Assembly: GCA_017459445.1 (NCBI GenBank)
Contig: JAFUDJ010000037.1
Location: forward strand, 1-52,946
Length of the DNA: 52,946 bases
DNA from: Prevotella sp.
GTDB lineage: Bacteria > Bacteroidota > Bacteroidia > Bacteroidales > Bacteroidaceae
Reading direction: 5' to 3'
The notes beneath the pieces are model-generated. The model had not been told where the DNA came from. It worked only from the letters and a program-made list of their open reading frames with translations, and ran no database searches. Positions 1 to 52,946 of the stretch are shown here, one piece after another; within the stretch, counting starts at the first letter, position 1; each line of letters starts with the position of its first letter. The position numbers and the translations under genes were made by a program.

Positions 1-165
<165 letters not shown>

Positions 166-245
166 TTATTTAAAGGGTTTATAAATTTCTTGGTCGAAAA
201 GCTTAAAAATAATGCTTTTGAAGCACTTTTTCTTGTTTTCGTGTG

Positions 246-253
246 CAAAATTA
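246..253 (-). promoter_or_regulatory. -7 promoter box of gap
   Basis: On the minus strand this reads TAATTTTG, fitting the Bacteroidota -7 consensus TAnnTTTG. It lies about 92 nt upstream of the gap start. I see no convincing -33 box. Confidence 0.5.
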
Positions 254-265
254 CAAAAAAATATC

Positions 266-273
266 TATATTTG
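266..273 (+). promoter_or_regulatory. -7 promoter box reading toward mscL
   Basis: The sequence is TATATTTG followed by CA, a good match to TAnnTTTG-CA. It sits about 150 nt upstream of mscL, so the leader would be long. The box nearly abuts the divergent gap promoter at 246-253; the two promoters may compete. The rest of 154-423 is AT-rich with nothing else recognised. Confidence 0.5.
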
Positions 274-423
274 CATCTGAAATCAATCTTAATAAAATTG
301 AAAATTGGCAATAGTACACTAAAAATTGTCCTATGTCAAGTGGAAATCTCTAAGATTGCAAAACGAAGATAGCAAAATTAAACAGTCAGTTAAATACATA
401 TCACAATTAAAAACGAAAAGATT

Positions 424-819
424 ATGGGATTTATTAGTGAATTCAAAGAGTTTGCCATGAAGGGTAACGTGATGGACATGGCAGTCGGTGTTATCATCGG
501 CGGTGCTTTTGGTAAGATTGTCTCCAGTTTGGTTGACGACGTGCTGATGCCGCTTGTCGGAATGATTACGGGCAATGTCGACTTCACCACCTTGGCTTTC
601 CAGATTGGCGAGGGTGAGGGCGCTGCTGTCCTGAAGTACGGAACGTTCATCCAGAACATTGTCGACTTCCTGATTGTTGCCTTCTGTATCTTCCTCATGC
701 TGAAGGGTATCAACAAGCTGAACCGCAAGAAGGAAGAGCCTGCAGAGCCTGCTGCTCCTGCCGGTCCTACTCAGGAAGAGCTGCTTGCCGAGATTCGTGA
801 CCTGCTGAAGCAGAAGTAA
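424..819 (+). CDS. mscL: Large-conductance mechanosensitive channel MscL
   Basis: MscL forms a homopentameric inner-membrane channel that opens under membrane tension and releases solutes during hypo-osmotic shock. The 131-residue protein has the family layout: amphipathic N-terminal helix ([15 protein letters not shown]), TM1 with the small-residue pore helix ([14 protein letters not shown]), a short periplasmic loop, TM2 (about residues 77-98, ending in LMLKGINKL) and a charged cytoplasmic helix. The linker before that last helix is rich in Pro, Ala and Glu. No clear Shine-Dalgarno precedes the ATG. The stop codon is followed at once by the ATG of the next gene in the same reading frame, so the two are probably co-transcribed. 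Confidence 0.96.
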
Positions 820-2811
820 ATGAGATATTCCTTTTCGACGACACTGCTGTGCCTGCTTGCCTTGGGCATGTGGGCACAGCCTCAGTATTCTCCCCACCGT
901 CAGCAGGAACGCCTGAACCGTGGGTTGATAGCTTTCAATACGGCTCAGCATACCACCTTTGTGTCGTGGCGTTACTTCGACGGGGAATCCGATTGCCGCT
1001 ACCAGCTTTTCCGCAACGGGCAGCCGGTAGCGTCAACCCGTCGCACCTCTGTCACCCTCCCGGCGGCCAGTCAGCCGGACGACCGCTATCAGGTGAAAGT
1101 GCTTGATGCGAATGGTGAGGTGAAAGAGACTACTCCCGCCGTCAAGCCCCATGCTTCTCATGCCCTAAGAGTGCCGTTGAAACTACCTGATTGCACGGTT
1201 CTCAATAATGCCGCCTGCTATCATCCCAATGACATCAGCATCGGTGATGTTGACGGCGACGGGCAGTATGAGTTGTTTGTCAAATGGAATCCGGCAGGCG
1301 CCAAGGATAACTCCCATCAGGGACAGACGGCCAATGTCGTCATTGACTGCTATCGGCTGGACGGTACCCGCCTATGGAGCATTAACCTGGGACCTAACAT
1401 CCGTGCCGGTGCCCACTACACGCAGTTCCTTGTCTACGATTTTGACGGCGACGGCAGGGCGGAGATGATTTGCAAAACCGCCTCGGGAAGTACCGACGGA
1501 CAGGGCCGCTACGTCAGTCAGGCAGCCGACGATAGCGCCATCCGCAACTGTGATGACCACCGCTATTACCGTAATGACAATGGCCATGTGCTGGCAGGGC
1601 CGGAGCTGCTGACCGTGTTTGACGGACAGACAGGGGCAGCCGTACATACCGTATGGTATAATCCCAACCGTGCCGGCAGTTTCAACCAAGAAGGTACCAA
1701 CCCCGAAGGCCGTGCTTTCTGGGGCGACGACCATGGAAACCGCGCCGAGCGCTATCTGGCTTGTGCGGCCTATTTGGACGGTTTGCGGCCGTCAGCCGTG
1801 TTCGTCCGTGGCTATTATACCCGTTCTTACCTCTGGGCAGTCGACTATCGTGACGGCAAGCTTATACACCGTTGGCTTCATGCCTCGGTCAGTGACACGA
1901 CGGTGGAGCACTACGATGCCTCGTGGACAAAGACCGTCAAGACCTATGCTTCCAATACTTGTGGCATGGGCGGCCATTTCACGGCATTCGGCAACGGCAA
2001 CCATAACCTCTCCGTGGGCGACTACGACGGCGACGGCAAAGATGAGATTACCATCGGCTCAGCCGCGATTGACGATGACGGCCAGCTGCTTTATAGCGTA
2101 GGTTTCGGGCATGGCGATGCCATCCACGTCACCGACTTGATACCTTCGCGGCCAGGTTTGGAGGTGTTTCACGTCCATGAAAGCCGCATTCCCGGCAACG
2201 ACTATGGCTGGGACATCCATGATGCCCGTACAGGAGAAGTCCTCCACCATGCCGAGGGCAATGAAGACAACGGGCGGGGCATTGCCGCCGACCTCATGGC
2301 CGACCACCGTGGCTTTGAATTCGCCTCCGCCAACGACTGGCAGCTGCGTGCCGCCGACACGGGCGACGTGCTCTCCCGGCGGGGCGGCAGCTTGAATTTC
2401 CGTATCTACTGGGATGGCACCTTGCAGGACAACCTCGCCGATGGCGGCATGGGCAGAACCGGTTACGACGGGCACTACAACGGCTTGCGCCGTCCTTATA
2501 CCATACAAGCGTGGCGTGGCAACGGTATGACTACCGTGGCCACCATGCCCCACTACTCGTGTAATGGCACCAAACAGACGCCCAATCTCAGCTGCGACTT
2601 GTTTGGCGACTGGCGGGAAGAGGTTATTTTGCACGACGATGACGGCAACCTCTATATCTATTCCTCGTCCATGCCTACCGACTACAATGTGCCCTGCCTG
2701 CTCACCGACCCTGTCTATCGCATGGGAATCGTCTGGCAGCAGACGGCTTACAACCAGCCGCCCCATCTGGGGTACTATCTGCCTGACCGTGCTGTAAAGG
2801 TGGAAGAGTAA
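820..2811 (+). CDS. Secreted rhamnogalacturonan lyase, PL11-type (copy 1)
   Basis: This 663-residue protein resembles family PL11 rhamnogalacturonan I lyases (Bacillus YesW/YesX), which cleave the rhamnose-galacturonate backbone of pectin by beta-elimination. A signal peptide (about residues 1-19, ending in WAQ) is followed by a fibronectin-like beta domain (about 24-105) and then the beta-propeller. The propeller carries calcium-binding DxDxDG loops: DVDGDG near 140, DFDGDG near 206, DYDGDG near 402; a conserved GDWREEV lies near 595. Start choice: the ATG directly after the mscL stop codon gives a perfect signal peptide. It is closely similar over its length to the next gene but lacks that gene's C-terminal extension. 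The product is probably periplasmic or surface exposed. Confidence 0.9.
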   Translation: MRYSFSTTLLCLLALGMWAQPQYSPHRQQERLNRGLIAFNTAQHTTFVSWRYFDGESDCRYQLFRNGQPVASTRRTSVTLPAASQPDDRYQVKVLDANGEVKETTPAVKPHASHALRVPLKLPDCTVLNNAACYHPNDISIGDVDGDGQYELFVKWNPAGAKDNSHQGQTANVVIDCYRLDGTRLWSINLGPNIRAGAHYTQFLVYDFDGDGRAEMICKTASGSTDGQGRYVSQAADDSAIRNCDDHRYYRNDNGHVLAGPELLTVFDGQTGAAVHTVWYNPNRAGSFNQEGTNPEGRAFWGDDHGNRAERYLACAAYLDGLRPSAVFVRGYYTRSYLWAVDYRDGKLIHRWLHASVSDTTVEHYDASWTKTVKTYASNTCGMGGHFTAFGNGNHNLSVGDYDGDGKDEITIGSAAIDDDGQLLYSVGFGHGDAIHVTDLIPSRPGLEVFHVHESRIPGNDYGWDIHDARTGEVLHHAEGNEDNGRGIAADLMADHRGFEFASANDWQLRAADTGDVLSRRGGSLNFRIYWDGTLQDNLADGGMGRTGYDGHYNGLRRPYTIQAWRGNGMTTVATMPHYSCNGTKQTPNLSCDLFGDWREEVILHDDDGNLYIYSSSMPTDYNVPCLLTDPVYRMGIVWQQTAYNQPPHLGYYLPDRAVKVEE

Positions 2812-2881
2812 CTATATAAAGAAATAGGTGTAATATCAAAAAGTTTCTCCTAAGCATATAACATACATAATAAATAGGTTT

Positions 2882-5569
2882 ATGAAAACATTTCAATTAA
2901 CAGCGCTGCTATGCCTGCTGTCATTAGGCGTCAGCGCACAACCCAACTACAGTGCCGACCGACAGCAAGAGAAGCTGGACAGAGGCCTGACAGCCTTTGG
3001 TACCAACAATGCCACCTGCATCAACTGGCGCTACTTCAGCTCAGAGAAAGACTGTAAGTACCAGCTGTTCCGCAATGGCCGGCTGATGGTAGAGACACAG
3101 CGAACCTCGCACACGATTCCCGTGAAGGCCAATACGGACGATACCTATCAACTGAAAGTCGTTGATGCAGCAGGTAACGTCATTGAAACTTCTGCCGAGG
3201 TGAATCCCTGGGAGTCGAACATGTTCAAGATTGAGTTGGTGAGACCCGGTAATATCTATACGCCTAACGACATCAGCGTGGGCGATGTCGATGGCGACGG
3301 CCAGTACGAACTGTTTGTCAAATGGGACCCGTCCGACTCGCAGGACAATAGTTTTGCCGGTACGACGTCGCCTGTTGTCATTGACTGCTACAAGATTGAC
3401 GGCACCCGCCTGTGGAGCATTAATCTGGGTAAGAACATCCGTGCCGGTGCCCACTATACGCAGTTCCTGGTTTATGACTTCGACGGTGACGGCTCTGCCG
3501 AGATGATGTGCAAGACGGCTCCCGGCAGCAAGGATGCTAACGGCAACTACGTCAGTGCAGCAGCCGACGAGGCAGCCATCCGCAACGTCGACAACACCAA
3601 GGACTATCGCAACGGCAACGGACACGTCACGGGCGGCGAAGAGTTCCTGACGGTGTTCAGCGGCAAGACAGGCGAGGCCGTACATACCATTTGGTATAAT
3701 CCCAACCGTGCCTTGACCGTGGGTAACGGCAACATGACCTATGGCGCGTGGGAAAGCGTCATAGGCAAGAGTACCAACTACAATCGTGGCGAGCGTTATA
3801 ACTCCTGTGTGGCCTATCTCGACGGGCAGCATCCTACGGCCGTCTTTAACCGTGGCTATTATACGCATGCTTTCTTCTGGGCAGTTGACTATAAGGAACA
3901 CAAGCTGGTGCACCGCTGGCTCCATGCCTCCATGAGCAATACGAAAGTCGAGCACTATGATGCTGACATGAAGAAGACAACCCGTTACTATTCTTCTAAC
4001 ACCAGCGGCATGGGCAGCCACTATACCGCCTTTGGCAACGGCAACCATAACATCTCCGTTGGCGACTACGACGGCGATGGCAAGGATGAGATAACCTTCG
4101 GTTCGGCTGCCATTGACGACGACGGACAGCTGATGTATAGCGTAGGCTTTGGCCATGGCGATGCCATCCATGTGGGCAAGATGATTCCCGACCGCGAGGG
4201 CTTGCAGGTGTTCCATGTCCACGAGGAAACTATTACTGGCAACAGCTACGGCTGGGACCTCCACGACGCCAAGACGGGCGAGGTCATCTGGAGTGCTGCC
4301 GGTGCTGAGGACAACGGACGTGGCATTGCTGCCGACCTCATTCCCACCAACCGTGGCTACGAGTTCGCCTCGTCCAACGACCGCGACCACCGTTCCGCCA
4401 CGACGGGTCAGGTGGTGACCACCAAGCATGCCTCTTGCAACTTCCGCATTTACTGGGATGGAACCTTACAGGACAATCTGGCCGACGGCGGCTACGAAGA
4501 GAAGTACACGATTACCCGCTGGAACGGTTCGAGTTTTGCGACGGTAGCCACCTTGGAGGGCTCGTCGTGCAACACCACCAAGCGCACGCCCAACCTCTCG
4601 TGCGACCTCTTCGGCGACTGGCGCGAGGAAGTCATCCTGCACGACAATAACCACACGCTCTATGTCTATACGTCACCACAACCCACCAATTACAGGGTTC
4701 CCTGTCTGATGACCGACCACATCTACCGTATGGGCATCGCCTGGCAGCAGTCGAGCTACAACCAGCCGCCCCACTTAGGATATTATCTGCCCGACGTGGC
4801 AGAGAATATGAGCCAGGCAAAGGAAACGGTATACTATGACCCGGAGAATGTCGATGGCGACGATGACAACAAGGATTACAACGTGGTAGGGACGGGTGAC
4901 ATCGTCTGGTCGCTGGTCAGCGGCACCGATGCTCCGGCAGTTACCAGCGATGCCATTGCCCAGTACATCACTGTCGGTAGCGTCACCAAGGGCAGCAGTT
5001 TGAAGGAAGTCGGCCCTAAGAGCGTCGACGGCGTTTCGCAGACACAGTTCAGCTACGACATTGAAGATTCCACCAACAAGCTGAAAGAGTCGACGGCTTC
5101 CGACAACAATGCCCTGACGTTCTACTTTACCGTGATGGACGGCTGTCAGTTTATTCCCAAGTCCATTGCTTTCAATGCCACTCGCTACGGCACGGACGGT
5201 GGGGCGATAGACGTCGCATGGCTGAACGGCGACGGCACCTCCGAGGGAGTAGCCGACGGCATCACTCCTGAGCGTAACAATGCCACACCTCCTTATTCCA
5301 GTTGCGATTATAAGCTGCTGAACCACGAGCCTACCAGCGGTACCATGGGTGTACGGTTCAATATCTACAAGATTACCAACAACAAGCAGATAGGACTTGG
5401 CAATGTCGTTGTCAACGGGCAAGTGGTACAATCCAAGGGCACTGGTGTGCGCAGCATCAGGCAGGACGGCATCATGGGCAACGTTTGGTACACCCTGCAA
5501 GGCATGCGCACCGACCGTCCCGCCAAGGGCGTTTACATCCGTAATGGCAAGAAAGTCGTCATCAAGTAA
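2882..5569 (+). CDS. Secreted rhamnogalacturonan lyase, PL11-type with C-terminal extension (copy 2)
   Basis: A tandem paralogue of the preceding lyase (895 residues). It has a signal peptide (MKTFQLTALLCLLSLGVSAQ), the beta domain, and a propeller with calcium loops near residues 132, 198 and 394 and GDWREEV near 577. From about residue 650 it adds some 240 residues absent from copy 1: an acidic linker (DGDDDNKD), a predicted beta-sandwich, and a C-terminal tail (WYTLQGMRTDRPAKGVYI, then NGKKVVIK). Such tails are common on secreted Prevotella-type proteins and may serve in export or anchoring; that role is inferred. A 70-nt gap separates it from copy 1. The stop codon abuts the SulP start in the same frame. 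Confidence 0.9.
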   Translation: MKTFQLTALLCLLSLGVSAQPNYSADRQQEKLDRGLTAFGTNNATCINWRYFSSEKDCKYQLFRNGRLMVETQRTSHTIPVKANTDDTYQLKVVDAAGNVIETSAEVNPWESNMFKIELVRPGNIYTPNDISVGDVDGDGQYELFVKWDPSDSQDNSFAGTTSPVVIDCYKIDGTRLWSINLGKNIRAGAHYTQFLVYDFDGDGSAEMMCKTAPGSKDANGNYVSAAADEAAIRNVDNTKDYRNGNGHVTGGEEFLTVFSGKTGEAVHTIWYNPNRALTVGNGNMTYGAWESVIGKSTNYNRGERYNSCVAYLDGQHPTAVFNRGYYTHAFFWAVDYKEHKLVHRWLHASMSNTKVEHYDADMKKTTRYYSSNTSGMGSHYTAFGNGNHNISVGDYDGDGKDEITFGSAAIDDDGQLMYSVGFGHGDAIHVGKMIPDREGLQVFHVHEETITGNSYGWDLHDAKTGEVIWSAAGAEDNGRGIAADLIPTNRGYEFASSNDRDHRSATTGQVVTTKHASCNFRIYWDGTLQDNLADGGYEEKYTITRWNGSSFATVATLEGSSCNTTKRTPNLSCDLFGDWREEVILHDNNHTLYVYTSPQPTNYRVPCLMTDHIYRMGIAWQQSSYNQPPHLGYYLPDVAENMSQAKETVYYDPENVDGDDDNKDYNVVGTGDIVWSLVSGTDAPAVTSDAIAQYITVGSVTKGSSLKEVGPKSVDGVSQTQFSYDIEDSTNKLKESTASDNNALTFYFTVMDGCQFIPKSIAFNATRYGTDGGAIDVAWLNGDGTSEGVADGITPERNNATPPYSSCDYKLLNHEPTSGTMGVRFNIYKITNNKQIGLGNVVVNGQVVQSKGTGVRSIRQDGIMGNVWYTLQGMRTDRPAKGVYIRNGKKVVIK

Positions 5570-7279
5570 ATGGAGAAGACACTCGATTTCAAGCCGAAGT
5601 TCTTTTCGGCACTCAAGCACTACGACCGCAAGACATTCACGGCCGACCTCATGGCCGGCGTGATTGTCGGCATCGTAGCCCTGCCGCTGGCCATAGCCTT
5701 TGGCATAGCCAGTGGCGTATCGCCAGAGAAAGGCATCATCACCGCCATCGTGGCCGGGCTCATGATTTCGCTGTTTGGTGGTTCGAAAGTACAGATTGGC
5801 GGCCCCACGGGAGCCTTCATCATCATCGTCTACGGCATCATCCAGCAGTACGGCATGCAGGGCCTCACCGTGGCTACGCTCATGGCTGGTGTGTTCCTCA
5901 TCCTGCTGGGTGTGTTGCGCTTGGGCACCATCATCAAGTATATTCCTTATCCCATCGTTGTGGGCTTTACCAGCGGTATTGCCGTCACCATCTTCTCCAC
6001 ACAGGTCAAGGACTTGCTGGGCATGACGATGTCGTCGGTGCCGTCGGATTTTGTGGAAAAGTGGATTGCCTATATCAATAACGTCGGTCATATCGACTGG
6101 TGGAGCGCTCTGATAGGCATCGCCAGCGTGGTGCTCATAGCCGTATGGCCCCAGCTGGCGCGCCTCTTCCACCTCTCGCCTCTCAAGGCTCTGCCCGGCT
6201 CGTTGGTGGCTATCATCGTCATGACCGTGGCCGCTCTGCTGCTGAAGCAGTATGCCGGTGTGACCACCATCGAGACCATCGGCGACCGCTTCAGCATCAA
6301 CTCCACGCTGCCCGACGCCGTGGTGCCCGCCTTGTCGTGGGAAGTCATCAAGAGCTTGGTAGGCCCTGCTGTGACTATTGCCGTTTTGGGAGCCATCGAG
6401 TCGCTGCTGTCGGCCACCGTGGCCGACGGTGTCATCGGCGACCACCACAACTCGAATACCGAGCTCATCGGACAGGGCATAGCCAACATCGCCTCGCCCC
6501 TGTTCGGCGGCATTCCCGCCACCGGAGCCATCGCCCGCACCATGACCAACATCAACAACGGCGGACGTACCCCCGTGGCCGGCATCATCCATGCCTTGGT
6601 GCTGCTCGTCATCTTCCTCTTTCTCATGCCCTTGGCGCAGTATATCCCTATGGCTTGCCTGGCCGGTGTGCTGGTCGTCGTCAGCTACGGCATGAGCGGC
6701 TGGCGGTCGTTCCTGGCCATGGCCCGTCGCAATCCGAAGAGCGACGTCACGGTGTTGCTGCTGACGTTCTTCCTCACCATCATCTTTGACCTGACGGTAG
6801 CTATTGAGTTTGGACTTGTCTGTGCCTGTCTGCTCTTCATGCGCCGTATGGCTGAGACCACCGAGGTTCACGCCATCCTCAACGAGATTGACCTGAACGA
6901 GGATGCCGACATGCAGCGTGGCAACTTGGAGCACCTCGTCATCCCCGAGGGTGTCGAGGTCTACGAAATCAACGGCCCCTACTTCTTCGGTGCCGGAACG
7001 CGCTTCGAGGACATCATGGCCCGCTACGGCAGCCGTCCCCGCGTCCGTATCATCCGCATGCGCAAGGTGCCGTTCATCGACTCCACGGGCATGCACAATC
7101 TGGAGAACATGTGCCGCATGAGCCAGAAGGAGGGCGTCACCGTCGTTCTCTCGGGCGTCAACCACAAGGTGGAGGCTGTCTTGCAGCGCAATGGGTTCCC
7201 CGAACTGCTGGGACAGCAGAACATCTGCAACCATATCGACCTTGCCCTGGCACGGGCTCGCGAAATCGTGGGCGGATAG
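5570..7279 (+). CDS. SulP/SLC26 family anion transporter with STAS domain
   Basis: This 569-residue membrane protein has the SulP plan: about 12-14 membrane segments (roughly residues 22-420) and a cytoplasmic STAS domain (about 455-560). Visible family features are the early PLAIAFGIASG segment (SulP signature PLALAFAIASG-like), the GGPTGAF segment, and the STAS motif VPFIDSTGMHNLE. SulP carriers move sulfate, bicarbonate or other anions across the inner membrane; the substrate here cannot be read from sequence. Sulfate released from host or plant glycans is one possibility given the neighbouring lyases, and bicarbonate is equally plausible. The ATG follows the lyase stop codon without a gap and in the same frame. 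Confidence 0.92.
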   Translation: MEKTLDFKPKFFSALKHYDRKTFTADLMAGVIVGIVALPLAIAFGIASGVSPEKGIITAIVAGLMISLFGGSKVQIGGPTGAFIIIVYGIIQQYGMQGLTVATLMAGVFLILLGVLRLGTIIKYIPYPIVVGFTSGIAVTIFSTQVKDLLGMTMSSVPSDFVEKWIAYINNVGHIDWWSALIGIASVVLIAVWPQLARLFHLSPLKALPGSLVAIIVMTVAALLLKQYAGVTTIETIGDRFSINSTLPDAVVPALSWEVIKSLVGPAVTIAVLGAIESLLSATVADGVIGDHHNSNTELIGQGIANIASPLFGGIPATGAIARTMTNINNGGRTPVAGIIHALVLLVIFLFLMPLAQYIPMACLAGVLVVVSYGMSGWRSFLAMARRNPKSDVTVLLLTFFLTIIFDLTVAIEFGLVCACLLFMRRMAETTEVHAILNEIDLNEDADMQRGNLEHLVIPEGVEVYEINGPYFFGAGTRFEDIMARYGSRPRVRIIRMRKVPFIDSTGMHNLENMCRMSQKEGVTVVLSGVNHKVEAVLQRNGFPELLGQQNICNHIDLALARAREIVGG

Positions 7280-7428
7280 TGCTTCCTGCATGTCGTATAG
7301 GCAGAAATAGCCATGTAGACATGTCAAAATGCAGGTATATGGATGCAAGGCGCGTCAAAACCTTTGATTTATATCAAAAAATGCTTCACTTTTGGCGTCG
7401 GACTGATACAACGTAAGGGGAAAATCCC

Positions 7429-7436
7429 TACCTTTG
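7429..7436 (+). promoter_or_regulatory. -7 box of the putative small RNA
   Basis: TACCTTTG followed by CA, an exact TAnnTTTG match, lies 150 nt after the SulP gene. No gene starts downstream before the terminator at 7498-7530, so it would drive a short transcript only. Confidence 0.5.
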
Positions 7437-7440
7437 CAAC

Positions 7441-7530
7441 GTCAAATAGATATTTTTTGATTTGTTTTAGTAGATTAGTTTTTAAGTAGTTTGTTTTAAA
7501 AACGCCTGTCGTGATGACAAGCGTTTTTTT
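7441..7530 (+). ncRNA. Candidate small RNA of about 90 nt
   Basis: A good -7 box (7429-7436) and a strong intrinsic terminator (7498-7530) bracket about 90 nt that contain no credible ORF. The 5' part is very AT/GT-rich (runs such as TTTGTTTTAG and GTTTTTAAG). The next gene has its own promoter at 7597-7604, beyond the terminator, so this transcript would be independent. It could be a trans-acting sRNA or the remnant of a leader. I do not recognise a family. The evidence is the promoter-terminator pair alone. Confidence 0.4.
7498..7530 (+). terminator. Rho-independent terminator
   Basis: AAAACGC (from 7499) pairs with GCGTTTT (7521-7527), with an inner TGTC/GACA stem (7507-7510 with 7516-7519) and a 5-nt loop, followed by a run of seven T. 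The stem contains one mismatch (7506/7520). Confidence 0.7.
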
Positions 7531-7596
7531 GTGCCCGGGGAGGGCTGCCCGTTAGAAAAAGTCAAGAATTCTCTTGGCTCTTTGCACGCTTATTCG

Positions 7597-7604
7597 TACC
7601 TTTG
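7597..7604 (+). promoter_or_regulatory. -7 box directly before the DUF4450-like gene
   Basis: TACCTTTG followed by CA. Only 5 nt separate the box from the ATG at 7610, so the transcript would start at or beside the start codon (leaderless). Confidence 0.6.
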
Positions 7605-7609
7605 CACCT

Positions 7610-10528
7610 ATGAAGCAGACAACACTACTGACACTATTGCTGTTGATGGTCGGAACGGCCGTACACAGCCAAACCAAGCGCATTGGCGACTATATCGAGT
7701 CCATATCCCATAATGACGGCACGGCAGGCACTCGACGCAGTCAGCAGTATTTCCCGGAGGGAGGTGCCTTCGTCACGACCAATGGCAGCAACCGCTACAC
7801 CCGTGCCCTCTATGGCGGCCCCACCGAGTATCGCATCGAAACCAGCGACCGCCCCGTGTTTGCCATCTTCAAGAAGAAAGAACATCGCAATGTCCAGCTG
7901 ATAGTCAACGGTGTGCCGCTCGATAAGACCGACTATTGCGTGGCAACCTATGAGAGTGGTATGCGCAGCTATGAGCTGCGCCATGCGGCATGGGGCAGCG
8001 ACGCCGTGCTACGGTTGAAGGTGGTGGCTTGCCGGGATGCTGAGCAAGCCCTTTGGCGATTGCTCCCCACGGGCTTCAGCGGTCAGGTGCGCCTGCAGGT
8101 CGTGGTCAGCAATATCCGTAAGCCCAAACTGTCGCGCAACGGCGACATCGGCGTCGATGCCCGTGAGTCGTTCGAGGCTGACGGCAAGGAACCTCTGCAG
8201 GTGCTCGACACGCAGTTTGCTGAGGAACAGTATGTCGGCAGCAATGGCTCCGTGCTCAGCCTGTTGCCTGCTGAGGAAGGCGAGGAGGCCTTCCTGAAGG
8301 CTGAGCGGGCAATGAAGCAACTGGCCGGGCGGGTGGTGTTCAGCACTCCCGACCCTTATATCAACACGCTGGGTGGAGCCTTGGTGGTGGCTGCCGATGG
8401 CGACTGGGACGGTGAGACATGGCTGCACGGTTGCGTTGGTTGGCGTATGCCGCTTGCCGGCTGGCGGGCCGGCTATCTGGGTGACGTCCTTGGCTGGCCC
8501 GAGCGTGCCGTCAGGCACTTCAATGCGTATGCCAACAGTCAGGTCGTCAACGTGTCGCCCGACATTCCGCATCCTTCTCAGGACTCTACTATGCAGCTGG
8601 CCCGTGCTGAGAAACGGTGGCATACGCAGATGTACAGCGACGGCTACATCTGCCGCAATCCCAACCGCAACGACCAGATGCATCACTACGATATGAACCT
8701 GAACTATATCGACGAGTTGCTGTGGCATTTCCAGTATGATGCCGACCGTGACTACCTGCGCCGCATGTGGCCTGTGCTGAAGCGGCATCTGGCATGGGAG
8801 AAACGCAACTTCGACCCCGACGGCGACCACCTCTACGATGCTTACTGCTGCATTTGGGCCAGCGACGCCCTCTACTATAGCGGAGGGGCCGTCACCCATT
8901 CGTCGGCCTATAACTACCGGGCCAACTTGCTGGCGGCCCGCATTGCCGGGCTGATAGGCGAGGACGGCGCGGCCTATCAACAGGAGGCCGATGCCATTCT
9001 GCAGGCAATGAATGCCCGTCTGTGGCTCAATGACAAGGGCCATTGGGCCGAATACCAAGACTTGATGGGCCTGAAACGCGTCCACGAGAGTGCTGCCGTT
9101 TGGAGCGTCTACACGCCTATTGACTGCGGTGCCTGCTCGCCTGAGCAGGCCTATCGTGCCACGCTGTATGTAGACCGGTCGATACCTCACATTGACGGCA
9201 CCATAGCCACTTCCGACTGGCTGCCCTATTCGTGGAGCATCAACAACGTGGCAGCAGCAGAGGTCATGCACACGGCGCTGGCTTTTTTCGAGGCCGGCCG
9301 GACGGAGGCCGCCTATCAGCTGATGAAGGCTAACATCATGGACCAGATGTACTACGGGCAGTCGCCAGCCAACTTCGGACAGGTGAGTCACTACGACGCG
9401 GCGCGGGGCGAGTGCTATCGCGACTTTGGCGACTGTATCGGCATTTCGGCCCGTACGCTTATTCAGGGCCTCTTCGGCATACAGCCCGACGCGCTCAGCG
9501 ACCGCTGCATCCTCCGACCGGGATTCCCCGCATCGTGGGACAGCGCCTCCATCCACACGCCCTATATGGACTATCGCTTTCGCCGTCAGGGCACGCAACT
9601 GGTCTACGAGGTTACCCAGCGCTTCCGCCAGCCGCTGAAAATTGTGCTGCGGCAGAATCTGGGGCACGGACAGTACCGTGACATTGAGGGAACAGCCGAG
9701 ACCTATCAGGTTATCCGCGTCGACGAGGCCCGTCCGCTGCCCGACGTCCATCTTGAGAGCGTACTTTCCATGGCGCCAACCCCTGAAGAACTGGGTACTG
9801 TGGAACCGACCTTTGAGCGGAAGTTCCGAAAGCAGAACATCGACAAACTGTTCAATGCCGGCGTTGCCGATATCTTCAGCAACGAGTACCGCTCGCCGCG
9901 TCCGCCCTATACTACGCTACAGATGCCGTTGCAGGGCATTGGCGAATGGTGTCATCCCAAATACTGTCCCGACATCAACGACTCTGTGTTCCGCTCCATG
10001 ATAGTGAAGGATGAGTTCCTTGTGATGGGCGTGCCCTTCCGCACCCCAGCCGTTGGGCGCAATATGGTGTACACCTCGCTGTGGGACAACTATCCCGACA
10101 GCATCGACGTGCCGCTCAGCGGCTCGGCGGCACGGGCGTGGCTACTCATGGCCGGCTCGACCAACCACATGCAGTGTCGTATAGACAACGGTATCGTGGT
10201 GGCGCGCTATAAGGATGGAACGGCCGATACGCTGCGGCTGCGCAATCCCGACAACTGGTGCCCCATAGAGCAGGACTACTACATTGACGGCAAGGCATTT
10301 CAGGCTCCGCAGCCACGCCCCTACCGCGTAGCCCTGGCAACGGGTACGGTGAGCCGCGACCTTGGCAAGGCCTTGGACATCAAAGGCGTCTATGGCCGTG
10401 AGATTCCCGGCGGTGCCGCCCAGATGCTCTGCATGCCGCTCGACCCGCGCAAGAAGCTGCTGTCGCTCACCGTCCGTACGCTTTCCAACGATGTCGTCAT
10501 CGGGCTCATGGCTCTTACCTTGCAGTGA
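7610..10528 (+). CDS. Secreted six-hairpin-type glycoside hydrolase, DUF4450-like
   Basis: The protein has 972 residues from the chosen ATG at 7610, which gives a clean signal peptide (MKQTTLLTLLLLMVGTAVHSQ); an upstream TTG at 7574 would put 12 unlikely residues in front and overlaps the promoter. The N-terminal 250 residues form a beta-rich domain resembling DUF4450 (NRYTRALYGGP region), followed by an alpha-helical region with Trp/Tyr/Asp-rich stretches (DGDWDGETWLHG, WGMPLAGWRAGY-like, HYDMNLNYIDELLWHFQYD) typical of (alpha/alpha)6 glycosidases, and a C-terminal beta domain. The substrate is unknown. Proximity to two PL11 lyases suggests pectin-derived oligosaccharides, which is inference. 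Probably periplasmic. Confidence 0.75.
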   Translation: MKQTTLLTLLLLMVGTAVHSQTKRIGDYIESISHNDGTAGTRRSQQYFPEGGAFVTTNGSNRYTRALYGGPTEYRIETSDRPVFAIFKKKEHRNVQLIVNGVPLDKTDYCVATYESGMRSYELRHAAWGSDAVLRLKVVACRDAEQALWRLLPTGFSGQVRLQVVVSNIRKPKLSRNGDIGVDARESFEADGKEPLQVLDTQFAEEQYVGSNGSVLSLLPAEEGEEAFLKAERAMKQLAGRVVFSTPDPYINTLGGALVVAADGDWDGETWLHGCVGWRMPLAGWRAGYLGDVLGWPERAVRHFNAYANSQVVNVSPDIPHPSQDSTMQLARAEKRWHTQMYSDGYICRNPNRNDQMHHYDMNLNYIDELLWHFQYDADRDYLRRMWPVLKRHLAWEKRNFDPDGDHLYDAYCCIWASDALYYSGGAVTHSSAYNYRANLLAARIAGLIGEDGAAYQQEADAILQAMNARLWLNDKGHWAEYQDLMGLKRVHESAAVWSVYTPIDCGACSPEQAYRATLYVDRSIPHIDGTIATSDWLPYSWSINNVAAAEVMHTALAFFEAGRTEAAYQLMKANIMDQMYYGQSPANFGQVSHYDAARGECYRDFGDCIGISARTLIQGLFGIQPDALSDRCILRPGFPASWDSASIHTPYMDYRFRRQGTQLVYEVTQRFRQPLKIVLRQNLGHGQYRDIEGTAETYQVIRVDEARPLPDVHLESVLSMAPTPEELGTVEPTFERKFRKQNIDKLFNAGVADIFSNEYRSPRPPYTTLQMPLQGIGEWCHPKYCPDINDSVFRSMIVKDEFLVMGVPFRTPAVGRNMVYTSLWDNYPDSIDVPLSGSAARAWLLMAGSTNHMQCRIDNGIVVARYKDGTADTLRLRNPDNWCPIEQDYYIDGKAFQAPQPRPYRVALATGTVSRDLGKALDIKGVYGREIPGGAAQMLCMPLDPRKKLLSLTVRTLSNDVVIGLMALTLQ

Positions 10529-10549
10529 TATTATCTCTCATTTACTTCA

Positions 10550-10557
10550 TATATTTG
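10550..10557 (+). promoter_or_regulatory. -7 box of the kinase/RapZ-C fusion gene
   Basis: TATATTTG followed by CA lies 10 nt upstream of the ATG at 10568, implying a leader of only a few nucleotides. Confidence 0.55.
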
Positions 10558-10567
10558 CACACGATTT

Positions 10568-12163
10568 ATGCAGCAATTATTAGAACTATATAGACAATGG
10601 AGCGGAACAGCTCCACGGCACATGGAGCAACTGCCGGGGGCAGGCAGCAACCGTGAGTACTACCGGATGACCGGCGGGGACGGCACAAGCGTGGTGGGAT
10701 GCATAGGTACCAGTCGCGACGAGAACCATGCTTTCGTCTATCTGGCACGCCATTTTGCGAAGCGCCAGCTGCCCGTTCCGCAAATCCTGGCCGTCAGCAG
10801 CGACGAGTTGCGCTATCTGCAGACTGATTTGGGAGCGATGTCGCTGTTCGATGCCGTTAGGGGTGGCCGTGAAGCCGGCGGGCGCTATACGCTGAAGGAG
10901 CAGGAACTGCTGAAGCGTACTATCCGCCAGTTGCCGAACGTCCAGATTCGCGGTGCCCGCGAGCTGGACTTCACCAACTGCTATCCGCAGCCCGCCTTCG
11001 ACACCGATTCCGTGCTGTTCGACCTGAACTACTTCAAGTATTGCTTCCTGAAAGCCACCGAGCTCGACTTCCACGAGCTGAAACTGGAGGCCGACTTCCG
11101 CCTGCTGGCCAAGGACCTGACCACGGCGGGTGACGAGCAGTGCTTCCTCTATCGCGACTTCCAGGCGCGCAACGTGATGATAGTCCCCCGCTTGTCCTCT
11201 CCCGGGGGGGAGGCTTATGGCGCCGCCAACTCATCTTCCAAGGAAGAGAAATGGGGGGAACCCTACTTCATCGACTTCCAAGGCGGCCGCCGGGGACCCT
11301 ACTACTACGATGTGGCATCCTTCATCTGGCAGGCCTCCGCCAAGTATCCGCACAAGGTGCGGCGCGAGTTGGTGTATGAATACTACAACGCCCTGAAGCA
11401 GTACACTGAGGTGCCTGCGCCCCATGCCTTTGTCGACCGGCTGTCGCTCTTTGTCCTGTTCCGTTTGCTACAGGTGCTGGGAGCCTATGGCTTCAGGGGC
11501 TATTTCGAGCGGAAGGCACACTTCATCGAGTCCATCCCCCCTGCTATTCAGAACCTGCGTGAGTTGCTGGACGAGCGCAACTTCCCCTATCCCTATCTGA
11601 TGACCTTGCTCGACCGCCTGACCAAGCTGCCCAAGTTCAGGCAGGTAGAGGCTATGGCCAGCAGGGCCGACGGCTATAGGACAACCGACAAGAACCCCTA
11701 CAAGCCACACCCACAGGACGGTCCGGCGACGTTCTCGAAGTACGATGCCCAGGGACCGCTGGTGGTCCGCGTCTTCAGCTTTTCCTATGGCAAAGGCATC
11801 CCTGAGGACGAGAGCGGCAATGGTGGCGGCTACGTCTTCGACTGCCGTTCCACCCATAACCCTGGCCGCTATGAGCCGTACAAGCAGCTGACGGGGCTTG
11901 ACGAGCCCGTCATCCGCTTCCTCGAGGACGACGGCGAGATACTGACCTTCCTTGACAGCGTCTACCGGCTGGCCGACGCCCACGTGCGCCGCTACATACA
12001 GCGCGGCTTCACCAGCCTGATGTTCTCATTCGGTTGCACGGGGGGACAGCATCGCAGCGTCTATTCCGCCCAGCATCTGGCCGAGCATCTGCACCGGAAG
12101 TTTGGCATTGAAGTGCGCATCTGCCACCGCGAGCAGGGCATTACCCAGACACTAAAACCTTGA
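10568..12163 (+). CDS. APH-fold sugar kinase fused to a RapZ C-terminal domain
   Basis: This 531-residue protein has two parts. Residues 1-350 are an aminoglycoside-phosphotransferase-fold kinase resembling AmgK (anomeric MurNAc/GlcNAc kinase): G-loop region GAGSNREYYR (25-34), catalytic loop YRDFQARNVM (195-204, the HxDxxxxN equivalent) and metal-binding FIDFQGGRRGP (234-244). Residues about 395-531 match the C-terminal domain of RapZ (VRVFSFSYGKGIP, FDCRSTHNPGR, FGCTGGQHRSV), known in E. coli to bind RNA and sense glucosamine-6-phosphate. An odd insertion of about 25 residues (207-231) encoded by hairpin-forming DNA lies between the catalytic and metal motifs. A MurU-like partner lies 14 kb away at 26351. 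Cytosolic; role in wall-sugar recycling is inferred. Confidence 0.85.
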   Translation: MQQLLELYRQWSGTAPRHMEQLPGAGSNREYYRMTGGDGTSVVGCIGTSRDENHAFVYLARHFAKRQLPVPQILAVSSDELRYLQTDLGAMSLFDAVRGGREAGGRYTLKEQELLKRTIRQLPNVQIRGARELDFTNCYPQPAFDTDSVLFDLNYFKYCFLKATELDFHELKLEADFRLLAKDLTTAGDEQCFLYRDFQARNVMIVPRLSSPGGEAYGAANSSSKEEKWGEPYFIDFQGGRRGPYYYDVASFIWQASAKYPHKVRRELVYEYYNALKQYTEVPAPHAFVDRLSLFVLFRLLQVLGAYGFRGYFERKAHFIESIPPAIQNLRELLDERNFPYPYLMTLLDRLTKLPKFRQVEAMASRADGYRTTDKNPYKPHPQDGPATFSKYDAQGPLVVRVFSFSYGKGIPEDESGNGGGYVFDCRSTHNPGRYEPYKQLTGLDEPVIRFLEDDGEILTFLDSVYRLADAHVRRYIQRGFTSLMFSFGCTGGQHRSVYSAQHLAEHLHRKFGIEVRICHREQGITQTLKP

Positions 12164-12198
12164 AAGAAATATGATGATGAAGACAATGAGAATGGTGC

Positions 12199-13410
12199 CT
12201 ACCTGACTGTGGGGTTCAGGTTGCGGCGCAGGAAGAAGGAGCGGGTACGCAGGAAATAGGTGAGTACGCCGGCGGCGTTGACGCCGACCACCGTCCAGAA
12301 GGCGGCATGATAGCCCAGGTGTTCGGCTATGATGCCGCCTATGAGTATGCCCAGTCCGATGCCGATGTCCCATGAGATGAGGATAGTGGAGTTGGCCGTG
12401 CCGCGCTGGTTGTTGCGTGCTACGTTGATGGTCATGTTCTGGAAGGCTGGCCACATGTGGCCATTGCCCAGTCCGATGAGCAATGCCGAGCCATAGTATC
12501 CGATGTCCGTCAGCCACGTGCCGAGGGTTGGCAGTAATATAAATAAGGTATAGCCTGCGAGCGAGGTCACCATGCCGAAGCCCGCATTATGGGTCAGCCG
12601 CCCCTGGCGCAAGGTGCGTCCGCCCTGTATACGGCTAAGCATCAGCCCCAGCGAACAAAGCAGGAAGTAGGTGCCGGTGCCGCCGTTGATGCCTAACACT
12701 TCCTTGCCATAGATGGCCAGGTAGTTGCTCAGCACGCCGAAGCAGAAGCCGAAGGCCGTCATGTTGGCGCCCAATAGCCAGCCGCGCAGCAGGAAGAAAC
12801 GGTCGAGCGACAGCTTCTGCTTGTTGGGGATAATCTCTTTTGCCGACAACTCGACTGTCGCGTCGACGGCCCATCCGGCGCAGGCCACCGCCAGGGCTAT
12901 CCAGAACAACAGTTCGAAATTGCCCGTCAGAGTGTATATCCACAGCCCGATGGTGGGCGCCAGAGCCATGGCAAGGTTGTTGCTAAGCCCGTAGTAGCCG
13001 ATGCCCTCCGTGCGGCGGCTCGACGGCAGCACATCGATAGCGACCGTGGAGTTGGCCACCGTCAAGGCACCGAAGGGACCTCCGTGCAGGGTGCGCACAA
13101 TAGTGAACAGCAGGAGCGTCGAGGCGGCCAGATAGCCTGCAAAGAAGATGGCGAAGGCCCCGAAGCATATCATGAGTACTGTGCGGCGTGGGAATGAGTC
13201 GACGAAGTAGCCGCTGAAGGGCCGGAAGAGCAGGGCTGTGATGGTATAGCCCGACAGCACCAGGCCGATGACGTCCTTGGTGGCCCCGAAGTGCTCGCTC
13301 AGATAGAGCGGCAGCAGCGGTGTCAGCACGTAGAAGGCGAAGAACAGCGCGAAGTTGGCTGCCATAACCTTGCAGTAGTTGCGGTTCCATAACCGTTCCT
13401 GTGTCGTCAT
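12199..13410 (-). CDS. MFS transporter
   Basis: The chosen ATG at 13410 gives 403 residues starting MTTQERLWNRNYCKVM and lies 9 nt behind a -7 box; the frame stays open 81 nt further upstream, but that part is low-complexity and lies in promoter sequence. Twelve membrane segments are visible. The family signature after TM2 appears as RPFSGYFVDSFPRR, and FTIVRTLHGGPFGALTVAN follows in TM4. It is a major-facilitator drug/sugar exporter-like carrier of the inner membrane, substrate unknown. It converges on the kinase gene with only 35 nt between the stop codons. Confidence 0.85.
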   Translation of the reverse strand: MTTQERLWNRNYCKVMAANFALFFAFYVLTPLLPLYLSEHFGATKDVIGLVLSGYTITALLFRPFSGYFVDSFPRRTVLMICFGAFAIFFAGYLAASTLLLFTIVRTLHGGPFGALTVANSTVAIDVLPSSRRTEGIGYYGLSNNLAMALAPTIGLWIYTLTGNFELLFWIALAVACAGWAVDATVELSAKEIIPNKQKLSLDRFFLLRGWLLGANMTAFGFCFGVLSNYLAIYGKEVLGINGGTGTYFLLCSLGLMLSRIQGGRTLRQGRLTHNAGFGMVTSLAGYTLFILLPTLGTWLTDIGYYGSALLIGLGNGHMWPAFQNMTINVARNNQRGTANSTILISWDIGIGLGILIGGIIAEHLGYHAAFWTVVGVNAAGVLTYFLRTRSFFLRRNLNPTVR

Positions 13411-13419
13411 TAGCAGTTG

Positions 13420-13427
13420 CAAAGGTA
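13420..13427 (-). promoter_or_regulatory. -7 box of the MFS gene
   Basis: On the minus strand TACCTTTG followed by CA, 9 nt before the ATG at 13410. It decides the start choice and implies an almost leaderless mRNA. Confidence 0.6.
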
Positions 13428-13477
13428 CGACTTTTAGGTGAAAAGTGAATAGCGAACAGCAAAAAATTTTTTTTCTT

Positions 13478-13893
13478 AAAAAGTGGTTCAAGCCTACACT
13501 ACTTGACTTATCATGCTTATTTTCAGTGTATTAAGTAGTGTAGGCTGCCTTCACTTTCGATGAGCAAGCCTACACAAAATCGGAAAATTAAGAATAATCA
13601 TGACATTTTTTATTTTCCTTTCCGCACACTTTTATGCCACCTCCAGCAGACTTTTATCTTGAAAAATTGCAGTAACCACCATGGTTACTGCTCGTAACTG
13701 CCATGGTTACTGCTCGTAACCGCCACGGTTACTGTCAGTAACCCCCTTTGTTACCAGGCATTTTCGCTATTTCGTCCCCTCAAAACGACCGATTAGTGTA
13801 GGCTTGCCCATAGAAAGTGTAGGTAGCCTACACTACTTAATCATCTGTAAATAAGTGTGATAAGTCAAAAAGTGTAGGCTTAAGCCACTTTTT
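13478..13893. repeat. 416-bp fold-back element with 98-bp terminal inverted repeats
   Basis: The arms 13478-13575 and 13796-13893 are inverted copies of equal length; by hand they align without gaps at 84 of 98 positions. Each arm holds inner copies of the 9-mer AGCCTACAC or its complement (13491, 13538, 13567, 13796, 13825, 13872), so each arm can itself fold. The core holds an array of 22-bp palindromic units (13672-13754) and two ACTTTTAT motifs (13628, 13650 region). No ORF is convincing inside. It could be a MITE-like non-autonomous element or a structured RNA source; I found no obvious target duplication. Confidence 0.75.
13672..13754. repeat. Array of four 22-bp palindromic units
   Basis: Units begin at 13672, 13694, 13716 and 13738, each starting GTAAC and centred on a palindrome of the type GTAACC-n-CCATGGTTAC. 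The last unit is degenerate and short. Spacing is exactly 22 bp, about two helical turns. Confidence 0.8.
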
Positions 13894-14119
13894 GATGAAA
13901 AATTTCTTAGAAGCAAAAATAACGTGCACATCTTTTGATAAAAAGCAGACAAAACTGTCAAGAAACGGAAAAAACTTAATGATACTCATGACGCATGACA
14001 CATGACACACATGACCACTTCTTACGCAAAAAGATGCACAAATTGTCGCAAATGCGCATGTTTCAGAGTAAAATGTGCAATTTTTTACACTATTTACTTT
14101 GCCAAAAGGCAAAAAATCG

Positions 14120-14127
14120 TACCTTTG
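14120..14127 (+). promoter_or_regulatory. -7 box before a small ORF
   Basis: TACCTTTG followed by CA, 8 nt before an ATG at 14136. It is the only promoter I see for the segment up to the secreted protein at 14442. The sequence between the fold-back element and this box (13894-14119) is AT-rich with short CATGAC repeats (13989-14012) and no gene. Confidence 0.5.
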
Positions 14128-14135
14128 CAACCGAA

Positions 14136-14306
14136 ATGAGCACGGAGAAGGAACATATCATCATCATTGAAATCAGCACGCCGCAGAGTAATTATGGCAT
14201 GAAGGGACAACTGGCTCTGTTCAACAATCCCATCAATGCACCTTACGCCCGAACAGCAGCAGGTGTGCACCCTCAACGCTGTTGGCACTCGTACCCGAGA
14301 CCTTAG
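14136..14306 (+). CDS. Small hypothetical protein, possibly frameshifted
   Basis: A 56-residue ORF (MSTEKEHIIIIEISTP...) begins 8 nt after a -7 box. Its first 35 codons look coding; after about 14236 it loses that character while the overlapping ORF 14236-14445 gains it. Either these are two small genes or one gene with a frameshift near 14236. Not recognised. Confidence 0.3.
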   Translation: MSTEKEHIIIIEISTPQSNYGMKGQLALFNNPINAPYARTAAGVHPQRCWHSYPRP

Positions 14307-14445
14307 AGAAAATCTCAACCCCATTGGCGGCGGCCTCTCTCATAAGAACCCACGACGTGCGGCGGCGAGCCGTCTGAAACAAAAGTCCCGCACGTTTTTC
14401 AACGAAGCAGAATATTCAAACTATAACATCATATCAAACAAATGA
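14236..14445 (+). CDS. Small hypothetical protein overlapping the next gene
   Basis: A 69-residue ORF (MHLTPEQQQVCTLN...), basic toward its C-terminus, overlaps the preceding ORF by 71 nt. Its TGA overlaps the ATG of the following secreted protein (ATGA), which would allow translational coupling. No family recognised; it may be the out-of-frame remainder of the ORF at 14136. Confidence 0.3.
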   Translation: MHLTPEQQQVCTLNAVGTRTRDLRENLNPIGGGLSHKNPRRAAASRLKQKSRTFFNEAEYSNYNIISNK

Positions 14446-15641
14446 AAAAGATTCTAATGTTGGCCGCAGTCGCCTTAATGACTGCCGTGAGCACACTGGC
14501 GCAGAGAATAGAAGTGGTGGATGCCGAGGGTAACGGCATTCCGCTGGTAAGTGTGACAACCGAGGACGGCGTGTTTGTCGGCAAGACCGACCTGAACGGC
14601 GTGCTCGCCGACGTGAAGGGCGCCCAGAAGGTGGGGCTGAGCCACGTGGCCTACAAGCCGCAACTGGTCACGGTGGCCGAACTCCCCTCCCATCAAGGGG
14701 AGGGGCAGAGGTGGGGTCCCGTCCGTCGCGTGACGATGGAGGAAGCCGACTTCGGCCTTGACGAAATCGTGGTGAAGCCCAAACCCTACATCGTCGTGGA
14801 GTACTACGTCCGTGGCTTCCGCTACATCGGCGACTCGCTGAGGGCCTACGGTGCAGGCATCATACCCGTGGCCTACGACATCAGGAACGGCTACAAGCCC
14901 AAGACGCGCAATGTGAACTCTATGGGAGTCTACGCCAACAAGGCACCAGGATGGCACTTGGCTGAAATATCGAACAAGACGAAAGAGATGTGCAAGCACA
15001 ATAAAGGCTCGATGACCGATAAATGGGTGATGACAAAGAAGGTGCAGGATACGTATGGCCTCACCGTAGCGAAGGACAGTGCAAGCCGAATGCAGAACGG
15101 AGCTCGCTCCGATTCTGCTGAGGCGCAGCCTGTGCTCGCCGAAGGCAAGGACGGAGCCAACCGCTGGCTGGTGACGAACCCGAAGGGGAAGATAGGTCAG
15201 ATTGTGCACAACGGAGGCCGGTCGTACGCCACCCTCGACGCCGGACGTATGCAGCGCTATCAGGACGAGAAGCAGGGCAACCAGAAGCTGATGAAGATGC
15301 GTGAGGAGAAGGACTATGCTTACGAGTATGCCACCATCTACCGCCTGCCCGGCGATGACGACGGCGACACCCCCGACCTGGCCCGTCTCGTGATGTCGAT
15401 GCACCACTGGGAATTCAACTCCGACAAAGGGCGCCATCGTGACATCTACTACTCCTACGTCGTCACTCACTATTATGCCGACGAGGCCGAGTTCAAGGCT
15501 CGCAGCAAGGAACTGAATCAGGGTCACCCGTACAGCAACATGACGCTCGAAGAACTGCAAGCCTACGAGCGTCAGCACAACATCCCCGCCCTCAGCGCCT
15601 CGCAACTCACGGCCATCCAGACGTTGAAGAAGCATTACTAA
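14442..15641 (+). CDS. Secreted protein with carboxypeptidase-regulatory-like domain
   Basis: This 399-residue protein starts with a signal peptide (MKKILMLAAVALMTAVSTLAQ). Residues about 22-80 resemble the beta-sandwich carboxypeptidase regulatory-like domain found at the N-terminus of many Bacteroidota envelope proteins (VVDAEGNGIPLVSV, KTDLNGVLADV, LSHVAYKP). The rest (about 110-399) is not recognised. Residues about 84-97 (SHQGEGQRWGPV region) are encoded by a GC-rich hairpin (14682-14702) resembling an intergenic repeat and look inserted. A similar but diverged domain opens the protein at 16036. Periplasmic or outer-membrane location is likely; function unknown. Confidence 0.7.
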   Translation: MKKILMLAAVALMTAVSTLAQRIEVVDAEGNGIPLVSVTTEDGVFVGKTDLNGVLADVKGAQKVGLSHVAYKPQLVTVAELPSHQGEGQRWGPVRRVTMEEADFGLDEIVVKPKPYIVVEYYVRGFRYIGDSLRAYGAGIIPVAYDIRNGYKPKTRNVNSMGVYANKAPGWHLAEISNKTKEMCKHNKGSMTDKWVMTKKVQDTYGLTVAKDSASRMQNGARSDSAEAQPVLAEGKDGANRWLVTNPKGKIGQIVHNGGRSYATLDAGRMQRYQDEKQGNQKLMKMREEKDYAYEYATIYRLPGDDDGDTPDLARLVMSMHHWEFNSDKGRHRDIYYSYVVTHYYADEAEFKARSKELNQGHPYSNMTLEELQAYERQHNIPALSASQLTAIQTLKKHY

Positions 15642-15645
15642 TATC

Positions 15646-15843
15646 ATGCGACCGCGACTACTTCACCTACGACAACCGCGAGTTCTCGGCGCAACTCACC
15701 CGACTCGGCATCACCCACGAGCCGATAGCCCCAAGCAAAGCGGTATCTACTCGCTCAACGGTACTCGCCACAACGCGATGCAGCGAGGCGTGAATATTGT
15801 GGAATTCGCTAAAATAGTTGTACTTTTGCACCGAAATTCATAA
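15646..15843 (+). pseudogene. Remnant(s) of a secreted protein gene
   Basis: Two coding-looking fragments lie in different frames. From 15647 one frame reads CDRDYFTYDNREFSAQL..., then degenerates. From about 15742 another frame reads SGIYSLNGTRHNAMQRGVNIV, which resembles the C-terminal tail of Prevotella-type secreted proteins. No start codon or signal peptide fits either piece. I read this as debris of one or two decayed genes. Confidence 0.4.
15821..15828 (+). promoter_or_regulatory. -7 box before the 64-aa ORF
   Basis: TACTTTTG followed by CA, 26 nt upstream of the ATG at 15855. It probably serves the pair 15855-16049 and 16036-17073. Confidence 0.5.
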
Positions 15844-15854
15844 CTCATAACTTT

Positions 15855-16049
15855 ATGATGCTGTTAGTAAATAGCAATGGTATGGTGCTTCTCGAAAGGG
15901 AGAAGCCCAGCACGAAAGGAGCAAACAACTCCACGCTCCATGTCCGCCGAATGTCGCAGGGCATAAAGAAGACTGTTCGTCCCGTGCTCATGAACAAGGA
16001 GGAGTTTTTCACGAAAGTCATCCGAACCACCGACGATGCCAACGTATAA
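15855..16049 (+). CDS. Small hypothetical protein
   Basis: A 64-residue basic ORF (MMLLVNSNGMVLLEREK...) with its own -7 box upstream. It overlaps the start of the next gene by 14 nt, suggesting translational coupling. No signal peptide, membrane segment or known motif is visible. It may also be only the leader region of the downstream gene. Confidence 0.35.
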   Translation: MMLLVNSNGMVLLEREKPSTKGANNSTLHVRRMSQGIKKTVRPVLMNKEEFFTKVIRTTDDANV

Positions 16050-17073
16050 GAAAGAATATCCGACGCTGGTAGAGGCCGTCATCACCGCACTGCTCGTCCT
16101 CGTCACAATGGTGGGATATGCCCAGCAGGTGATGTTGGCAGACAGCATCAGCAAGAATCCTATCGGTTATGCTACTGTCTATGATGCTGATGGAAACGTA
16201 ATAGGACGCTCTGACATGGGTGGATATATCAATCTTCAGAAAGGCTTCGAATACCACTTTTCCCACATAGGCTATGAGCCCAAGAGTCTCGTTTACGATG
16301 ATGACAGCATCGTTTTCCTGTCTCCATCGTCTTATGAATTGTCGGAAGTCAGCGTCACGGCAAAGAAGAAGAAATACTATCATTGTAAGGTGTACTTCAG
16401 GAGCATCGAGCATGTGGATTCATGCCTGAAGTATTACATGGACGGCATACGGGAATTCTATGTCGACACCAAAAGCAGGAAGTGCACCAGCGGCAATGTC
16501 GTCACGAACCGCTTCATGTCGAAGAGGCAGGACATCGCACAGAAGAAACGCAGCATGATGATGGGCGACCGGTACATGGCTCTGCCGTTTCTCGACAAGA
16601 GCACTTTGTACGAGGAAACCATCCGTGACAAAAAGAGGAATATCGAGGCGGGGACTATCTACGCTGATTCCATTGCCATAGGCAGTTGTGAGGTGTTTGC
16701 TGACAAGGACGAGATGCTTTTCTCTATCAATGCCTTGTGGCCCAAAAACGCTCTGGTGATAAATCTGTTTGGGTACACGCAGGTATTGTCGAAACACAAC
16801 AGGACGGAGCTGTATCGGTATGATGATTCCGACGCTCCCTCCGTTTTCAATCTGAAATCTTCCAACGGTTATCGGCATCTGACACTGACCCATAAAAAGG
16901 AAAATGTTGTGAGGGACATTGACGTTGAGGATATGTTCTACGTGGTCGAGTATGAATATACAGATGCGAAGGAATCGTCTTCGTCAGAATCGCTGCGGGA
17001 AGATTACGAAAAGTATTCCGAAATGTTTCCTGTGGTCGAAAGAATTAGGGAACAGTTGGAACGAGAGGAATAG
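16036..17073 (+). CDS. Secreted protein with carboxypeptidase-regulatory-like domain
   Basis: This 345-residue protein has a hydrophobic export segment (about residues 14-30, ALLVLVTMVGYAQQ) after a long n-region, so the true start may lie a little downstream. Residues about 32-110 match the regulatory-like beta-sandwich (NPIGYATVYDADGNVIG, GYINLQKGFEY, FSHIGYEPKSL, then ELSEVSVTAKKKKY, the usual end of this domain before a TonB plug). No plug or barrel follows; the rest is unrecognised. Its layout parallels the protein at 14442, though identity is low. Envelope location likely, function unknown. Confidence 0.7.
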   Translation: MPTYKKEYPTLVEAVITALLVLVTMVGYAQQVMLADSISKNPIGYATVYDADGNVIGRSDMGGYINLQKGFEYHFSHIGYEPKSLVYDDDSIVFLSPSSYELSEVSVTAKKKKYYHCKVYFRSIEHVDSCLKYYMDGIREFYVDTKSRKCTSGNVVTNRFMSKRQDIAQKKRSMMMGDRYMALPFLDKSTLYEETIRDKKRNIEAGTIYADSIAIGSCEVFADKDEMLFSINALWPKNALVINLFGYTQVLSKHNRTELYRYDDSDAPSVFNLKSSNGYRHLTLTHKKENVVRDIDVEDMFYVVEYEYTDAKESSSSESLREDYEKYSEMFPVVERIREQLEREE

Positions 17074-17114
17074 CTGACTGCATCGCGAGCGCAATCGTTG
17101 AGGTTCAGACCAAA

Positions 17115-17371
17115 TCAGTCCTTTTTCTTTGCATCCAAATGATAGGTGAAGCTGATGCCGACGTAGTGGTGGCGGAAGTCCTGCCAAGTGGATGAATGTT
17201 GATAGGCCGTCTGGTCGCTCCAGAAGCCGTCCTCGTTGTTGAGAATGTCCTCAAACTCTAAGCCGAGGCGGGCTTTGTTCTTCAGAATTTTCCACGGATG
17301 ATGTCGGCACTGGCCATTTGCACCCCCAAGACGAGGGCGAGCAGTGCGGCGATGATGGTGTTTGCTCTCAT
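17115..17371 (-). pseudogene. Remnant of an outer-membrane barrel protein
   Basis: On the minus strand an ATG at 17371 opens a signal peptide (MRANTIIAALLALVLGVQMASA) that stops after 29 codons. In another frame from about 17295 the sequence reads WKILKNKARLGLEFEDIL and ends DFRHHYVGISFTYHL-DAKKKD, typical of the last strands of an outer-membrane barrel. The two parts appear joined by a deletion with a frame change near 17290. The gene is not functional as it stands. Confidence 0.5.
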
Positions 17372-17408
17372 TATTCTTTTCTTTGTTATTTGTTCTTGCT
17401 ATTATTAT

Positions 17409-17934
17409 TTACACCTTCTCAAGAGTCTTGACGATTTCGTCATCAGGCTTAACAGCAATGAGTGAACGTTCATACAGTATCTCATCCTGCTTATCCCGCA
17501 AATCTCTAACACTCCAATGTTCTGCGATGCCCATCTGCTGATAGAACAATCTTTGTACCATCCTCAATAGTTACAAGTTCCAGAAAATGACTCCACGTCA
17601 ATGTTTGCGACAGCGTCGCAAACGTTTCCTCGTCGCTGTAATAGCGGGCCACCTTCATCATTCTTGTTACGGCAGAATATGTATAACCTTTTCCGTAGCG
17701 GGCTGTCAATCTTTGCGACAGTGTCGCAAGAATCTTGCTTCCATAGGCCGAGTACTGCTTATAGCCCATGTCCTCATTGATGTAGCGACCTATGTGCCAA
17801 AACATCATATCAGAATGTTTGTTCACATATACTACAACCTCTTGACGTGCATTGTCTATAATGTCAGTGACACCCTTATACAGACTATCACTGACTTGCT
17901 CTATTACTTTTGTATCTACAATTTCGTTTGCCAT
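17409..17934 (-). pseudogene. Frameshifted, truncated YhcG-like (DUF1016 N-terminal) gene
   Basis: From ATG 17934 the minus strand encodes MANEIVDTKVIEQVSD... with the winged-helix DUF1016 N-terminal domain of YhcG-type PD-(D/E)XK proteins (GRYINEDM, YGSKILATLSQRLTARYG, WSHFLELVTIED). At about 17548-17560 the frame breaks; the family sequence continues in another frame (LFYQQMGIAEHWSVRDLRDKQ, then YERS) and stops at 17409. The C-terminal nuclease domain is missing altogether. A -7 box lies at 17950-17957. It probably belongs to the accessory region with the Schlafen-like gene just upstream. Confidence 0.7.
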
Positions 17935-17949
17935 ATCTCTTTTCGTTCG

Positions 17950-17957
17950 CAAAGCTA
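17950..17957 (-). promoter_or_regulatory. -7 box of the YhcG-like remnant
   Basis: On the minus strand TAGCTTTG, 15 nt before the ATG at 17934, with a purine-rich AAAAGAGA stretch between that could act as a ribosome site. It sits at the border of the upstream gene's stop codon. Confidence 0.45.
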
Positions 17958-17959
17958 AA

Positions 17960-19381
17960 TTACTCTGTCTCTTCATCCACAAACTCCCAATGTCCATTTC
18001 TGGCAGAATCGACACGCTTTAAGACACCAAGAGCCTTTAGCTTGTTAATGTGCTTCTGGACTGATGTTGTCGATATTCCTATGCTGTCAGCCATTTCCTT
18101 TCTGCTGACATACCTGTTGGAATACGTCATGACGCAAACGCTTATGGTTGTTTTAGACAACCCTTTAGGCAACCTTTCAGACAACCCTTTAGGCAACCTT
18201 TCAGACAACCCTTTAGGCAACCCTTCAGACAACGGGGTTGTCTCATCGTGCAATTTGCCCACATTGTTACGCTGGAACGTTACTCTGACTCCACCCTCAA
18301 TGTCCTCAATCTTTGGCATAGGGAGTCCAGCACCCTCGAAACCCTCACGAATCTTCTTGTATCCGCGCCCCCACGACTCTATGAATCCAGCCTTGAAGAA
18401 TGCGTAGGCTATATTCTTGTTCCTTGGATGCGAAGAGTGCTTCTTTAACAAGGTCTCAGGCGTAAATCCGGAAGGCAGTCCACCCTCGTTCCAAATCTCG
18501 CAGTAGTCATCCCACACGCGCATCTGTATGGGAGCGCCCATATAGTCCTTATGCGCAATGGCGTTATAGAATATCTCGCGCAATCCATCCTCTGGCACTT
18601 CGAGTTTCTCTATTCGTTGCATGCCCTCGTAATGGATGGGCGATGTAAAGTACTTGGTCTTCAGAATGTCCATCACCCTGTCTGTCATTTGAATGATGTT
18701 ACCTTCTATGACATCCTGAGTTATCAGGTCAGCCTCGTCTTTTCTGAATCGTCCTATTTTGAACTCCACACACGTAAAATAGCACTGAGGATTCTTGGCA
18801 AAGAGCAGTAGCGCTGCGTTCTTCAACTTTCCGTCTTCACTGAGCAGGTGAAGGTTCTCTAATACGGATTGTGTCGAAGAGTTGGCTTCGTCTTCGCTGA
18901 TACGTCCTGCCTTGATGCCCTTGCGCAGGAAATAGTCTATGGCACTACGGTCCAAATCATCGATGGTGGCAAATTCATTGGTGATGTCATCCCACGAGCG
19001 CCCCATCTTCTTCAGTACGAACTGCTGCAGGGCGGGGCCGCGTAATTCCTGCATGGTACTGCCAGAACGATAGTAATACTTGCCTCGATAATTGATGGGG
19101 ATATTGCTTGGTCCCACCACCACCTCGATATAGTCAAGCCCCTCCACTTCATAGAGATTCACATCCACCACAATACCCATTGTGGTGACAATCTTATTGG
19201 GAATATCCTCCATCAGCCGGTCAACATTTTCCAGCCCAATCACCTCATGGTCGTCATTCACGCCAAAGTACATCACGGCTCCCTGCGCATTCGCGAAACC
19301 GCAAATCCACTCCAGATATTTATCGTGCCAGCTGCTCTTGTACTCAACATTCTGGCTCTCTCTTGGTTTCATCTTTGCCAT
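17960..19381 (-). CDS. Schlafen/AlbA_2-type ATP-binding protein with winged helix
   Basis: This 473-residue protein has the plan of AlbA_2 (Schlafen-like) DNA/RNA-binding proteins: the AlbA_2 domain (about 5-130; ESQNVEYKSS, WICGFANAQGAVMYFGVND), a GHKL-type ATPase-like domain (about 250-390; LREIFYNAIAHKDY, EIWNEGGLPSG, FIESWGRGYKKI) and a C-terminal winged helix (about 425-470; SRKEMADSIGISTTSVQKHI). Between the last two lies a low-complexity linker of 8-residue repeats (LSERLPKG) encoded by 24-nt DNA repeats. Family members act as regulators or occur beside defence genes; the exact role is unknown. It precedes the YhcG-like remnant by 25 nt. Confidence 0.85.
   Translation of the reverse strand: MAKMKPRESQNVEYKSSWHDKYLEWICGFANAQGAVMYFGVNDDHEVIGLENVDRLMEDIPNKIVTTMGIVVDVNLYEVEGLDYIEVVVGPSNIPINYRGKYYYRSGSTMQELRGPALQQFVLKKMGRSWDDITNEFATIDDLDRSAIDYFLRKGIKAGRISEDEANSSTQSVLENLHLLSEDGKLKNAALLLFAKNPQCYFTCVEFKIGRFRKDEADLITQDVIEGNIIQMTDRVMDILKTKYFTSPIHYEGMQRIEKLEVPEDGLREIFYNAIAHKDYMGAPIQMRVWDDYCEIWNEGGLPSGFTPETLLKKHSSHPRNKNIAYAFFKAGFIESWGRGYKKIREGFEGAGLPMPKIEDIEGGVRVTFQRNNVGKLHDETTPLSEGLPKGLSERLPKGLSERLPKGLSKTTISVCVMTYSNRYVSRKEMADSIGISTTSVQKHINKLKALGVLKRVDSARNGHWEFVDEETE
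18157..18235. repeat. 24-nt in-frame tandem repeat
   Basis: The unit starting GACAACCCTTTAGGCAACCT recurs at 24-nt spacing, three full copies plus partial ends, inside the linker of the Schlafen-like gene. Because 24 is a multiple of three, copy-number change would lengthen or shorten the linker without breaking the frame. Confidence 0.85.
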
Positions 19382-19440
19382 ATATATCTTATAACGTTTT
19401 GTTTCCTTGCTCTATTGTTTGGTGAAAAAGAATAAGGAGC

Positions 19441-19462
19441 GCTCGGCTATGCCGCTTTGCTG
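19441..19462. repeat. 22-bp repeat, left flank of the six-gene operon
   Basis: The core CTCGGCTATGCCGCTTTGCT occurs here and, inverted with two changes, at 26079-26100. The pair brackets the AT-rich operon. Short elements of this kind are dispersed in some Bacteroidota genomes, so the bracketing could be chance. Confidence 0.5.
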
Positions 19463-19490
19463 TACAAAAACCGTCTCCGTGATTCCTAAC

Positions 19491-20399
19491 TTACACTACT
19501 CTATATTTGCTAAGCATCTTCAGTATTGTGTTCTTTAGTTCTTCACGCACATTCTGTGGCTCGATAATTTCCAATTTTTCCCCATGCCACAGGAGTTGTT
19601 GATAGAAATTGTAACATGGAACAAGCCTATATTCAAAGATGCTCCATTCGGATGTAGTTTCAATTTCCTTCTGTGATTCGTGTATAGGCAAAGCTTTAAC
19701 ATATTCTACTTGTGCTCCATAAACCCTAATTCGTATCATTTCAGGCTTTTGGTCATCAGAATGGTTAATGCCAAAACATCCATCGAAATATTCTTCTGCT
19801 GTGATTTTGTTAGAAGGGAACATTTTATTATCCGTCAGTCTAATGTCCTCCATTCGTTCTAAGGCAAAAATGGAAATACCATGATGGTGATTGTCTGGCT
19901 CTGCTGCTAAGTACCATCGCTGCTCCCAGGTTCGCAGAAAATAGGGAATCAGCAACTGATGTTTTACTGTTTTGTGATTAAATGAGTAATACTCGCACTC
20001 TATGCCTTTTCCCTGGTCAATCGCCTCCAGTATTATTTGTACGTTCTCCACACCAGTTGGTGCCTCTGAAAGCATAATCTTATCACGATGTTTTAGTGCC
20101 AGTTCTGTCATTCCTTCTATATGATACGCTGATAATAGGTAATCATACAGAGAATCATCTTCGCCATAAAGAACCTTATGACGGTGCAGTTCATACTTGC
20201 CCGTTCTTTGACTATATTCAATGTAACAAGGAAAAGTCTCGTCTATATAATCTTTATACCTGAGGAAGGTTCTTGGCAGAATCTCTTCACCCTCATAGAG
20301 CGAGGAGTACTGGTAATAATCATTAATCTCTTTCAGTGTAAGTGCACCCTTGCGCTCTAACAGATTTATCAAATATAAACATTTCTTTAGTTTTGACAT
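19491..20399 (-). CDS. WYL-domain transcriptional regulator
   Basis: This 302-residue protein has an N-terminal winged helix (about 1-70; LKKCLYLINLLERKGALTL), a WYL domain (about 125-210; IECEYYSF, FLRTWEQRWYLAAEP, which contains the literal WYL) and a WCX-like C-terminal part (about 215-302). WYL proteins such as BrxR, CapW and PafBC bind DNA and sense a ligand, often single-stranded nucleic acid, and frequently control phage-defence or DNA-damage operons. Here it is the last gene of the operon, 16 nt behind the 504-aa gene. That it regulates this operon is inferred from position. Confidence 0.85.
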   Translation of the reverse strand: MSKLKKCLYLINLLERKGALTLKEINDYYQYSSLYEGEEILPRTFLRYKDYIDETFPCYIEYSQRTGKYELHRHKVLYGEDDSLYDYLLSAYHIEGMTELALKHRDKIMLSEAPTGVENVQIILEAIDQGKGIECEYYSFNHKTVKHQLLIPYFLRTWEQRWYLAAEPDNHHHGISIFALERMEDIRLTDNKMFPSNKITAEEYFDGCFGINHSDDQKPEMIRIRVYGAQVEYVKALPIHESQKEIETTSEWSIFEYRLVPCYNFYQQLLWHGEKLEIIEPQNVREELKNTILKMLSKYRVV

Positions 20400-20415
20400 T
20401 GTAGAAAATAATTAA

Positions 20416-21930
20416 TTATGATATAAGAATATAACAGATGGATGCAACTGATAAAACTGAAGCGATAATAGCAATCAACTTAAAATATTTAAGTTGTTTT
20501 TCCTGCTGATTGTACAACTCCGCTTGTTCAATCATGAAATTTTTCGTAATATTTTCGTTTTTCTTTAGTTCGTTGTTTATTGTTTCTGTCTGTTTTTGCT
20601 TAAAATTTAGGAATTGATTGCGAATCATCTCAGAATTTTCTTTTTGAGACTTCTCTAAATCATTTAATACCTTCGAAGCCTGGTTCTCGCTGTTCTTGAT
20701 AAACTCATTTTGCGTTGAAACTAGTTGTTTGGACGTTGCTAGAACATTGTCCAACTGAGAAGATATTTTCCCTTCAATGTGAGAAAGGCTCTCTTTTTGT
20801 TCATTTTCCAATTTGGAAAGTGTAGAAGAAACCTGTTGCTGTGTCTTGGTTTCAAATGCAGAATAATCTTTTATTAAAGCTTCTTGTGCCAATTTGATTT
20901 TTGCAGAAGATTCCTCGAATAACTCTTGCATGGCAGACAACTTGGTTCGTTGTTCCTCAAGTAATGCCATATTTGTTCTTTCAGATGCTTTCCTAATATG
21001 ATCAATTGCATCATCAACTTTTATTTTCATTGAATCATTGATGCTTTCAACAGATTTTGACAGCTCCTCTTTATGTCTGTTAAATTGATTCTTCAGTTTT
21101 TGGTGAACATTGTTCAAAAAATCTATTTTACCTTCAACGTCAAGCTTGAATTGTTTTAATTGCTGCTGCATTCGCTTCCTTTTTGCTTTTTCTGCCTGTG
21201 AAAACTCTGCAAGACCTTCAATGTTTTTGCCGTCTTTAGTTAGAAGATTGCTAATATCCAATTCTTTTTTGGATGATTCTTCAGAAATGTCGTAGAGATC
21301 ATTTTCAATTTTAATAATCCAAATAAGTGCATTGCAAATAGCATCAATCCAAGTATTAGTTGCTTCTATTGCAGTACCAATGTTCCTAAAAGCTATTTTG
21401 TTATTTTCATCAACTTTTTCTACGACACTCTTCAGTTCACTTTTACTGACTTTCGAATCAACGGTATCTAGCGTTTTGTTAAGCCAATCATATTTTGTGT
21501 GATATCCTATACTTTCAACAGGTGCCGACAAATCGTTGATTTTTTGCAAATTCTCGTTAAGAGTTTCTCCTGCCTTTTTTAAAGTTCCGATGAGTGGAGT
21601 AATATCACTGTCATTAGCTATTTCCCCTAACTGATTACGCCTATTTTCCTTTTCAGAAACAGGATAATTAGGAGAATCTATTTGTTTTTTCACCTCTATT
21701 CGCAAGTCGCCAATTGACGGAGTGTTAAGTATGTCTTTTATTGTTATATGGATTCCAAATCTCCTGAATATGCCTTTTTGAATCTTTTCCATCTTTTTGA
21801 CATCATCAGCACAAATTTCTTGTATGATGCTATCTTTTGTAACGTTTGAGCCAAAAAGTTCTTTCATGAGAATCAAAAAGTTCTCCACATTACACTCTGG
21901 GTATTGAGTTATGTTGGTATTATTATCCAT
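20416..21930 (-). CDS. Tail-anchored coiled-coil protein of unknown function
   Basis: Not recognised as a known family. The 504 residues fall into three parts. Residues about 14-84 form a small helical domain whose pattern (MEKIQKGIFRRFGIHITIKD, then SIGDLRIEV) resembles helices II-IV of acyl carrier proteins, but the phosphopantetheine Ser of the DSL motif is replaced (ADDV). Residues about 230-480 are a long Lys/Glu/Gln-rich coiled coil. A single C-terminal membrane segment (about 483-504, KLIAIIASVLSVASICYILI) would anchor it with the bulk in the cytosol. It lies 12 nt downstream of the 583-aa gene in the operon. A scaffold or sensor role is a guess. Confidence 0.7.
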   Translation of the reverse strand: MDNNTNITQYPECNVENFLILMKELFGSNVTKDSIIQEICADDVKKMEKIQKGIFRRFGIHITIKDILNTPSIGDLRIEVKKQIDSPNYPVSEKENRRNQLGEIANDSDITPLIGTLKKAGETLNENLQKINDLSAPVESIGYHTKYDWLNKTLDTVDSKVSKSELKSVVEKVDENNKIAFRNIGTAIEATNTWIDAICNALIWIIKIENDLYDISEESSKKELDISNLLTKDGKNIEGLAEFSQAEKAKRKRMQQQLKQFKLDVEGKIDFLNNVHQKLKNQFNRHKEELSKSVESINDSMKIKVDDAIDHIRKASERTNMALLEEQRTKLSAMQELFEESSAKIKLAQEALIKDYSAFETKTQQQVSSTLSKLENEQKESLSHIEGKISSQLDNVLATSKQLVSTQNEFIKNSENQASKVLNDLEKSQKENSEMIRNQFLNFKQKQTETINNELKKNENITKNFMIEQAELYNQQEKQLKYFKLIAIIASVLSVASICYILIS

Positions 21931-21942
21931 AGCAATTATGTA

Positions 21943-23694
21943 TTATAGTTCAAAATCTTCTTCATCGTCATCTAGTAACGTGCTTATTAAGTCCGATGAG
22001 CGATTAGCAGTTTTTTCAACATTATCTAAAATTTGGCGTGTTTCTGCTTGATTCTTTTTTGTCGCCTGACTCTTCCTCCCCATTTCTGCTATTGACTGAG
22101 CAGCAAAGTCCATAGTATTAATAACATTTTTGCCTGTCTTAACAGATGAAACTAGAGCAAGTGATGAACTTGTATATATCAATTTTGTATTCAACAAATC
22201 CATTTTTGTTTGTTGGGATGATATTTGCATCTTGGCTTTATATCGATCAAACATACATAAAACTACAGATGACATTACACAAGAAATAAACCCTGCCAAA
22301 GCGTCAGCAATAGTAGGGGCTGCAGTAGCTAATGGGGGAATAGTTGTTGTGATAAAGTCTGAAATGACTTCATTTAAGCCCATGCCTATGAAGGCTGTCA
22401 TACCAGCAGCAAGAATTTTAAGAGCTTCGTAGATTCTTTCTTCCCATGTTTTCTCTTTGTTGAATATGATTTTTAAAGCTCTAATGATAGAATTCAACAT
22501 GAGCCGAATCATTTTTGCTACATTTTTGAACGAGTGAAGGAGAAAGTCGACAATAGCATTTAAAGCTTCCATACCTATTGAGTAAACTGCATTTGCTCCA
22601 AAACTCTTCATCATGGTTTTCCAATCCTGTTTTATACGCTGTATCCAATTGCTAAAGATGCTTTTTATGCGCTCCAAAATACTATTTATTTGTTCTTTTC
22701 TCTCAAGAAACTCTACTTTAATTTCTTGCGCTAAATATACGATTAGCTGTTTTGCTAATGCAATGGCGCCACTTTTTGCGGCTCCAATAGCAGCTCTCTT
22801 TCCTCTTACACTAAATTCTTGTAGTTGTCGTTGAAGTTTAGCCTTTTTTTCCCATGTTTCATATTCTTCCTTGCTTATTTCTCCTTTAAGATAAGCGTGA
22901 ATTTTAGAAACTTGACCAGAATGTTGCTCTAATCTATGTACATCAGATGGAACTAAGAACATCCCATTTGGTCCTTCGTGAATTGTTAGCTTATTTGCCG
23001 TCCTCCACTCTTTAAATTCCGCTTTGCTTTTAAAACCAAACTCCTTATACATTTCATTGTCGAAATGATTAAAATTAGTATCTCTCATCCATTTTGCCAT
23101 GTTGTCTGGACACCCAGCCCTTTCATACATTTGTTTGTACTCTTCAGTAGAATAAGACGAAATAGAAGGCCCCAACCGATACGACTCTAATCCTGATAAA
23201 GACTCGTAATTATTTGATTCATTTGTCTTGTAATTTTTATCATGTTTGTCCACCGTTTTTACTCTGTTTCTATATTCTGTTTCATATTGAGATAACCGTT
23301 CCCTACCATCTTCTGACATCTTAGAATTATCTTTTGCTGCATCTTTTGAATACGGTGAGTAACGAGCCTCTTTCATGGCTCTATATTGTCTCTTCTCATT
23401 TTCTTCAGGATTCGCCGAAGTGTTAGCATATCTGATCTCTTGCTGATCATTTTCTCTCATTGAATGAGGATTCTTTTGATAGTCTCCAATTTCTGTAATA
23501 TCAATAAAGGTGTCAATATAGTTCATCGATCCTTTTATGGACGCATCTATAAGGTCTGACAACAAATCTTTATCCTGGGGAATGTTGTTGGATAGTTCAG
23601 CAACTTCTTTCAACATTTGTTCATCTTCTACTGAGAGAAGAAATTCCATTTGATCTAAATCATTATATAACTTATTCTCCATATATCGCTTCAC
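21943..23694 (-). CDS. 583-aa membrane-associated protein with degenerate HNH-like motif
   Basis: No confident family. Residues 1-200 are hydrophilic. Residues about 205-285 contain a His-Me-finger-like stretch: TIHEGPNGMFLVPSDVHRLE followed by QHSGQ. It recalls the motif of HNH toxin nucleases (WHH...M-LVP---H----H-GG), with H239, H253 and H258 kept but the second His of WHH replaced by Glu. From about 295 to 520 there are amphipathic and hydrophobic helices, with likely membrane segments near 435-490 (ILAAGMTAFIGMGL, ALAGFISCVMSSVVLCMF). The acidic C-terminus ends DDDEEDFEL. This may be an effector acting on DNA or the membrane, or a structural protein. It has its own -7 box at 23737-23744. 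Start may be residue 5. Confidence 0.7.
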   Translation of the reverse strand: MKRYMENKLYNDLDQMEFLLSVEDEQMLKEVAELSNNIPQDKDLLSDLIDASIKGSMNYIDTFIDITEIGDYQKNPHSMRENDQQEIRYANTSANPEENEKRQYRAMKEARYSPYSKDAAKDNSKMSEDGRERLSQYETEYRNRVKTVDKHDKNYKTNESNNYESLSGLESYRLGPSISSYSTEEYKQMYERAGCPDNMAKWMRDTNFNHFDNEMYKEFGFKSKAEFKEWRTANKLTIHEGPNGMFLVPSDVHRLEQHSGQVSKIHAYLKGEISKEEYETWEKKAKLQRQLQEFSVRGKRAAIGAAKSGAIALAKQLIVYLAQEIKVEFLERKEQINSILERIKSIFSNWIQRIKQDWKTMMKSFGANAVYSIGMEALNAIVDFLLHSFKNVAKMIRLMLNSIIRALKIIFNKEKTWEERIYEALKILAAGMTAFIGMGLNEVISDFITTTIPPLATAAPTIADALAGFISCVMSSVVLCMFDRYKAKMQISSQQTKMDLLNTKLIYTSSSLALVSSVKTGKNVINTMDFAAQSIAEMGRKSQATKKNQAETRQILDNVEKTANRSSDLISTLLDDDEEDFEL

Positions 23695-23736
23695 TTATTC
23701 TCTTTAATTGATAGTTATGTTTTTACTATATCGACA

Positions 23737-23744
23737 CAAAGTTA
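23737..23744 (-). promoter_or_regulatory. Internal -7 box in the six-gene operon
   Basis: On the minus strand TAACTTTG, 42 nt upstream of the 583-aa gene, in the only sizeable gap of the operon (23695-23826). It could transcribe the 583-aa, 504-aa and WYL genes separately from the upstream three. Confidence 0.5.
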
Positions 23745-23826
23745 TATATTTATTTTGAAATTATTAGTATTTTACTTGCATTTTTTTAGTATTATTTTAT
23801 ACTCGTGCCATCTCTTATTCGGAAAA

Positions 23827-24201
23827 TTAGATGACGAAGGATGTCTTGATGCTATTCAGCTGACGCCGTTCATATGGTGAGAAAAGCATATGGTATTGCT
23901 TATATAGTTCCTTTTCAAACTTTTTGAAATCAATATCTACAAAGGCAGGATTGCTTCCGATTTTTGGCGGACGTCCGTCACAACAGTCGCATAATAGCTG
24001 AAACAGTTGTTTGCCTAGTTCCTTTTCATGTTGCTCTCTGTCCAACATAGCCTTTCGGTGCTCTTCTGAAATATTCTTCTCGATATATTGCATTAGACGA
24101 AATAGACGATTGCTGGCAAAAAATCGTTCAACGTCAATATTGATACCATAGTCATAGCTGAATATACGCTTCAACTTCTCATAGTCAGTTCCATCTATCA
24201 A
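23827..24201 (-). CDS. 124-aa protein of unknown function
   Basis: Not recognised. A small, mostly helical cytosolic protein without signal peptide or membrane segment. Residues about 4-44 (DYEKLKRIFSYDYGINIDVE, then FRLMQYIEKNI) resemble the second half of an acyl carrier protein, as does the N-terminus of the 504-aa protein in the same operon; again no DSL serine is present. Two cysteines (CDCC) and a conserved-looking RPPKIGSNP loop follow. Its start lies 4 nt behind the M48 peptidase stop, so the two are tightly coupled. Confidence 0.65.
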   Translation of the reverse strand: MIDGTDYEKLKRIFSYDYGINIDVERFFASNRLFRLMQYIEKNISEEHRKAMLDREQHEKELGKQLFQLLCDCCDGRPPKIGSNPAFVDIDFKKFEKELYKQYHMLFSPYERRQLNSIKTSFVI

Positions 24202-24205
24202 TTTA

Positions 24206-24985
24206 TTAGCTAGTAAATAATTTCCTGTATTGCCATGAGTCCTTCCAGCGGTCTATCTCATAGGCACGTTCACACATCTGGGGATGGCTATTGAATGCTA
24301 TGCGACAATTCTGCTGAATGCGGTTCCACCAAGAATCATTCTCAAAACGATGATACTCGCGAGCCTGTTCTACTAATTGATAGGGGCTGCCTTGTATTTC
24401 TGACAATCCCGTGGTCAACTTTAACATGGCTGTTTGGAATGTGCGTTCGCCTACTACCACAGCAGAGCATCGATCTGCTGAGAGTTCACTCTTACGACTC
24501 CAGTATTGCATGGCCATCAAGATGGGGCCAAGCGTAGAATATGAGATTACTTGCATCAAAAGCCCAAGTTCCTCAATCGTTCTAAGCAATGTGTTATAGA
24601 GAGTATGCTTGCATAGAATATGTCCGCATTCGTGGGCGATGATGCTGCTTACCTCGTCAATGTTTAGTTTCTCCACAAGTGAACTGCTAAGAGCAACAAA
24701 CGTATGGGTTTCACCATAGGTGTAGGCATTCATTACAGGGTCGTTATAGATGAACAACTCAGGTTCCTTGATACCAACCTTGCGCACCACTTTTTTAAAA
24801 GCAGCACATAATGATGGATAGTTTTGGGCATTAACCTTCACCATCATACCTAGGTTTTCACCTCGAAACATCTGTTCATAACCATATTCCATCGTGGTGC
24901 GAATAAAGGCATCGAAGCCTTTGGTTTTCCGAAGCATCTGTAGTGCCTTGGCATCTTCAGGATGCATGATGTCGCTTGCTTTCAT
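24206..24985 (-). CDS. M48-family (HtpX/Ste24-like) metallopeptidase
   Basis: A 259-residue zinc peptidase. The catalytic motif IIAHECGHILCKH gives HExxH at residues 118-122, and the third ligand fits SELSADR (E167) about 45 residues later, as in M48 enzymes. A hydrophobic stretch between them (about 135-160, LGLLMQVISYSTLGPILMAM) may be a membrane or re-entrant helix. M48 proteases usually act in membrane protein quality control or on partner proteins. Here the close coupling (4-nt gaps on both sides) to a YaaW-like protein and a 124-aa protein suggests a dedicated partner or substrate. The target is unknown. Confidence 0.85.
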   Translation of the reverse strand: MKASDIMHPEDAKALQMLRKTKGFDAFIRTTMEYGYEQMFRGENLGMMVKVNAQNYPSLCAAFKKVVRKVGIKEPELFIYNDPVMNAYTYGETHTFVALSSSLVEKLNIDEVSSIIAHECGHILCKHTLYNTLLRTIEELGLLMQVISYSTLGPILMAMQYWSRKSELSADRCSAVVVGERTFQTAMLKLTTGLSEIQGSPYQLVEQAREYHRFENDSWWNRIQQNCRIAFNSHPQMCERAYEIDRWKDSWQYRKLFTS

Positions 24986-24989
24986 GGGG

Positions 24990-25727
24990 CTATAGCTTTT
25001 GAGTTATTAATGCCGTTTGACGAAAACGCATGGAAGCAACCATGATAACTGCTGGTATCATGACTCGATAGGCAGGTGAAGCTATATCACTTATAGTCCA
25101 TCCTGCTAATGCAGTCCATCCTATTAGTCCTGCAGCAATGCTCAAATATCGTCCAACGGTGCTCATACCCATCATTGTAATCCATCGACCAAGTAGCAAA
25201 TTGGCAGTTCGCACCGTTACATAGTAAATCATCTCTGAGAGCAAATAGGAGTTTCTGCGAATGGCAAATAAGATAGCACTAACCAACATCTGATGGTTAA
25301 GACGCTTGTGTGGAATACCTGCCTTATCAGCAATAGCCCTCAATTCCTTGTCAGATAGCTTTGTGGTTGTCATTTCACAAATAGTTGTCAACAACTCATG
25401 TTCCATCGTCTTGGTATCGTCACCGATATTTACTTTGACATTCATCCTTTTGCAAACTCTGCGCACTATGGTTTCGTAACTGTCTGCTTCACCCTTTCGA
25501 CAGAATGTCTTAACAGTATTACTACCAAACCTACGCAATTCTTCACCAATTTCTGTTGTCATCAGATTCATTCTTTCTGGATAACAGTTGATGTAAGCAT
25601 CTGAATTAGTCAATTGTTCACTTAATCGAACTTCACCTTTTTGGTTATAGGTGAGAATGTCGCAAAGTGTTCGAAGGTCATCATTGCTACACGCTGCCAG
25701 GAACATTAAATCTTTGTCTTGTTTCAT
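24990..25727 (-). CDS. YaaW-like UPF0174 family protein (DUF3944)
   Basis: The 245-residue protein resembles E. coli YaaW and other UPF0174 proteins: N-terminal DUF3944-like start (KDLMFLAACSNDDLRTLCDI, then LTYNQKGEVRLSE), the EIGEELRRFGSNTV segment, a central helical region, and a C-terminal pair of hydrophobic helices ending AYRVMIPAVIMVASMRFRQ (YaaW has a near-identical AYRVTIPAVLQIA). Length is close to that of YaaW (about 237). The biochemical function of the family is not established. It is the first gene of the operon, preceded by a -7 box at 25759-25766, with a 4-nt gap to the peptidase gene. Confidence 0.8.
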   Translation of the reverse strand: MKQDKDLMFLAACSNDDLRTLCDILTYNQKGEVRLSEQLTNSDAYINCYPERMNLMTTEIGEELRRFGSNTVKTFCRKGEADSYETIVRRVCKRMNVKVNIGDDTKTMEHELLTTICEMTTTKLSDKELRAIADKAGIPHKRLNHQMLVSAILFAIRRNSYLLSEMIYYVTVRTANLLLGRWITMMGMSTVGRYLSIAAGLIGWTALAGWTISDIASPAYRVMIPAVIMVASMRFRQTALITQKL

Positions 25728-25758
25728 AACTTTTACACTTTTAAATCGTTTTCGGTTG

Positions 25759-25766
25759 CAAAGTTA
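25759..25766 (-). promoter_or_regulatory. -7 box of the six-gene operon
   Basis: On the minus strand TAACTTTG followed by CA, 31 nt before the start of the YaaW-like gene. A TTTTTG lies further upstream but at a short spacing. The rest of 25767-26250 is AT-rich and holds no gene I can support, apart from the flank repeat at 26079-26100. Confidence 0.55.
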
Positions 25767-26078
25767 TAATTAGAGACAGACAAAAAGTGTCCGACCTAAT
25801 TAATATTTTGCTTTTTAATATAACAGCACAACAGTTCCTGACACACTATTGTGCTCCTATGTTTAGGTTGTCTAAATATCGCCTATGGAGTGTCTGGATA
25901 ATCTTTTGGGGATTGTTCTAAGTCGATTTGTATAAAATTAGGCGTTTCGTGTGCAAATTTATCAAATTATTCGCAAAGCAACAAACTTATTGGCATTTTT
26001 GTTGCATAATTACCTAATATATACCCAAGAAATCCACTTGTGGGGGTAGCCTAATTCGAGACTAATTTCGGGTTCTTC

Positions 26079-26100
26079 GAGCGAAGCGGCAAAGCCGAGT
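26079..26100. repeat. 22-bp repeat, right flank of the six-gene operon
   Basis: The complement contains ACTCGGCTTTGCCGCTTCGC, matching 19441-19462 in inverted orientation with two internal differences. See the left-flank copy. Confidence 0.5.
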
Positions 26101-26250
26101 CCGATTTGGAAACCTAACTCCTTCACCAATCCTCCCAATTTTGTGTTATTCCCATTTTCGCACGTTCTTGTTCTTCTCCGTTTTGCCTTTATTTTACGGT
26201 CATTCTGCGTTAATTCTCCAAAATCCCTCGTTTGTTACAACCTTTTTTCG

Positions 26251-26258
26251 TAACTTTG
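26251..26258 (+). promoter_or_regulatory. Upstream -7 box of the nucleotidyltransferase gene
   Basis: TAACTTTG, the first of two such boxes (the second is at 26338-26345). A transcript from here would carry a 28-codon ORF at 26268-26354. Confidence 0.45.
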
Positions 26259-26267
26259 TCATCTTCG

Positions 26268-26354
26268 ATGACGAACTTACTCCGTCTCGGAAATAAAAAC
26301 AATTCACGATTTGTTTTGTATTTCGCTCGACTTTTCGTAACTTTGCACACATGA
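26268..26354 (+). CDS. Possible 28-residue leader peptide
   Basis: An ORF MTNLLRLGNKNNSRF... of 28 codons starts 9 nt after the box at 26251-26258 and its TGA overlaps the ATG of the nucleotidyltransferase (ATGA). Too short to judge by sequence; its last codons include the downstream promoter box, so conservation could be due to that. Confidence 0.2.
   Translation: MTNLLRLGNKNNSRFVLYFARLFVTLHT
26338..26345 (+). promoter_or_regulatory. -7 box directly before the nucleotidyltransferase gene
   Basis: TAACTTTG followed by CA, 5 nt before the ATG at 26351; this implies a leaderless mRNA. Confidence 0.6.
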
Positions 26355-27103
26355 AACAGGCAATGATACTGGCTGCGGGGCTTGGCACAAGGCTCAAGCC
26401 TCTGACGGACACCATGCCCAAGGCATTGGTACCGGTGAACGGAACTCCGCTGTTAGATATTAATATCCGCAAGTTGATGGCTGCCGGTTACGACCGCTTC
26501 ATCGTCAACGTACACCATTTTGCTCAGCAGATTATCGACTATGTCAGCAGGCAGGACTATGCTCCGCTGGTCCATTTCAGTGACGAGACGGAAGAACTGC
26601 TGGAGACTGGTGGCGGATTGAAGAAGGCTCGGCAGTTGTTTCATGACGACCAGCCGATACTCATCCATAATGTCGATATACTGGACAATGTCGACTACCA
26701 GTGGCTCTCTCGCCAGCATCAGGCCGACGAAGATGCCGTGCTGCTGGTAAGCCGGCGTCAGACGAAGCGCTATCTGCTTTTCGACAACGCCATGCGGCTG
26801 ATGGGGTGGAAGAATATTGAGACGGGCGAAGTGAAGAGTCCATACGAGTATGTTCGGCGTACAGGTCTTTCGCAGCATGGTGAGCCTCTGAATATGTTTG
26901 CATTCTCGGGCATCCATTCCTTCTCGCCGCGCCTGTTCCAGCTGATGGAGCGCTTCCCCGAACGTTTCCCTATCATCGACTTCTACCTCTCGACCTGCCA
27001 CCGCACCCGTATCGTCGGCATGGTGAAGGACGACTTGCGCGTGCTTGACGTCGGCAAGCTCGATACCCTGGCCGAGGCAGAACGGTTTCTTAGTGAATTA
27101 TAA
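26351..27103 (+). CDS. Sugar-phosphate nucleotidyltransferase, MurU-like
   Basis: The 250-residue protein opens with the nucleotidyltransferase signature MILAAGLGTRLKPLTDTMPK (residues 5-24) and has the metal-binding aspartate in HNVDILDN (about 110-117). Overall length and pattern fit MurNAc-1-phosphate uridylyltransferase (MurU) or a glucose-1-phosphate type enzyme; MurU would turn MurNAc-1-P plus UTP into UDP-MurNAc in cell-wall recycling. MurU works with the kinase AmgK, and an AmgK-like kinase fused to RapZ-C lies at 10568-12163. The substrate is inferred. guaA follows after 23 nt, probably in the same transcript. Confidence 0.85.
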   Translation: MKQAMILAAGLGTRLKPLTDTMPKALVPVNGTPLLDINIRKLMAAGYDRFIVNVHHFAQQIIDYVSRQDYAPLVHFSDETEELLETGGGLKKARQLFHDDQPILIHNVDILDNVDYQWLSRQHQADEDAVLLVSRRQTKRYLLFDNAMRLMGWKNIETGEVKSPYEYVRRTGLSQHGEPLNMFAFSGIHSFSPRLFQLMERFPERFPIIDFYLSTCHRTRIVGMVKDDLRVLDVGKLDTLAEAERFLSEL

Positions 27104-27126
27104 TTCTCAACTCTCAATTCTGATAT

Positions 27127-28692
27127 ATGCAACAGAAGATTATTATCCTCGACTTTGGCTCGCAGACCACACAGCTCATCGGTCGCCGTGTACGCGAGCT
27201 GGACACCTTTTGCGAGATTCTTCCGTACAACAAGTTCCCCAAGGACGACCCGTCGGTCATCGGCGTCATCCTCAGCGGCTCGCCCTATTCGGTACACGAC
27301 CCTGAGGCTTTCAAGGTTGACCTCAGCCAGTTTGTAGGCCGCCTGCCGGTGTTGGGCATCTGCTATGGAGCGCAGTTTATCTCGCACACGCTGGGAGGTA
27401 AGGTTGAAAAGGCCGACAGCCGTGAGTACGGACGTGCCAACCTGCAGACGGTAGACACGGGAAACCGCCTGTTCAAGGGCTTCCTGCCCGGCTCGCAGGT
27501 GTGGATGAGCCATGGCGACACCATTACCCGCATTCCCGACGCCTTCGAGTGCATTGCCTCGACGAAGGACGTGAAGTACGCTGCCTACTGGTGTGCTTCT
27601 AAAGACATCTGGGCCGTCCAGTTCCATCCCGAGGTGTACCACACCGAGCAGGGCATGCAGCTCCTGAAAAACTTTGTGGTTGACATCTGCGGCTCCCGTC
27701 AGGACTGGAGCGCTGCTTCGTTTGTAGACACCACTATTGCTGAACTGCAACAGCAGCTGGGGCAGGACCGCGTCATCCTCGGACTCTCCGGCGGCGTAGA
27801 CAGCAGCGTCGCTGCCGTGTTGCTGAACAAGGCCATCGGCAAGCGCCTCACCTGTATCTTCGTCGACCATGGCATGCTGCGCAAGAACGAGTTCCAGCAG
27901 GTGATGAGCGACTACGAGGGACTTGGCCTGAATGTCATCGGCGTCGATGCCAGCGAGAAGTTCTTTACCGACCTTGCCGGCGTCTCCGACCCGGAGCAGA
28001 AGCGCAAGATTATAGGCCGCGACTTCGTGGAGGTGTTCAATGAGCAGGCCAAGGAAATCGTAAACCGTAAATCGTCAGAGGGTAAGTGCCGCTGGCTTGC
28101 CCAAGGCACCATCTATCCTGACCGCATTGAGTCGCTCAATATCACAGGCAAAGTCATCAAGAGCCACCACAACGTAGGTGGACTGCCCAAGGAGATGAAC
28201 CTGCAGCTGTGTGAACCGCTGAAGTGGCTCTTCAAGGACGAGGTGCGGCGCGTCGGCCGCCAGTTAGGCATGCCTGAGCATCTTATAGGCCGCCATCCCT
28301 TCCCCGGTCCCGGTTTGGCTGTCCGTATCCTGGGCGACATCACGCGGGAGAAGGTTCGCATCCTGCAGGATGCCGACGACATCTTCATCAGCAACCTGCG
28401 CCAGTACGACGATGTCGACGGCAAGCCGCTCTACGACAAGGTATGGCAGGCGGGCGCCATCCTGCTTAGCACCGTCCGCTCAGTGGGTGTCATGGGCGAC
28501 GAGCGCACCTATGAGCACCCCGTGGCCCTGCGTGCCGTAACCAGCACCGACGCCATGACGGCCGACTGGGCCCATTTGCCCTACGACTTCATGGCTAAGG
28601 TCTCCAACGAGATTATCAACAAGGTGCGTGGTGTCAACCGCGTCTGTTACGACATTTCGTCAAAACCGCCCGCAACCATCGAGTGGGAATAA
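27127..28692 (+). CDS. guaA: GMP synthase (glutamine-hydrolysing)
   Basis: GuaA converts XMP, glutamine and ATP to GMP in the cytosol. The 521-residue protein has the standard order: class I amidotransferase domain (about 1-190; nucleophile in GICYGAQ near residue 80, and FHPEVYHT with His and Glu of the triad), ATP pyrophosphatase domain with the P-loop [11 protein letters not shown] (about 218-228), and the C-terminal dimerisation domain ending KPPATIEWE, the typical terminus. Length matches the family. It follows the nucleotidyltransferase closely and is terminated by a strong hairpin shared with lptD. Confidence 0.97.
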
Positions 28693-28761
28693 TAATAGTT
28701 GCCGATGAAACCTCCATAGGCCGGTGAAGGTGGTGAAGGTTGGACGGCATGGTAGCATGTC

Positions 28762-28801
28762 AAAAGTATGGCGTTTACGACTCGTAAGTGCCATACTTTT
28801 T
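28762..28801. terminator. Bidirectional hairpin terminator between guaA and lptD
   Basis: AAAAGTATGGC (28762-28772) pairs with GCCATACTTTT (28790-28800), and the interior TTACGA/TCGTAA extends the stem almost without a loop. The T-run on one side and A-run on the other allow use from both strands, fitting the convergent genes. Confidence 0.75.
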
Positions 28802-28835
28802 AGTGCTAATTATATGGTTTACGGTTGCAAAGTAA

Positions 28836-31739
28836 TTAATACCACTGCACGGCATTGGAATAGCTGGAGCGCTTGTCGTACTTCAGGGCGTCGGTAAGTG
28901 TGGCGGCATTGCAACGGAAAGAGAAGTTGTAGCTGGTGTAGGGAGCCAGCACTACGGAGCACGACATGTTGAAGCAGTGGAGGTCGCGGCTGAGTGACGC
29001 CGTCGTCATGGAAATCTTCTTGTTGTCGAAGTCGTAGCCGCTGGAGAACGAGATGTTCCATCCGTCTGAGATGCGGATGTTGCCGCTGAAGTTCAGGTTC
29101 TGCGTAATCTTGTAGGGATAGCGCATGCGGTCGTAGTTGAAGCGTCCGCTGGTGTTTTCGCGCATGGTAATACCGTAGCCGATGCTGAGCGACCAGGGAA
29201 TGGAGAATGCCATGTAGCCGTCCTCATCGGTTTCGGCCATTCCCGTATCGTTCCGCTGTGCGCCGTGCTTGCCGGCCTCCATGTCGGTATCGAGGTTGGT
29301 TTCCACGCCCGTGTCGTATTCCTTTTTCTGGCTGTCGTTGCCCTTGTTGACCTTTTCGCCGCGCAGCCATTTGAAGAAGTTGGCCACCTTCTTGTTGTCG
29401 AGTGTGTACGACAGGTTCTGCGACATGCCCTGGAAACGTCCGAAGCGTCCCTTGCTATACTCGGTATGAGTGCCGACGTATGGCTTGCCGTTCTCGTCGA
29501 GTTCATAGGCATAGGTGGCAAAGCGGGCGTTCATGTTGAACGTGTAGCTCTTCGACAGCTTCAGGCGCAGGTTGGTGTTCAGGTCGCTCCACGGCCGCAC
29601 CTTGGCCGCTACGTCGTACGACATGGATGCGCTCAGTTCGTCGATGATGCTGACCTTGACCAACGAGTCTTCGCGGTTGCGGTATTTCATTTCGATATTA
29701 TTCGATATGGACATGCTGATGTTGCCGCGCATGTCCTTGCTGGGCGGCGAGTAGAGCGTGCCCGTGTAGGGTGAATATTCCACCAGCGTCACGTTGCCGT
29801 CGGCGTCGGTTTTCTGGTAGCTGTCGTAGTATCCGTAGCGTGACGAGCCGAACGACGGTGCGTAGCTGAAGCTGACGGAGGGCGTGAAGACGTGGCGTAT
29901 GCGGTCAATCTTGTTGCCGAAGATTTTACGGCTGGGGATGTAGAAGCCATAGAGCTTGGTGGATGCGCTGATGGAGAAGTTCCAGTCGTAGACGTTGTAG
30001 AATCCCTGTAGCGTGTCAACCTTCTCGCGTTGGTTGTCGACATCCCACGAGCGCTTGTATTTCTGGGTCAGCATGCGGTCGGTGAAGTTGAACGTGGGGT
30101 TGATGTTCAGGTATCCGAACAGCGTGAAGTTGCCCGATATGGGAATCCGGTGCTCCATGCCGTTGCGCCAGTCGCGTGTCAGGCTCGACTTCATCAGCTT
30201 GTCTTCCTTGGTGGAAATGGAGTTCGACAGATGTCCCGTGTACTGCATGGAGATTTTCTCGTACCATCGTTCCTTGCCCACCATGTGTTTGCGCTTGAAG
30301 GGGTAGAAGCGCGAAATGTTGATGGTCAGGTCGGGCAGCGTCAGGGCGATGGTGGAGTCGCGCATGTTCTGGCTGATGTTGAACGACGAACTCAGCGACA
30401 TGCCGATGCTGGAGAAAGTCGTGCTCCACGATACAGAGCTGGTGCGTGTCGACTGCGTGACGGACTGCGGGTTGTACATCGACGTCAGGTTATTGCGCTC
30501 ATAGCTCGTCGAGGCAAAGTTGACGCTGGCCGACAGCGTAGAGTACGGGTTGGCCTTGGCGTCCTGGCGGTGCGTCCATTGTATCTTGAAACTGGTGGTC
30601 TTCGAGTAGTCGGGCATGTTCTTCTCGCCGTCCACGGAGCTTTGGTAGCTGGCGAAGAACGAGCCGCTGTACCGGTAGCGCTTGCGGTAGTTGCTGGCTG
30701 CCGACACTCCCCACGAGCCTTTCGTGTATATCTCGCCCAGCAGTTTCAGGTCCATTTTGTCGTTGATGGCGAAGTAGTAGCCGCCGTCGCGCAGGTAGAA
30801 ACCGCGTGAGAACTCGTCACCGTAGGTCGGCATGATGAAGCCACTGCTATAGCTTTTCGTGAAGGGGAAGAAGCCGTATGGAATGGCAAAGGGCAGCGGC
30901 ACGTCGGCCACCACGAGGTAGGTGGGTCCGAAGACGACGTTCTTGCCTGGCCGTACCTTGGCGCGCGACATGGCGAAGTAGAAGTCGGGGTGGGGCTGGT
31001 CGCAGGTGGTGTAGCGTCCGTGCATCAGGAACATCTCGCCCTTGTCGTTGCGCTTTGCCAGCCGTGCGGTCATGAATCCGTCGTCCTGCTGGGTGTAGAC
31101 ATCGCTGATGATACCCTTCTTAGTCTTGAAGTTGAAGGCGATGGTGTCATTCTCATACGTGTCGGAGCCCATCTTGAATATCGGCGTGCCGTATTTCGTA
31201 CCCGTTGTGTCTACCGAGCCGGTGGCATGTACCAGACTGGAGTCCAAAACCATGTATATCTGGTCGCTCTGCAGGTCCATGTTCTCATATTTCACGTGTG
31301 AGCTGCCGTAGAGGTGGGCAATGCCCGTGGCGGCCTCATAGGTCATGGAGTCGGTGGCGGTATAGTCGACGGGAGCGTCGATGCCGTTCTTGCGCTGGCG
31401 GTTCAGCGAGTCGGCATAAAGCGAGTCGTCGATGGCCTTGTTATGTTTCCAGATAGCTTTTTGCAGCGAGTCCATGGCCGTGGTGTCCACCACGGCAGGC
31501 TTGGCAAGGGTGTCCTTTACGGCACTGTCAGCCGGTGCGTCGCCCTGCTCGCGTTTGGCCGTCGAGCGTGCCTTGCCTTCCTCGGCAGCTGCCGCCTTCG
31601 CCTTTTTCTTCTGCTTCTTTTGCTGTTGGGCAACGGCCTCAGTGCCCCTTCCCTGTCCTGGAAAGAGCATCATAGGCACCTCCGCCATCACGAATACCAT
31701 GGCGAAGAGCAGCAGAAACAGCAACAGTTTTCGTCTCAT
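28836..31739 (-). CDS. lptD: LPS-assembly outer-membrane protein LptD
   Basis: LptD is the outer-membrane barrel that, with a lipoprotein partner, inserts lipopolysaccharide in the outer leaflet. The 967-residue protein has an N-terminal hydrophobic export segment, a Lys/Ala-rich spacer (about 38-75), an OstA-like beta-jellyroll (about 125-270; GIAHLYGSSHVKYENMDLQS) and a long C-terminal barrel with alternating aromatic strands (about 300-967, for example FGPTYLVVADVPLPFAIPYG). Bacteroidota LptD proteins are of this length. A -7 box lies only 8 nt upstream of the ATG. Kdo genes kdsA and kdsD occur later in the window. The neighbouring HD-hydrolase gene, upstream on the same strand, is separated by 153 nt. 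Confidence 0.9.
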   Translation of the reverse strand: MRRKLLLFLLLFAMVFVMAEVPMMLFPGQGRGTEAVAQQQKKQKKKAKAAAAEEGKARSTAKREQGDAPADSAVKDTLAKPAVVDTTAMDSLQKAIWKHNKAIDDSLYADSLNRQRKNGIDAPVDYTATDSMTYEAATGIAHLYGSSHVKYENMDLQSDQIYMVLDSSLVHATGSVDTTGTKYGTPIFKMGSDTYENDTIAFNFKTKKGIISDVYTQQDDGFMTARLAKRNDKGEMFLMHGRYTTCDQPHPDFYFAMSRAKVRPGKNVVFGPTYLVVADVPLPFAIPYGFFPFTKSYSSGFIMPTYGDEFSRGFYLRDGGYYFAINDKMDLKLLGEIYTKGSWGVSAASNYRKRYRYSGSFFASYQSSVDGEKNMPDYSKTTSFKIQWTHRQDAKANPYSTLSASVNFASTSYERNNLTSMYNPQSVTQSTRTSSVSWSTTFSSIGMSLSSSFNISQNMRDSTIALTLPDLTINISRFYPFKRKHMVGKERWYEKISMQYTGHLSNSISTKEDKLMKSSLTRDWRNGMEHRIPISGNFTLFGYLNINPTFNFTDRMLTQKYKRSWDVDNQREKVDTLQGFYNVYDWNFSISASTKLYGFYIPSRKIFGNKIDRIRHVFTPSVSFSYAPSFGSSRYGYYDSYQKTDADGNVTLVEYSPYTGTLYSPPSKDMRGNISMSISNNIEMKYRNREDSLVKVSIIDELSASMSYDVAAKVRPWSDLNTNLRLKLSKSYTFNMNARFATYAYELDENGKPYVGTHTEYSKGRFGRFQGMSQNLSYTLDNKKVANFFKWLRGEKVNKGNDSQKKEYDTGVETNLDTDMEAGKHGAQRNDTGMAETDEDGYMAFSIPWSLSIGYGITMRENTSGRFNYDRMRYPYKITQNLNFSGNIRISDGWNISFSSGYDFDNKKISMTTASLSRDLHCFNMSCSVVLAPYTSYNFSFRCNAATLTDALKYDKRSSYSNAVQWY

Positions 31740-31747
31740 TGCGGCTG

Positions 31748-31755
31748 CAAAGGTA
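31748..31755 (-). promoter_or_regulatory. -7 box of lptD
   Basis: On the minus strand TACCTTTG followed by CA, 8 nt before the lptD ATG, so the mRNA leader would be only a few nucleotides. Confidence 0.6.
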
Positions 31756-31761
31756 CGTAAT

Positions 31762-31892
31762 AAAAGTGAAAAGTGAAGAGTGAAAAGTGAAGAATTTGCT
31801 TCCGCTTATTATTTTTAACTTTTCACTTCTCGCCCTTCACCTCTCACTTTTCACTTTTCCTTTTCCCCTTTTCACGCTTTCTTTTTCACTCT
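31762..31892. repeat. GTGAAAAGTGA-type simple repeats
   Basis: The gap between lptD and the HD gene is largely made of variations of GTGAAAAGTGAAGAG on one strand and then its complement (31764-31792 and 31821-31890). Similar stretches occur at 13436-13450 and 34655-34683. Confidence 0.6.
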
Positions 31893-32441
31893 TCACTCAA
31901 ACATCCTCGACCATGCCAGGAACTTCTCCACCCCCTCGGCGCCGAACTTCTCCAGGCTTTGTGCCGCCTCCAGCACCGTTCGTACACGGTTGGGGGCCGA
32001 CTTCGAGTAGAACTTGTCGGCATAGCATACCAGCTGTTCCTCCAGCGTCTCGGGCACAAAGTCCTGTAGCGGCAGGGGCAGCTGCTGGCTTGCTATCTGC
32101 CGGCGCGTCAGTCCTGTGCCGGTATGGCGCTCGCACACCCTTGCGTGGCGTTCCAGAGAGGTCGGGTAGGGCATGCTTCGCAGCATCTCGGCACCTATCA
32201 CGCCGTGTCGGATGTACGGTTCCGTGCCTTGGCAGTGTATGGATGGTGCATGGCAATGCATGATGCCGATGTCGTGCAGCATGGCTGCTTCCTCCAGAAA
32301 TTGCATGTCAATGGGTAGCTCCCGGTGCTTGCGTGCTATCAGCAGACAGCGGTCGGCCACCTGTCGGCTGTGCTTGAGCAGCAGTTGTCGTAAGGCATCG
32401 TCCTGCGGATAGAAGTGGTAGATGACGGATTGGTAGTCCAT
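31893..32441 (-). CDS. HD-domain phosphohydrolase
   Basis: A 182-residue cytosolic protein with the metal-binding HD pattern: LLKHSRQVADRCL (H24), MLHDIGIMH (H56-D57) and VCYADKFYSK near residue 138 (final Asp). The HDIG-type spacing and small size resemble stand-alone HDIG proteins whose substrates are nucleotides or other phosphoesters. No second domain is present. The specific substrate cannot be inferred. It precedes lptD on the same strand, but the repeat-filled gap and the lptD promoter suggest separate transcription. Confidence 0.8.
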   Translation of the reverse strand: MDYQSVIYHFYPQDDALRQLLLKHSRQVADRCLLIARKHRELPIDMQFLEEAAMLHDIGIMHCHAPSIHCQGTEPYIRHGVIGAEMLRSMPYPTSLERHARVCERHTGTGLTRRQIASQQLPLPLQDFVPETLEEQLVCYADKFYSKSAPNRVRTVLEAAQSLEKFGAEGVEKFLAWSRMFE

Positions 32442-32497
32442 GGTTATTCCAAAATATAGTGTTTAGGTAGTGGGAAGACGTTTTAGGATAGTAAATT

Positions 32498-32518
32498 CCC
32501 CTCCTTGTGAAGGAGGGG
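32498..32518. repeat. GC-rich hairpin repeat
   Basis: CCCCTCCTT (32498-32506) pairs with AAGGAGGGG (32510-32518) around a GTG loop. It is of the same kind as the hairpins inserted in the genes at 10568 and 14442. It lies between the HD gene and the secreted protein at 32575. Confidence 0.6.
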
Positions 32519-32574
32519 ATTGTTAAGGTTGCGTGCGGCTTCCTTCATGGTATGAGGGTTGCCGCAGGGCATGT

Positions 32575-33351
32575 TTAGCGGATAACCTTCTTGCCGTTGA
32601 TGATGTTCAGGCCCTTGGTGGGAGCAGCCATGCGGCGGCCGCCGAGGTCATAGACGTTGGCATTGTCGGTAGCGTTGTCGCTTTCAATGGCGCGGATGGC
32701 CGTCACTTCGCTCTCGTCAATGTGCCTGATGGCAATCTTCTGGGCTGTCGGGGCCTGCTTCTCCCAGCAGAATCCGCAACGTGTGGGCAGGAACGACTGG
32801 TCGCCGCTGGTGCGTACCAGCACACTCTCCAGGATAGCTACGTTCTGTTTGGCGGGAATGCCGTAGAGACCGTCCTTTTCGCGCTTCTCCCAACTGCTGC
32901 TGAAAGCAACTTGGTTGCCCTCGTTGTCAGCCATGCGGATAGTCTTCAGGTCGGTGCTTACGCCGTCGGCCTCCACGTTCTTGGCGCGCAGGTACTGCGT
33001 CGTTGGCGAGAAGATGAGGTACGGAACACCGGCCTCGATACCTTCGTTGGTGCAGTCTACGAAGCAGAGCACCAGCGTGTTGCCCTCCTGCTGGATGGCA
33101 GCCATGCGCTCTACCCTGACGTCCTTGGCGGCGTTGGCCAGCTGCGAGGCGTTCAGCGACATCGGCAGGCACAGCGTGTTGTAGCCAGCGAAGAGGTAAC
33201 GGTTCACACTTACCGTCTGGTCGGTATTCATTAGCTGCTCCACCTTCATTGTCTGCGTCTCGGTGTACAGGTTCTTCACTTTGTTCTGAGCAAGAACATT
33301 CTGGCTGCCCATCAGGGCAACAGCTGTCATAGCAAGTACTAATTTCTTCAT
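32575..33351 (-). CDS. Secreted protein with Prevotella-type C-terminal tail
   Basis: Not recognised as an enzyme. The 258 residues start with a signal peptide (MKKLVLAMTAVALMGSQNVLAQ) and contain a middle part with a YLFAGYNTLCLPMSLNASQL stretch often seen in Prevotella/Bacteroides secreted proteins. The tail NVYDLGGRRMAAPTKGLNII-NGKKVIR matches the tail of lyase copy 2 in style. A -7 box is at 33393-33400. Location is outside the inner membrane; function unknown. Confidence 0.7.
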   Translation of the reverse strand: MKKLVLAMTAVALMGSQNVLAQNKVKNLYTETQTMKVEQLMNTDQTVSVNRYLFAGYNTLCLPMSLNASQLANAAKDVRVERMAAIQQEGNTLVLCFVDCTNEGIEAGVPYLIFSPTTQYLRAKNVEADGVSTDLKTIRMADNEGNQVAFSSSWEKREKDGLYGIPAKQNVAILESVLVRTSGDQSFLPTRCGFCWEKQAPTAQKIAIRHIDESEVTAIRAIESDNATDNANVYDLGGRRMAAPTKGLNIINGKKVIR

Positions 33352-33392
33352 AAGCTTATAATTTTAGTTCTAAAATATCACATTATCTGGTG

Positions 33393-33400
33393 CAAAGATA
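33393..33400 (-). promoter_or_regulatory. -7 box of the secreted protein at 32575
   Basis: On the minus strand TATCTTTG followed by CA, 41 nt upstream of the ATG. Confidence 0.5.
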
Positions 33401-33440
33401 CTAATTATTTTTTAATTTGCAAGCAAATCTGCGAAAATAT

Positions 33441-34643
33441 TCAGTCACGAAGTTTCCGGAACACCTCGGCCAGCGACTCTTTCTGCCCTACGTTTCCGGG
33501 GAAGATGATGTAGGGGAAGTGGTTGGTCATCACGCAAGGCACGCTGTTGACGACCTGTCCCAGGACGCGTGCCGAGCGGATGGCGAGTCCCTTGGTCAGT
33601 ATGTCGTGCGAGGTGATGCCTCCCTTGGCCACGAGATAGGCCGGTGTGAAGGGCATGCGCCGCACGATGTCCACGAGGAAGTCGCTCACCTGCTGTCCCA
33701 GGTGCTGCCGCTGGTCGGCATTGTCGAGCCGTATTTCCTGCCGGGAGGTGTAGACGACGGGTGTCAGCCGCTCGTCTGCTATCTGGCTGATGACGGTCAG
33801 CGTGTCGCTCATCAGCGCCTCCGCGTCGTCGAAGATGCGCTGCACGTCGACCTCCACGCCGCACGTCCCCGCCTCGTTCAGCAGGCATTCCAGCTGTTCG
33901 GTCGTCTTCCTGACGTGCGAGCCGACGATGTAAAGTGCCGGCTGCCGTGGCGTCTCTGCCGCGAGGATGGCCTTGTCGAGCAGCGGAATGTCGGGGATAT
34001 GGCTGATGGCCTTGGGCAGTGACGACGACGACCTGATGACGATGTTCTCCTCGGGCAGGCTCCGGGCAAACCGTTCCAGTTCGTCGTAGTCCTGTGCGTT
34101 GACGATGACATAGTCGTCGGGGTCGGCCCCCTTCTCGCGGATGTAGTCGCGTAGCACGGAGGAATGGAAGCCGAACACGTTGTCGCGTGCGAATTCCGTC
34201 TCGCTGATGGGAATCAGGCGCCCCTCGTCCTTCATGTAGTGCGTGCCGTCGATGGTCACGCGGCCCGCCTCGATGAAGGCCGGGCAGAAGGGCGTTTTCT
34301 CAGCCACGGGTAAGCCGTGGCTCACGAAGGCTTGTCGGATGACGTCCGTCTCCAAGGGGAAATGGCCGCGCAGACAGCTGTCGCTACGGCTGACGACGAT
34401 GAGGCGGTAGTCGTAGTCGCGGTTCACCTTGAGCACCATGTCCATGGCGCTGCGTATCACCTCTGCGGCCTCTTGCCGCGTCATGGCGCGGGTATTGGTC
34501 AGGATGTAGAAGAAAGGCACCTCGTCCTCAAAGCCTTTCCTTACGCTTTCCTCGTCCCACTGTGTGATGAGCAGACAGCCGTGCACCGTCTGTATGCCTG
34601 TCGGGTCGTCGTCGAGAACGACCATTCTTAGTCCGTTGTTCAT
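33441..34643 (-). CDS. Four-carbon acid sugar kinase family protein (DUF1537)
   Basis: The 400-residue protein has the two-domain DUF1537 plan: N-terminal substrate domain (VVLDDDPTGIQTVHG, then SRSDSCLRGHFPLE) and C-terminal ATP-binding domain (IVGSHVRKTTEQL; LVAKGGITSHDILTKGL, the family's nucleotide motif). Known members phosphorylate threonate, erythronate, 3-oxo-tetronate or denominator-like four-carbon acids. I chose ATG 34643, preceded by AAAGAGG as a ribosome site, over the ATG seven codons upstream, which lies in repeat sequence. It is the last gene after a BKACE gene (42-nt gap), suggesting a shared catabolic route. Cytosolic. Confidence 0.88.
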   Translation of the reverse strand: MNNGLRMVVLDDDPTGIQTVHGCLLITQWDEESVRKGFEDEVPFFYILTNTRAMTRQEAAEVIRSAMDMVLKVNRDYDYRLIVVSRSDSCLRGHFPLETDVIRQAFVSHGLPVAEKTPFCPAFIEAGRVTIDGTHYMKDEGRLIPISETEFARDNVFGFHSSVLRDYIREKGADPDDYVIVNAQDYDELERFARSLPEENIVIRSSSSLPKAISHIPDIPLLDKAILAAETPRQPALYIVGSHVRKTTEQLECLLNEAGTCGVEVDVQRIFDDAEALMSDTLTVISQIADERLTPVVYTSRQEIRLDNADQRQHLGQQVSDFLVDIVRRMPFTPAYLVAKGGITSHDILTKGLAIRSARVLGQVVNSVPCVMTNHFPYIIFPGNVGQKESLAEVFRKLRD

Positions 34644-34685
34644 CGTTGCCTCTTTACTTTTCACTTTTCACTCTTCACTTTTCAG

Positions 34686-35519
34686 TTAGCGCAGCGCAAT
34701 ATGCTGCATCTTCCGGGCTTCGTCGGGAGTTGCCGGCTCACAGCCCATCATGCGGATGAGTGCCACCAGCCGCTCCACCAGTTCGGCATTGGTGTGTGCG
34801 CGCTTGCCGGGGGCATAGTAGAAGCTGTCCTCGAAGCCTACGCGAACGGCCGATGCTCCCATGCCGATGGCGCAGGCCAGCATCGAGAAGTCCTTCATCG
34901 AGTCGTGGGTGATGCCCCACGAACAGCCCGGCTCCATGAGTGAGCAGAGCATGGCCAGGTTGCGGCCTGTTGCCGAAAGGTTGCTGGAGTTGCCGGGGCC
35001 TACGCAGAAATTGTAGTGCAACGGACGGTGCAGCACGCCCTCGTCGGCCAGCCTTGTGGCGCACTCTACGTGGCTCAGGTCGAATAATTCCATCTCCGGC
35101 ACGGTGTTCGTCTCATCCAGGCGCTTGGCCCAGTAGCGCAGGTCGGGCATGGTGTTGATGTACACCGTCTCGCCGAAGTTCACCGAACCCATGTTCAGCG
35201 ACGCCACCTCCACCTCCGGCACGTCCAAGCTGACGCAGCGCTCGGCCAGCGTCAGCGTCGACAGTCCGCCCGTCGAGCCCTGCACTATCATGTCCGTTTC
35301 CTTTCGTATCAGCCCGATGGTCTGCCGGAACACGTCCAGCTCGAACGTCGGGTTGCCCTTCAGGTCGCGGGTGTGCAGGTGTACCTCGCAGGCTCCGGCC
35401 TTATAGCAGTTGATGGTATCCTCCGCTATCTCCTCCGGGGTCAGCGGATTCTTACATTCGGCAGGGATTTCCTTGCCTACGTGGCACACGGGGGCCACGG
35501 TAACGATAATCTTTCTCAT
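34686..35519 (-). CDS. Beta-keto acid cleavage enzyme (BKACE, DUF849)
   Basis: The 277-residue protein matches the BKACE family, zinc-dependent enzymes that condense a beta-keto acid with acetyl-CoA and cleave it (Kce is the prototype). Visible motifs: VTVAPVCHVGKE at the N-terminus, the metal-binding HLHTRD (about residues 47-52), GSTGGLSTLTLAERC, VGPGNSSNL and the C-terminal VRVGFEDSFYYAPGKRAHTN (anchor Glu and Asp for the keto acid). It is upstream of the DUF1537 kinase, and MFS and racemase-like genes on the same strand lie at 42437-44349. The substrate is unknown. No -7 box was found near its start. Confidence 0.88.
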   Translation of the reverse strand: MRKIIVTVAPVCHVGKEIPAECKNPLTPEEIAEDTINCYKAGACEVHLHTRDLKGNPTFELDVFRQTIGLIRKETDMIVQGSTGGLSTLTLAERCVSLDVPEVEVASLNMGSVNFGETVYINTMPDLRYWAKRLDETNTVPEMELFDLSHVECATRLADEGVLHRPLHYNFCVGPGNSSNLSATGRNLAMLCSLMEPGCSWGITHDSMKDFSMLACAIGMGASAVRVGFEDSFYYAPGKRAHTNAELVERLVALIRMMGCEPATPDEARKMQHIALR

Positions 35520-35623
35520 GTTGCTTATACCTATTTATATATTATAAGGACTGATGGCGGGCGGAAATGTCGTCAGTGAACAAATCATAAAAATTGGGTA
35601 TTGCCAGAGTTGGGTTAAAGCGC

Positions 35624-35631
35624 TACCTTTG
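35624..35631 (+). promoter_or_regulatory. Promoter of the barrel-imelysin-oxidoreductase operon
   Basis: TACCTTTG followed by CA, with a TTG about 20 nt upstream (35601-35603) as a -33 element. The ATG at 35659 follows 27 nt later. Confidence 0.6.
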
Positions 35632-35658
35632 CAGCCGGAAACTAAAGTAAGACACAAG

Positions 35659-37008
35659 ATGACCGGAAAATTGATTTTGATGACGGCCTTGCTGACCGCA
35701 GGAACCTGCCTGGTGGCTGCGGCGCAAGACGGAAACGGAGAGCAAGAGAAGACGAGCCGACTGACCCTCGGCGGCTACGGCGAGGCCGTGCTGACGCGAA
35801 ACTTCTACAGCCAGAGCTTCAACCGCTACAAGAACCCCGCGAACTATGCCAACGACAAGAGCCACGGGCGGTTTGACCTGCCGCACGTGTGCATCAACAT
35901 CGGCTACGATTTCGGCAAGGGCTGGACGATGGGCTCGGAGATAGAGTTTGAGCACGGCGGCAACGGTACGGCTGTAGAGATAGAGGCCGAGGAGGCCGGC
36001 GAGTATGAGGCTGAGGTGGAGAAGGGTGGCGAGGTCGCCTTGGAGCAGTTCTGGATAAACAAGGAGTTCTGGGGCGGAAAGTTTAACATCAAGGCCGGTG
36101 AGCTCATCGTCCCCGTGGGCTACAGCAACGCGCATCACGAGCCGAACCAGTTTTTCACGGTCTACCGCCCCGAGGGCGAGTCGACCATCCTGCCTAATAC
36201 GTGGCACCAGATAGGTCTGTCGCTGTGGGGCCGTCTGAAGGACTGGCGCTACGAGGCGCTGTTGCTGTCGGGCCTGAACTCGGAGAGCTTCACGGCCGAG
36301 AACTTCGTGCACTACGGTGCCACCAGCCCGTATGAGTTCAAGGTGGCCAACAACTACGCCGGTGCCTTCCGCGTGGACAACTACTCGGTGAGGGGACTGC
36401 GCGTGGGCGTGAGCGGCTACTACGGGTACAGCTTCCGTAACACGCTGCGCACACCGGGCAAGAAATACGACGACGTGACGGGAGCGCTGGGCATCGTGGC
36501 CCTGGACTTCACGCTGAACCGCTGGAATTGGGTCGTGCGCGGCAACGTGGACTACGCCCACTTTGCCAACGCCGACGAGATATCAAGCTACAACCAGGCC
36601 AACTGGACGCACCACAAGTACCAGGACGGCAACCCCCATCACTACACGAACATAGGCAGTCACGCCGTGGCCTACGCCCTGGAGGCGGGCTACAACGTGT
36701 TCTCGCAGATAGCCAAGACGAGGCGGGCGGACGAGCGGCTGTACGTGTTCGGCCGGTTTGAGCACTATAACACGATGGCGTCGGGGACGTATGCCCAGAT
36801 GTACCAGTATACGAAGAAGTACCGCCTGGCGGTAGGCCTGAACTACCAGCCCGTCAAGCAGGTGACGCTCAAGGGAGAATACTCGTACCGCTACTTCCAG
36901 AAGCCGAACAACAACGGTCTGGAGGCCGACAGTCCGCTGTACAAGCAGCCGTTCAACAACGAACCGAGCATCAGCCTGGGCGTGACCTACTGCGGCTGGT
37001 TCCTGTAA
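35659..37008 (+). CDS. Outer-membrane beta-barrel (porin-like) protein
   Basis: From ATG 35659 (after the promoter at 35624) the protein has 449 residues with a signal peptide (MTGKLILMTALLTAGTCLVAAAQ). Alternating aromatic/hydrophilic strands (LTLGGYGEAVLTRNFY, VCINIGYDFGKGWTMGSEIE, GVSGYYGYSFRNT) and a terminal aromatic (CGWFL) mark an outer-membrane barrel. An acidic loop (VEIEAEEAGEYEAEVEKGGE, about residues 103-122) could bind cations. It leads an operon with imelysin and a di-haem oxidoreductase, so uptake of iron or another metal is a reasonable but unproven role. Gap to the next gene is 47 nt. Confidence 0.8.
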   Translation: MTGKLILMTALLTAGTCLVAAAQDGNGEQEKTSRLTLGGYGEAVLTRNFYSQSFNRYKNPANYANDKSHGRFDLPHVCINIGYDFGKGWTMGSEIEFEHGGNGTAVEIEAEEAGEYEAEVEKGGEVALEQFWINKEFWGGKFNIKAGELIVPVGYSNAHHEPNQFFTVYRPEGESTILPNTWHQIGLSLWGRLKDWRYEALLLSGLNSESFTAENFVHYGATSPYEFKVANNYAGAFRVDNYSVRGLRVGVSGYYGYSFRNTLRTPGKKYDDVTGALGIVALDFTLNRWNWVVRGNVDYAHFANADEISSYNQANWTHHKYQDGNPHHYTNIGSHAVAYALEAGYNVFSQIAKTRRADERLYVFGRFEHYNTMASGTYAQMYQYTKKYRLAVGLNYQPVKQVTLKGEYSYRYFQKPNNNGLEADSPLYKQPFNNEPSISLGVTYCGWFL

Positions 37009-37055
37009 AACAGAGCACGACAAAAACACTATAACCACATATTAAGATAAGAACA

Positions 37056-38255
37056 ATGAACATGAAAAGACTGACAAAGATGGCAGCCTTCGCTGCCTTG
37101 CTGACCGCAGGCTTCACGGCCTGCTCGAGTGATGACGAAGTAAACACAACAACCGTAGAGGGAACGCAAGAAGCCCTGAACCAAGCTTGTGCGGACTGGA
37201 AGACCGCCCGTGCCGACTGGGAGCAGTCGGAGGCCTTCCTGTTTGGTGCCGCCGACGAGTACTCCATCGACCCGCATACCGACACGTGGCCCGTGGCCGC
37301 CAATGACCTGGCCGACGTACTGCGCGACGCCGAGGCCATGTCGAACATCGACAACTTCATCAAGACGGCGAACGCCGGTATCCTGGGCTACCACGGCATC
37401 GAGTATGTGCTCTTCCGTAAAGGTGAACCGCGCAAGATAGACCAGATAACCGAGCTGGAGTACAAGTACATCAGCGCCGTAGCCAAGGACCTGTACAACG
37501 CCACCGCCACGCTGGAGGCCGCCTGGGACTCTCAGGAGCGTAACAGCGAGCGCCACCAGATAGCCGTGACCTACGTGGCTACGCACCTGGCCATCGACGA
37601 CGACGGCAACCAGGAGGGAGCGCTAAGCGGTCTGACGAACTACGGCAAGGCCTTCAAGAACCCCGGAACCGGCCAGTGGGAGACCGCCCTTGACGCTACG
37701 CGCGAGATTATCTCGGGCTGTCAGGACATCATCGGCGAGGTCGGCGACTCGAAGATTGGGCTGCCCTACACCGGGCAAGACGCGTCGTACATTGAATCGC
37801 CGTATGCGTACAACTCCATCATTGACTTCCACGACAACATTGTCAGTTGCAGGAACGCCCTCTACGGCGGTGTCGGTGCCACGACGCCCAGCCAGAACTC
37901 GCTGCTGTATTTCTGCCTGAACAGTGGCAACAGCACCCTGCAGCACCAGGCCCAGAACGTGCAGAACAAGCTGGAGACGGCCCTGACCAAGATTCTGGCC
38001 ATGAAGTACCCGTTTGCGCTGAACTACAGCGACAACTCGTGCAAGGTGGCTATCGACGCTCTGGGCGAGCTGGACGACGCCCTGGGTGAGATGGACGAGA
38101 CGCTGAAGGGCTTTGCCGACAACAGCACCGTGCAGACCCAGTGCCAGAAGATAAACGAGAACTATGTAGACAACGTGGTGGTGGCCACCTACCGCACACT
38201 GGCCGACCACGCGTACCAGCTGTACCAGTCTATCCAGAAGATACAGACGAAATAA
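37056..38255 (+). CDS. Imelysin-family (M75) lipoprotein
   Basis: A 399-residue lipoprotein: signal peptide with lipobox GFTAC (Cys 23). The helical imelysin domain follows, with the family motif GxHxxE as GYHGIE at residues 111-116. Imelysin-like proteins (EfeO, IrpA, ICMP) bind iron in the periplasm or at the cell surface; despite the peptidase name, proteolysis is doubtful. A short acidic stretch follows the lipid anchor (SSDDE). It sits between the barrel gene and the di-haem oxidoreductase, an order typical of iron-linked operons. Start could also be the ATG two codons later. Confidence 0.9.
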   Translation: MNMKRLTKMAAFAALLTAGFTACSSDDEVNTTTVEGTQEALNQACADWKTARADWEQSEAFLFGAADEYSIDPHTDTWPVAANDLADVLRDAEAMSNIDNFIKTANAGILGYHGIEYVLFRKGEPRKIDQITELEYKYISAVAKDLYNATATLEAAWDSQERNSERHQIAVTYVATHLAIDDDGNQEGALSGLTNYGKAFKNPGTGQWETALDATREIISGCQDIIGEVGDSKIGLPYTGQDASYIESPYAYNSIIDFHDNIVSCRNALYGGVGATTPSQNSLLYFCLNSGNSTLQHQAQNVQNKLETALTKILAMKYPFALNYSDNSCKVAIDALGELDDALGEMDETLKGFADNSTVQTQCQKINENYVDNVVVATYRTLADHAYQLYQSIQKIQTK

Positions 38256-38274
38256 GCCCCCCTAACCAACACTG

Positions 38275-40002
38275 ATGAACAACATGAACAAACTGACCCT
38301 ACTCGGAGCCGTGCTCATAGGAGCGAGCCTCAGCACCGGCTGCAGCAGCACGACCGAGAGCAGCGAAGAAGAAAAGCCACTGACCTGGGACATCGGCGAT
38401 TCCGGTACGAGCGACTATCCCGAAGACTACTATGCCGGCGGACAGCTCGGCACCACGACGGTGAACACCGCCACCGCCTTCGAGCAGCCGACCAAGGCCG
38501 TGGAGAACGCAGGCATGATGACAGCCTTCAACGAAGGAGAGTACCTGTTCGAGAAGGAGTACAACACCAACGCGGACGGAGCCTTCCACGGACTGGGCCC
38601 GGTGTACGTGCGCCGAGGCTGCCTGTACTGCCATCCGGGCTACGGACACGGTGCCCGTCAGACCAGCTACAAGGCCGACGCGCACAGGAACGGCTACCTG
38701 CTCGTGGTGTACGACAAGACGACCAATGCCTACATCCGCTCGGTGGCAGGCATGCCGCAGACGGGAGCCGTGAAGCCCTTCAAGGCCCCGATAAACGAGA
38801 GCGGCATCAAGATAGCCTGGAACAACTATACGGACGAGTGGGGCAACCGGTTTGATGACGGCGAGACGTACTTGCTCACCTACCCAGAGGTGAAGATTGA
38901 CTACAGCGCCTTCTACGCCCCCGTGGTGGTGCGGCGAGGCGACCAGGACGTCACGCTCACGAAGGAACAGTACGACCAGGAAATCGGTGTGCTGCTGGAA
39001 TCGACCATCGGCATCTACGGCACGGGCCTGACCGACGCGATAGATGACGACGAGATAACGGCCCAGTGGGTGAAGGAGAGCGAATACTATAACCGCATCG
39101 GCAAGACGGACGCCCTGAACCCAGCCATGTGGAACCAGGCGACGAATACGTGGAACAGCTACTACACGAACTCGCTGCAAGGCGACGGAACGAAGTATGT
39201 GCGCCGCTACACCTACGCCCTGTCGCGCGGCCCGATACTGGACGCTGCGGGTGCCAACGCCATCTGGAACATCACCAACGTGACGCGGTCGGACCGCCGC
39301 TACCACTACCTCGACCTGGCGGGCGTCTACTACGCCCGGACCTCGTCGAAGGACCCCGAGGTACAGGCAGGCTTCACCGAGTATATTAACCGCGTGGACC
39401 CGCAGGGAGCTCACCCCGAGTGGCACACCGGGCAGTTGGAGCAAGACATCTATACGTACCTGACGAGCAAGTCGCTGGACGCCGAGATGAGCGACCAGCA
39501 GTACAAGAACCTCATGATATGGCACCGTGGACTGGCCGTGCCTGCCGCCCGCAACACGACGACGGAAGACTTCAAGGCCGGTAAGCAGCTCTTCACGCAG
39601 ATAGGCTGCGCCGCCTGCCACCGTCCGTCGTGGCAGACGGGAGAGGACCACATCAAGGACCCTGCCAAGTTCTTCACGTCAGACAGCGACATGCCCCGCT
39701 ATCCCCACCAGACGATATGGCCGTACACCGACTTCGTGCAGCACCGGCTGTGGATGAAGAACGACATCCGCACGGGCTGGTGCCGGACGACCCCGCTTTG
39801 GGGACGCGGACTGGCCGGTAAGTGCGGCAGCGGCGTGGAGCGCCTGCACGACTGCCGTGCCCGCAACGTGCTGGAAGCCATCATGTGGCACGGTTGCCGC
39901 AACGAAGGCGGCACGAGCGACGCCTACGACGCGGTGGTGAAGTTCCGCAACCTGTCGAAGAAGGAGCGCGACCAGGTCGTCTTCTTCATCGAGTCCATCT
40001 GA
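38275..40002 (+). CDS. Di-haem oxidoreductase (DHOR/DUF1111 family) lipoprotein
   Basis: A 575-residue lipoprotein (lipobox STGC, Cys 23) with two c-type haem sites: CLYCH (116-120) and CAACH (445-449). The C-terminal half carries family motifs RTTPLWGRG and a variation of the usual HDGRA, here HDCRARN, followed by EAIMWHGC. These proteins are distant relatives of MauG and cytochrome c peroxidases and often pair with imelysins. A periplasmic redox role tied to iron is likely but not proven. Extra cysteines (KCGSG, HDCRA, WHGCR) are unusual. Haem attachment would need the CcsB-CcsA protein encoded next. Confidence 0.88.
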   Translation: MNNMNKLTLLGAVLIGASLSTGCSSTTESSEEEKPLTWDIGDSGTSDYPEDYYAGGQLGTTTVNTATAFEQPTKAVENAGMMTAFNEGEYLFEKEYNTNADGAFHGLGPVYVRRGCLYCHPGYGHGARQTSYKADAHRNGYLLVVYDKTTNAYIRSVAGMPQTGAVKPFKAPINESGIKIAWNNYTDEWGNRFDDGETYLLTYPEVKIDYSAFYAPVVVRRGDQDVTLTKEQYDQEIGVLLESTIGIYGTGLTDAIDDDEITAQWVKESEYYNRIGKTDALNPAMWNQATNTWNSYYTNSLQGDGTKYVRRYTYALSRGPILDAAGANAIWNITNVTRSDRRYHYLDLAGVYYARTSSKDPEVQAGFTEYINRVDPQGAHPEWHTGQLEQDIYTYLTSKSLDAEMSDQQYKNLMIWHRGLAVPAARNTTTEDFKAGKQLFTQIGCAACHRPSWQTGEDHIKDPAKFFTSDSDMPRYPHQTIWPYTDFVQHRLWMKNDIRTGWCRTTPLWGRGLAGKCGSGVERLHDCRARNVLEAIMWHGCRNEGGTSDAYDAVVKFRNLSKKERDQVVFFIESI

Positions 40003-40036
40003 CATCTAAATGATATCGTACAAAAGGTTGAATATG

Positions 40037-40122
40037 AACGACTACGAATTATACGAATTTCTCGAATTTTCTGAATAGCTCCATGAGCAGCGAGGCTACT
40101 GTTCGTACAATTCGTAGTCGTT
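40037..40122. repeat. Inverted repeat before the ccsBA gene
   Basis: The 21-nt arms 40037-40057 (starting AACGACTACGAATT) and 40102-40122 are inverted copies with one mismatch, separated by 44 nt. The left arm lies in a 14-codon ORF starting at ATG 40034 (MNDYELYEFLEFSE). It may be a dispersed repeat, an attenuator or a terminator without a T-run. Confidence 0.6.
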
Positions 40123-40141
40123 AAATAGTCTAATAGTCAAA

Positions 40142-42352
40142 GTGTCCAGTTGTAAATTACAATGGCTCATCGGCGCCCTATACACACTCTTGGTGGTGTG
40201 TATAGGGATTGCTACTGTCATAGAAAAGTACCAAGGGACGCCCTTTGTCAGCGAGCACATCTATGGGGCGTGGTGGTTTGCAGGCCTGTGGGCGATGCTC
40301 ACGGTGACGGCCTGCCTGTATATGTGGCACCGGCAACTGTACCGGCGCTTCGCCGTCATGCTGCTGCACGTGGCGCTGGTGGTCATTCTGGCCGGAGCGC
40401 TGGCCACGTGGCTCAGCGCCCGACGGGGGACGGTCAGTCTGCGGGTGGGCCAGACACAGACGGCCTACAGCGACACGAAGGGGGAACGGCAGCAGTTCCC
40501 CTTTGCGCTGGAGCTGAGGGAGTTCCGGGTGGTCAACTACCCGGGCACCGACGTTGCGCTGGACTACCAGAGTGTCATCCGCGTGAGCCAAGGGAAAGAG
40601 ACCGGTCAGGAGGTCATGGTGTCGATGAACCACATAGGCAGCGTAGGCGGCTACCGGCTGTACCAGTCATCGTATGACAGCGACGGGCAGGGCGTGTCGC
40701 TGGGCGTCAGCTACGACCCCTACGGCATAGCCGTCACCTACTGCGGCTACCTGCTGCTGTTGATGGGCATCATGGCTACGCTGCTGTCGCGGAAGACACA
40801 GATGCGTGCCCTCTACAGGAAGGCCATGCAGCCGCTGGCGGTCGGGGTGTTGCTGCTGGCGAGCGTCGACAGCCGTGGCGCAGAGCTGCAGGCCGTAGAC
40901 CGCGACATAGCCGCGAAGCTGGGGACAGTCAGCGTGTTGTACAACGACCGCATTTGTCCGCTGAACACAGTGGCAACCGACTTTCTGACCAAGCTGTCGG
41001 GCCGTGCCTCGTGGAACGGCTACACGGCCGACGAGGTTTTCGTCAGCTGGATGATATACTACTCGCCGTGGGAGCAGCAGCGGCTCATCCGCATCAAGGA
41101 CAAGGAGGTGCAGCGGTTGCTGGGCATCGACGGACAATGGGCGTCGTACAGCGACTTTCTGGACGAGTACCATGAGTATAAGCTGAAGGACGCCTTGGAG
41201 CAGATGAGGGCCGGGAAGGGCCGCATAGCCCGCAAGGCGCTGATGGAAGCCGACGAGAAGTTCAACGTGGTGGAGATGTTCTACCGTGGGCAGATGCTGA
41301 GGATGTTCCCCTACGAGCTGGACGGACAGGTGAACTGGTACTCGCCGGGCGGACAGGCGTTGCCGAGGGAGATACCTGTCAAGGAGCAATTCTTCATCAA
41401 GCAAGCCATGGACTACCTGACGGAAAGCATTGTGACGGGGCAACGCGAGCGAGCCTACGAGCTGATAGCCAAAATCAAGCTGTTCCAACGGGACATGATA
41501 GGCGAGCTGCTGCCCAGTGAACGGCTGACGCTGGCAGAGCTGTGGTACAACCGACTGAGCGCCCCACGGTGGCCCGTCTTCCTGACCCTGACGCTGAGCC
41601 TGCTGCTCTGTCTGCTGGTATCGGCCTCAGGAGGACAGAGCCGGAGCCGGGGACTGCGCGCGGCCTCAACGGTCTACGTGGGATTGCTGGCAGCTTGGCT
41701 GACCATGCTGCTCGCCATGCGGTGGCTGATAAGCGGGCACGTGCCGGTGAGCAACGGTTTCGAGACGATGCAGTTCATGGCGTGGGCAGTGCTCGTCATG
41801 ACGCTGCTGATGCGCCACAAGTTCCCGGTGATGATGGGCTTTGGTCCGCTGGTGGCCGGTTTCTGCCTGCTGGTGGCCATGCTTTCGGGCAGTTCGCCGC
41901 AGATAACCCCGCTGATGCCCGTGCTGGCCTCGCCGCTGCTGTCGGTCCACGTGATGACGGTCATGTGCGCCTACGCCCTGTTTGCCTTGCAGGTACTGTT
42001 AGGCATACAGGGACTGTATCAGAGCCATCGCGGCAGGACGGCCGAGCTGCAACGCACAACGGCCCTCTCGCAGCTGCTGCTCTACCCGGCGGTATTCCTG
42101 CTGGCCATCGGCATCTTCCTGGGAGCCGTGTGGGCCAACGTGTCGTGGGGCAGCTACTGGTCGTGGGACCCCAAAGAGTCGTGGGCCCTCATCACCCTGA
42201 TGGTCTATGCCGTACCGCTGCACAAGGGCTCCATAGGCCGTTTCGAGCGCCCCCGGTTCTACCACTGCTACATGGTGATGGCCTTCCTGACGGTGATGGC
42301 CACCTACTTCGGTGTGAACTACCTGCTGGGGGGAATGCACAGCTACGCATAG
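40142..42352 (+). CDS. Cytochrome c biogenesis protein, ResB-CcsA (CcsBA) fusion
   Basis: The 736-residue protein joins a ResB/CcsB part (about 1-480: four membrane segments and a large periplasmic domain) to a CcsA part (about 480-736). System II cytochrome c synthases of this kind export haem and ligate it to CxxCH motifs. The CcsA haem-handling WWD segment is WGSYWSWDPKESWALIT (about 668-685). The flanking histidine helices are visible (SVHVMTVMCAYALF, FYHCYMVMAFL). The start is a GTG at 40142, as no ATG fits the first membrane segment. Its position after the di-haem oxidoreductase suggests it matures that protein. Confidence 0.9.
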   Translation: MSSCKLQWLIGALYTLLVVCIGIATVIEKYQGTPFVSEHIYGAWWFAGLWAMLTVTACLYMWHRQLYRRFAVMLLHVALVVILAGALATWLSARRGTVSLRVGQTQTAYSDTKGERQQFPFALELREFRVVNYPGTDVALDYQSVIRVSQGKETGQEVMVSMNHIGSVGGYRLYQSSYDSDGQGVSLGVSYDPYGIAVTYCGYLLLLMGIMATLLSRKTQMRALYRKAMQPLAVGVLLLASVDSRGAELQAVDRDIAAKLGTVSVLYNDRICPLNTVATDFLTKLSGRASWNGYTADEVFVSWMIYYSPWEQQRLIRIKDKEVQRLLGIDGQWASYSDFLDEYHEYKLKDALEQMRAGKGRIARKALMEADEKFNVVEMFYRGQMLRMFPYELDGQVNWYSPGGQALPREIPVKEQFFIKQAMDYLTESIVTGQRERAYELIAKIKLFQRDMIGELLPSERLTLAELWYNRLSAPRWPVFLTLTLSLLLCLLVSASGGQSRSRGLRAASTVYVGLLAAWLTMLLAMRWLISGHVPVSNGFETMQFMAWAVLVMTLLMRHKFPVMMGFGPLVAGFCLLVAMLSGSSPQITPLMPVLASPLLSVHVMTVMCAYALFALQVLLGIQGLYQSHRGRTAELQRTTALSQLLLYPAVFLLAIGIFLGAVWANVSWGSYWSWDPKESWALITLMVYAVPLHKGSIGRFERPRFYHCYMVMAFLTVMATYFGVNYLLGGMHSYA

Positions 42353-42436
42353 AAAAAATGGCGGGACAGTGTTGCACGTCTCGCACAAAAACCTGTCGGT
42401 CCCTCCCCTGCTGCACTACCTGAAGGCCATCCACGC

Positions 42437-43696
42437 CTACCTGCTGGACTTGACGAGAGGCCGTTCGGGGTTGATGAAAGCGAAGAGGACGGCGCTGACC
42501 ACCAGCATGGCGGCTATCATGTAGAGCGGCAGGTTATAGTTGCCCGACTGCTGAACCAACTGTCCGAAGAGAATGCCGCAGCAGAAGCCGCCGATGTTGC
42601 CCGCCGTGTTCATGGCGCCGGAGAGCGTGCCGGCATACTGCTTGCCCAGGTCGATGCACAAGGCCCAGGCCGAGGGCAGCATGAGGTCGAAGATGCCGAA
42701 GCACAGCGAGAGGAATACAAAGACGGCCATCTTGCCGGGAATGAAGGCAGCCAGGAACATGCACACCGCCGACACGGCCAGCGACGTGGAACCCAGTGCC
42801 TTGCGCCCAGTGCGGATGCCGTATTTCCTTGAGAGCCGGTCGGTCAGGTATCCGCCTGTGATGTTGCCCGCCATGCTCATCAGGAAGGGCACGGCCACGG
42901 CGTAGGTCAGCTCCGACTTCTCGAATCCGCGCCCTAATTCCATGAAGGTGGGGAACCACGAGAAGAAGAACCATGAGCCGAAGGCATAGAAGAAATACAT
43001 GCCGCAGAGCAGCCAGAACTGGCGGTTGCTGAGCAGCGATGCCCAGGAGAGGGCGGGATGATGACCGGGCTTGTCGGCTCCATCGGGCCTGTCGGCTCCC
43101 TGCTCCCTGCCATCCCTAATCACCTTGACGTCCCTCATTTCCCTGTTATCCCTGTAGTAGAGCCACCATGCGGCGGCCCACACCACGCCTAACGCTCCTA
43201 ACAGGTAGAACGCAGCGCGCCATCCCACCCACATCATGACGGGAATGACGACGAAGGGTGTCAGCGCGCCGCCCATGCGGCTGGCCGCCCACACGTAGCC
43301 CTGCGCCTTGCCTACCTCGTCCTTCTTGAACCAACGGCTGATGACACCCGTGCTGCAGGGCGAGGAACCGGCCTCGCCGATGCCGAACATGAAGCGGATG
43401 ACGAGCAGTGACAGCAGCCCGCCGGCCATGCCCGTGAACGCCGTAAAGGCCGACCACCACAGCACGATGGCGGCCAGGATGCTGCGGTGCCCGTAGCGGT
43501 CGCCCAGCGCTCCCATGGGGATTTGCATCAGTCCGTAGCTCAGTATGAAGGCACTCTGCACCCATCCCCACTGTGCGGGGCTGAGGTCGAGGTCGTGCAT
43601 GATGCTACTGCCTGCGACGCTGATGTTGATTCTGTCCAGGAAGGTGACCATGCCCAGTATGACGAGCATGGCCAGTATGACGTTTTTCTTTTTCAT
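42437..43696 (-). CDS. MFS transporter, anion:cation symporter-like
   Basis: The 419-residue carrier starts at ATG 43696 (MKKKNVILAMLVILGMVTFL), overlapping the upstream racemase stop by ATGA; a longer reading frame upstream is racemase antiframe and is rejected. It resembles the ACS family (hexuronate, galactonate and tartrate carriers): FLDRINISVAGSSI in TM1 and the loop GALGDRYGHRSIL after TM2, then GIGEAGSSPCSTGVISRWF. Twelve membrane segments. Likely takes up a sugar acid for the BKACE/DUF1537 route. The central loop (about residues 193-217) is low complexity, rich in Arg, Asp and Gly. Confidence 0.85.
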   Translation of the reverse strand: MKKKNVILAMLVILGMVTFLDRINISVAGSSIMHDLDLSPAQWGWVQSAFILSYGLMQIPMGALGDRYGHRSILAAIVLWWSAFTAFTGMAGGLLSLLVIRFMFGIGEAGSSPCSTGVISRWFKKDEVGKAQGYVWAASRMGGALTPFVVIPVMMWVGWRAAFYLLGALGVVWAAAWWLYYRDNREMRDVKVIRDGREQGADRPDGADKPGHHPALSWASLLSNRQFWLLCGMYFFYAFGSWFFFSWFPTFMELGRGFEKSELTYAVAVPFLMSMAGNITGGYLTDRLSRKYGIRTGRKALGSTSLAVSAVCMFLAAFIPGKMAVFVFLSLCFGIFDLMLPSAWALCIDLGKQYAGTLSGAMNTAGNIGGFCCGILFGQLVQQSGNYNLPLYMIAAMLVVSAVLFAFINPERPLVKSSR

Positions 43697-44349
43697 AGTC
43701 CCAGAAACTTGCGCAGCCCCTTGACTCCGAGTACCGGACTGCTGAGCACGGGCTTGCCCGTCAGTTCCGACAGGCGCTGCTCCATGCGCGCCATAGAGCC
43801 TTGGGCCAGCACGAACATGTCCACCTGCGAGGCTATGCGCTGGGCGGCCTCGGCGATGAGGCGGTCGTGCGTTGCGCCGTCGCCGCTCTGTCCGGCAGCA
43901 AAGGCGCCGTCGGCCAGTCCCTCGACGAGCGTCACCTGTCGGCCTGCTTTCTCGGCCTCGGTCAGCAGCAGGCGGCATGTCGGGTCAAGGGTTGTGGGCA
44001 GTGTCGATATGACACCGATGCGGTCGTACCGGCTGACGGCCTCGGCGGCCATCGGGCGGTCGATGCGGAACACGGGGATGCGGGCATACTGGTCGCCGTA
44101 GTCGGCCACGTCGCCTACGCTGCTGCAGGTGTTGAACACCACGTCGGCCCCGGCATCGGCTGCCGCATTGTAGTATGACAGCAGGCGCCGGCGCACGGCC
44201 GGGGTCACGGCGTTGTTGGCAATGACCTCCTTGATGAGCGACGAGTCGGCAATGTGGTTGACGTTCACCTCGGGCAGCAGTTCTGCGAAAATCTTCGTCA
44301 ACGGCTCCACCAGAGCCATGGCGGTGTGTACACAAATGACGTGTTTCAT
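43693..44349 (-). CDS. Asp/Glu racemase-superfamily protein
   Basis: The 218-residue protein has the two-lobed Asp/Glu/hydantoin racemase fold pattern: a first-lobe cysteine in VVFNTCSSVGD (C75) and the second-lobe motif FVLAQGSMARM where racemases usually have a second cysteine (here Gln-Gly-Ser). Loss of one catalytic cysteine suggests a reaction other than two-base racemisation, or a lyase/isomerase role as in maleate isomerase relatives. It is translationally coupled (ATGA) to the sugar-acid MFS gene. The substrate is unknown but probably belongs to the pathway of the BKACE and DUF1537 genes. Confidence 0.8.
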   Translation of the reverse strand: MKHVICVHTAMALVEPLTKIFAELLPEVNVNHIADSSLIKEVIANNAVTPAVRRRLLSYYNAAADAGADVVFNTCSSVGDVADYGDQYARIPVFRIDRPMAAEAVSRYDRIGVISTLPTTLDPTCRLLLTEAEKAGRQVTLVEGLADGAFAAGQSGDGATHDRLIAEAAQRIASQVDMFVLAQGSMARMEQRLSELTGKPVLSSPVLGVKGLRKFLGL

Positions 44350-44483
44350 TGTAGTTTTTCTAATATATAGTTATGTACCTTATTTATATTATAGAACGTT
44401 CCAAGCCGTCTTCTGCCCCCATCCTGTGTGCATGTTTTTTATTATTTAACCATTCTAATCGTGCGTAGTTCGTGTTTTTTTCG

Positions 44484-44491
44484 TACCTTTA
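44484..44491 (+). promoter_or_regulatory. Weak -7 box before the AAA/CYTH gene
   Basis: TACCTTTA, one base off TAnnTTTG, 26 nt upstream of the ATG at 44518. The remaining gap 44350-44483 is AT-rich without a gene. Confidence 0.4.
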
Positions 44492-44517
44492 CGGCCCGAT
44501 AAAAATCATGGGACACA

Positions 44518-45615
44518 ATGAAAGACATCAAGCGAATCGTTCTGACGGGCGGCCCGTGTGCCGGTAAGACCACGGCTCTGGTACGTATCATCGAGCATTT
44601 CTCCAACCTGGGCTTCAAGGTTTTCACCGTCCCCGAGGTGCCCACCCTGTACAGCCAGGGCGGCTGGAGCTACCTGACGCCCAACCCCAAGCTCTACTAT
44701 GAAGGCGAGCTGGCCATCCTTGAGACACAGCTGGCGCTGGAGGACTCCTTCATGCGGCTGGCCGAGACGTGCACAAAGCCCGCTGTCGTCGTCTGCGACC
44801 GTGGCACACTCGACATCTCTGCCTACATCGCTCCTGAGATGTGGGACGACATCACGCGGCGCTGCCACACGTCGACCAACCAGCTGCGTGAGCGCTACGA
44901 CGCCGTGTTGCACCTGGTATCGGCTGCCGACGGTGCCGAGCAGTACTATACCGTAGCCACCAACTCCACCCGCTACGAGCAGGCCAACGAGGAGGGCCTG
45001 CAGCTGGCCCGCGACCTGGACAAGAAGGTTAACAAGGCCTGGACGGGCCATCCCCACCTGCGGGTCATCAACAATCACGACGATTTCGACACCAAGCTGC
45101 GCCGTGTGCTGAAGGAAATCAGCAACGTCATCGGCATTCCGCAGCCCATCGAGGAGGAGCGGAAATACATCGTCGAGCTGACGGGCGAGCTGCCCGAGTG
45201 CATCGTGAGCGACATCAAGCAGACCTATCTCGTGGCCGACCCGGGCTGTGAGGTGCGCCTGCGCCGACGCTCATGGGGTGGGGAAGTGGTCAATGTGCAC
45301 AAGACGAAGAAGCGCGTGTCGCCAACGGAAGTGCTGGAAACGGAGCGCCAGGTGAGCAACGCCCTCTACGAGTCGCTGCTGCAGCAGGCCGACCCCTACC
45401 GCGCCACCATCCACAAGACGCGGCAGAGCTTCATCTGGAAAGGCCAGTATTTCGAGCTCGACACCTACCACGAGCCCGTTGACGACCTGCTGGTGCTGGA
45501 GACGAAAGGCATCGCACAGCAGGAGAGCGTCAACTTCCCGCCGTTCATCAAGGTCATCGAAGACATCACCGGCAACCGCCAGTATTACAACTATAACATC
45601 GCCCTGCGGCGCTGA
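44518..45615 (+). CDS. AAA-type ATPase with CYTH domain (TTD14-like)
   Basis: The 365-residue cytosolic protein joins a P-loop NTPase (AAA_28/NadR-type; Walker A TGGPCAGKTTAL at 10-21, VVVCDRGTLDISAY near 88-101) to a CYTH/triphosphate-tunnel domain (about 210-365; EEERKYIVEL, the CYTH entry motif, then VRLRRRSWGG and LELDTYHEP-like FELDTYHEPVDDLLVLE). The same architecture occurs in insect and trypanosome TTD14 proteins, which bind GTP and phosphoinositide. CYTH proteins act on triphosphates or polyphosphate. The biochemical role of the bacterial forms is not established. A single-gene unit followed by a repeat-rich gap. Confidence 0.85.
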   Translation: MKDIKRIVLTGGPCAGKTTALVRIIEHFSNLGFKVFTVPEVPTLYSQGGWSYLTPNPKLYYEGELAILETQLALEDSFMRLAETCTKPAVVVCDRGTLDISAYIAPEMWDDITRRCHTSTNQLRERYDAVLHLVSAADGAEQYYTVATNSTRYEQANEEGLQLARDLDKKVNKAWTGHPHLRVINNHDDFDTKLRRVLKEISNVIGIPQPIEEERKYIVELTGELPECIVSDIKQTYLVADPGCEVRLRRRSWGGEVVNVHKTKKRVSPTEVLETERQVSNALYESLLQQADPYRATIHKTRQSFIWKGQYFELDTYHEPVDDLLVLETKGIAQQESVNFPPFIKVIEDITGNRQYYNYNIALRR

Positions 45616-45640
45616 CCGCAGGCCGCTAAGGCCCTGAATT

Positions 45641-45844
45641 GTATTCCGAACGCTCCTGAATAATATTCCGGACGTACCGGATTTGTATTCCGCACGGTCC
45701 TGGCATTGCTGCCGGACCGTGCGGACTTTTATGCCATTTCGTGCGGACTTTTATGTCAAACGGAGCGGACTTTTATGTCAAAAGTTGCGGACTTTTGACA
45801 TAAAACTTGGAGCTAAATGGCATAAAATTCCGCTCCGTTTGACA
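45641..45844. repeat. Array of 22-bp repeats with inverted copies
   Basis: Three units at 45641, 45663 and 45685 share TATTCCGnACGnnCC, and three at 45723, 45745 and 45767 share GGACTTTTATGYCA with six variable bases before the next GC. All are spaced exactly 22 bp. Inverted partial units follow to 45844: the arms 45755-45780 and 45817-45843 are near-complementary. Two strong hairpins occur: 45690-45724 (stem CCGCACGGTCC) and 45771-45805 (15-bp perfect stem TTTTATGTCAAAAGT, loop TGCGG). No ORF. It fills the 330-nt gap between the AAA/CYTH gene and the next secreted protein. Confidence 0.8.
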
Positions 45845-45885
45845 TAAAAGTGCCGGCGATGCTTGCGCATTCCAGATTTTATGCT

Positions 45886-45893
45886 TACTTTTG
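45886..45893 (+). promoter_or_regulatory. -7 box of the small secreted protein at 45945
   Basis: TACTTTTG followed by CA, 51 nt upstream of the ATG. Confidence 0.55.
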
Positions 45894-45944
45894 CAGGGGT
45901 GAAACTGGAATCATAATTACAAACCATCAATAAAACGGAGAAAA

Positions 45945-46442
45945 ATGAAAAAGATTATTTCGTTGGCAGCCCTGTTGCTGCTGGCATTGTCGGTATCGGC
46001 ACAGAGCATCGTAGGTAAGTGGAAGACCACCGTTGTAGAGGACGGCGAGAAGATTCCGATGGTCATCACCTTCAAGGACAAGGGCGTGATGACTATCAGC
46101 TCGCAGACGAAGCAAAGCGAACCCGAGGTGGGAACCATCCACATCAGCCTCAAGGCTAACGGTACGTATAAGCAGGACGGCAACAAGCTCTTTGTCACGC
46201 TCGACCCGAAGAAGAGCCGTGTCGAGGTTTCAAGAATTGACTTCAATACCTCGATGAAGGCCATGCTCTTGGTACAGCCGGAGATGGAGCAACAGGTCAT
46301 CGAAATGATGAACAGTGAGTTGAGGAAACATTCTGGTGAGCTGGTTAAGGAGATGCCATTGGCGGGCGACATCACCATCAAGGAACTGACTGACAAGAAA
46401 CTGGTGCTTACCGGTGAAGAAGATGTGGTGCTGACGCGGTAG
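45945..46442 (+). CDS. Small secreted lipocalin-like protein
   Basis: 165 residues with a signal peptide (MKKIISLAALLLLALSVSAQ). The mature part is rich in beta strands (IVGKWKTTVVEDGEKIPMVI, GTYKQDGNKLFV, KKLVLTGEEDVVLT) in the manner of lipocalin-like domains of Bacteroidota (opening G-x-W motif GKW). A helix lies at about 110-130. These proteins probably bind small hydrophobic ligands in the periplasm, but no ligand can be named. It has its own promoter and is followed by another small secreted protein 185 nt downstream. Confidence 0.7.
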   Translation: MKKIISLAALLLLALSVSAQSIVGKWKTTVVEDGEKIPMVITFKDKGVMTISSQTKQSEPEVGTIHISLKANGTYKQDGNKLFVTLDPKKSRVEVSRIDFNTSMKAMLLVQPEMEQQVIEMMNSELRKHSGELVKEMPLAGDITIKELTDKKLVLTGEEDVVLTR

Positions 46443-46627
46443 GCACCGGCTTGTCAGGGGACTACTGGCTGCCAGAAGCGGGGCCGTTCGCTGAAGAAAA
46501 CGGGCTGTTCGCTGAAAAAGAGCCACTGTCGTTTAAACTTTCCGGGGTGTCATGTCGTCAAAGGATTGTCAGTCGACGACAACAGAACAAGAAAACAAAC
46601 GTAACAACCATTTAAAAACTGAACGAC

Positions 46628-47008
46628 ATGAAAAAGATTGTTTTAATGATGATGGTGCTCCTGTCAGTGACAGCCGCCAGTGCACAGGACGGAAAGAAAC
46701 AGAAGAAGGGTAAGGAGAACGGCATCGAGATGAAGGCCCCGAAGCCCCTGACAGTGGAGGAGAAGACCGAGCGCACGGCCAAGATGCTGGAGCTGAAGGA
46801 CGACCAGAAGGCCCAGCTGCTGGAGCTCAACCAGAACTACGAGAAGAATCTGCAGGTCATCCTGACCCCGGAACAGTATAAGAAATACCAGATGGTGCAG
46901 CAGCGCATGGGCCGTGGCGGCCACGGTCCCGGTCGCGGACAGGGCCCGATGCCCGGCAGACGTCCCGGTCGCATGCCGCAGGACGGCGGTGATGCTCCCC
47001 AGGAGTAA
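46628..47008 (+). CDS. Small periplasmic protein, DUF4890/Spy-like
   Basis: 126 residues: signal peptide (MKKIVLMMMVLLSVTAASAQ), a Lys-rich stretch (KKQKKGKE), then helices with the pattern ERTAKMLELKDDQKAQLLEL and ILTPEQYKKYQMV, which resemble the LTxxQ-type helices of Spy/CpxP-like chaperones and Bacteroidota DUF4890 proteins. The tail is Gly/Arg/Pro-rich (GRGGHGPGRGQGPMPGRRPG). A periplasmic stress or metal role is possible; unproven. The preceding gap (46443-46627) holds two GTTCGCTGAA repeats 21 nt apart and no clear promoter. Confidence 0.7.
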   Translation: MKKIVLMMMVLLSVTAASAQDGKKQKKGKENGIEMKAPKPLTVEEKTERTAKMLELKDDQKAQLLELNQNYEKNLQVILTPEQYKKYQMVQQRMGRGGHGPGRGQGPMPGRRPGRMPQDGGDAPQE

Positions 47009-47047
47009 CGCTGCGGCGGCGCACGCCGACAGAACAGAACCGACTTT

Positions 47048-47094
47048 CCGCACATTCGTCACAGCAAGGTGACGGGTGTGCGGAATTATTTTTG
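47048..47094 (+). terminator. Rho-independent terminator
   Basis: CCGCACA (47048-47054) pairs with TGTGCGG (47077-47083), with an inner CGTCAC/GTGACG stem, followed by AATTATTTTTG. It ends the transcript of the gene at 46628. Confidence 0.7.
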
Positions 47095-47135
47095 TGTTAA
47101 TCGCGCGTTTTCTTTGCCCGTTCGGATTTTCTTAT

Positions 47136-47143
47136 TACTTTTG
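47136..47143 (+). promoter_or_regulatory. -7 box of kdsA-kdsD
   Basis: TACTTTTG followed by CA, 27 nt upstream of the kdsA ATG at 47171. It supports that start over an in-frame one at 47069, which would overlap the terminator. Confidence 0.55.
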
Positions 47144-47170
47144 CATGGTGTAAACGACAAGACTCATACA

Positions 47171-47932
47171 ATGGAACAACCGATACTGATAGCAGGGCCC
47201 TGCGTCATCGAGTCGGCAGCGCTGCTCGACACCGTGGCGCAGCGGCTGGTCGACATCAACCGCCGACGGGGCACGGACATCATCTTCAAGGCGTCGTTCG
47301 ACAAGGCCAACCGCACCTCGCTGCACTCCTTCCGGGGACCCGGGCTGGAGCGGGGGCTCGCCATGTTGGCCGACGTGAAGCAGCGCTACGGGCTGAAGGT
47401 GCTTACCGACATCCACGAGGCATGGCAGGCCGCACCCGCCGGCGAGGTGTGCGACGTGCTGCAGATACCTGCCTTCCTCTGCCGGCAGACCGACCTGCTG
47501 GTGGCTGCGGCGCGCACAGGGCGCACGGTGAACATCAAGAAGGCGCAGTTTCTGGCGGGCCGCGACATGCGCTACGCCGTGGAAAAGGCCCGCGAGGCCG
47601 GCGCCCGTGACGTGTGGCTCACCGAGCGCGGCAACATGATGGGCTACGGAACGCTGGTCGTCGACTTCCGCAACATCAGCGACATGCGCGACATCGTGCC
47701 TACGGTCATCATGGACTGCACGCACAGCGTACAGCGGCCCGACGCCAAGGACGGCAAGACCGGCGGCGACCGACGCTTCGTGGAGCCGATGGCGCTGGCT
47801 GCCAAGGCGTTCGGCGCCACGGGCTACTTCATGGAAGTGCACCCCACGCCCGACGCGGGGCTGAGCGATGCCGCCAACATGCTGGAGCTGGACAGGCTGG
47901 AAGGACTCATAGAAAAACTGATAACGACATGA
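47171..47932 (+). CDS. kdsA: 3-deoxy-8-phosphooctulonate (Kdo-8-P) synthase
   Basis: KdsA condenses arabinose-5-phosphate with phosphoenolpyruvate to Kdo-8-phosphate for the LPS core. The 253-residue TIM-barrel protein starts MEQPILIAGPCVIES, the family N-terminus, and shows FKASFDKANRTS, RGPGLERGL, IPAFLCRQTDLLVAAARTGR and NIKKAQF, all signature stretches of class I/II KdsA. Length is slightly short of the usual 260-285. It is translationally coupled (ATGA overlap) with the arabinose-5-phosphate isomerase gene, forming a Kdo-supply operon. It fits with lptD in this window as LPS biogenesis. Confidence 0.96.
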   Translation: MEQPILIAGPCVIESAALLDTVAQRLVDINRRRGTDIIFKASFDKANRTSLHSFRGPGLERGLAMLADVKQRYGLKVLTDIHEAWQAAPAGEVCDVLQIPAFLCRQTDLLVAAARTGRTVNIKKAQFLAGRDMRYAVEKAREAGARDVWLTERGNMMGYGTLVVDFRNISDMRDIVPTVIMDCTHSVQRPDAKDGKTGGDRRFVEPMALAAKAFGATGYFMEVHPTPDAGLSDAANMLELDRLEGLIEKLITT

Positions 47933-48876
47933 CGGCAAGGGACTACGGCATCAAATGCATCCTGGACGAGGCGGAGGCCGTGAAGGGCCTGGCACGCCAG
48001 ATTGACGACCACTTCGAGCAGGCCGTGAGCCTGATGTACCACTGTAAAGGAAAGGTTATCGTGACGGGAGTCGGCAAAAGCGGGCACATCGGAGCCAAGA
48101 TTGCCGCCACGCTGTCGTCGACGGGGACGCCCTCGTTCTTCGTCAACCCGCTGGATGTCTACCACGGCGACCTGGGCGTGATGACGCCGGAGGACGTGGT
48201 GCTGGCCATTTCCAACTCCGGACAGACGGACGAGCTGCTACGCTTCATACCGCTGGTGCTCCACATGCGCATCCCTATCATCGGCATGAGCGGCAACCCG
48301 CAGTCGCTGCTGGCCAAGTATTCCACATGCCACCTGAACGTACACGTGGAGAAGGAGGCGTGCCCGCTGAACCTCGCACCCACCAGCTCGACGCTGGCGC
48401 AGCTGGCCATGGGCGACGCCCTGGCCGTGGCACTGATAGAGAAACGCAACTTCCGGCCGCAGGACTTCGCACAGTTCCACCCGGGCGGCGAGCTGGGAAA
48501 GCGCCTGCTTACCACGGCACAGGACGTGATGCGCAGCGACGACCTGCCCGTGCTGCCGCCCCAGATGCACCTGGGCGAGGCCATCATCCTCGTCAGCAAA
48601 GGCAAGCTGGGACTGGGCGTGGCCGAGGAGAAGGGCCGCATCGTGGGCCTGATAACCGACGGCGACATACGCCGGGCCATGGAGCGGTGGCAGGCGGAGT
48701 TCTTCGACCGGACGGTGGCCGACATCATGACGCGGGAGCCGAAGACGGTGACACCGCAGACAAAGATAACCGACATACAGCGCATCATGCACCGCCACAA
48801 AATCCATTCCGTGCTGGTGGTCGACGGCGAGCGCCACCTGCTGGGCGTGGTGGACCACTACTCCTGCATGCTGTAG
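47929..48876 (+). CDS. kdsD: Arabinose-5-phosphate isomerase (KpsF/GutQ family)
   Basis: The 315-residue protein starts at ATG 47929, overlapping the kdsA stop by ATGA. It has an N-terminal SIS sugar-isomerase domain (about 40-175; TGVGKSGHIGAK, SSTGTPSFFVNP, ISNSGQTDELL) followed by two CBS domains (about 205-315; VMRSDDLPVL, GLITDGDIRRAM, DIMTREPKTV, LVVDGERHLLGVVDH). It converts ribulose-5-phosphate to arabinose-5-phosphate, the KdsA substrate. A conserved His lies in FHPGGELGKRLL. Placement behind kdsA supports the Kdo function over a sugar-alcohol (GutQ) role. Confidence 0.95.
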   Translation: MTARDYGIKCILDEAEAVKGLARQIDDHFEQAVSLMYHCKGKVIVTGVGKSGHIGAKIAATLSSTGTPSFFVNPLDVYHGDLGVMTPEDVVLAISNSGQTDELLRFIPLVLHMRIPIIGMSGNPQSLLAKYSTCHLNVHVEKEACPLNLAPTSSTLAQLAMGDALAVALIEKRNFRPQDFAQFHPGGELGKRLLTTAQDVMRSDDLPVLPPQMHLGEAIILVSKGKLGLGVAEEKGRIVGLITDGDIRRAMERWQAEFFDRTVADIMTREPKTVTPQTKITDIQRIMHRHKIHSVLVVDGERHLLGVVDHYSCML

Positions 48877-48932
48877 GCCGTCAGCCGATATTTTTTTGAG
48901 CGGAAACCGTGCGTATTATGCGGAAAGTTTCG

Positions 48933-48940
48933 TACCTTTG
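48933..48940 (+). promoter_or_regulatory. -7 box of pepT
   Basis: TACCTTTG followed by CA, 30 nt upstream of the pepT ATG. Confidence 0.55.
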
Positions 48941-48970
48941 CACACATAAAAAAACGATAGAAAAAACAAT

Positions 48971-50194
48971 ATGGACATTACTGAAAGATTTCTGAACTAC
49001 ACCAAGTTTGACACGCAGTCGGCCGAGGACAGCCAGACCGTGCCGAGTACCCAAAAGCAACTGCTCTTCGCCGAGTACCTGAAAAAGGAACTGATAAGCG
49101 AGGGGCTCGACGACGTGGAAATGGACGAGAAGGGATATATCTACGCCACGCTGCGGCCGAACATCAAGGAAGACGTGCCGGTCATCGGCTTCATCTCGCA
49201 CTATGACACCAGCCCCGACTGCTCAGGTGCCGGCATCAGGCCGCGCATCGTACACAACTACGACGGCAGCGACATTGTGCTCAGCGAAGGTATCGTGTCG
49301 TCGCCAAGGAAATTCCCCGAGTTGCTGCAGCACGTGGGCGAGGACCTCATCGTCACCGACGGACACACGCTGCTGGGTGCCGACGACAAGGCGGGCATAG
49401 CCGAAATCGTGCAGGCCATGGTCTACCTGCAGGAACACAAGGAAATCAGGCACGGCAAGATACGCGTGGCCTTCAATCCCGACGAGGAGATAGGCATGGG
49501 CGCCCACCACTTCGACGTCGAAAAGTTCGGCTGTGAGTGGGCATACACCATGGACGGCGGCGACATCGGCGAGCTGGAGTTCGAGAACTTCAACGCCGCG
49601 TCGGCCAAGATTACCATCAAGGGCATCAGCGTGCACCCGGGATATGCCAAGGGAAAGATGGTCAACGCCAACGCGCTGGCTGCCGAGTTTGCCAAGATGC
49701 TGCCCGAGGACGAGACGCCCGAGACAACGGAGGGCTACCAGGGATTCTACCACCTGCTGGGCATTACGTCGAACATCGAGCAGGCTAAGCTGAGCTATAT
49801 CATACGCGACCACGACCGCGACCGCTTCGAGGACCGCAAGCGCTTCATACTGCGCTGCGCCGAGGAGATGAATAAACGGTACGGCGAGGGCACCGTCGTG
49901 GCCGACGTCAGCGACCAGTACTACAACATGAAGGAGAAGATAGACCCGCAGATGCACGTCATCGACCTGGTGCTGAAAGCCATGCAGGAGTGTGGCGTGG
50001 CACCGAAGGTGAAGCCCATCCGTGGCGGTACCGACGGCGCACAGCTGTCGTTCAAGGGACTGCCCTGCCCGAACATCTTCGCCGGCGGCATCAATTTCCA
50101 CGGTCCCTACGAGTTCGTGCCCATCCAGACCATGGAGAAAGCCATGCAGGTCGTGGTGAAAATCTGTGAGCTGACGGCTGACTATAATAACTGA
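48971..50194 (+). CDS. pepT: Peptidase T (tripeptide aminopeptidase)
   Basis: The 407-residue M20 metallopeptidase releases the N-terminal residue of tripeptides in the cytosol. Catalytic features: [10 protein letters not shown] (zinc ligand H77, D79), [12 protein letters not shown] (bridging Asp), [17 protein letters not shown] (catalytic Glu pair), and [10 protein letters not shown] (last zinc His near residue 376). A dimerisation lid domain lies between. Length matches PepT. Followed after 22 nt by the antiporter gene, probably in the same transcript. Confidence 0.95.
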
Positions 50195-50216
50195 CGGAAC
50201 AGACTTGTCGAAAGCA

Positions 50217-52478
50217 ATGGCAGAATTACCGACCCTGATACAAGACCTGGCGCTGATACTCAGTGTGGCAGGCATCGTCACCTTAGTCTTCAAACGCCTC
50301 AAGCAGCCGCTGGTGCTGGGCTATATCGTGGCAGGCTTCCTCGTCTCGCCGCACATGCCCTATACGGCATCGGTGGCCGATATGGAGAGCGTGCACCTGT
50401 GGGCTGACATCGGGGTGATGTTCCTGCTCTTCTCGCTCGGTCTGGACTTCTCGTTCAAGAAGATACTGAAGATGGGCGTCTCGCCCGTCATCTCAACCGT
50501 TACCATCATCTTCAGCATGTCGATGCTGGGCGTCTGCGTAGGTCATGCCTTCGGATGGTCGCAGATGGACTGCATCTTCCTCGGCGGCATGCTGGCCATG
50601 TCGTCGACGACTATCATCTATAAGGCGTTCGACGACCTCGGACTTCGGCAGCAGCAGTTTGCCGGACTCGTCATGTCGGTGCTTATCCTGGAGGACATTC
50701 TGGCCATCGTCATGATGGTCATGCTGTCGGCCATTGCCAGCGGCAACAGTCCCGACGGTGGGCAGATGGTCGGCTCGGTGCTGAAAATAGCCTTCTTCCT
50801 GGTGCTGTGGCTGGTGGTAGGCATCTTTGCCATACCGCTGTTCCTGCGCTCCGTGCGCAAGCTCATCAATGCAGAGGTGCTGCTTATCGTGTCGCTGGGA
50901 CTATGCTGTGCCATGGCGGTATTCTCCACGAAGGTAGGCTTCTCGTCGGCTTTCGGCGCCTTTATCATGGGCAGCATCCTGGCCGAGACGGTGGAGGCGG
51001 AGAAGATAGAGAAGCTGGTGGAGCCGGTGAAGAACCTCTTCGGAGCCATCTTCTTCGTGTCCGTCGGCATGCTGGTAGACCCGCAGATTCTCGTGAGCTA
51101 TGCCCTGCCCATCGTCATCCTGGTGCTGACCATCCTCGTCGGACAGGCCGTGCTGGGCTCGCTGGCCTTCATGCTGGGCGGCGAGAGCCTGAAGTCGGCC
51201 ATGCGCTGCGGCTTCTCGATGGCCCAGATAGGTGAGTTCTCGTTCATCATAGCCTCGTTAGGACTGTCGCTGGGTGTCATCAGCGACTTCTTGTATCCGG
51301 TGGTGGTCGCCGTATCGGTCATAACAACTTTCCTCACACCTTACATGATACGGCTGGCCACGCCGGCATACAACGCCCTGGAGATGCGGCTGCCCTCCAA
51401 GATAATCCGGATGCTGAACCATCTGTCGACGAGCCATCCTGCCACGCAGGAGCACAGCCTGTGGAAGCGGCTGATGACGCAGATGGCCCTCAACACGCTC
51501 ATCTACTCCATCCTCTCGTCGGCAACCGTTGCGCTGATGTTTACCTTTGTGCTGCCCTTCATGCAGAAGCTGCTGGCGGGGTGGGAGATGCACTGGTATG
51601 CCAACGCCATCACGGGCGTGCTGACGGTGTTCTTCATTGCGCCCTTCCTGCGCGCCATGGTGATGAAGAAGAACCGCTCCGAAGAGTGGAAGACGCTGTG
51701 GGCCGAGAGCAACCGCAACCGCCTGCCGCTGTTGTTCACCATCTTGGTGCGCGTCGTTATCGCCGTAGGCTTCATCTTCTACATCTGCCGTTCGCTGAGC
51801 CATTTCAATAATGCGCTGATGATAACGCTGGGCGTCGTGGCCGTGGCGCTGATGGTGTTCTCAAGGTCTATCAAGCGCCGCAGCATTTTGCTGGAGCGCC
51901 TGTTCATCAATAACCTGCGGAGCCGCGATATTGAAGCACAGGTGCATGGCAAGAAGCGCCCGCTGTACGAAGGGCGCCTGCTGGACCGCGACATCCATAT
52001 TGCCGAGTTTGACGTGCCCGGCGACTCGCAGTGGATGGGCATGACGCTGCGACAGCTGAACCTGGGGCGCCGCTATGGCGTGCATGTCAGCAGCATCCTG
52101 CGCGGCGGGCACCGCCTGAACATCCCCGACGGCGACTATGTCATCTTTCCCGCCGACCGCTTGCAGGTCATTGGCAGCGACAGCCAGCTGTCGCAGTTCC
52201 AGCAGGCCTTGCAGCAGGAGGTGTGGGGCGAGGAGCCGGACATGGAGAAACGGGAGATGAAGCTGCGCCAGCTGATTATCGGGGCCGACAGCTCGCTGGT
52301 GGGCAAGACGCTGGAGGAAAGCGGCATACGCAGCAACTACAGCTGTATGGTGGTAGGACTGGAAGAGGGAAAGGAAAACTTGTCGCAGGTGAATCCCAAC
52401 CGGCGTTTCGAGGAAGGCGACATCATCTGGCTCGTCGGCGAGGAAGAGTCGCTGCGCGCCCTGTTCCAGAATGCTTAA
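50217..52478 (+). CDS. CPA2-type cation:proton antiporter with two RCK-C domains
   Basis: 753 residues from ATG 50217 (an upstream TTG at 50205 is less likely). The N-terminal 390 residues are a Na+/H+ exchanger domain of the KefB/CPA2 type (LKQPLVLGYIVAGFLVSPHM; DIGVMFLLFSLGLDFSF; SSTTIIYKAFDDLGL; GAIFFVSVGMLVDP). A second membrane block follows (about 420-560). The C-terminus has two tandem RCK-C/TrkA-C domains (about 595-665, DSQWMGMTLRQLNLGRRYGV; and about 680-753, LIIGADSSLVGKTLEESGIR) that bind ligands and gate transport; no RCK-N nucleotide domain is seen. Inner membrane; likely K+ or Na+ exchange. Confidence 0.9.
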   Translation: MAELPTLIQDLALILSVAGIVTLVFKRLKQPLVLGYIVAGFLVSPHMPYTASVADMESVHLWADIGVMFLLFSLGLDFSFKKILKMGVSPVISTVTIIFSMSMLGVCVGHAFGWSQMDCIFLGGMLAMSSTTIIYKAFDDLGLRQQQFAGLVMSVLILEDILAIVMMVMLSAIASGNSPDGGQMVGSVLKIAFFLVLWLVVGIFAIPLFLRSVRKLINAEVLLIVSLGLCCAMAVFSTKVGFSSAFGAFIMGSILAETVEAEKIEKLVEPVKNLFGAIFFVSVGMLVDPQILVSYALPIVILVLTILVGQAVLGSLAFMLGGESLKSAMRCGFSMAQIGEFSFIIASLGLSLGVISDFLYPVVVAVSVITTFLTPYMIRLATPAYNALEMRLPSKIIRMLNHLSTSHPATQEHSLWKRLMTQMALNTLIYSILSSATVALMFTFVLPFMQKLLAGWEMHWYANAITGVLTVFFIAPFLRAMVMKKNRSEEWKTLWAESNRNRLPLLFTILVRVVIAVGFIFYICRSLSHFNNALMITLGVVAVALMVFSRSIKRRSILLERLFINNLRSRDIEAQVHGKKRPLYEGRLLDRDIHIAEFDVPGDSQWMGMTLRQLNLGRRYGVHVSSILRGGHRLNIPDGDYVIFPADRLQVIGSDSQLSQFQQALQQEVWGEEPDMEKREMKLRQLIIGADSSLVGKTLEESGIRSNYSCMVVGLEEGKENLSQVNPNRRFEEGDIIWLVGEEESLRALFQNA

Positions 52479-52545
52479 AACAGGAAAAATGCAGGGAGAA
52501 AGTGAAAAAAACAGAAGAAAACTTGCCGTTCTGAATTCTTTTTAG

Positions 52546-52553
52546 TAACTTTG
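52546..52553 (+). promoter_or_regulatory. Promoter of tRNA-Val
   Basis: TAACTTTG followed by CA, with TTG at 52523-52525 spaced 20 nt upstream; a complete Bacteroidota promoter. The tRNA starts 19 nt after the box. Confidence 0.65.
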
Positions 52554-52572
52554 CAGCCGAATTTAAAAGGAT

Positions 52573-52647
52573 AGGGACGTAGCTCAGCTGGTTTAGAGCG
52601 CTTCAGTCACATTGAAGAGGTCCCCGGTTCGAACCCGGGCGTCCCTA
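52573..52647 (+). tRNA. tRNA-Val (anticodon CAC)
   Basis: The 75-nt sequence folds as a cloverleaf: acceptor AGGGACG/CGTCCCT, D stem GCTC/GAGC, anticodon stem CTTCA/TGAAG with loop GTCACAT (anticodon CAC, reads GUG), T stem CCCGG/CCGGG with loop TTCGAAC, and discriminator A. CCA is not encoded. No integrase or duplicated 3' end is visible in the remaining 299 nt of the window. Confidence 0.95.
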
Positions 52648-52697
52648 CTTTCCACCAACATCTCCACCTATTCTTAATTATAGTGAAAGGAAAGCAC

Positions 52698-52946
52698 ATG
52701 GACGAGATAGCAGGCAGATACATCAACCCCTATACCGACTACGGCTTTAAGCTGCTATTCGGCACGGAGCCCAACAAGGACATCACCCTCGAACTGGTGA
52801 ATGCGCTGCTGCAAGGCAAGGAGGTCATCAAGAGCCTGACGCTGCTTCCCACGGAGCAGCTTGGCGACACGAAGGACGACCGCCGCTCCGTATTCGACGT
52901 ATATTGTGAGAATGAGCAGGGGGAGAAAATCATCATCGAGATGCAG
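52698..52946 (+). CDS. Rpn-family PD-(D/E)XK nuclease/transposase-like protein, N-terminal part
   Basis: 83 codons before the window ends. The translation (RYINPYTDYGFKLLFGTEPN, VNALLQGKEVIKSLTLLP) matches the start of the Rpn/PDDEXK family transposase-like proteins that are common in Bacteroidota, with the nuclease core D-V-Y-C ... EKIIIEMQ near the cut (Asp of FDVYC and ExQ of IEMQ). Members promote recombination or act as DNA nucleases; many copies per genome are typical. No terminal repeats can be seen here. Confidence 0.85.
   Translation, partial: MDEIAGRYINPYTDYGFKLLFGTEPNKDITLELVNALLQGKEVIKSLTLLPTEQLGDTKDDRRSVFDVYCENEQGEKIIIEMQ

Follow-up and report, generated by a model that had tools for sequence, protein, structure and literature searches.

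Results

Six genes in a putative operon

Between positions 19,491 and 25,727 of the window (the whole 52,946-nucleotide stretch of a Prevotella sp. contig) lie six open reading frames, all on the minus strand. In order, these encode a JukA/YaaW (DUF3944) protein of 245 aa (24990..25727), an M48 metallopeptidase of 259 aa (24206..24985), a 124-aa protein with a TTG start (23827..24201), a 583-aa protein (21943..23694; the start may be an ATG 12 nt in), a 504-aa protein (20416..21930) and a WYL-WCX regulator of 302 aa (19491..20399). The successive gaps are 4, 4, 132, 12 and 16 nt, and GC-content is 0.365 compared to 0.580 (sd 0.033; 1-kb windows) in the flanks, which bears out a preliminary description of closely spaced genes on one strand, AT-rich among GC-rich neighbours. 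A 14.2-kb stretch (12164..26350) is missing at the site in two relatives (L084 and L087), where the genes at 10568-12163 and 26351-27103 are directly adjacent.

The family assignments made earlier for the outer genes also stand. The YaaW-like gene belongs to the DUF3944/JukA family by both Pfam (9.7e-14) and PADLOC (JukA, 1e-41, residues 2-237 of 245); the WYL (3.4e-10, 40.2 bits) and WCX (6e-9, 36.6 bits) domains of the regulator exceed their Pfam cut-offs of 21.8 and 23.9 bits. The peptidase matches PF01435 (2.8e-21, 76.6 bits against a cut-off of 20.3) with its active-site motif intact: HECGH and E167 are invariant in A1, and HECGH together with the glutamate of the SELSADR-type motif is retained in 32 of the 33 loci described below, the remaining copy (L081) being cut short. 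A search of the PDB with the JukA sequence gave one match, a chance one.

It might be supposed that the locus is an envelope-stress or protein-quality operon, made up of an HtpX-like protease and membrane proteins, rather than a defence locus: a profile search at E 0.001 picked out just one solved relative of the peptidase, the HtpX homologue 3cqb (1.6e-7). The peptidase, however, reaches at best 57.1 bits against the NCBIfam cut-off of 245 for the HtpX equivalog and has no strong transmembrane segment (highest 19-residue hydropathy 1.49), JukA is sporadic (found in 8 of 301 family genomes) and the cargo is defence-like. We consider this explanation very improbable.

A constant frame surrounds a variable cassette

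Comparison by blastn (E 1e-8) of the operon with 12 relatives detected no similarity between position 24218 and about 20414. In all 12, at least part of the JukA-M48 side can be aligned, and in seven the WYL side; in six, DNA similarity extends over JukA and M48, ends just before the M48 stop codon and returns at the start of the WYL gene. Unrelated cassettes of 3-3.5 kb are present in two loci whose two sides each match at about 95% identity. At the level of sequence, this comparison shows that the genes between M48 and WYL vary as one block and that both sides stay alike. By the same comparison the frame is JukA, M48 and WYL, and the cassette (20416..24201, minus strand) is the 124-, 583- and 504-aa genes.

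The thought that all six genes form one co-inherited unit was thus abandoned, because the middle genes are replaced in relatives and relatives of the 583-aa protein are rare. The co-occurrence proposed in the preliminary description holds for YaaW, M48 and WYL, which travel together, but not for the 583- and 504-aa genes; the 124-aa gene has relatives, proteins of 198-219 aa, in four of the 32 other loci (L053, L055, L057 and L058).

Within operon limits we listed 154 cargo ORFs, the five of the window included. Sixty larger cargo proteins, picked by hand and in some cases lying outside those limits, include 12 matches to PDC-M09A, 10 to BnzB, six to PDC-M09B and three to PDC-M40B. Nine of the 33 loci had no cargo matching the class models; two of these (L061 and L062) later matched BnzB, leaving seven. 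Several cargo proteins from other loci join a membrane segment to a part that resembles a nuclease, and nuclease-like motifs are conserved: AAED..GxD..QxKY in all eight members of one family, and E..D..QxKF in all four relatives of PDC-M09B.

An alternative is that the locus is a hot spot in which independent defence genes have gathered, with frame and cassette not cooperating. HNH-membrane and M09A modules do occur elsewhere without JukA. Against this are the gaps of 4-16 nt (save the one of 132 nt), the many loci that break at the same two places and the single conserved promoter, with its repeat, ahead of the frame; together they make mere co-location improbable.

JukA and M48 occur as neighbours

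JukA is the neighbour preceding M48 in 33 of 33 loci reached through M48, with a gap below 60 nt in 32 and of 100 nt in L054. The 32 loci besides the window were found using M48 patterns derived from five M48 genes that already adjoined JukA, and this adjacency is therefore partly favoured by the search. As a control from the M48 side, the presence of JukA was compared beside high- and lower-scoring M48 genes of the family genomes. Among the 301 genomes, all five high-scoring matches (494-506 bits) adjoin JukA; no JukA was found in the 18 regions searched, which hold 19 of the 20 lower-scoring matches (107-240 bits). Four loci (L069, L071, L072 and L076) are contigs of family genomes (G058, G063, G101 and G182, respectively), and the two surveys therefore overlap; a single assembly supplied both L054 and L055.

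In a tree of JukA a single branch separates the 33 M48-adjacent proteins from 14 other JukAs (support 97/95; 98% of bootstrap trees). Distances are correlated more closely between JukA and M48 (0.73) than between M48 and WYL (0.47), although the two values come from partly different sets of loci and L081 was dropped. Among the matches listed in a literature search on JukA, YaaW/DUF3944, PDC families and M48 in defence, no title describes a JukA-M48 operon, which does not establish its absence from print. A search of viral_contigs with an M48 alignment led nowhere.

The WYL regulator and its putative operator

A six-frame search places a WYL gene on the same strand as JukA-M48 in 26 of 33 loci; the counts are lower when filtered ORFs are used, either over the whole stretch (25) or within 8.5 kb (21). 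In L060 the WYL gene lies opposite a longer antisense ORF and was recovered by the six-frame search. A WYL gene is also near JukA in six of the eight family genomes with JukA, and those eight genomes total only 15 WYL matches. Comparison of gene order shows that the WYL gene usually ends or starts the predicted operon.

The segment directly upstream of JukA, the first gene, is conserved among relatives. It includes TAACTTTG (25759..25766, minus strand), which we take to be the Bacteroidetes-type -7 element of the main promoter. Of 23 loci examined, 21 have the form TAnnTTTG in the 110 nt preceding JukA, 20 of these at the aligned place; the chance expectation is 0.075 per 110 nt. An exact match to the full promoter consensus is found further upstream, at 25985-25954, beyond the conserved block. 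An internal promoter had been proposed for the operon, and TAACTTTG does recur (23737..23744, minus strand) in the 132 nt that separate the 124- and 583-aa genes, but no exact -33 TTTG was found with it; it is a possible promoter.

Over the -33 region, as judged by spacing, lies an inverted repeat, CGGACA-N5-TGTCYG (25777..25793, minus strand), the proposed WYL operator. Within 130 nt upstream of JukA it is present without mismatch in 24 of 33 loci and with at most one mismatch in 28. A pattern one letter shorter matches 41 times on the plus strand of the 33 loci against 0.1 expected from a first-order Markov model, an excess inflated by near-copies among the loci. Taken alone the pattern is not rare: in 12 other genomes it matches 12 times and a backward control 11 times, and its single match in the window's own genome therefore proves little. 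Two genomes that carry JukA-M48 (G058 and G101) have no exact copy of the repeat. Across loci the fit to the repeat follows WYL type, and this co-variation supports the view that WYL would bind the promoter repeat and control the operon.

The same co-variation bears on a role for the peptidase. CapH/CapP of CBASS provides an example of an inducing protease, and by analogy M48 might relieve repression by acting on WYL (or on JukA). The constant parts of the operon are JukA, M48 and the WYL gene, and the operator tracks WYL type, both of which would fit. This reading is nonetheless unlikely, given that WYL-JukA pairs exist without this M48 in L033, L034 and a Citrobacter plasmid and that the distances cited above tie M48 to JukA more closely than to WYL.

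Proteins of the cassette

The 583-aa protein had been described as an HNH-like membrane protein. Its core (residues 207-260; 22915..23076, minus strand) contains H-x13-H-x4-H (H239, H253 and H258), which is conserved in L011, the sole full-length relative, within a common block LTIHEGPxGMxLVPxDVHxxxxHxG. Scores against WHH (PF14414) are 13.4 bits (E 0.064) for the window's protein and 21.4 bits (2.1e-4) for that of L011, both below the cut-off of 25.1. A PDB sequence search with the core gave no match.

The membrane domain (about residues 300-490; 22225..22797, minus strand) is placed by hydropathy, with peaks at residues 427-445 and 455-474, and by hhalign. The C-terminal domain aligns with the C-termini of two other groups (probabilities 99.1 and 98.3) whereas the N-terminal part is of a different type (0.5 and 0.1). 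A match to PDC-M40B (1.2e-13) is likewise limited to residues 274-569, roughly the C-terminal half. These data fit a protein that would combine a WHH-like HNH (HNH/ENDO VII-like) core with a membrane domain common to other nuclease types.

PDC-M40B is matched better by a relative in L015/L076 (1.5e-37) and by a 528-aa Citrobacter protein (6e-62), the HNH/membrane member of a plasmid operon that reads WYL-JukA-HNH/membrane protein. This operon was not found by blastn in 5,426 E. coli genomes; 11 of them have in common with it only a 373-nt stretch of the WYL gene, where an integrase is annotated. Nine of 300 family genomes besides the window's own contain matches to the 583-aa protein, one full-length and eight to parts of the C-terminal half. 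A two-sequence profile matched, among 295 order-level genomes, none except its own; tblastn of plasmids and phages, single-sequence scans of viral_contigs and genome_contigs, and an alignment search of viral_contigs led nowhere.

Plasmids and Aeromonas jumbo phages also carry the effector family in the absence of JukA: JukA is present in one of six plasmid and phage contexts opened, and in none of the six was an M48 match found nearby. This matters for the earlier proposal of proteolytic activation of the 583-aa protein by M48, in which a cut would release the nuclease from the part that anchors it in the membrane. The two share an operon, and a cut could separate the nuclease-like and membrane parts. 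The proposal is not favoured, and is quite improbable, because M48 stays where unrelated proteins replace the 583-aa protein.

As described previously, the 504-aa protein has the build of a tail-anchored coiled coil, with one hydrophobic segment at the C-terminus (residues 480-504). This build recurs in L011, L062, L064, L066 and L070; similarity in sequence was detected to the L011 protein alone (1.4e-4). A match to ZorA3 (2.3e-6) covers profile positions 323-557 of 780, over the coiled-coil part; since it does not reach the MotA-type membrane domain, assignment to Zorya was rejected. So was assignment of the 124-aa protein to AbiA (2.7e-4), which its relative did not repeat and which is probably due to chance.

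Discussion

Our preferred explanation, to which we give a probability of about 60%, is an anti-phage operon based on JukA and regulated by WYL, in which a fixed frame encloses an effector cassette that can be exchanged. The resemblance to phage defence remarked on at the outset is strengthened by the JukA family membership, by BnzB and PDC cargo in place of the middle genes, and by sporadic occurrence, in a stretch absent from two relatives. The statement that no named system with this set was known needs correction: passages of a review (PMC13282480) describe the Juk system, in which JukA is the sensor, and the pairing of JukA with diverse effectors.

Juk (jumbo phage killer) consists of JukA and JukB, and the window likewise encodes a JukA-family protein. 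It differs in adding an M48 peptidase, a WYL regulator and a nuclease-like membrane effector, and the pore-forming partner JukB had no match at E 1 among nine window proteins scanned. The effector region here differs blockwise between relatives. In relatives, the JukA-M48 frame also carries Bunzi (BnzB) and PDC-M09 proteins as cargo; a profile scan of the window's own cassette matched neither. Bunzi is reportedly an experimentally tested system. WYL-regulated defence systems (CapW, BrxR) share with this locus a WYL regulator encoded within the operon and an inverted repeat that covers the promoter; here, by contrast, the regulator gene is often at the operon end, bordering the exchangeable cassette.

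In the anti-phage operon that we favour, JukA would detect an early product or a membrane structure of the infecting phage and trigger the cassette. The 583-aa protein would be a membrane-inserted HNH-type nuclease cutting phage DNA near the membrane, with the 504-aa protein as a tail-anchored coiled-coil partner and the 124-aa protein as a small accessory. The partner or target of M48 would most likely be JukA and not the variable effector; JukA-gated cleavage of JukA itself, of a phage protein or of a part common to all loci are examples.

Recombination within the frame genes presumably accounts for the exchange of cassette blocks. A bolder, tentative version, somewhat less probable than not, is a "hot-swap" immune operon: a JukA-M48 pair joined once in evolution would form a constant chassis with WYL and its operator. 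Homologous recombination within the chassis genes would swap whole membrane-effector cassettes, of at least five kinds, between borders that stay fixed, and the operon's natural targets would include very large Prevotella/Bacteroides phages. One sensor and one switch would therefore be re-armed with unrelated weapons.

If the interpretation is correct, many unrelated effectors can be driven from a single chassis by a JukA sensor, one lineage of JukA has a protease as a constant partner, and the operator is open to test. JukA-M48 and WYL would then provide a search handle, with the genes between them as candidate anti-phage effectors in Bacteroidales. Bacteroidales of the gut and rumen carry this putative anti-phage operon.

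Conserved pairing of JukA and M48

The preliminary description listed six AT-rich genes at 19491–25727 among GC-rich neighbours; all six open reading frames are present on the minus strand, with gaps of 4, 4, 132, 12 and 16 nt, and GC-content is 0.365 compared to 0.580 in the flanks. The first gene belongs to the JukA family (PADLOC 1e-41; Pfam DUF3944), the second encodes an M48 peptidase that has the HECGH motif and a glutamate as third ligand, and the last a WYL-WCX regulator; we refer to these three as the frame, and to the genes between M48 and WYL (here encoding 124-, 583- and 504-aa proteins) as the cassette. On sequence grounds the operon is most likely a defence system. Its genome assembly (1.97 Mb) is 55% complete.

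Thirty-two loci were retrieved from named genomes by M48 alignment, giving 33 with the window. JukA is the neighbour before M48 in all 33, with a gap below 60 nt in 32 and of 100 nt in L054, where the JukA reading frame is short (181 aa). Of the 33 loci, 32 retain an intact M48 active site; in L081 the M48 reading frame is cut to 147 aa. Among 301 genomes of the same bacterial family eight bear JukA, of which five carry the window-type M48 and six have a WYL gene nearby. From the M48 side, five matches of 494–506 bits all adjoin JukA. For the other 20 (107–240 bits) no JukA match was found at E 1e-3 in 18 fetched regions holding 19 of them, some short upstream (L096, 487 nt; L105, 849 nt; L092, 1.9 kb; L093, 1.8 kb); the same profile detects JukA in each of seven control loci. 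These 20 are a different kind of M48. This second type (L089–L106; 271–335 aa, often 292; 107–240 bits) lies in other operons of the same family, alongside an 84–86-aa gene in 7 of 18 regions, usually with a 165–174-aa gene, and has no JukA link.

A tree of 47 JukA-family proteins places the 33 M48-adjacent members on one side of a branch and the 14 others opposite (97/95; 98% of bootstrap trees); the nearest relatives of the window's JukA are from Prevotellaceae. JukA and M48 distances are correlated (Spearman 0.73, 32 loci), as are those of JukA and WYL (0.43) and M48 and WYL (0.47; 24 loci each). For each pair, none of 500 permutations reached the observed value; the locus sets differ, and the ranking is therefore only indicative. 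L029 has a JukA gene with neither M48 nor WYL, close to a gene with a prokaryotic viperin match (6986–8320 and 9741–10685; pVip 1.3e-15).

Five stretches related to the genomic site (L084–L088) contain none of the operon genes. In L084 and L087 the genes of 10568–12163 and 26351–27103 are adjacent, so these two relatives lack 14.2 kb of the window; L085, L086 and L088 have recognisable flank genes on the right-hand side only.

Probable exchange of the cassette

Window DNA was compared to that of twelve relatives by blastn. The JukA–M48 stretch aligns at least partly in all twelve, from about 25,800 (25,731 in L057; 25,734 in L070) to 24,218–24,228, with internal breaks in L055, L070, L074 and L075, and similarity ends 12–22 nt before the end of M48. 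Between this point and WYL none of the twelve shows DNA similarity to the window. Similarity resumes where WYL begins (20,399) and continues to about 19,500 in six relatives (L051, from 20,414; L053, L058, L074, L080 and L082); in L052 WYL is upstream and a shorter stretch of it aligned, while the WYL block is absent from the alignments of L055, L056, L057, L070 and L075. Short extra blocks occur upstream of the operon (26,084–26,349; L051, L053 and L056) and after WYL (17,960–17,731; L058, 82% identity to DNA downstream of its WYL). The latter falls within 17506–19381, where WYL in the window is followed by a gene of Schlafen/AlbA type and one for DUF1016_N, overlapping by 56 nt.

The pattern is sharper in the clade L060–L067, where JukA is 82–97% identical (median 90), M48 84–96% and WYL 93–96% (seven loci; WYL of L060 was located by six-frame search), whereas the intervening genes are not the same. 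L060 and L062 share about 95% identity over the 4.4 kb that end at M48 (position 10,777 in each) and over the 6.5 kb that begin with WYL, but carry unrelated cargo of 3.0 and 3.5 kb: in one, relatives of PDC-M09A and PDC-M09B; in the other, a BnzB-like gene, a second JukA and a tail-anchored protein. We infer that the frame genes act as homology arms for cassette swapping.

Cassettes encode predicted effectors

Sixty larger cargo proteins were scanned with PADLOC. Among the matches listed (25 of 29 families) are PDC-M09A (12), BnzB (10), PDC-M09B (6), PDC-M40B (3) and HerA-type ATPases (2), with weak matches to LeoBC in seven; Pfam adds Exo_endo_phos (2) and a DNA/RNA non-specific endonuclease (1). 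On our own profiles at least one classified effector is present in 24 of 33 loci, and second JukA genes in seven. All eight members of cargo family c6 retain AAED, GxD and QxKY, with glycine-rich hydrophobic segments after these motifs; the one member scanned had no Pfam match, and we read the family as a predicted membrane-anchored PD-(D/E)XK nuclease. The PDC-M09B relatives, which we also read as predicted nucleases, keep E, D and QxKF in 4 of 4. A small hydrophobic protein (cluster c5, 76–125 aa) is present in 10 copies in eight loci, mostly soon after M48 (e.g., L056 11384–11620).

For the window's 583-aa protein, one relative matches over the full length (34% identity), in another genome of the family (L002/L011). 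Both retain LTIHEGPxGMxLVPxDVHxxxxHxG, a block similar to the WHH family of HNH/ENDO VII nucleases but scoring below the Pfam cut-off. The C-terminal 280 residues are common to two other groups with differing N-termini, which look HNH-like to us (DH..N motifs). In hhalign comparisons, resting on alignments of two or three sequences, probabilities against the two groups are 99.1 and 98.3 for the C-termini and 0.5 and 0.1 for the N-termini; one membrane domain thus appears to carry interchangeable putative nuclease types. In L070 the HNH-membrane effector gene lies in two overlapping frames (11794–13630) and looks broken in this assembly.

The 504-aa protein combines a coiled coil with a C-terminal anchor. 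The same build is also found alongside what our own profiles class as HNH-membrane effectors (L064, L070) and BnzB (L066), and alongside a weak BnzB match (L062, 8.9e-8) and the full-length 583-aa relative (L011). The 124-aa protein has protein relatives, all longer than itself, in L053, L055, L057 and L058, despite the lack of DNA similarity.

The HNH-membrane effector family extends beyond Bacteroidales, to 70 plasmid records and to Aeromonas jumbo phages of about 260 kb (seven records, four phages). A Citrobacter plasmid has the order WYL, JukA (PADLOC 2.4e-58), HNH-membrane protein (PDC-M40B 6.2e-62). Across six contexts examined that hold the effector (L107, L111–L115; L111 and L115 are alike), JukA is present in one, an adjacent PDC-M09A-like gene in two and an annotated WYL gene or fragment in two. 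JukA is therefore not a strict requirement of the effector, and this speaks against a tight one-sensor model. In phage LAh10 (L114 3952–6548) the effector gene is annotated as a cobalamin adenosyltransferase and adjoins a PDC-M09A-like gene annotated as a chemotaxis protein. E. coli plasmid p321-pO111, which has phage-like genes, carries a JukA-family gene on its own (L108 4992–5744), next to a helix-turn-helix regulator.

Within the putative defence operon, JukA would sense infection, judging from its family (PMC13282480), and the cassette would supply the damage, in the window probably through a predicted membrane-tethered nuclease. Because the cassette changes while M48 stays, the partner of M48 is best sought among the constant parts or in the phage. 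WYL would restrain expression by a putative DNA contact at an inverted repeat upstream of JukA.

A candidate WYL operator

By six-frame search, 26 of 33 loci have a WYL gene on the same strand; it follows M48 in 16 of them and precedes JukA in 10. Six of the seven others (L056, L057, L059, L069, L070 and L075) reach a contig end within about 6.2 kb after the M48 start; in L055 WYL was not found although no contig end intervenes over that distance. WYL matches are rare in the family (15 in eight genomes), and the operon's is the only one in its own, incomplete genome.

In 28 of 33 loci the repeat, CGGACA-N5-TGTCYG, is present no more than 130 nt from JukA with zero or one mismatch (zero in 24); of 5,000 stretches of 130 nt drawn at random from these loci, without excluding the real sites, 63 match equally well. 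The window's copy (25793–25777) is the sole match in its own genome, which proves little, because in 12 other genomes the pattern and a backward control are nearly equally common (12 and 11 matches). Those 12, counted on both strands, represent nine places in six genomes: five at JukA/WYL loci (G063, G251, two in G113, one in G182) and four elsewhere (two in G182, one each in G206 and G983). The JukA–M48 carriers G058 and G101 have no match in their genomes.

The repeat varies with WYL type, related loci not being independent events: WYL matches of at least 450 bits accompany a perfect repeat in 19 of 19 loci, those of 282–313 bits (L072, L077, L078 and L081) three to five mismatches, and L076 (391 bits) and L079 (407) one and two; L054, its WYL cut by the contig end, has no mismatch. 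Position and co-variation speak for the repeat as a candidate WYL operator. Further copies about 16 nt after the WYL stop, ahead of additional genes (L064 10431, L065 15810, L066 15066 and L067 7779), suggest a small regulon.
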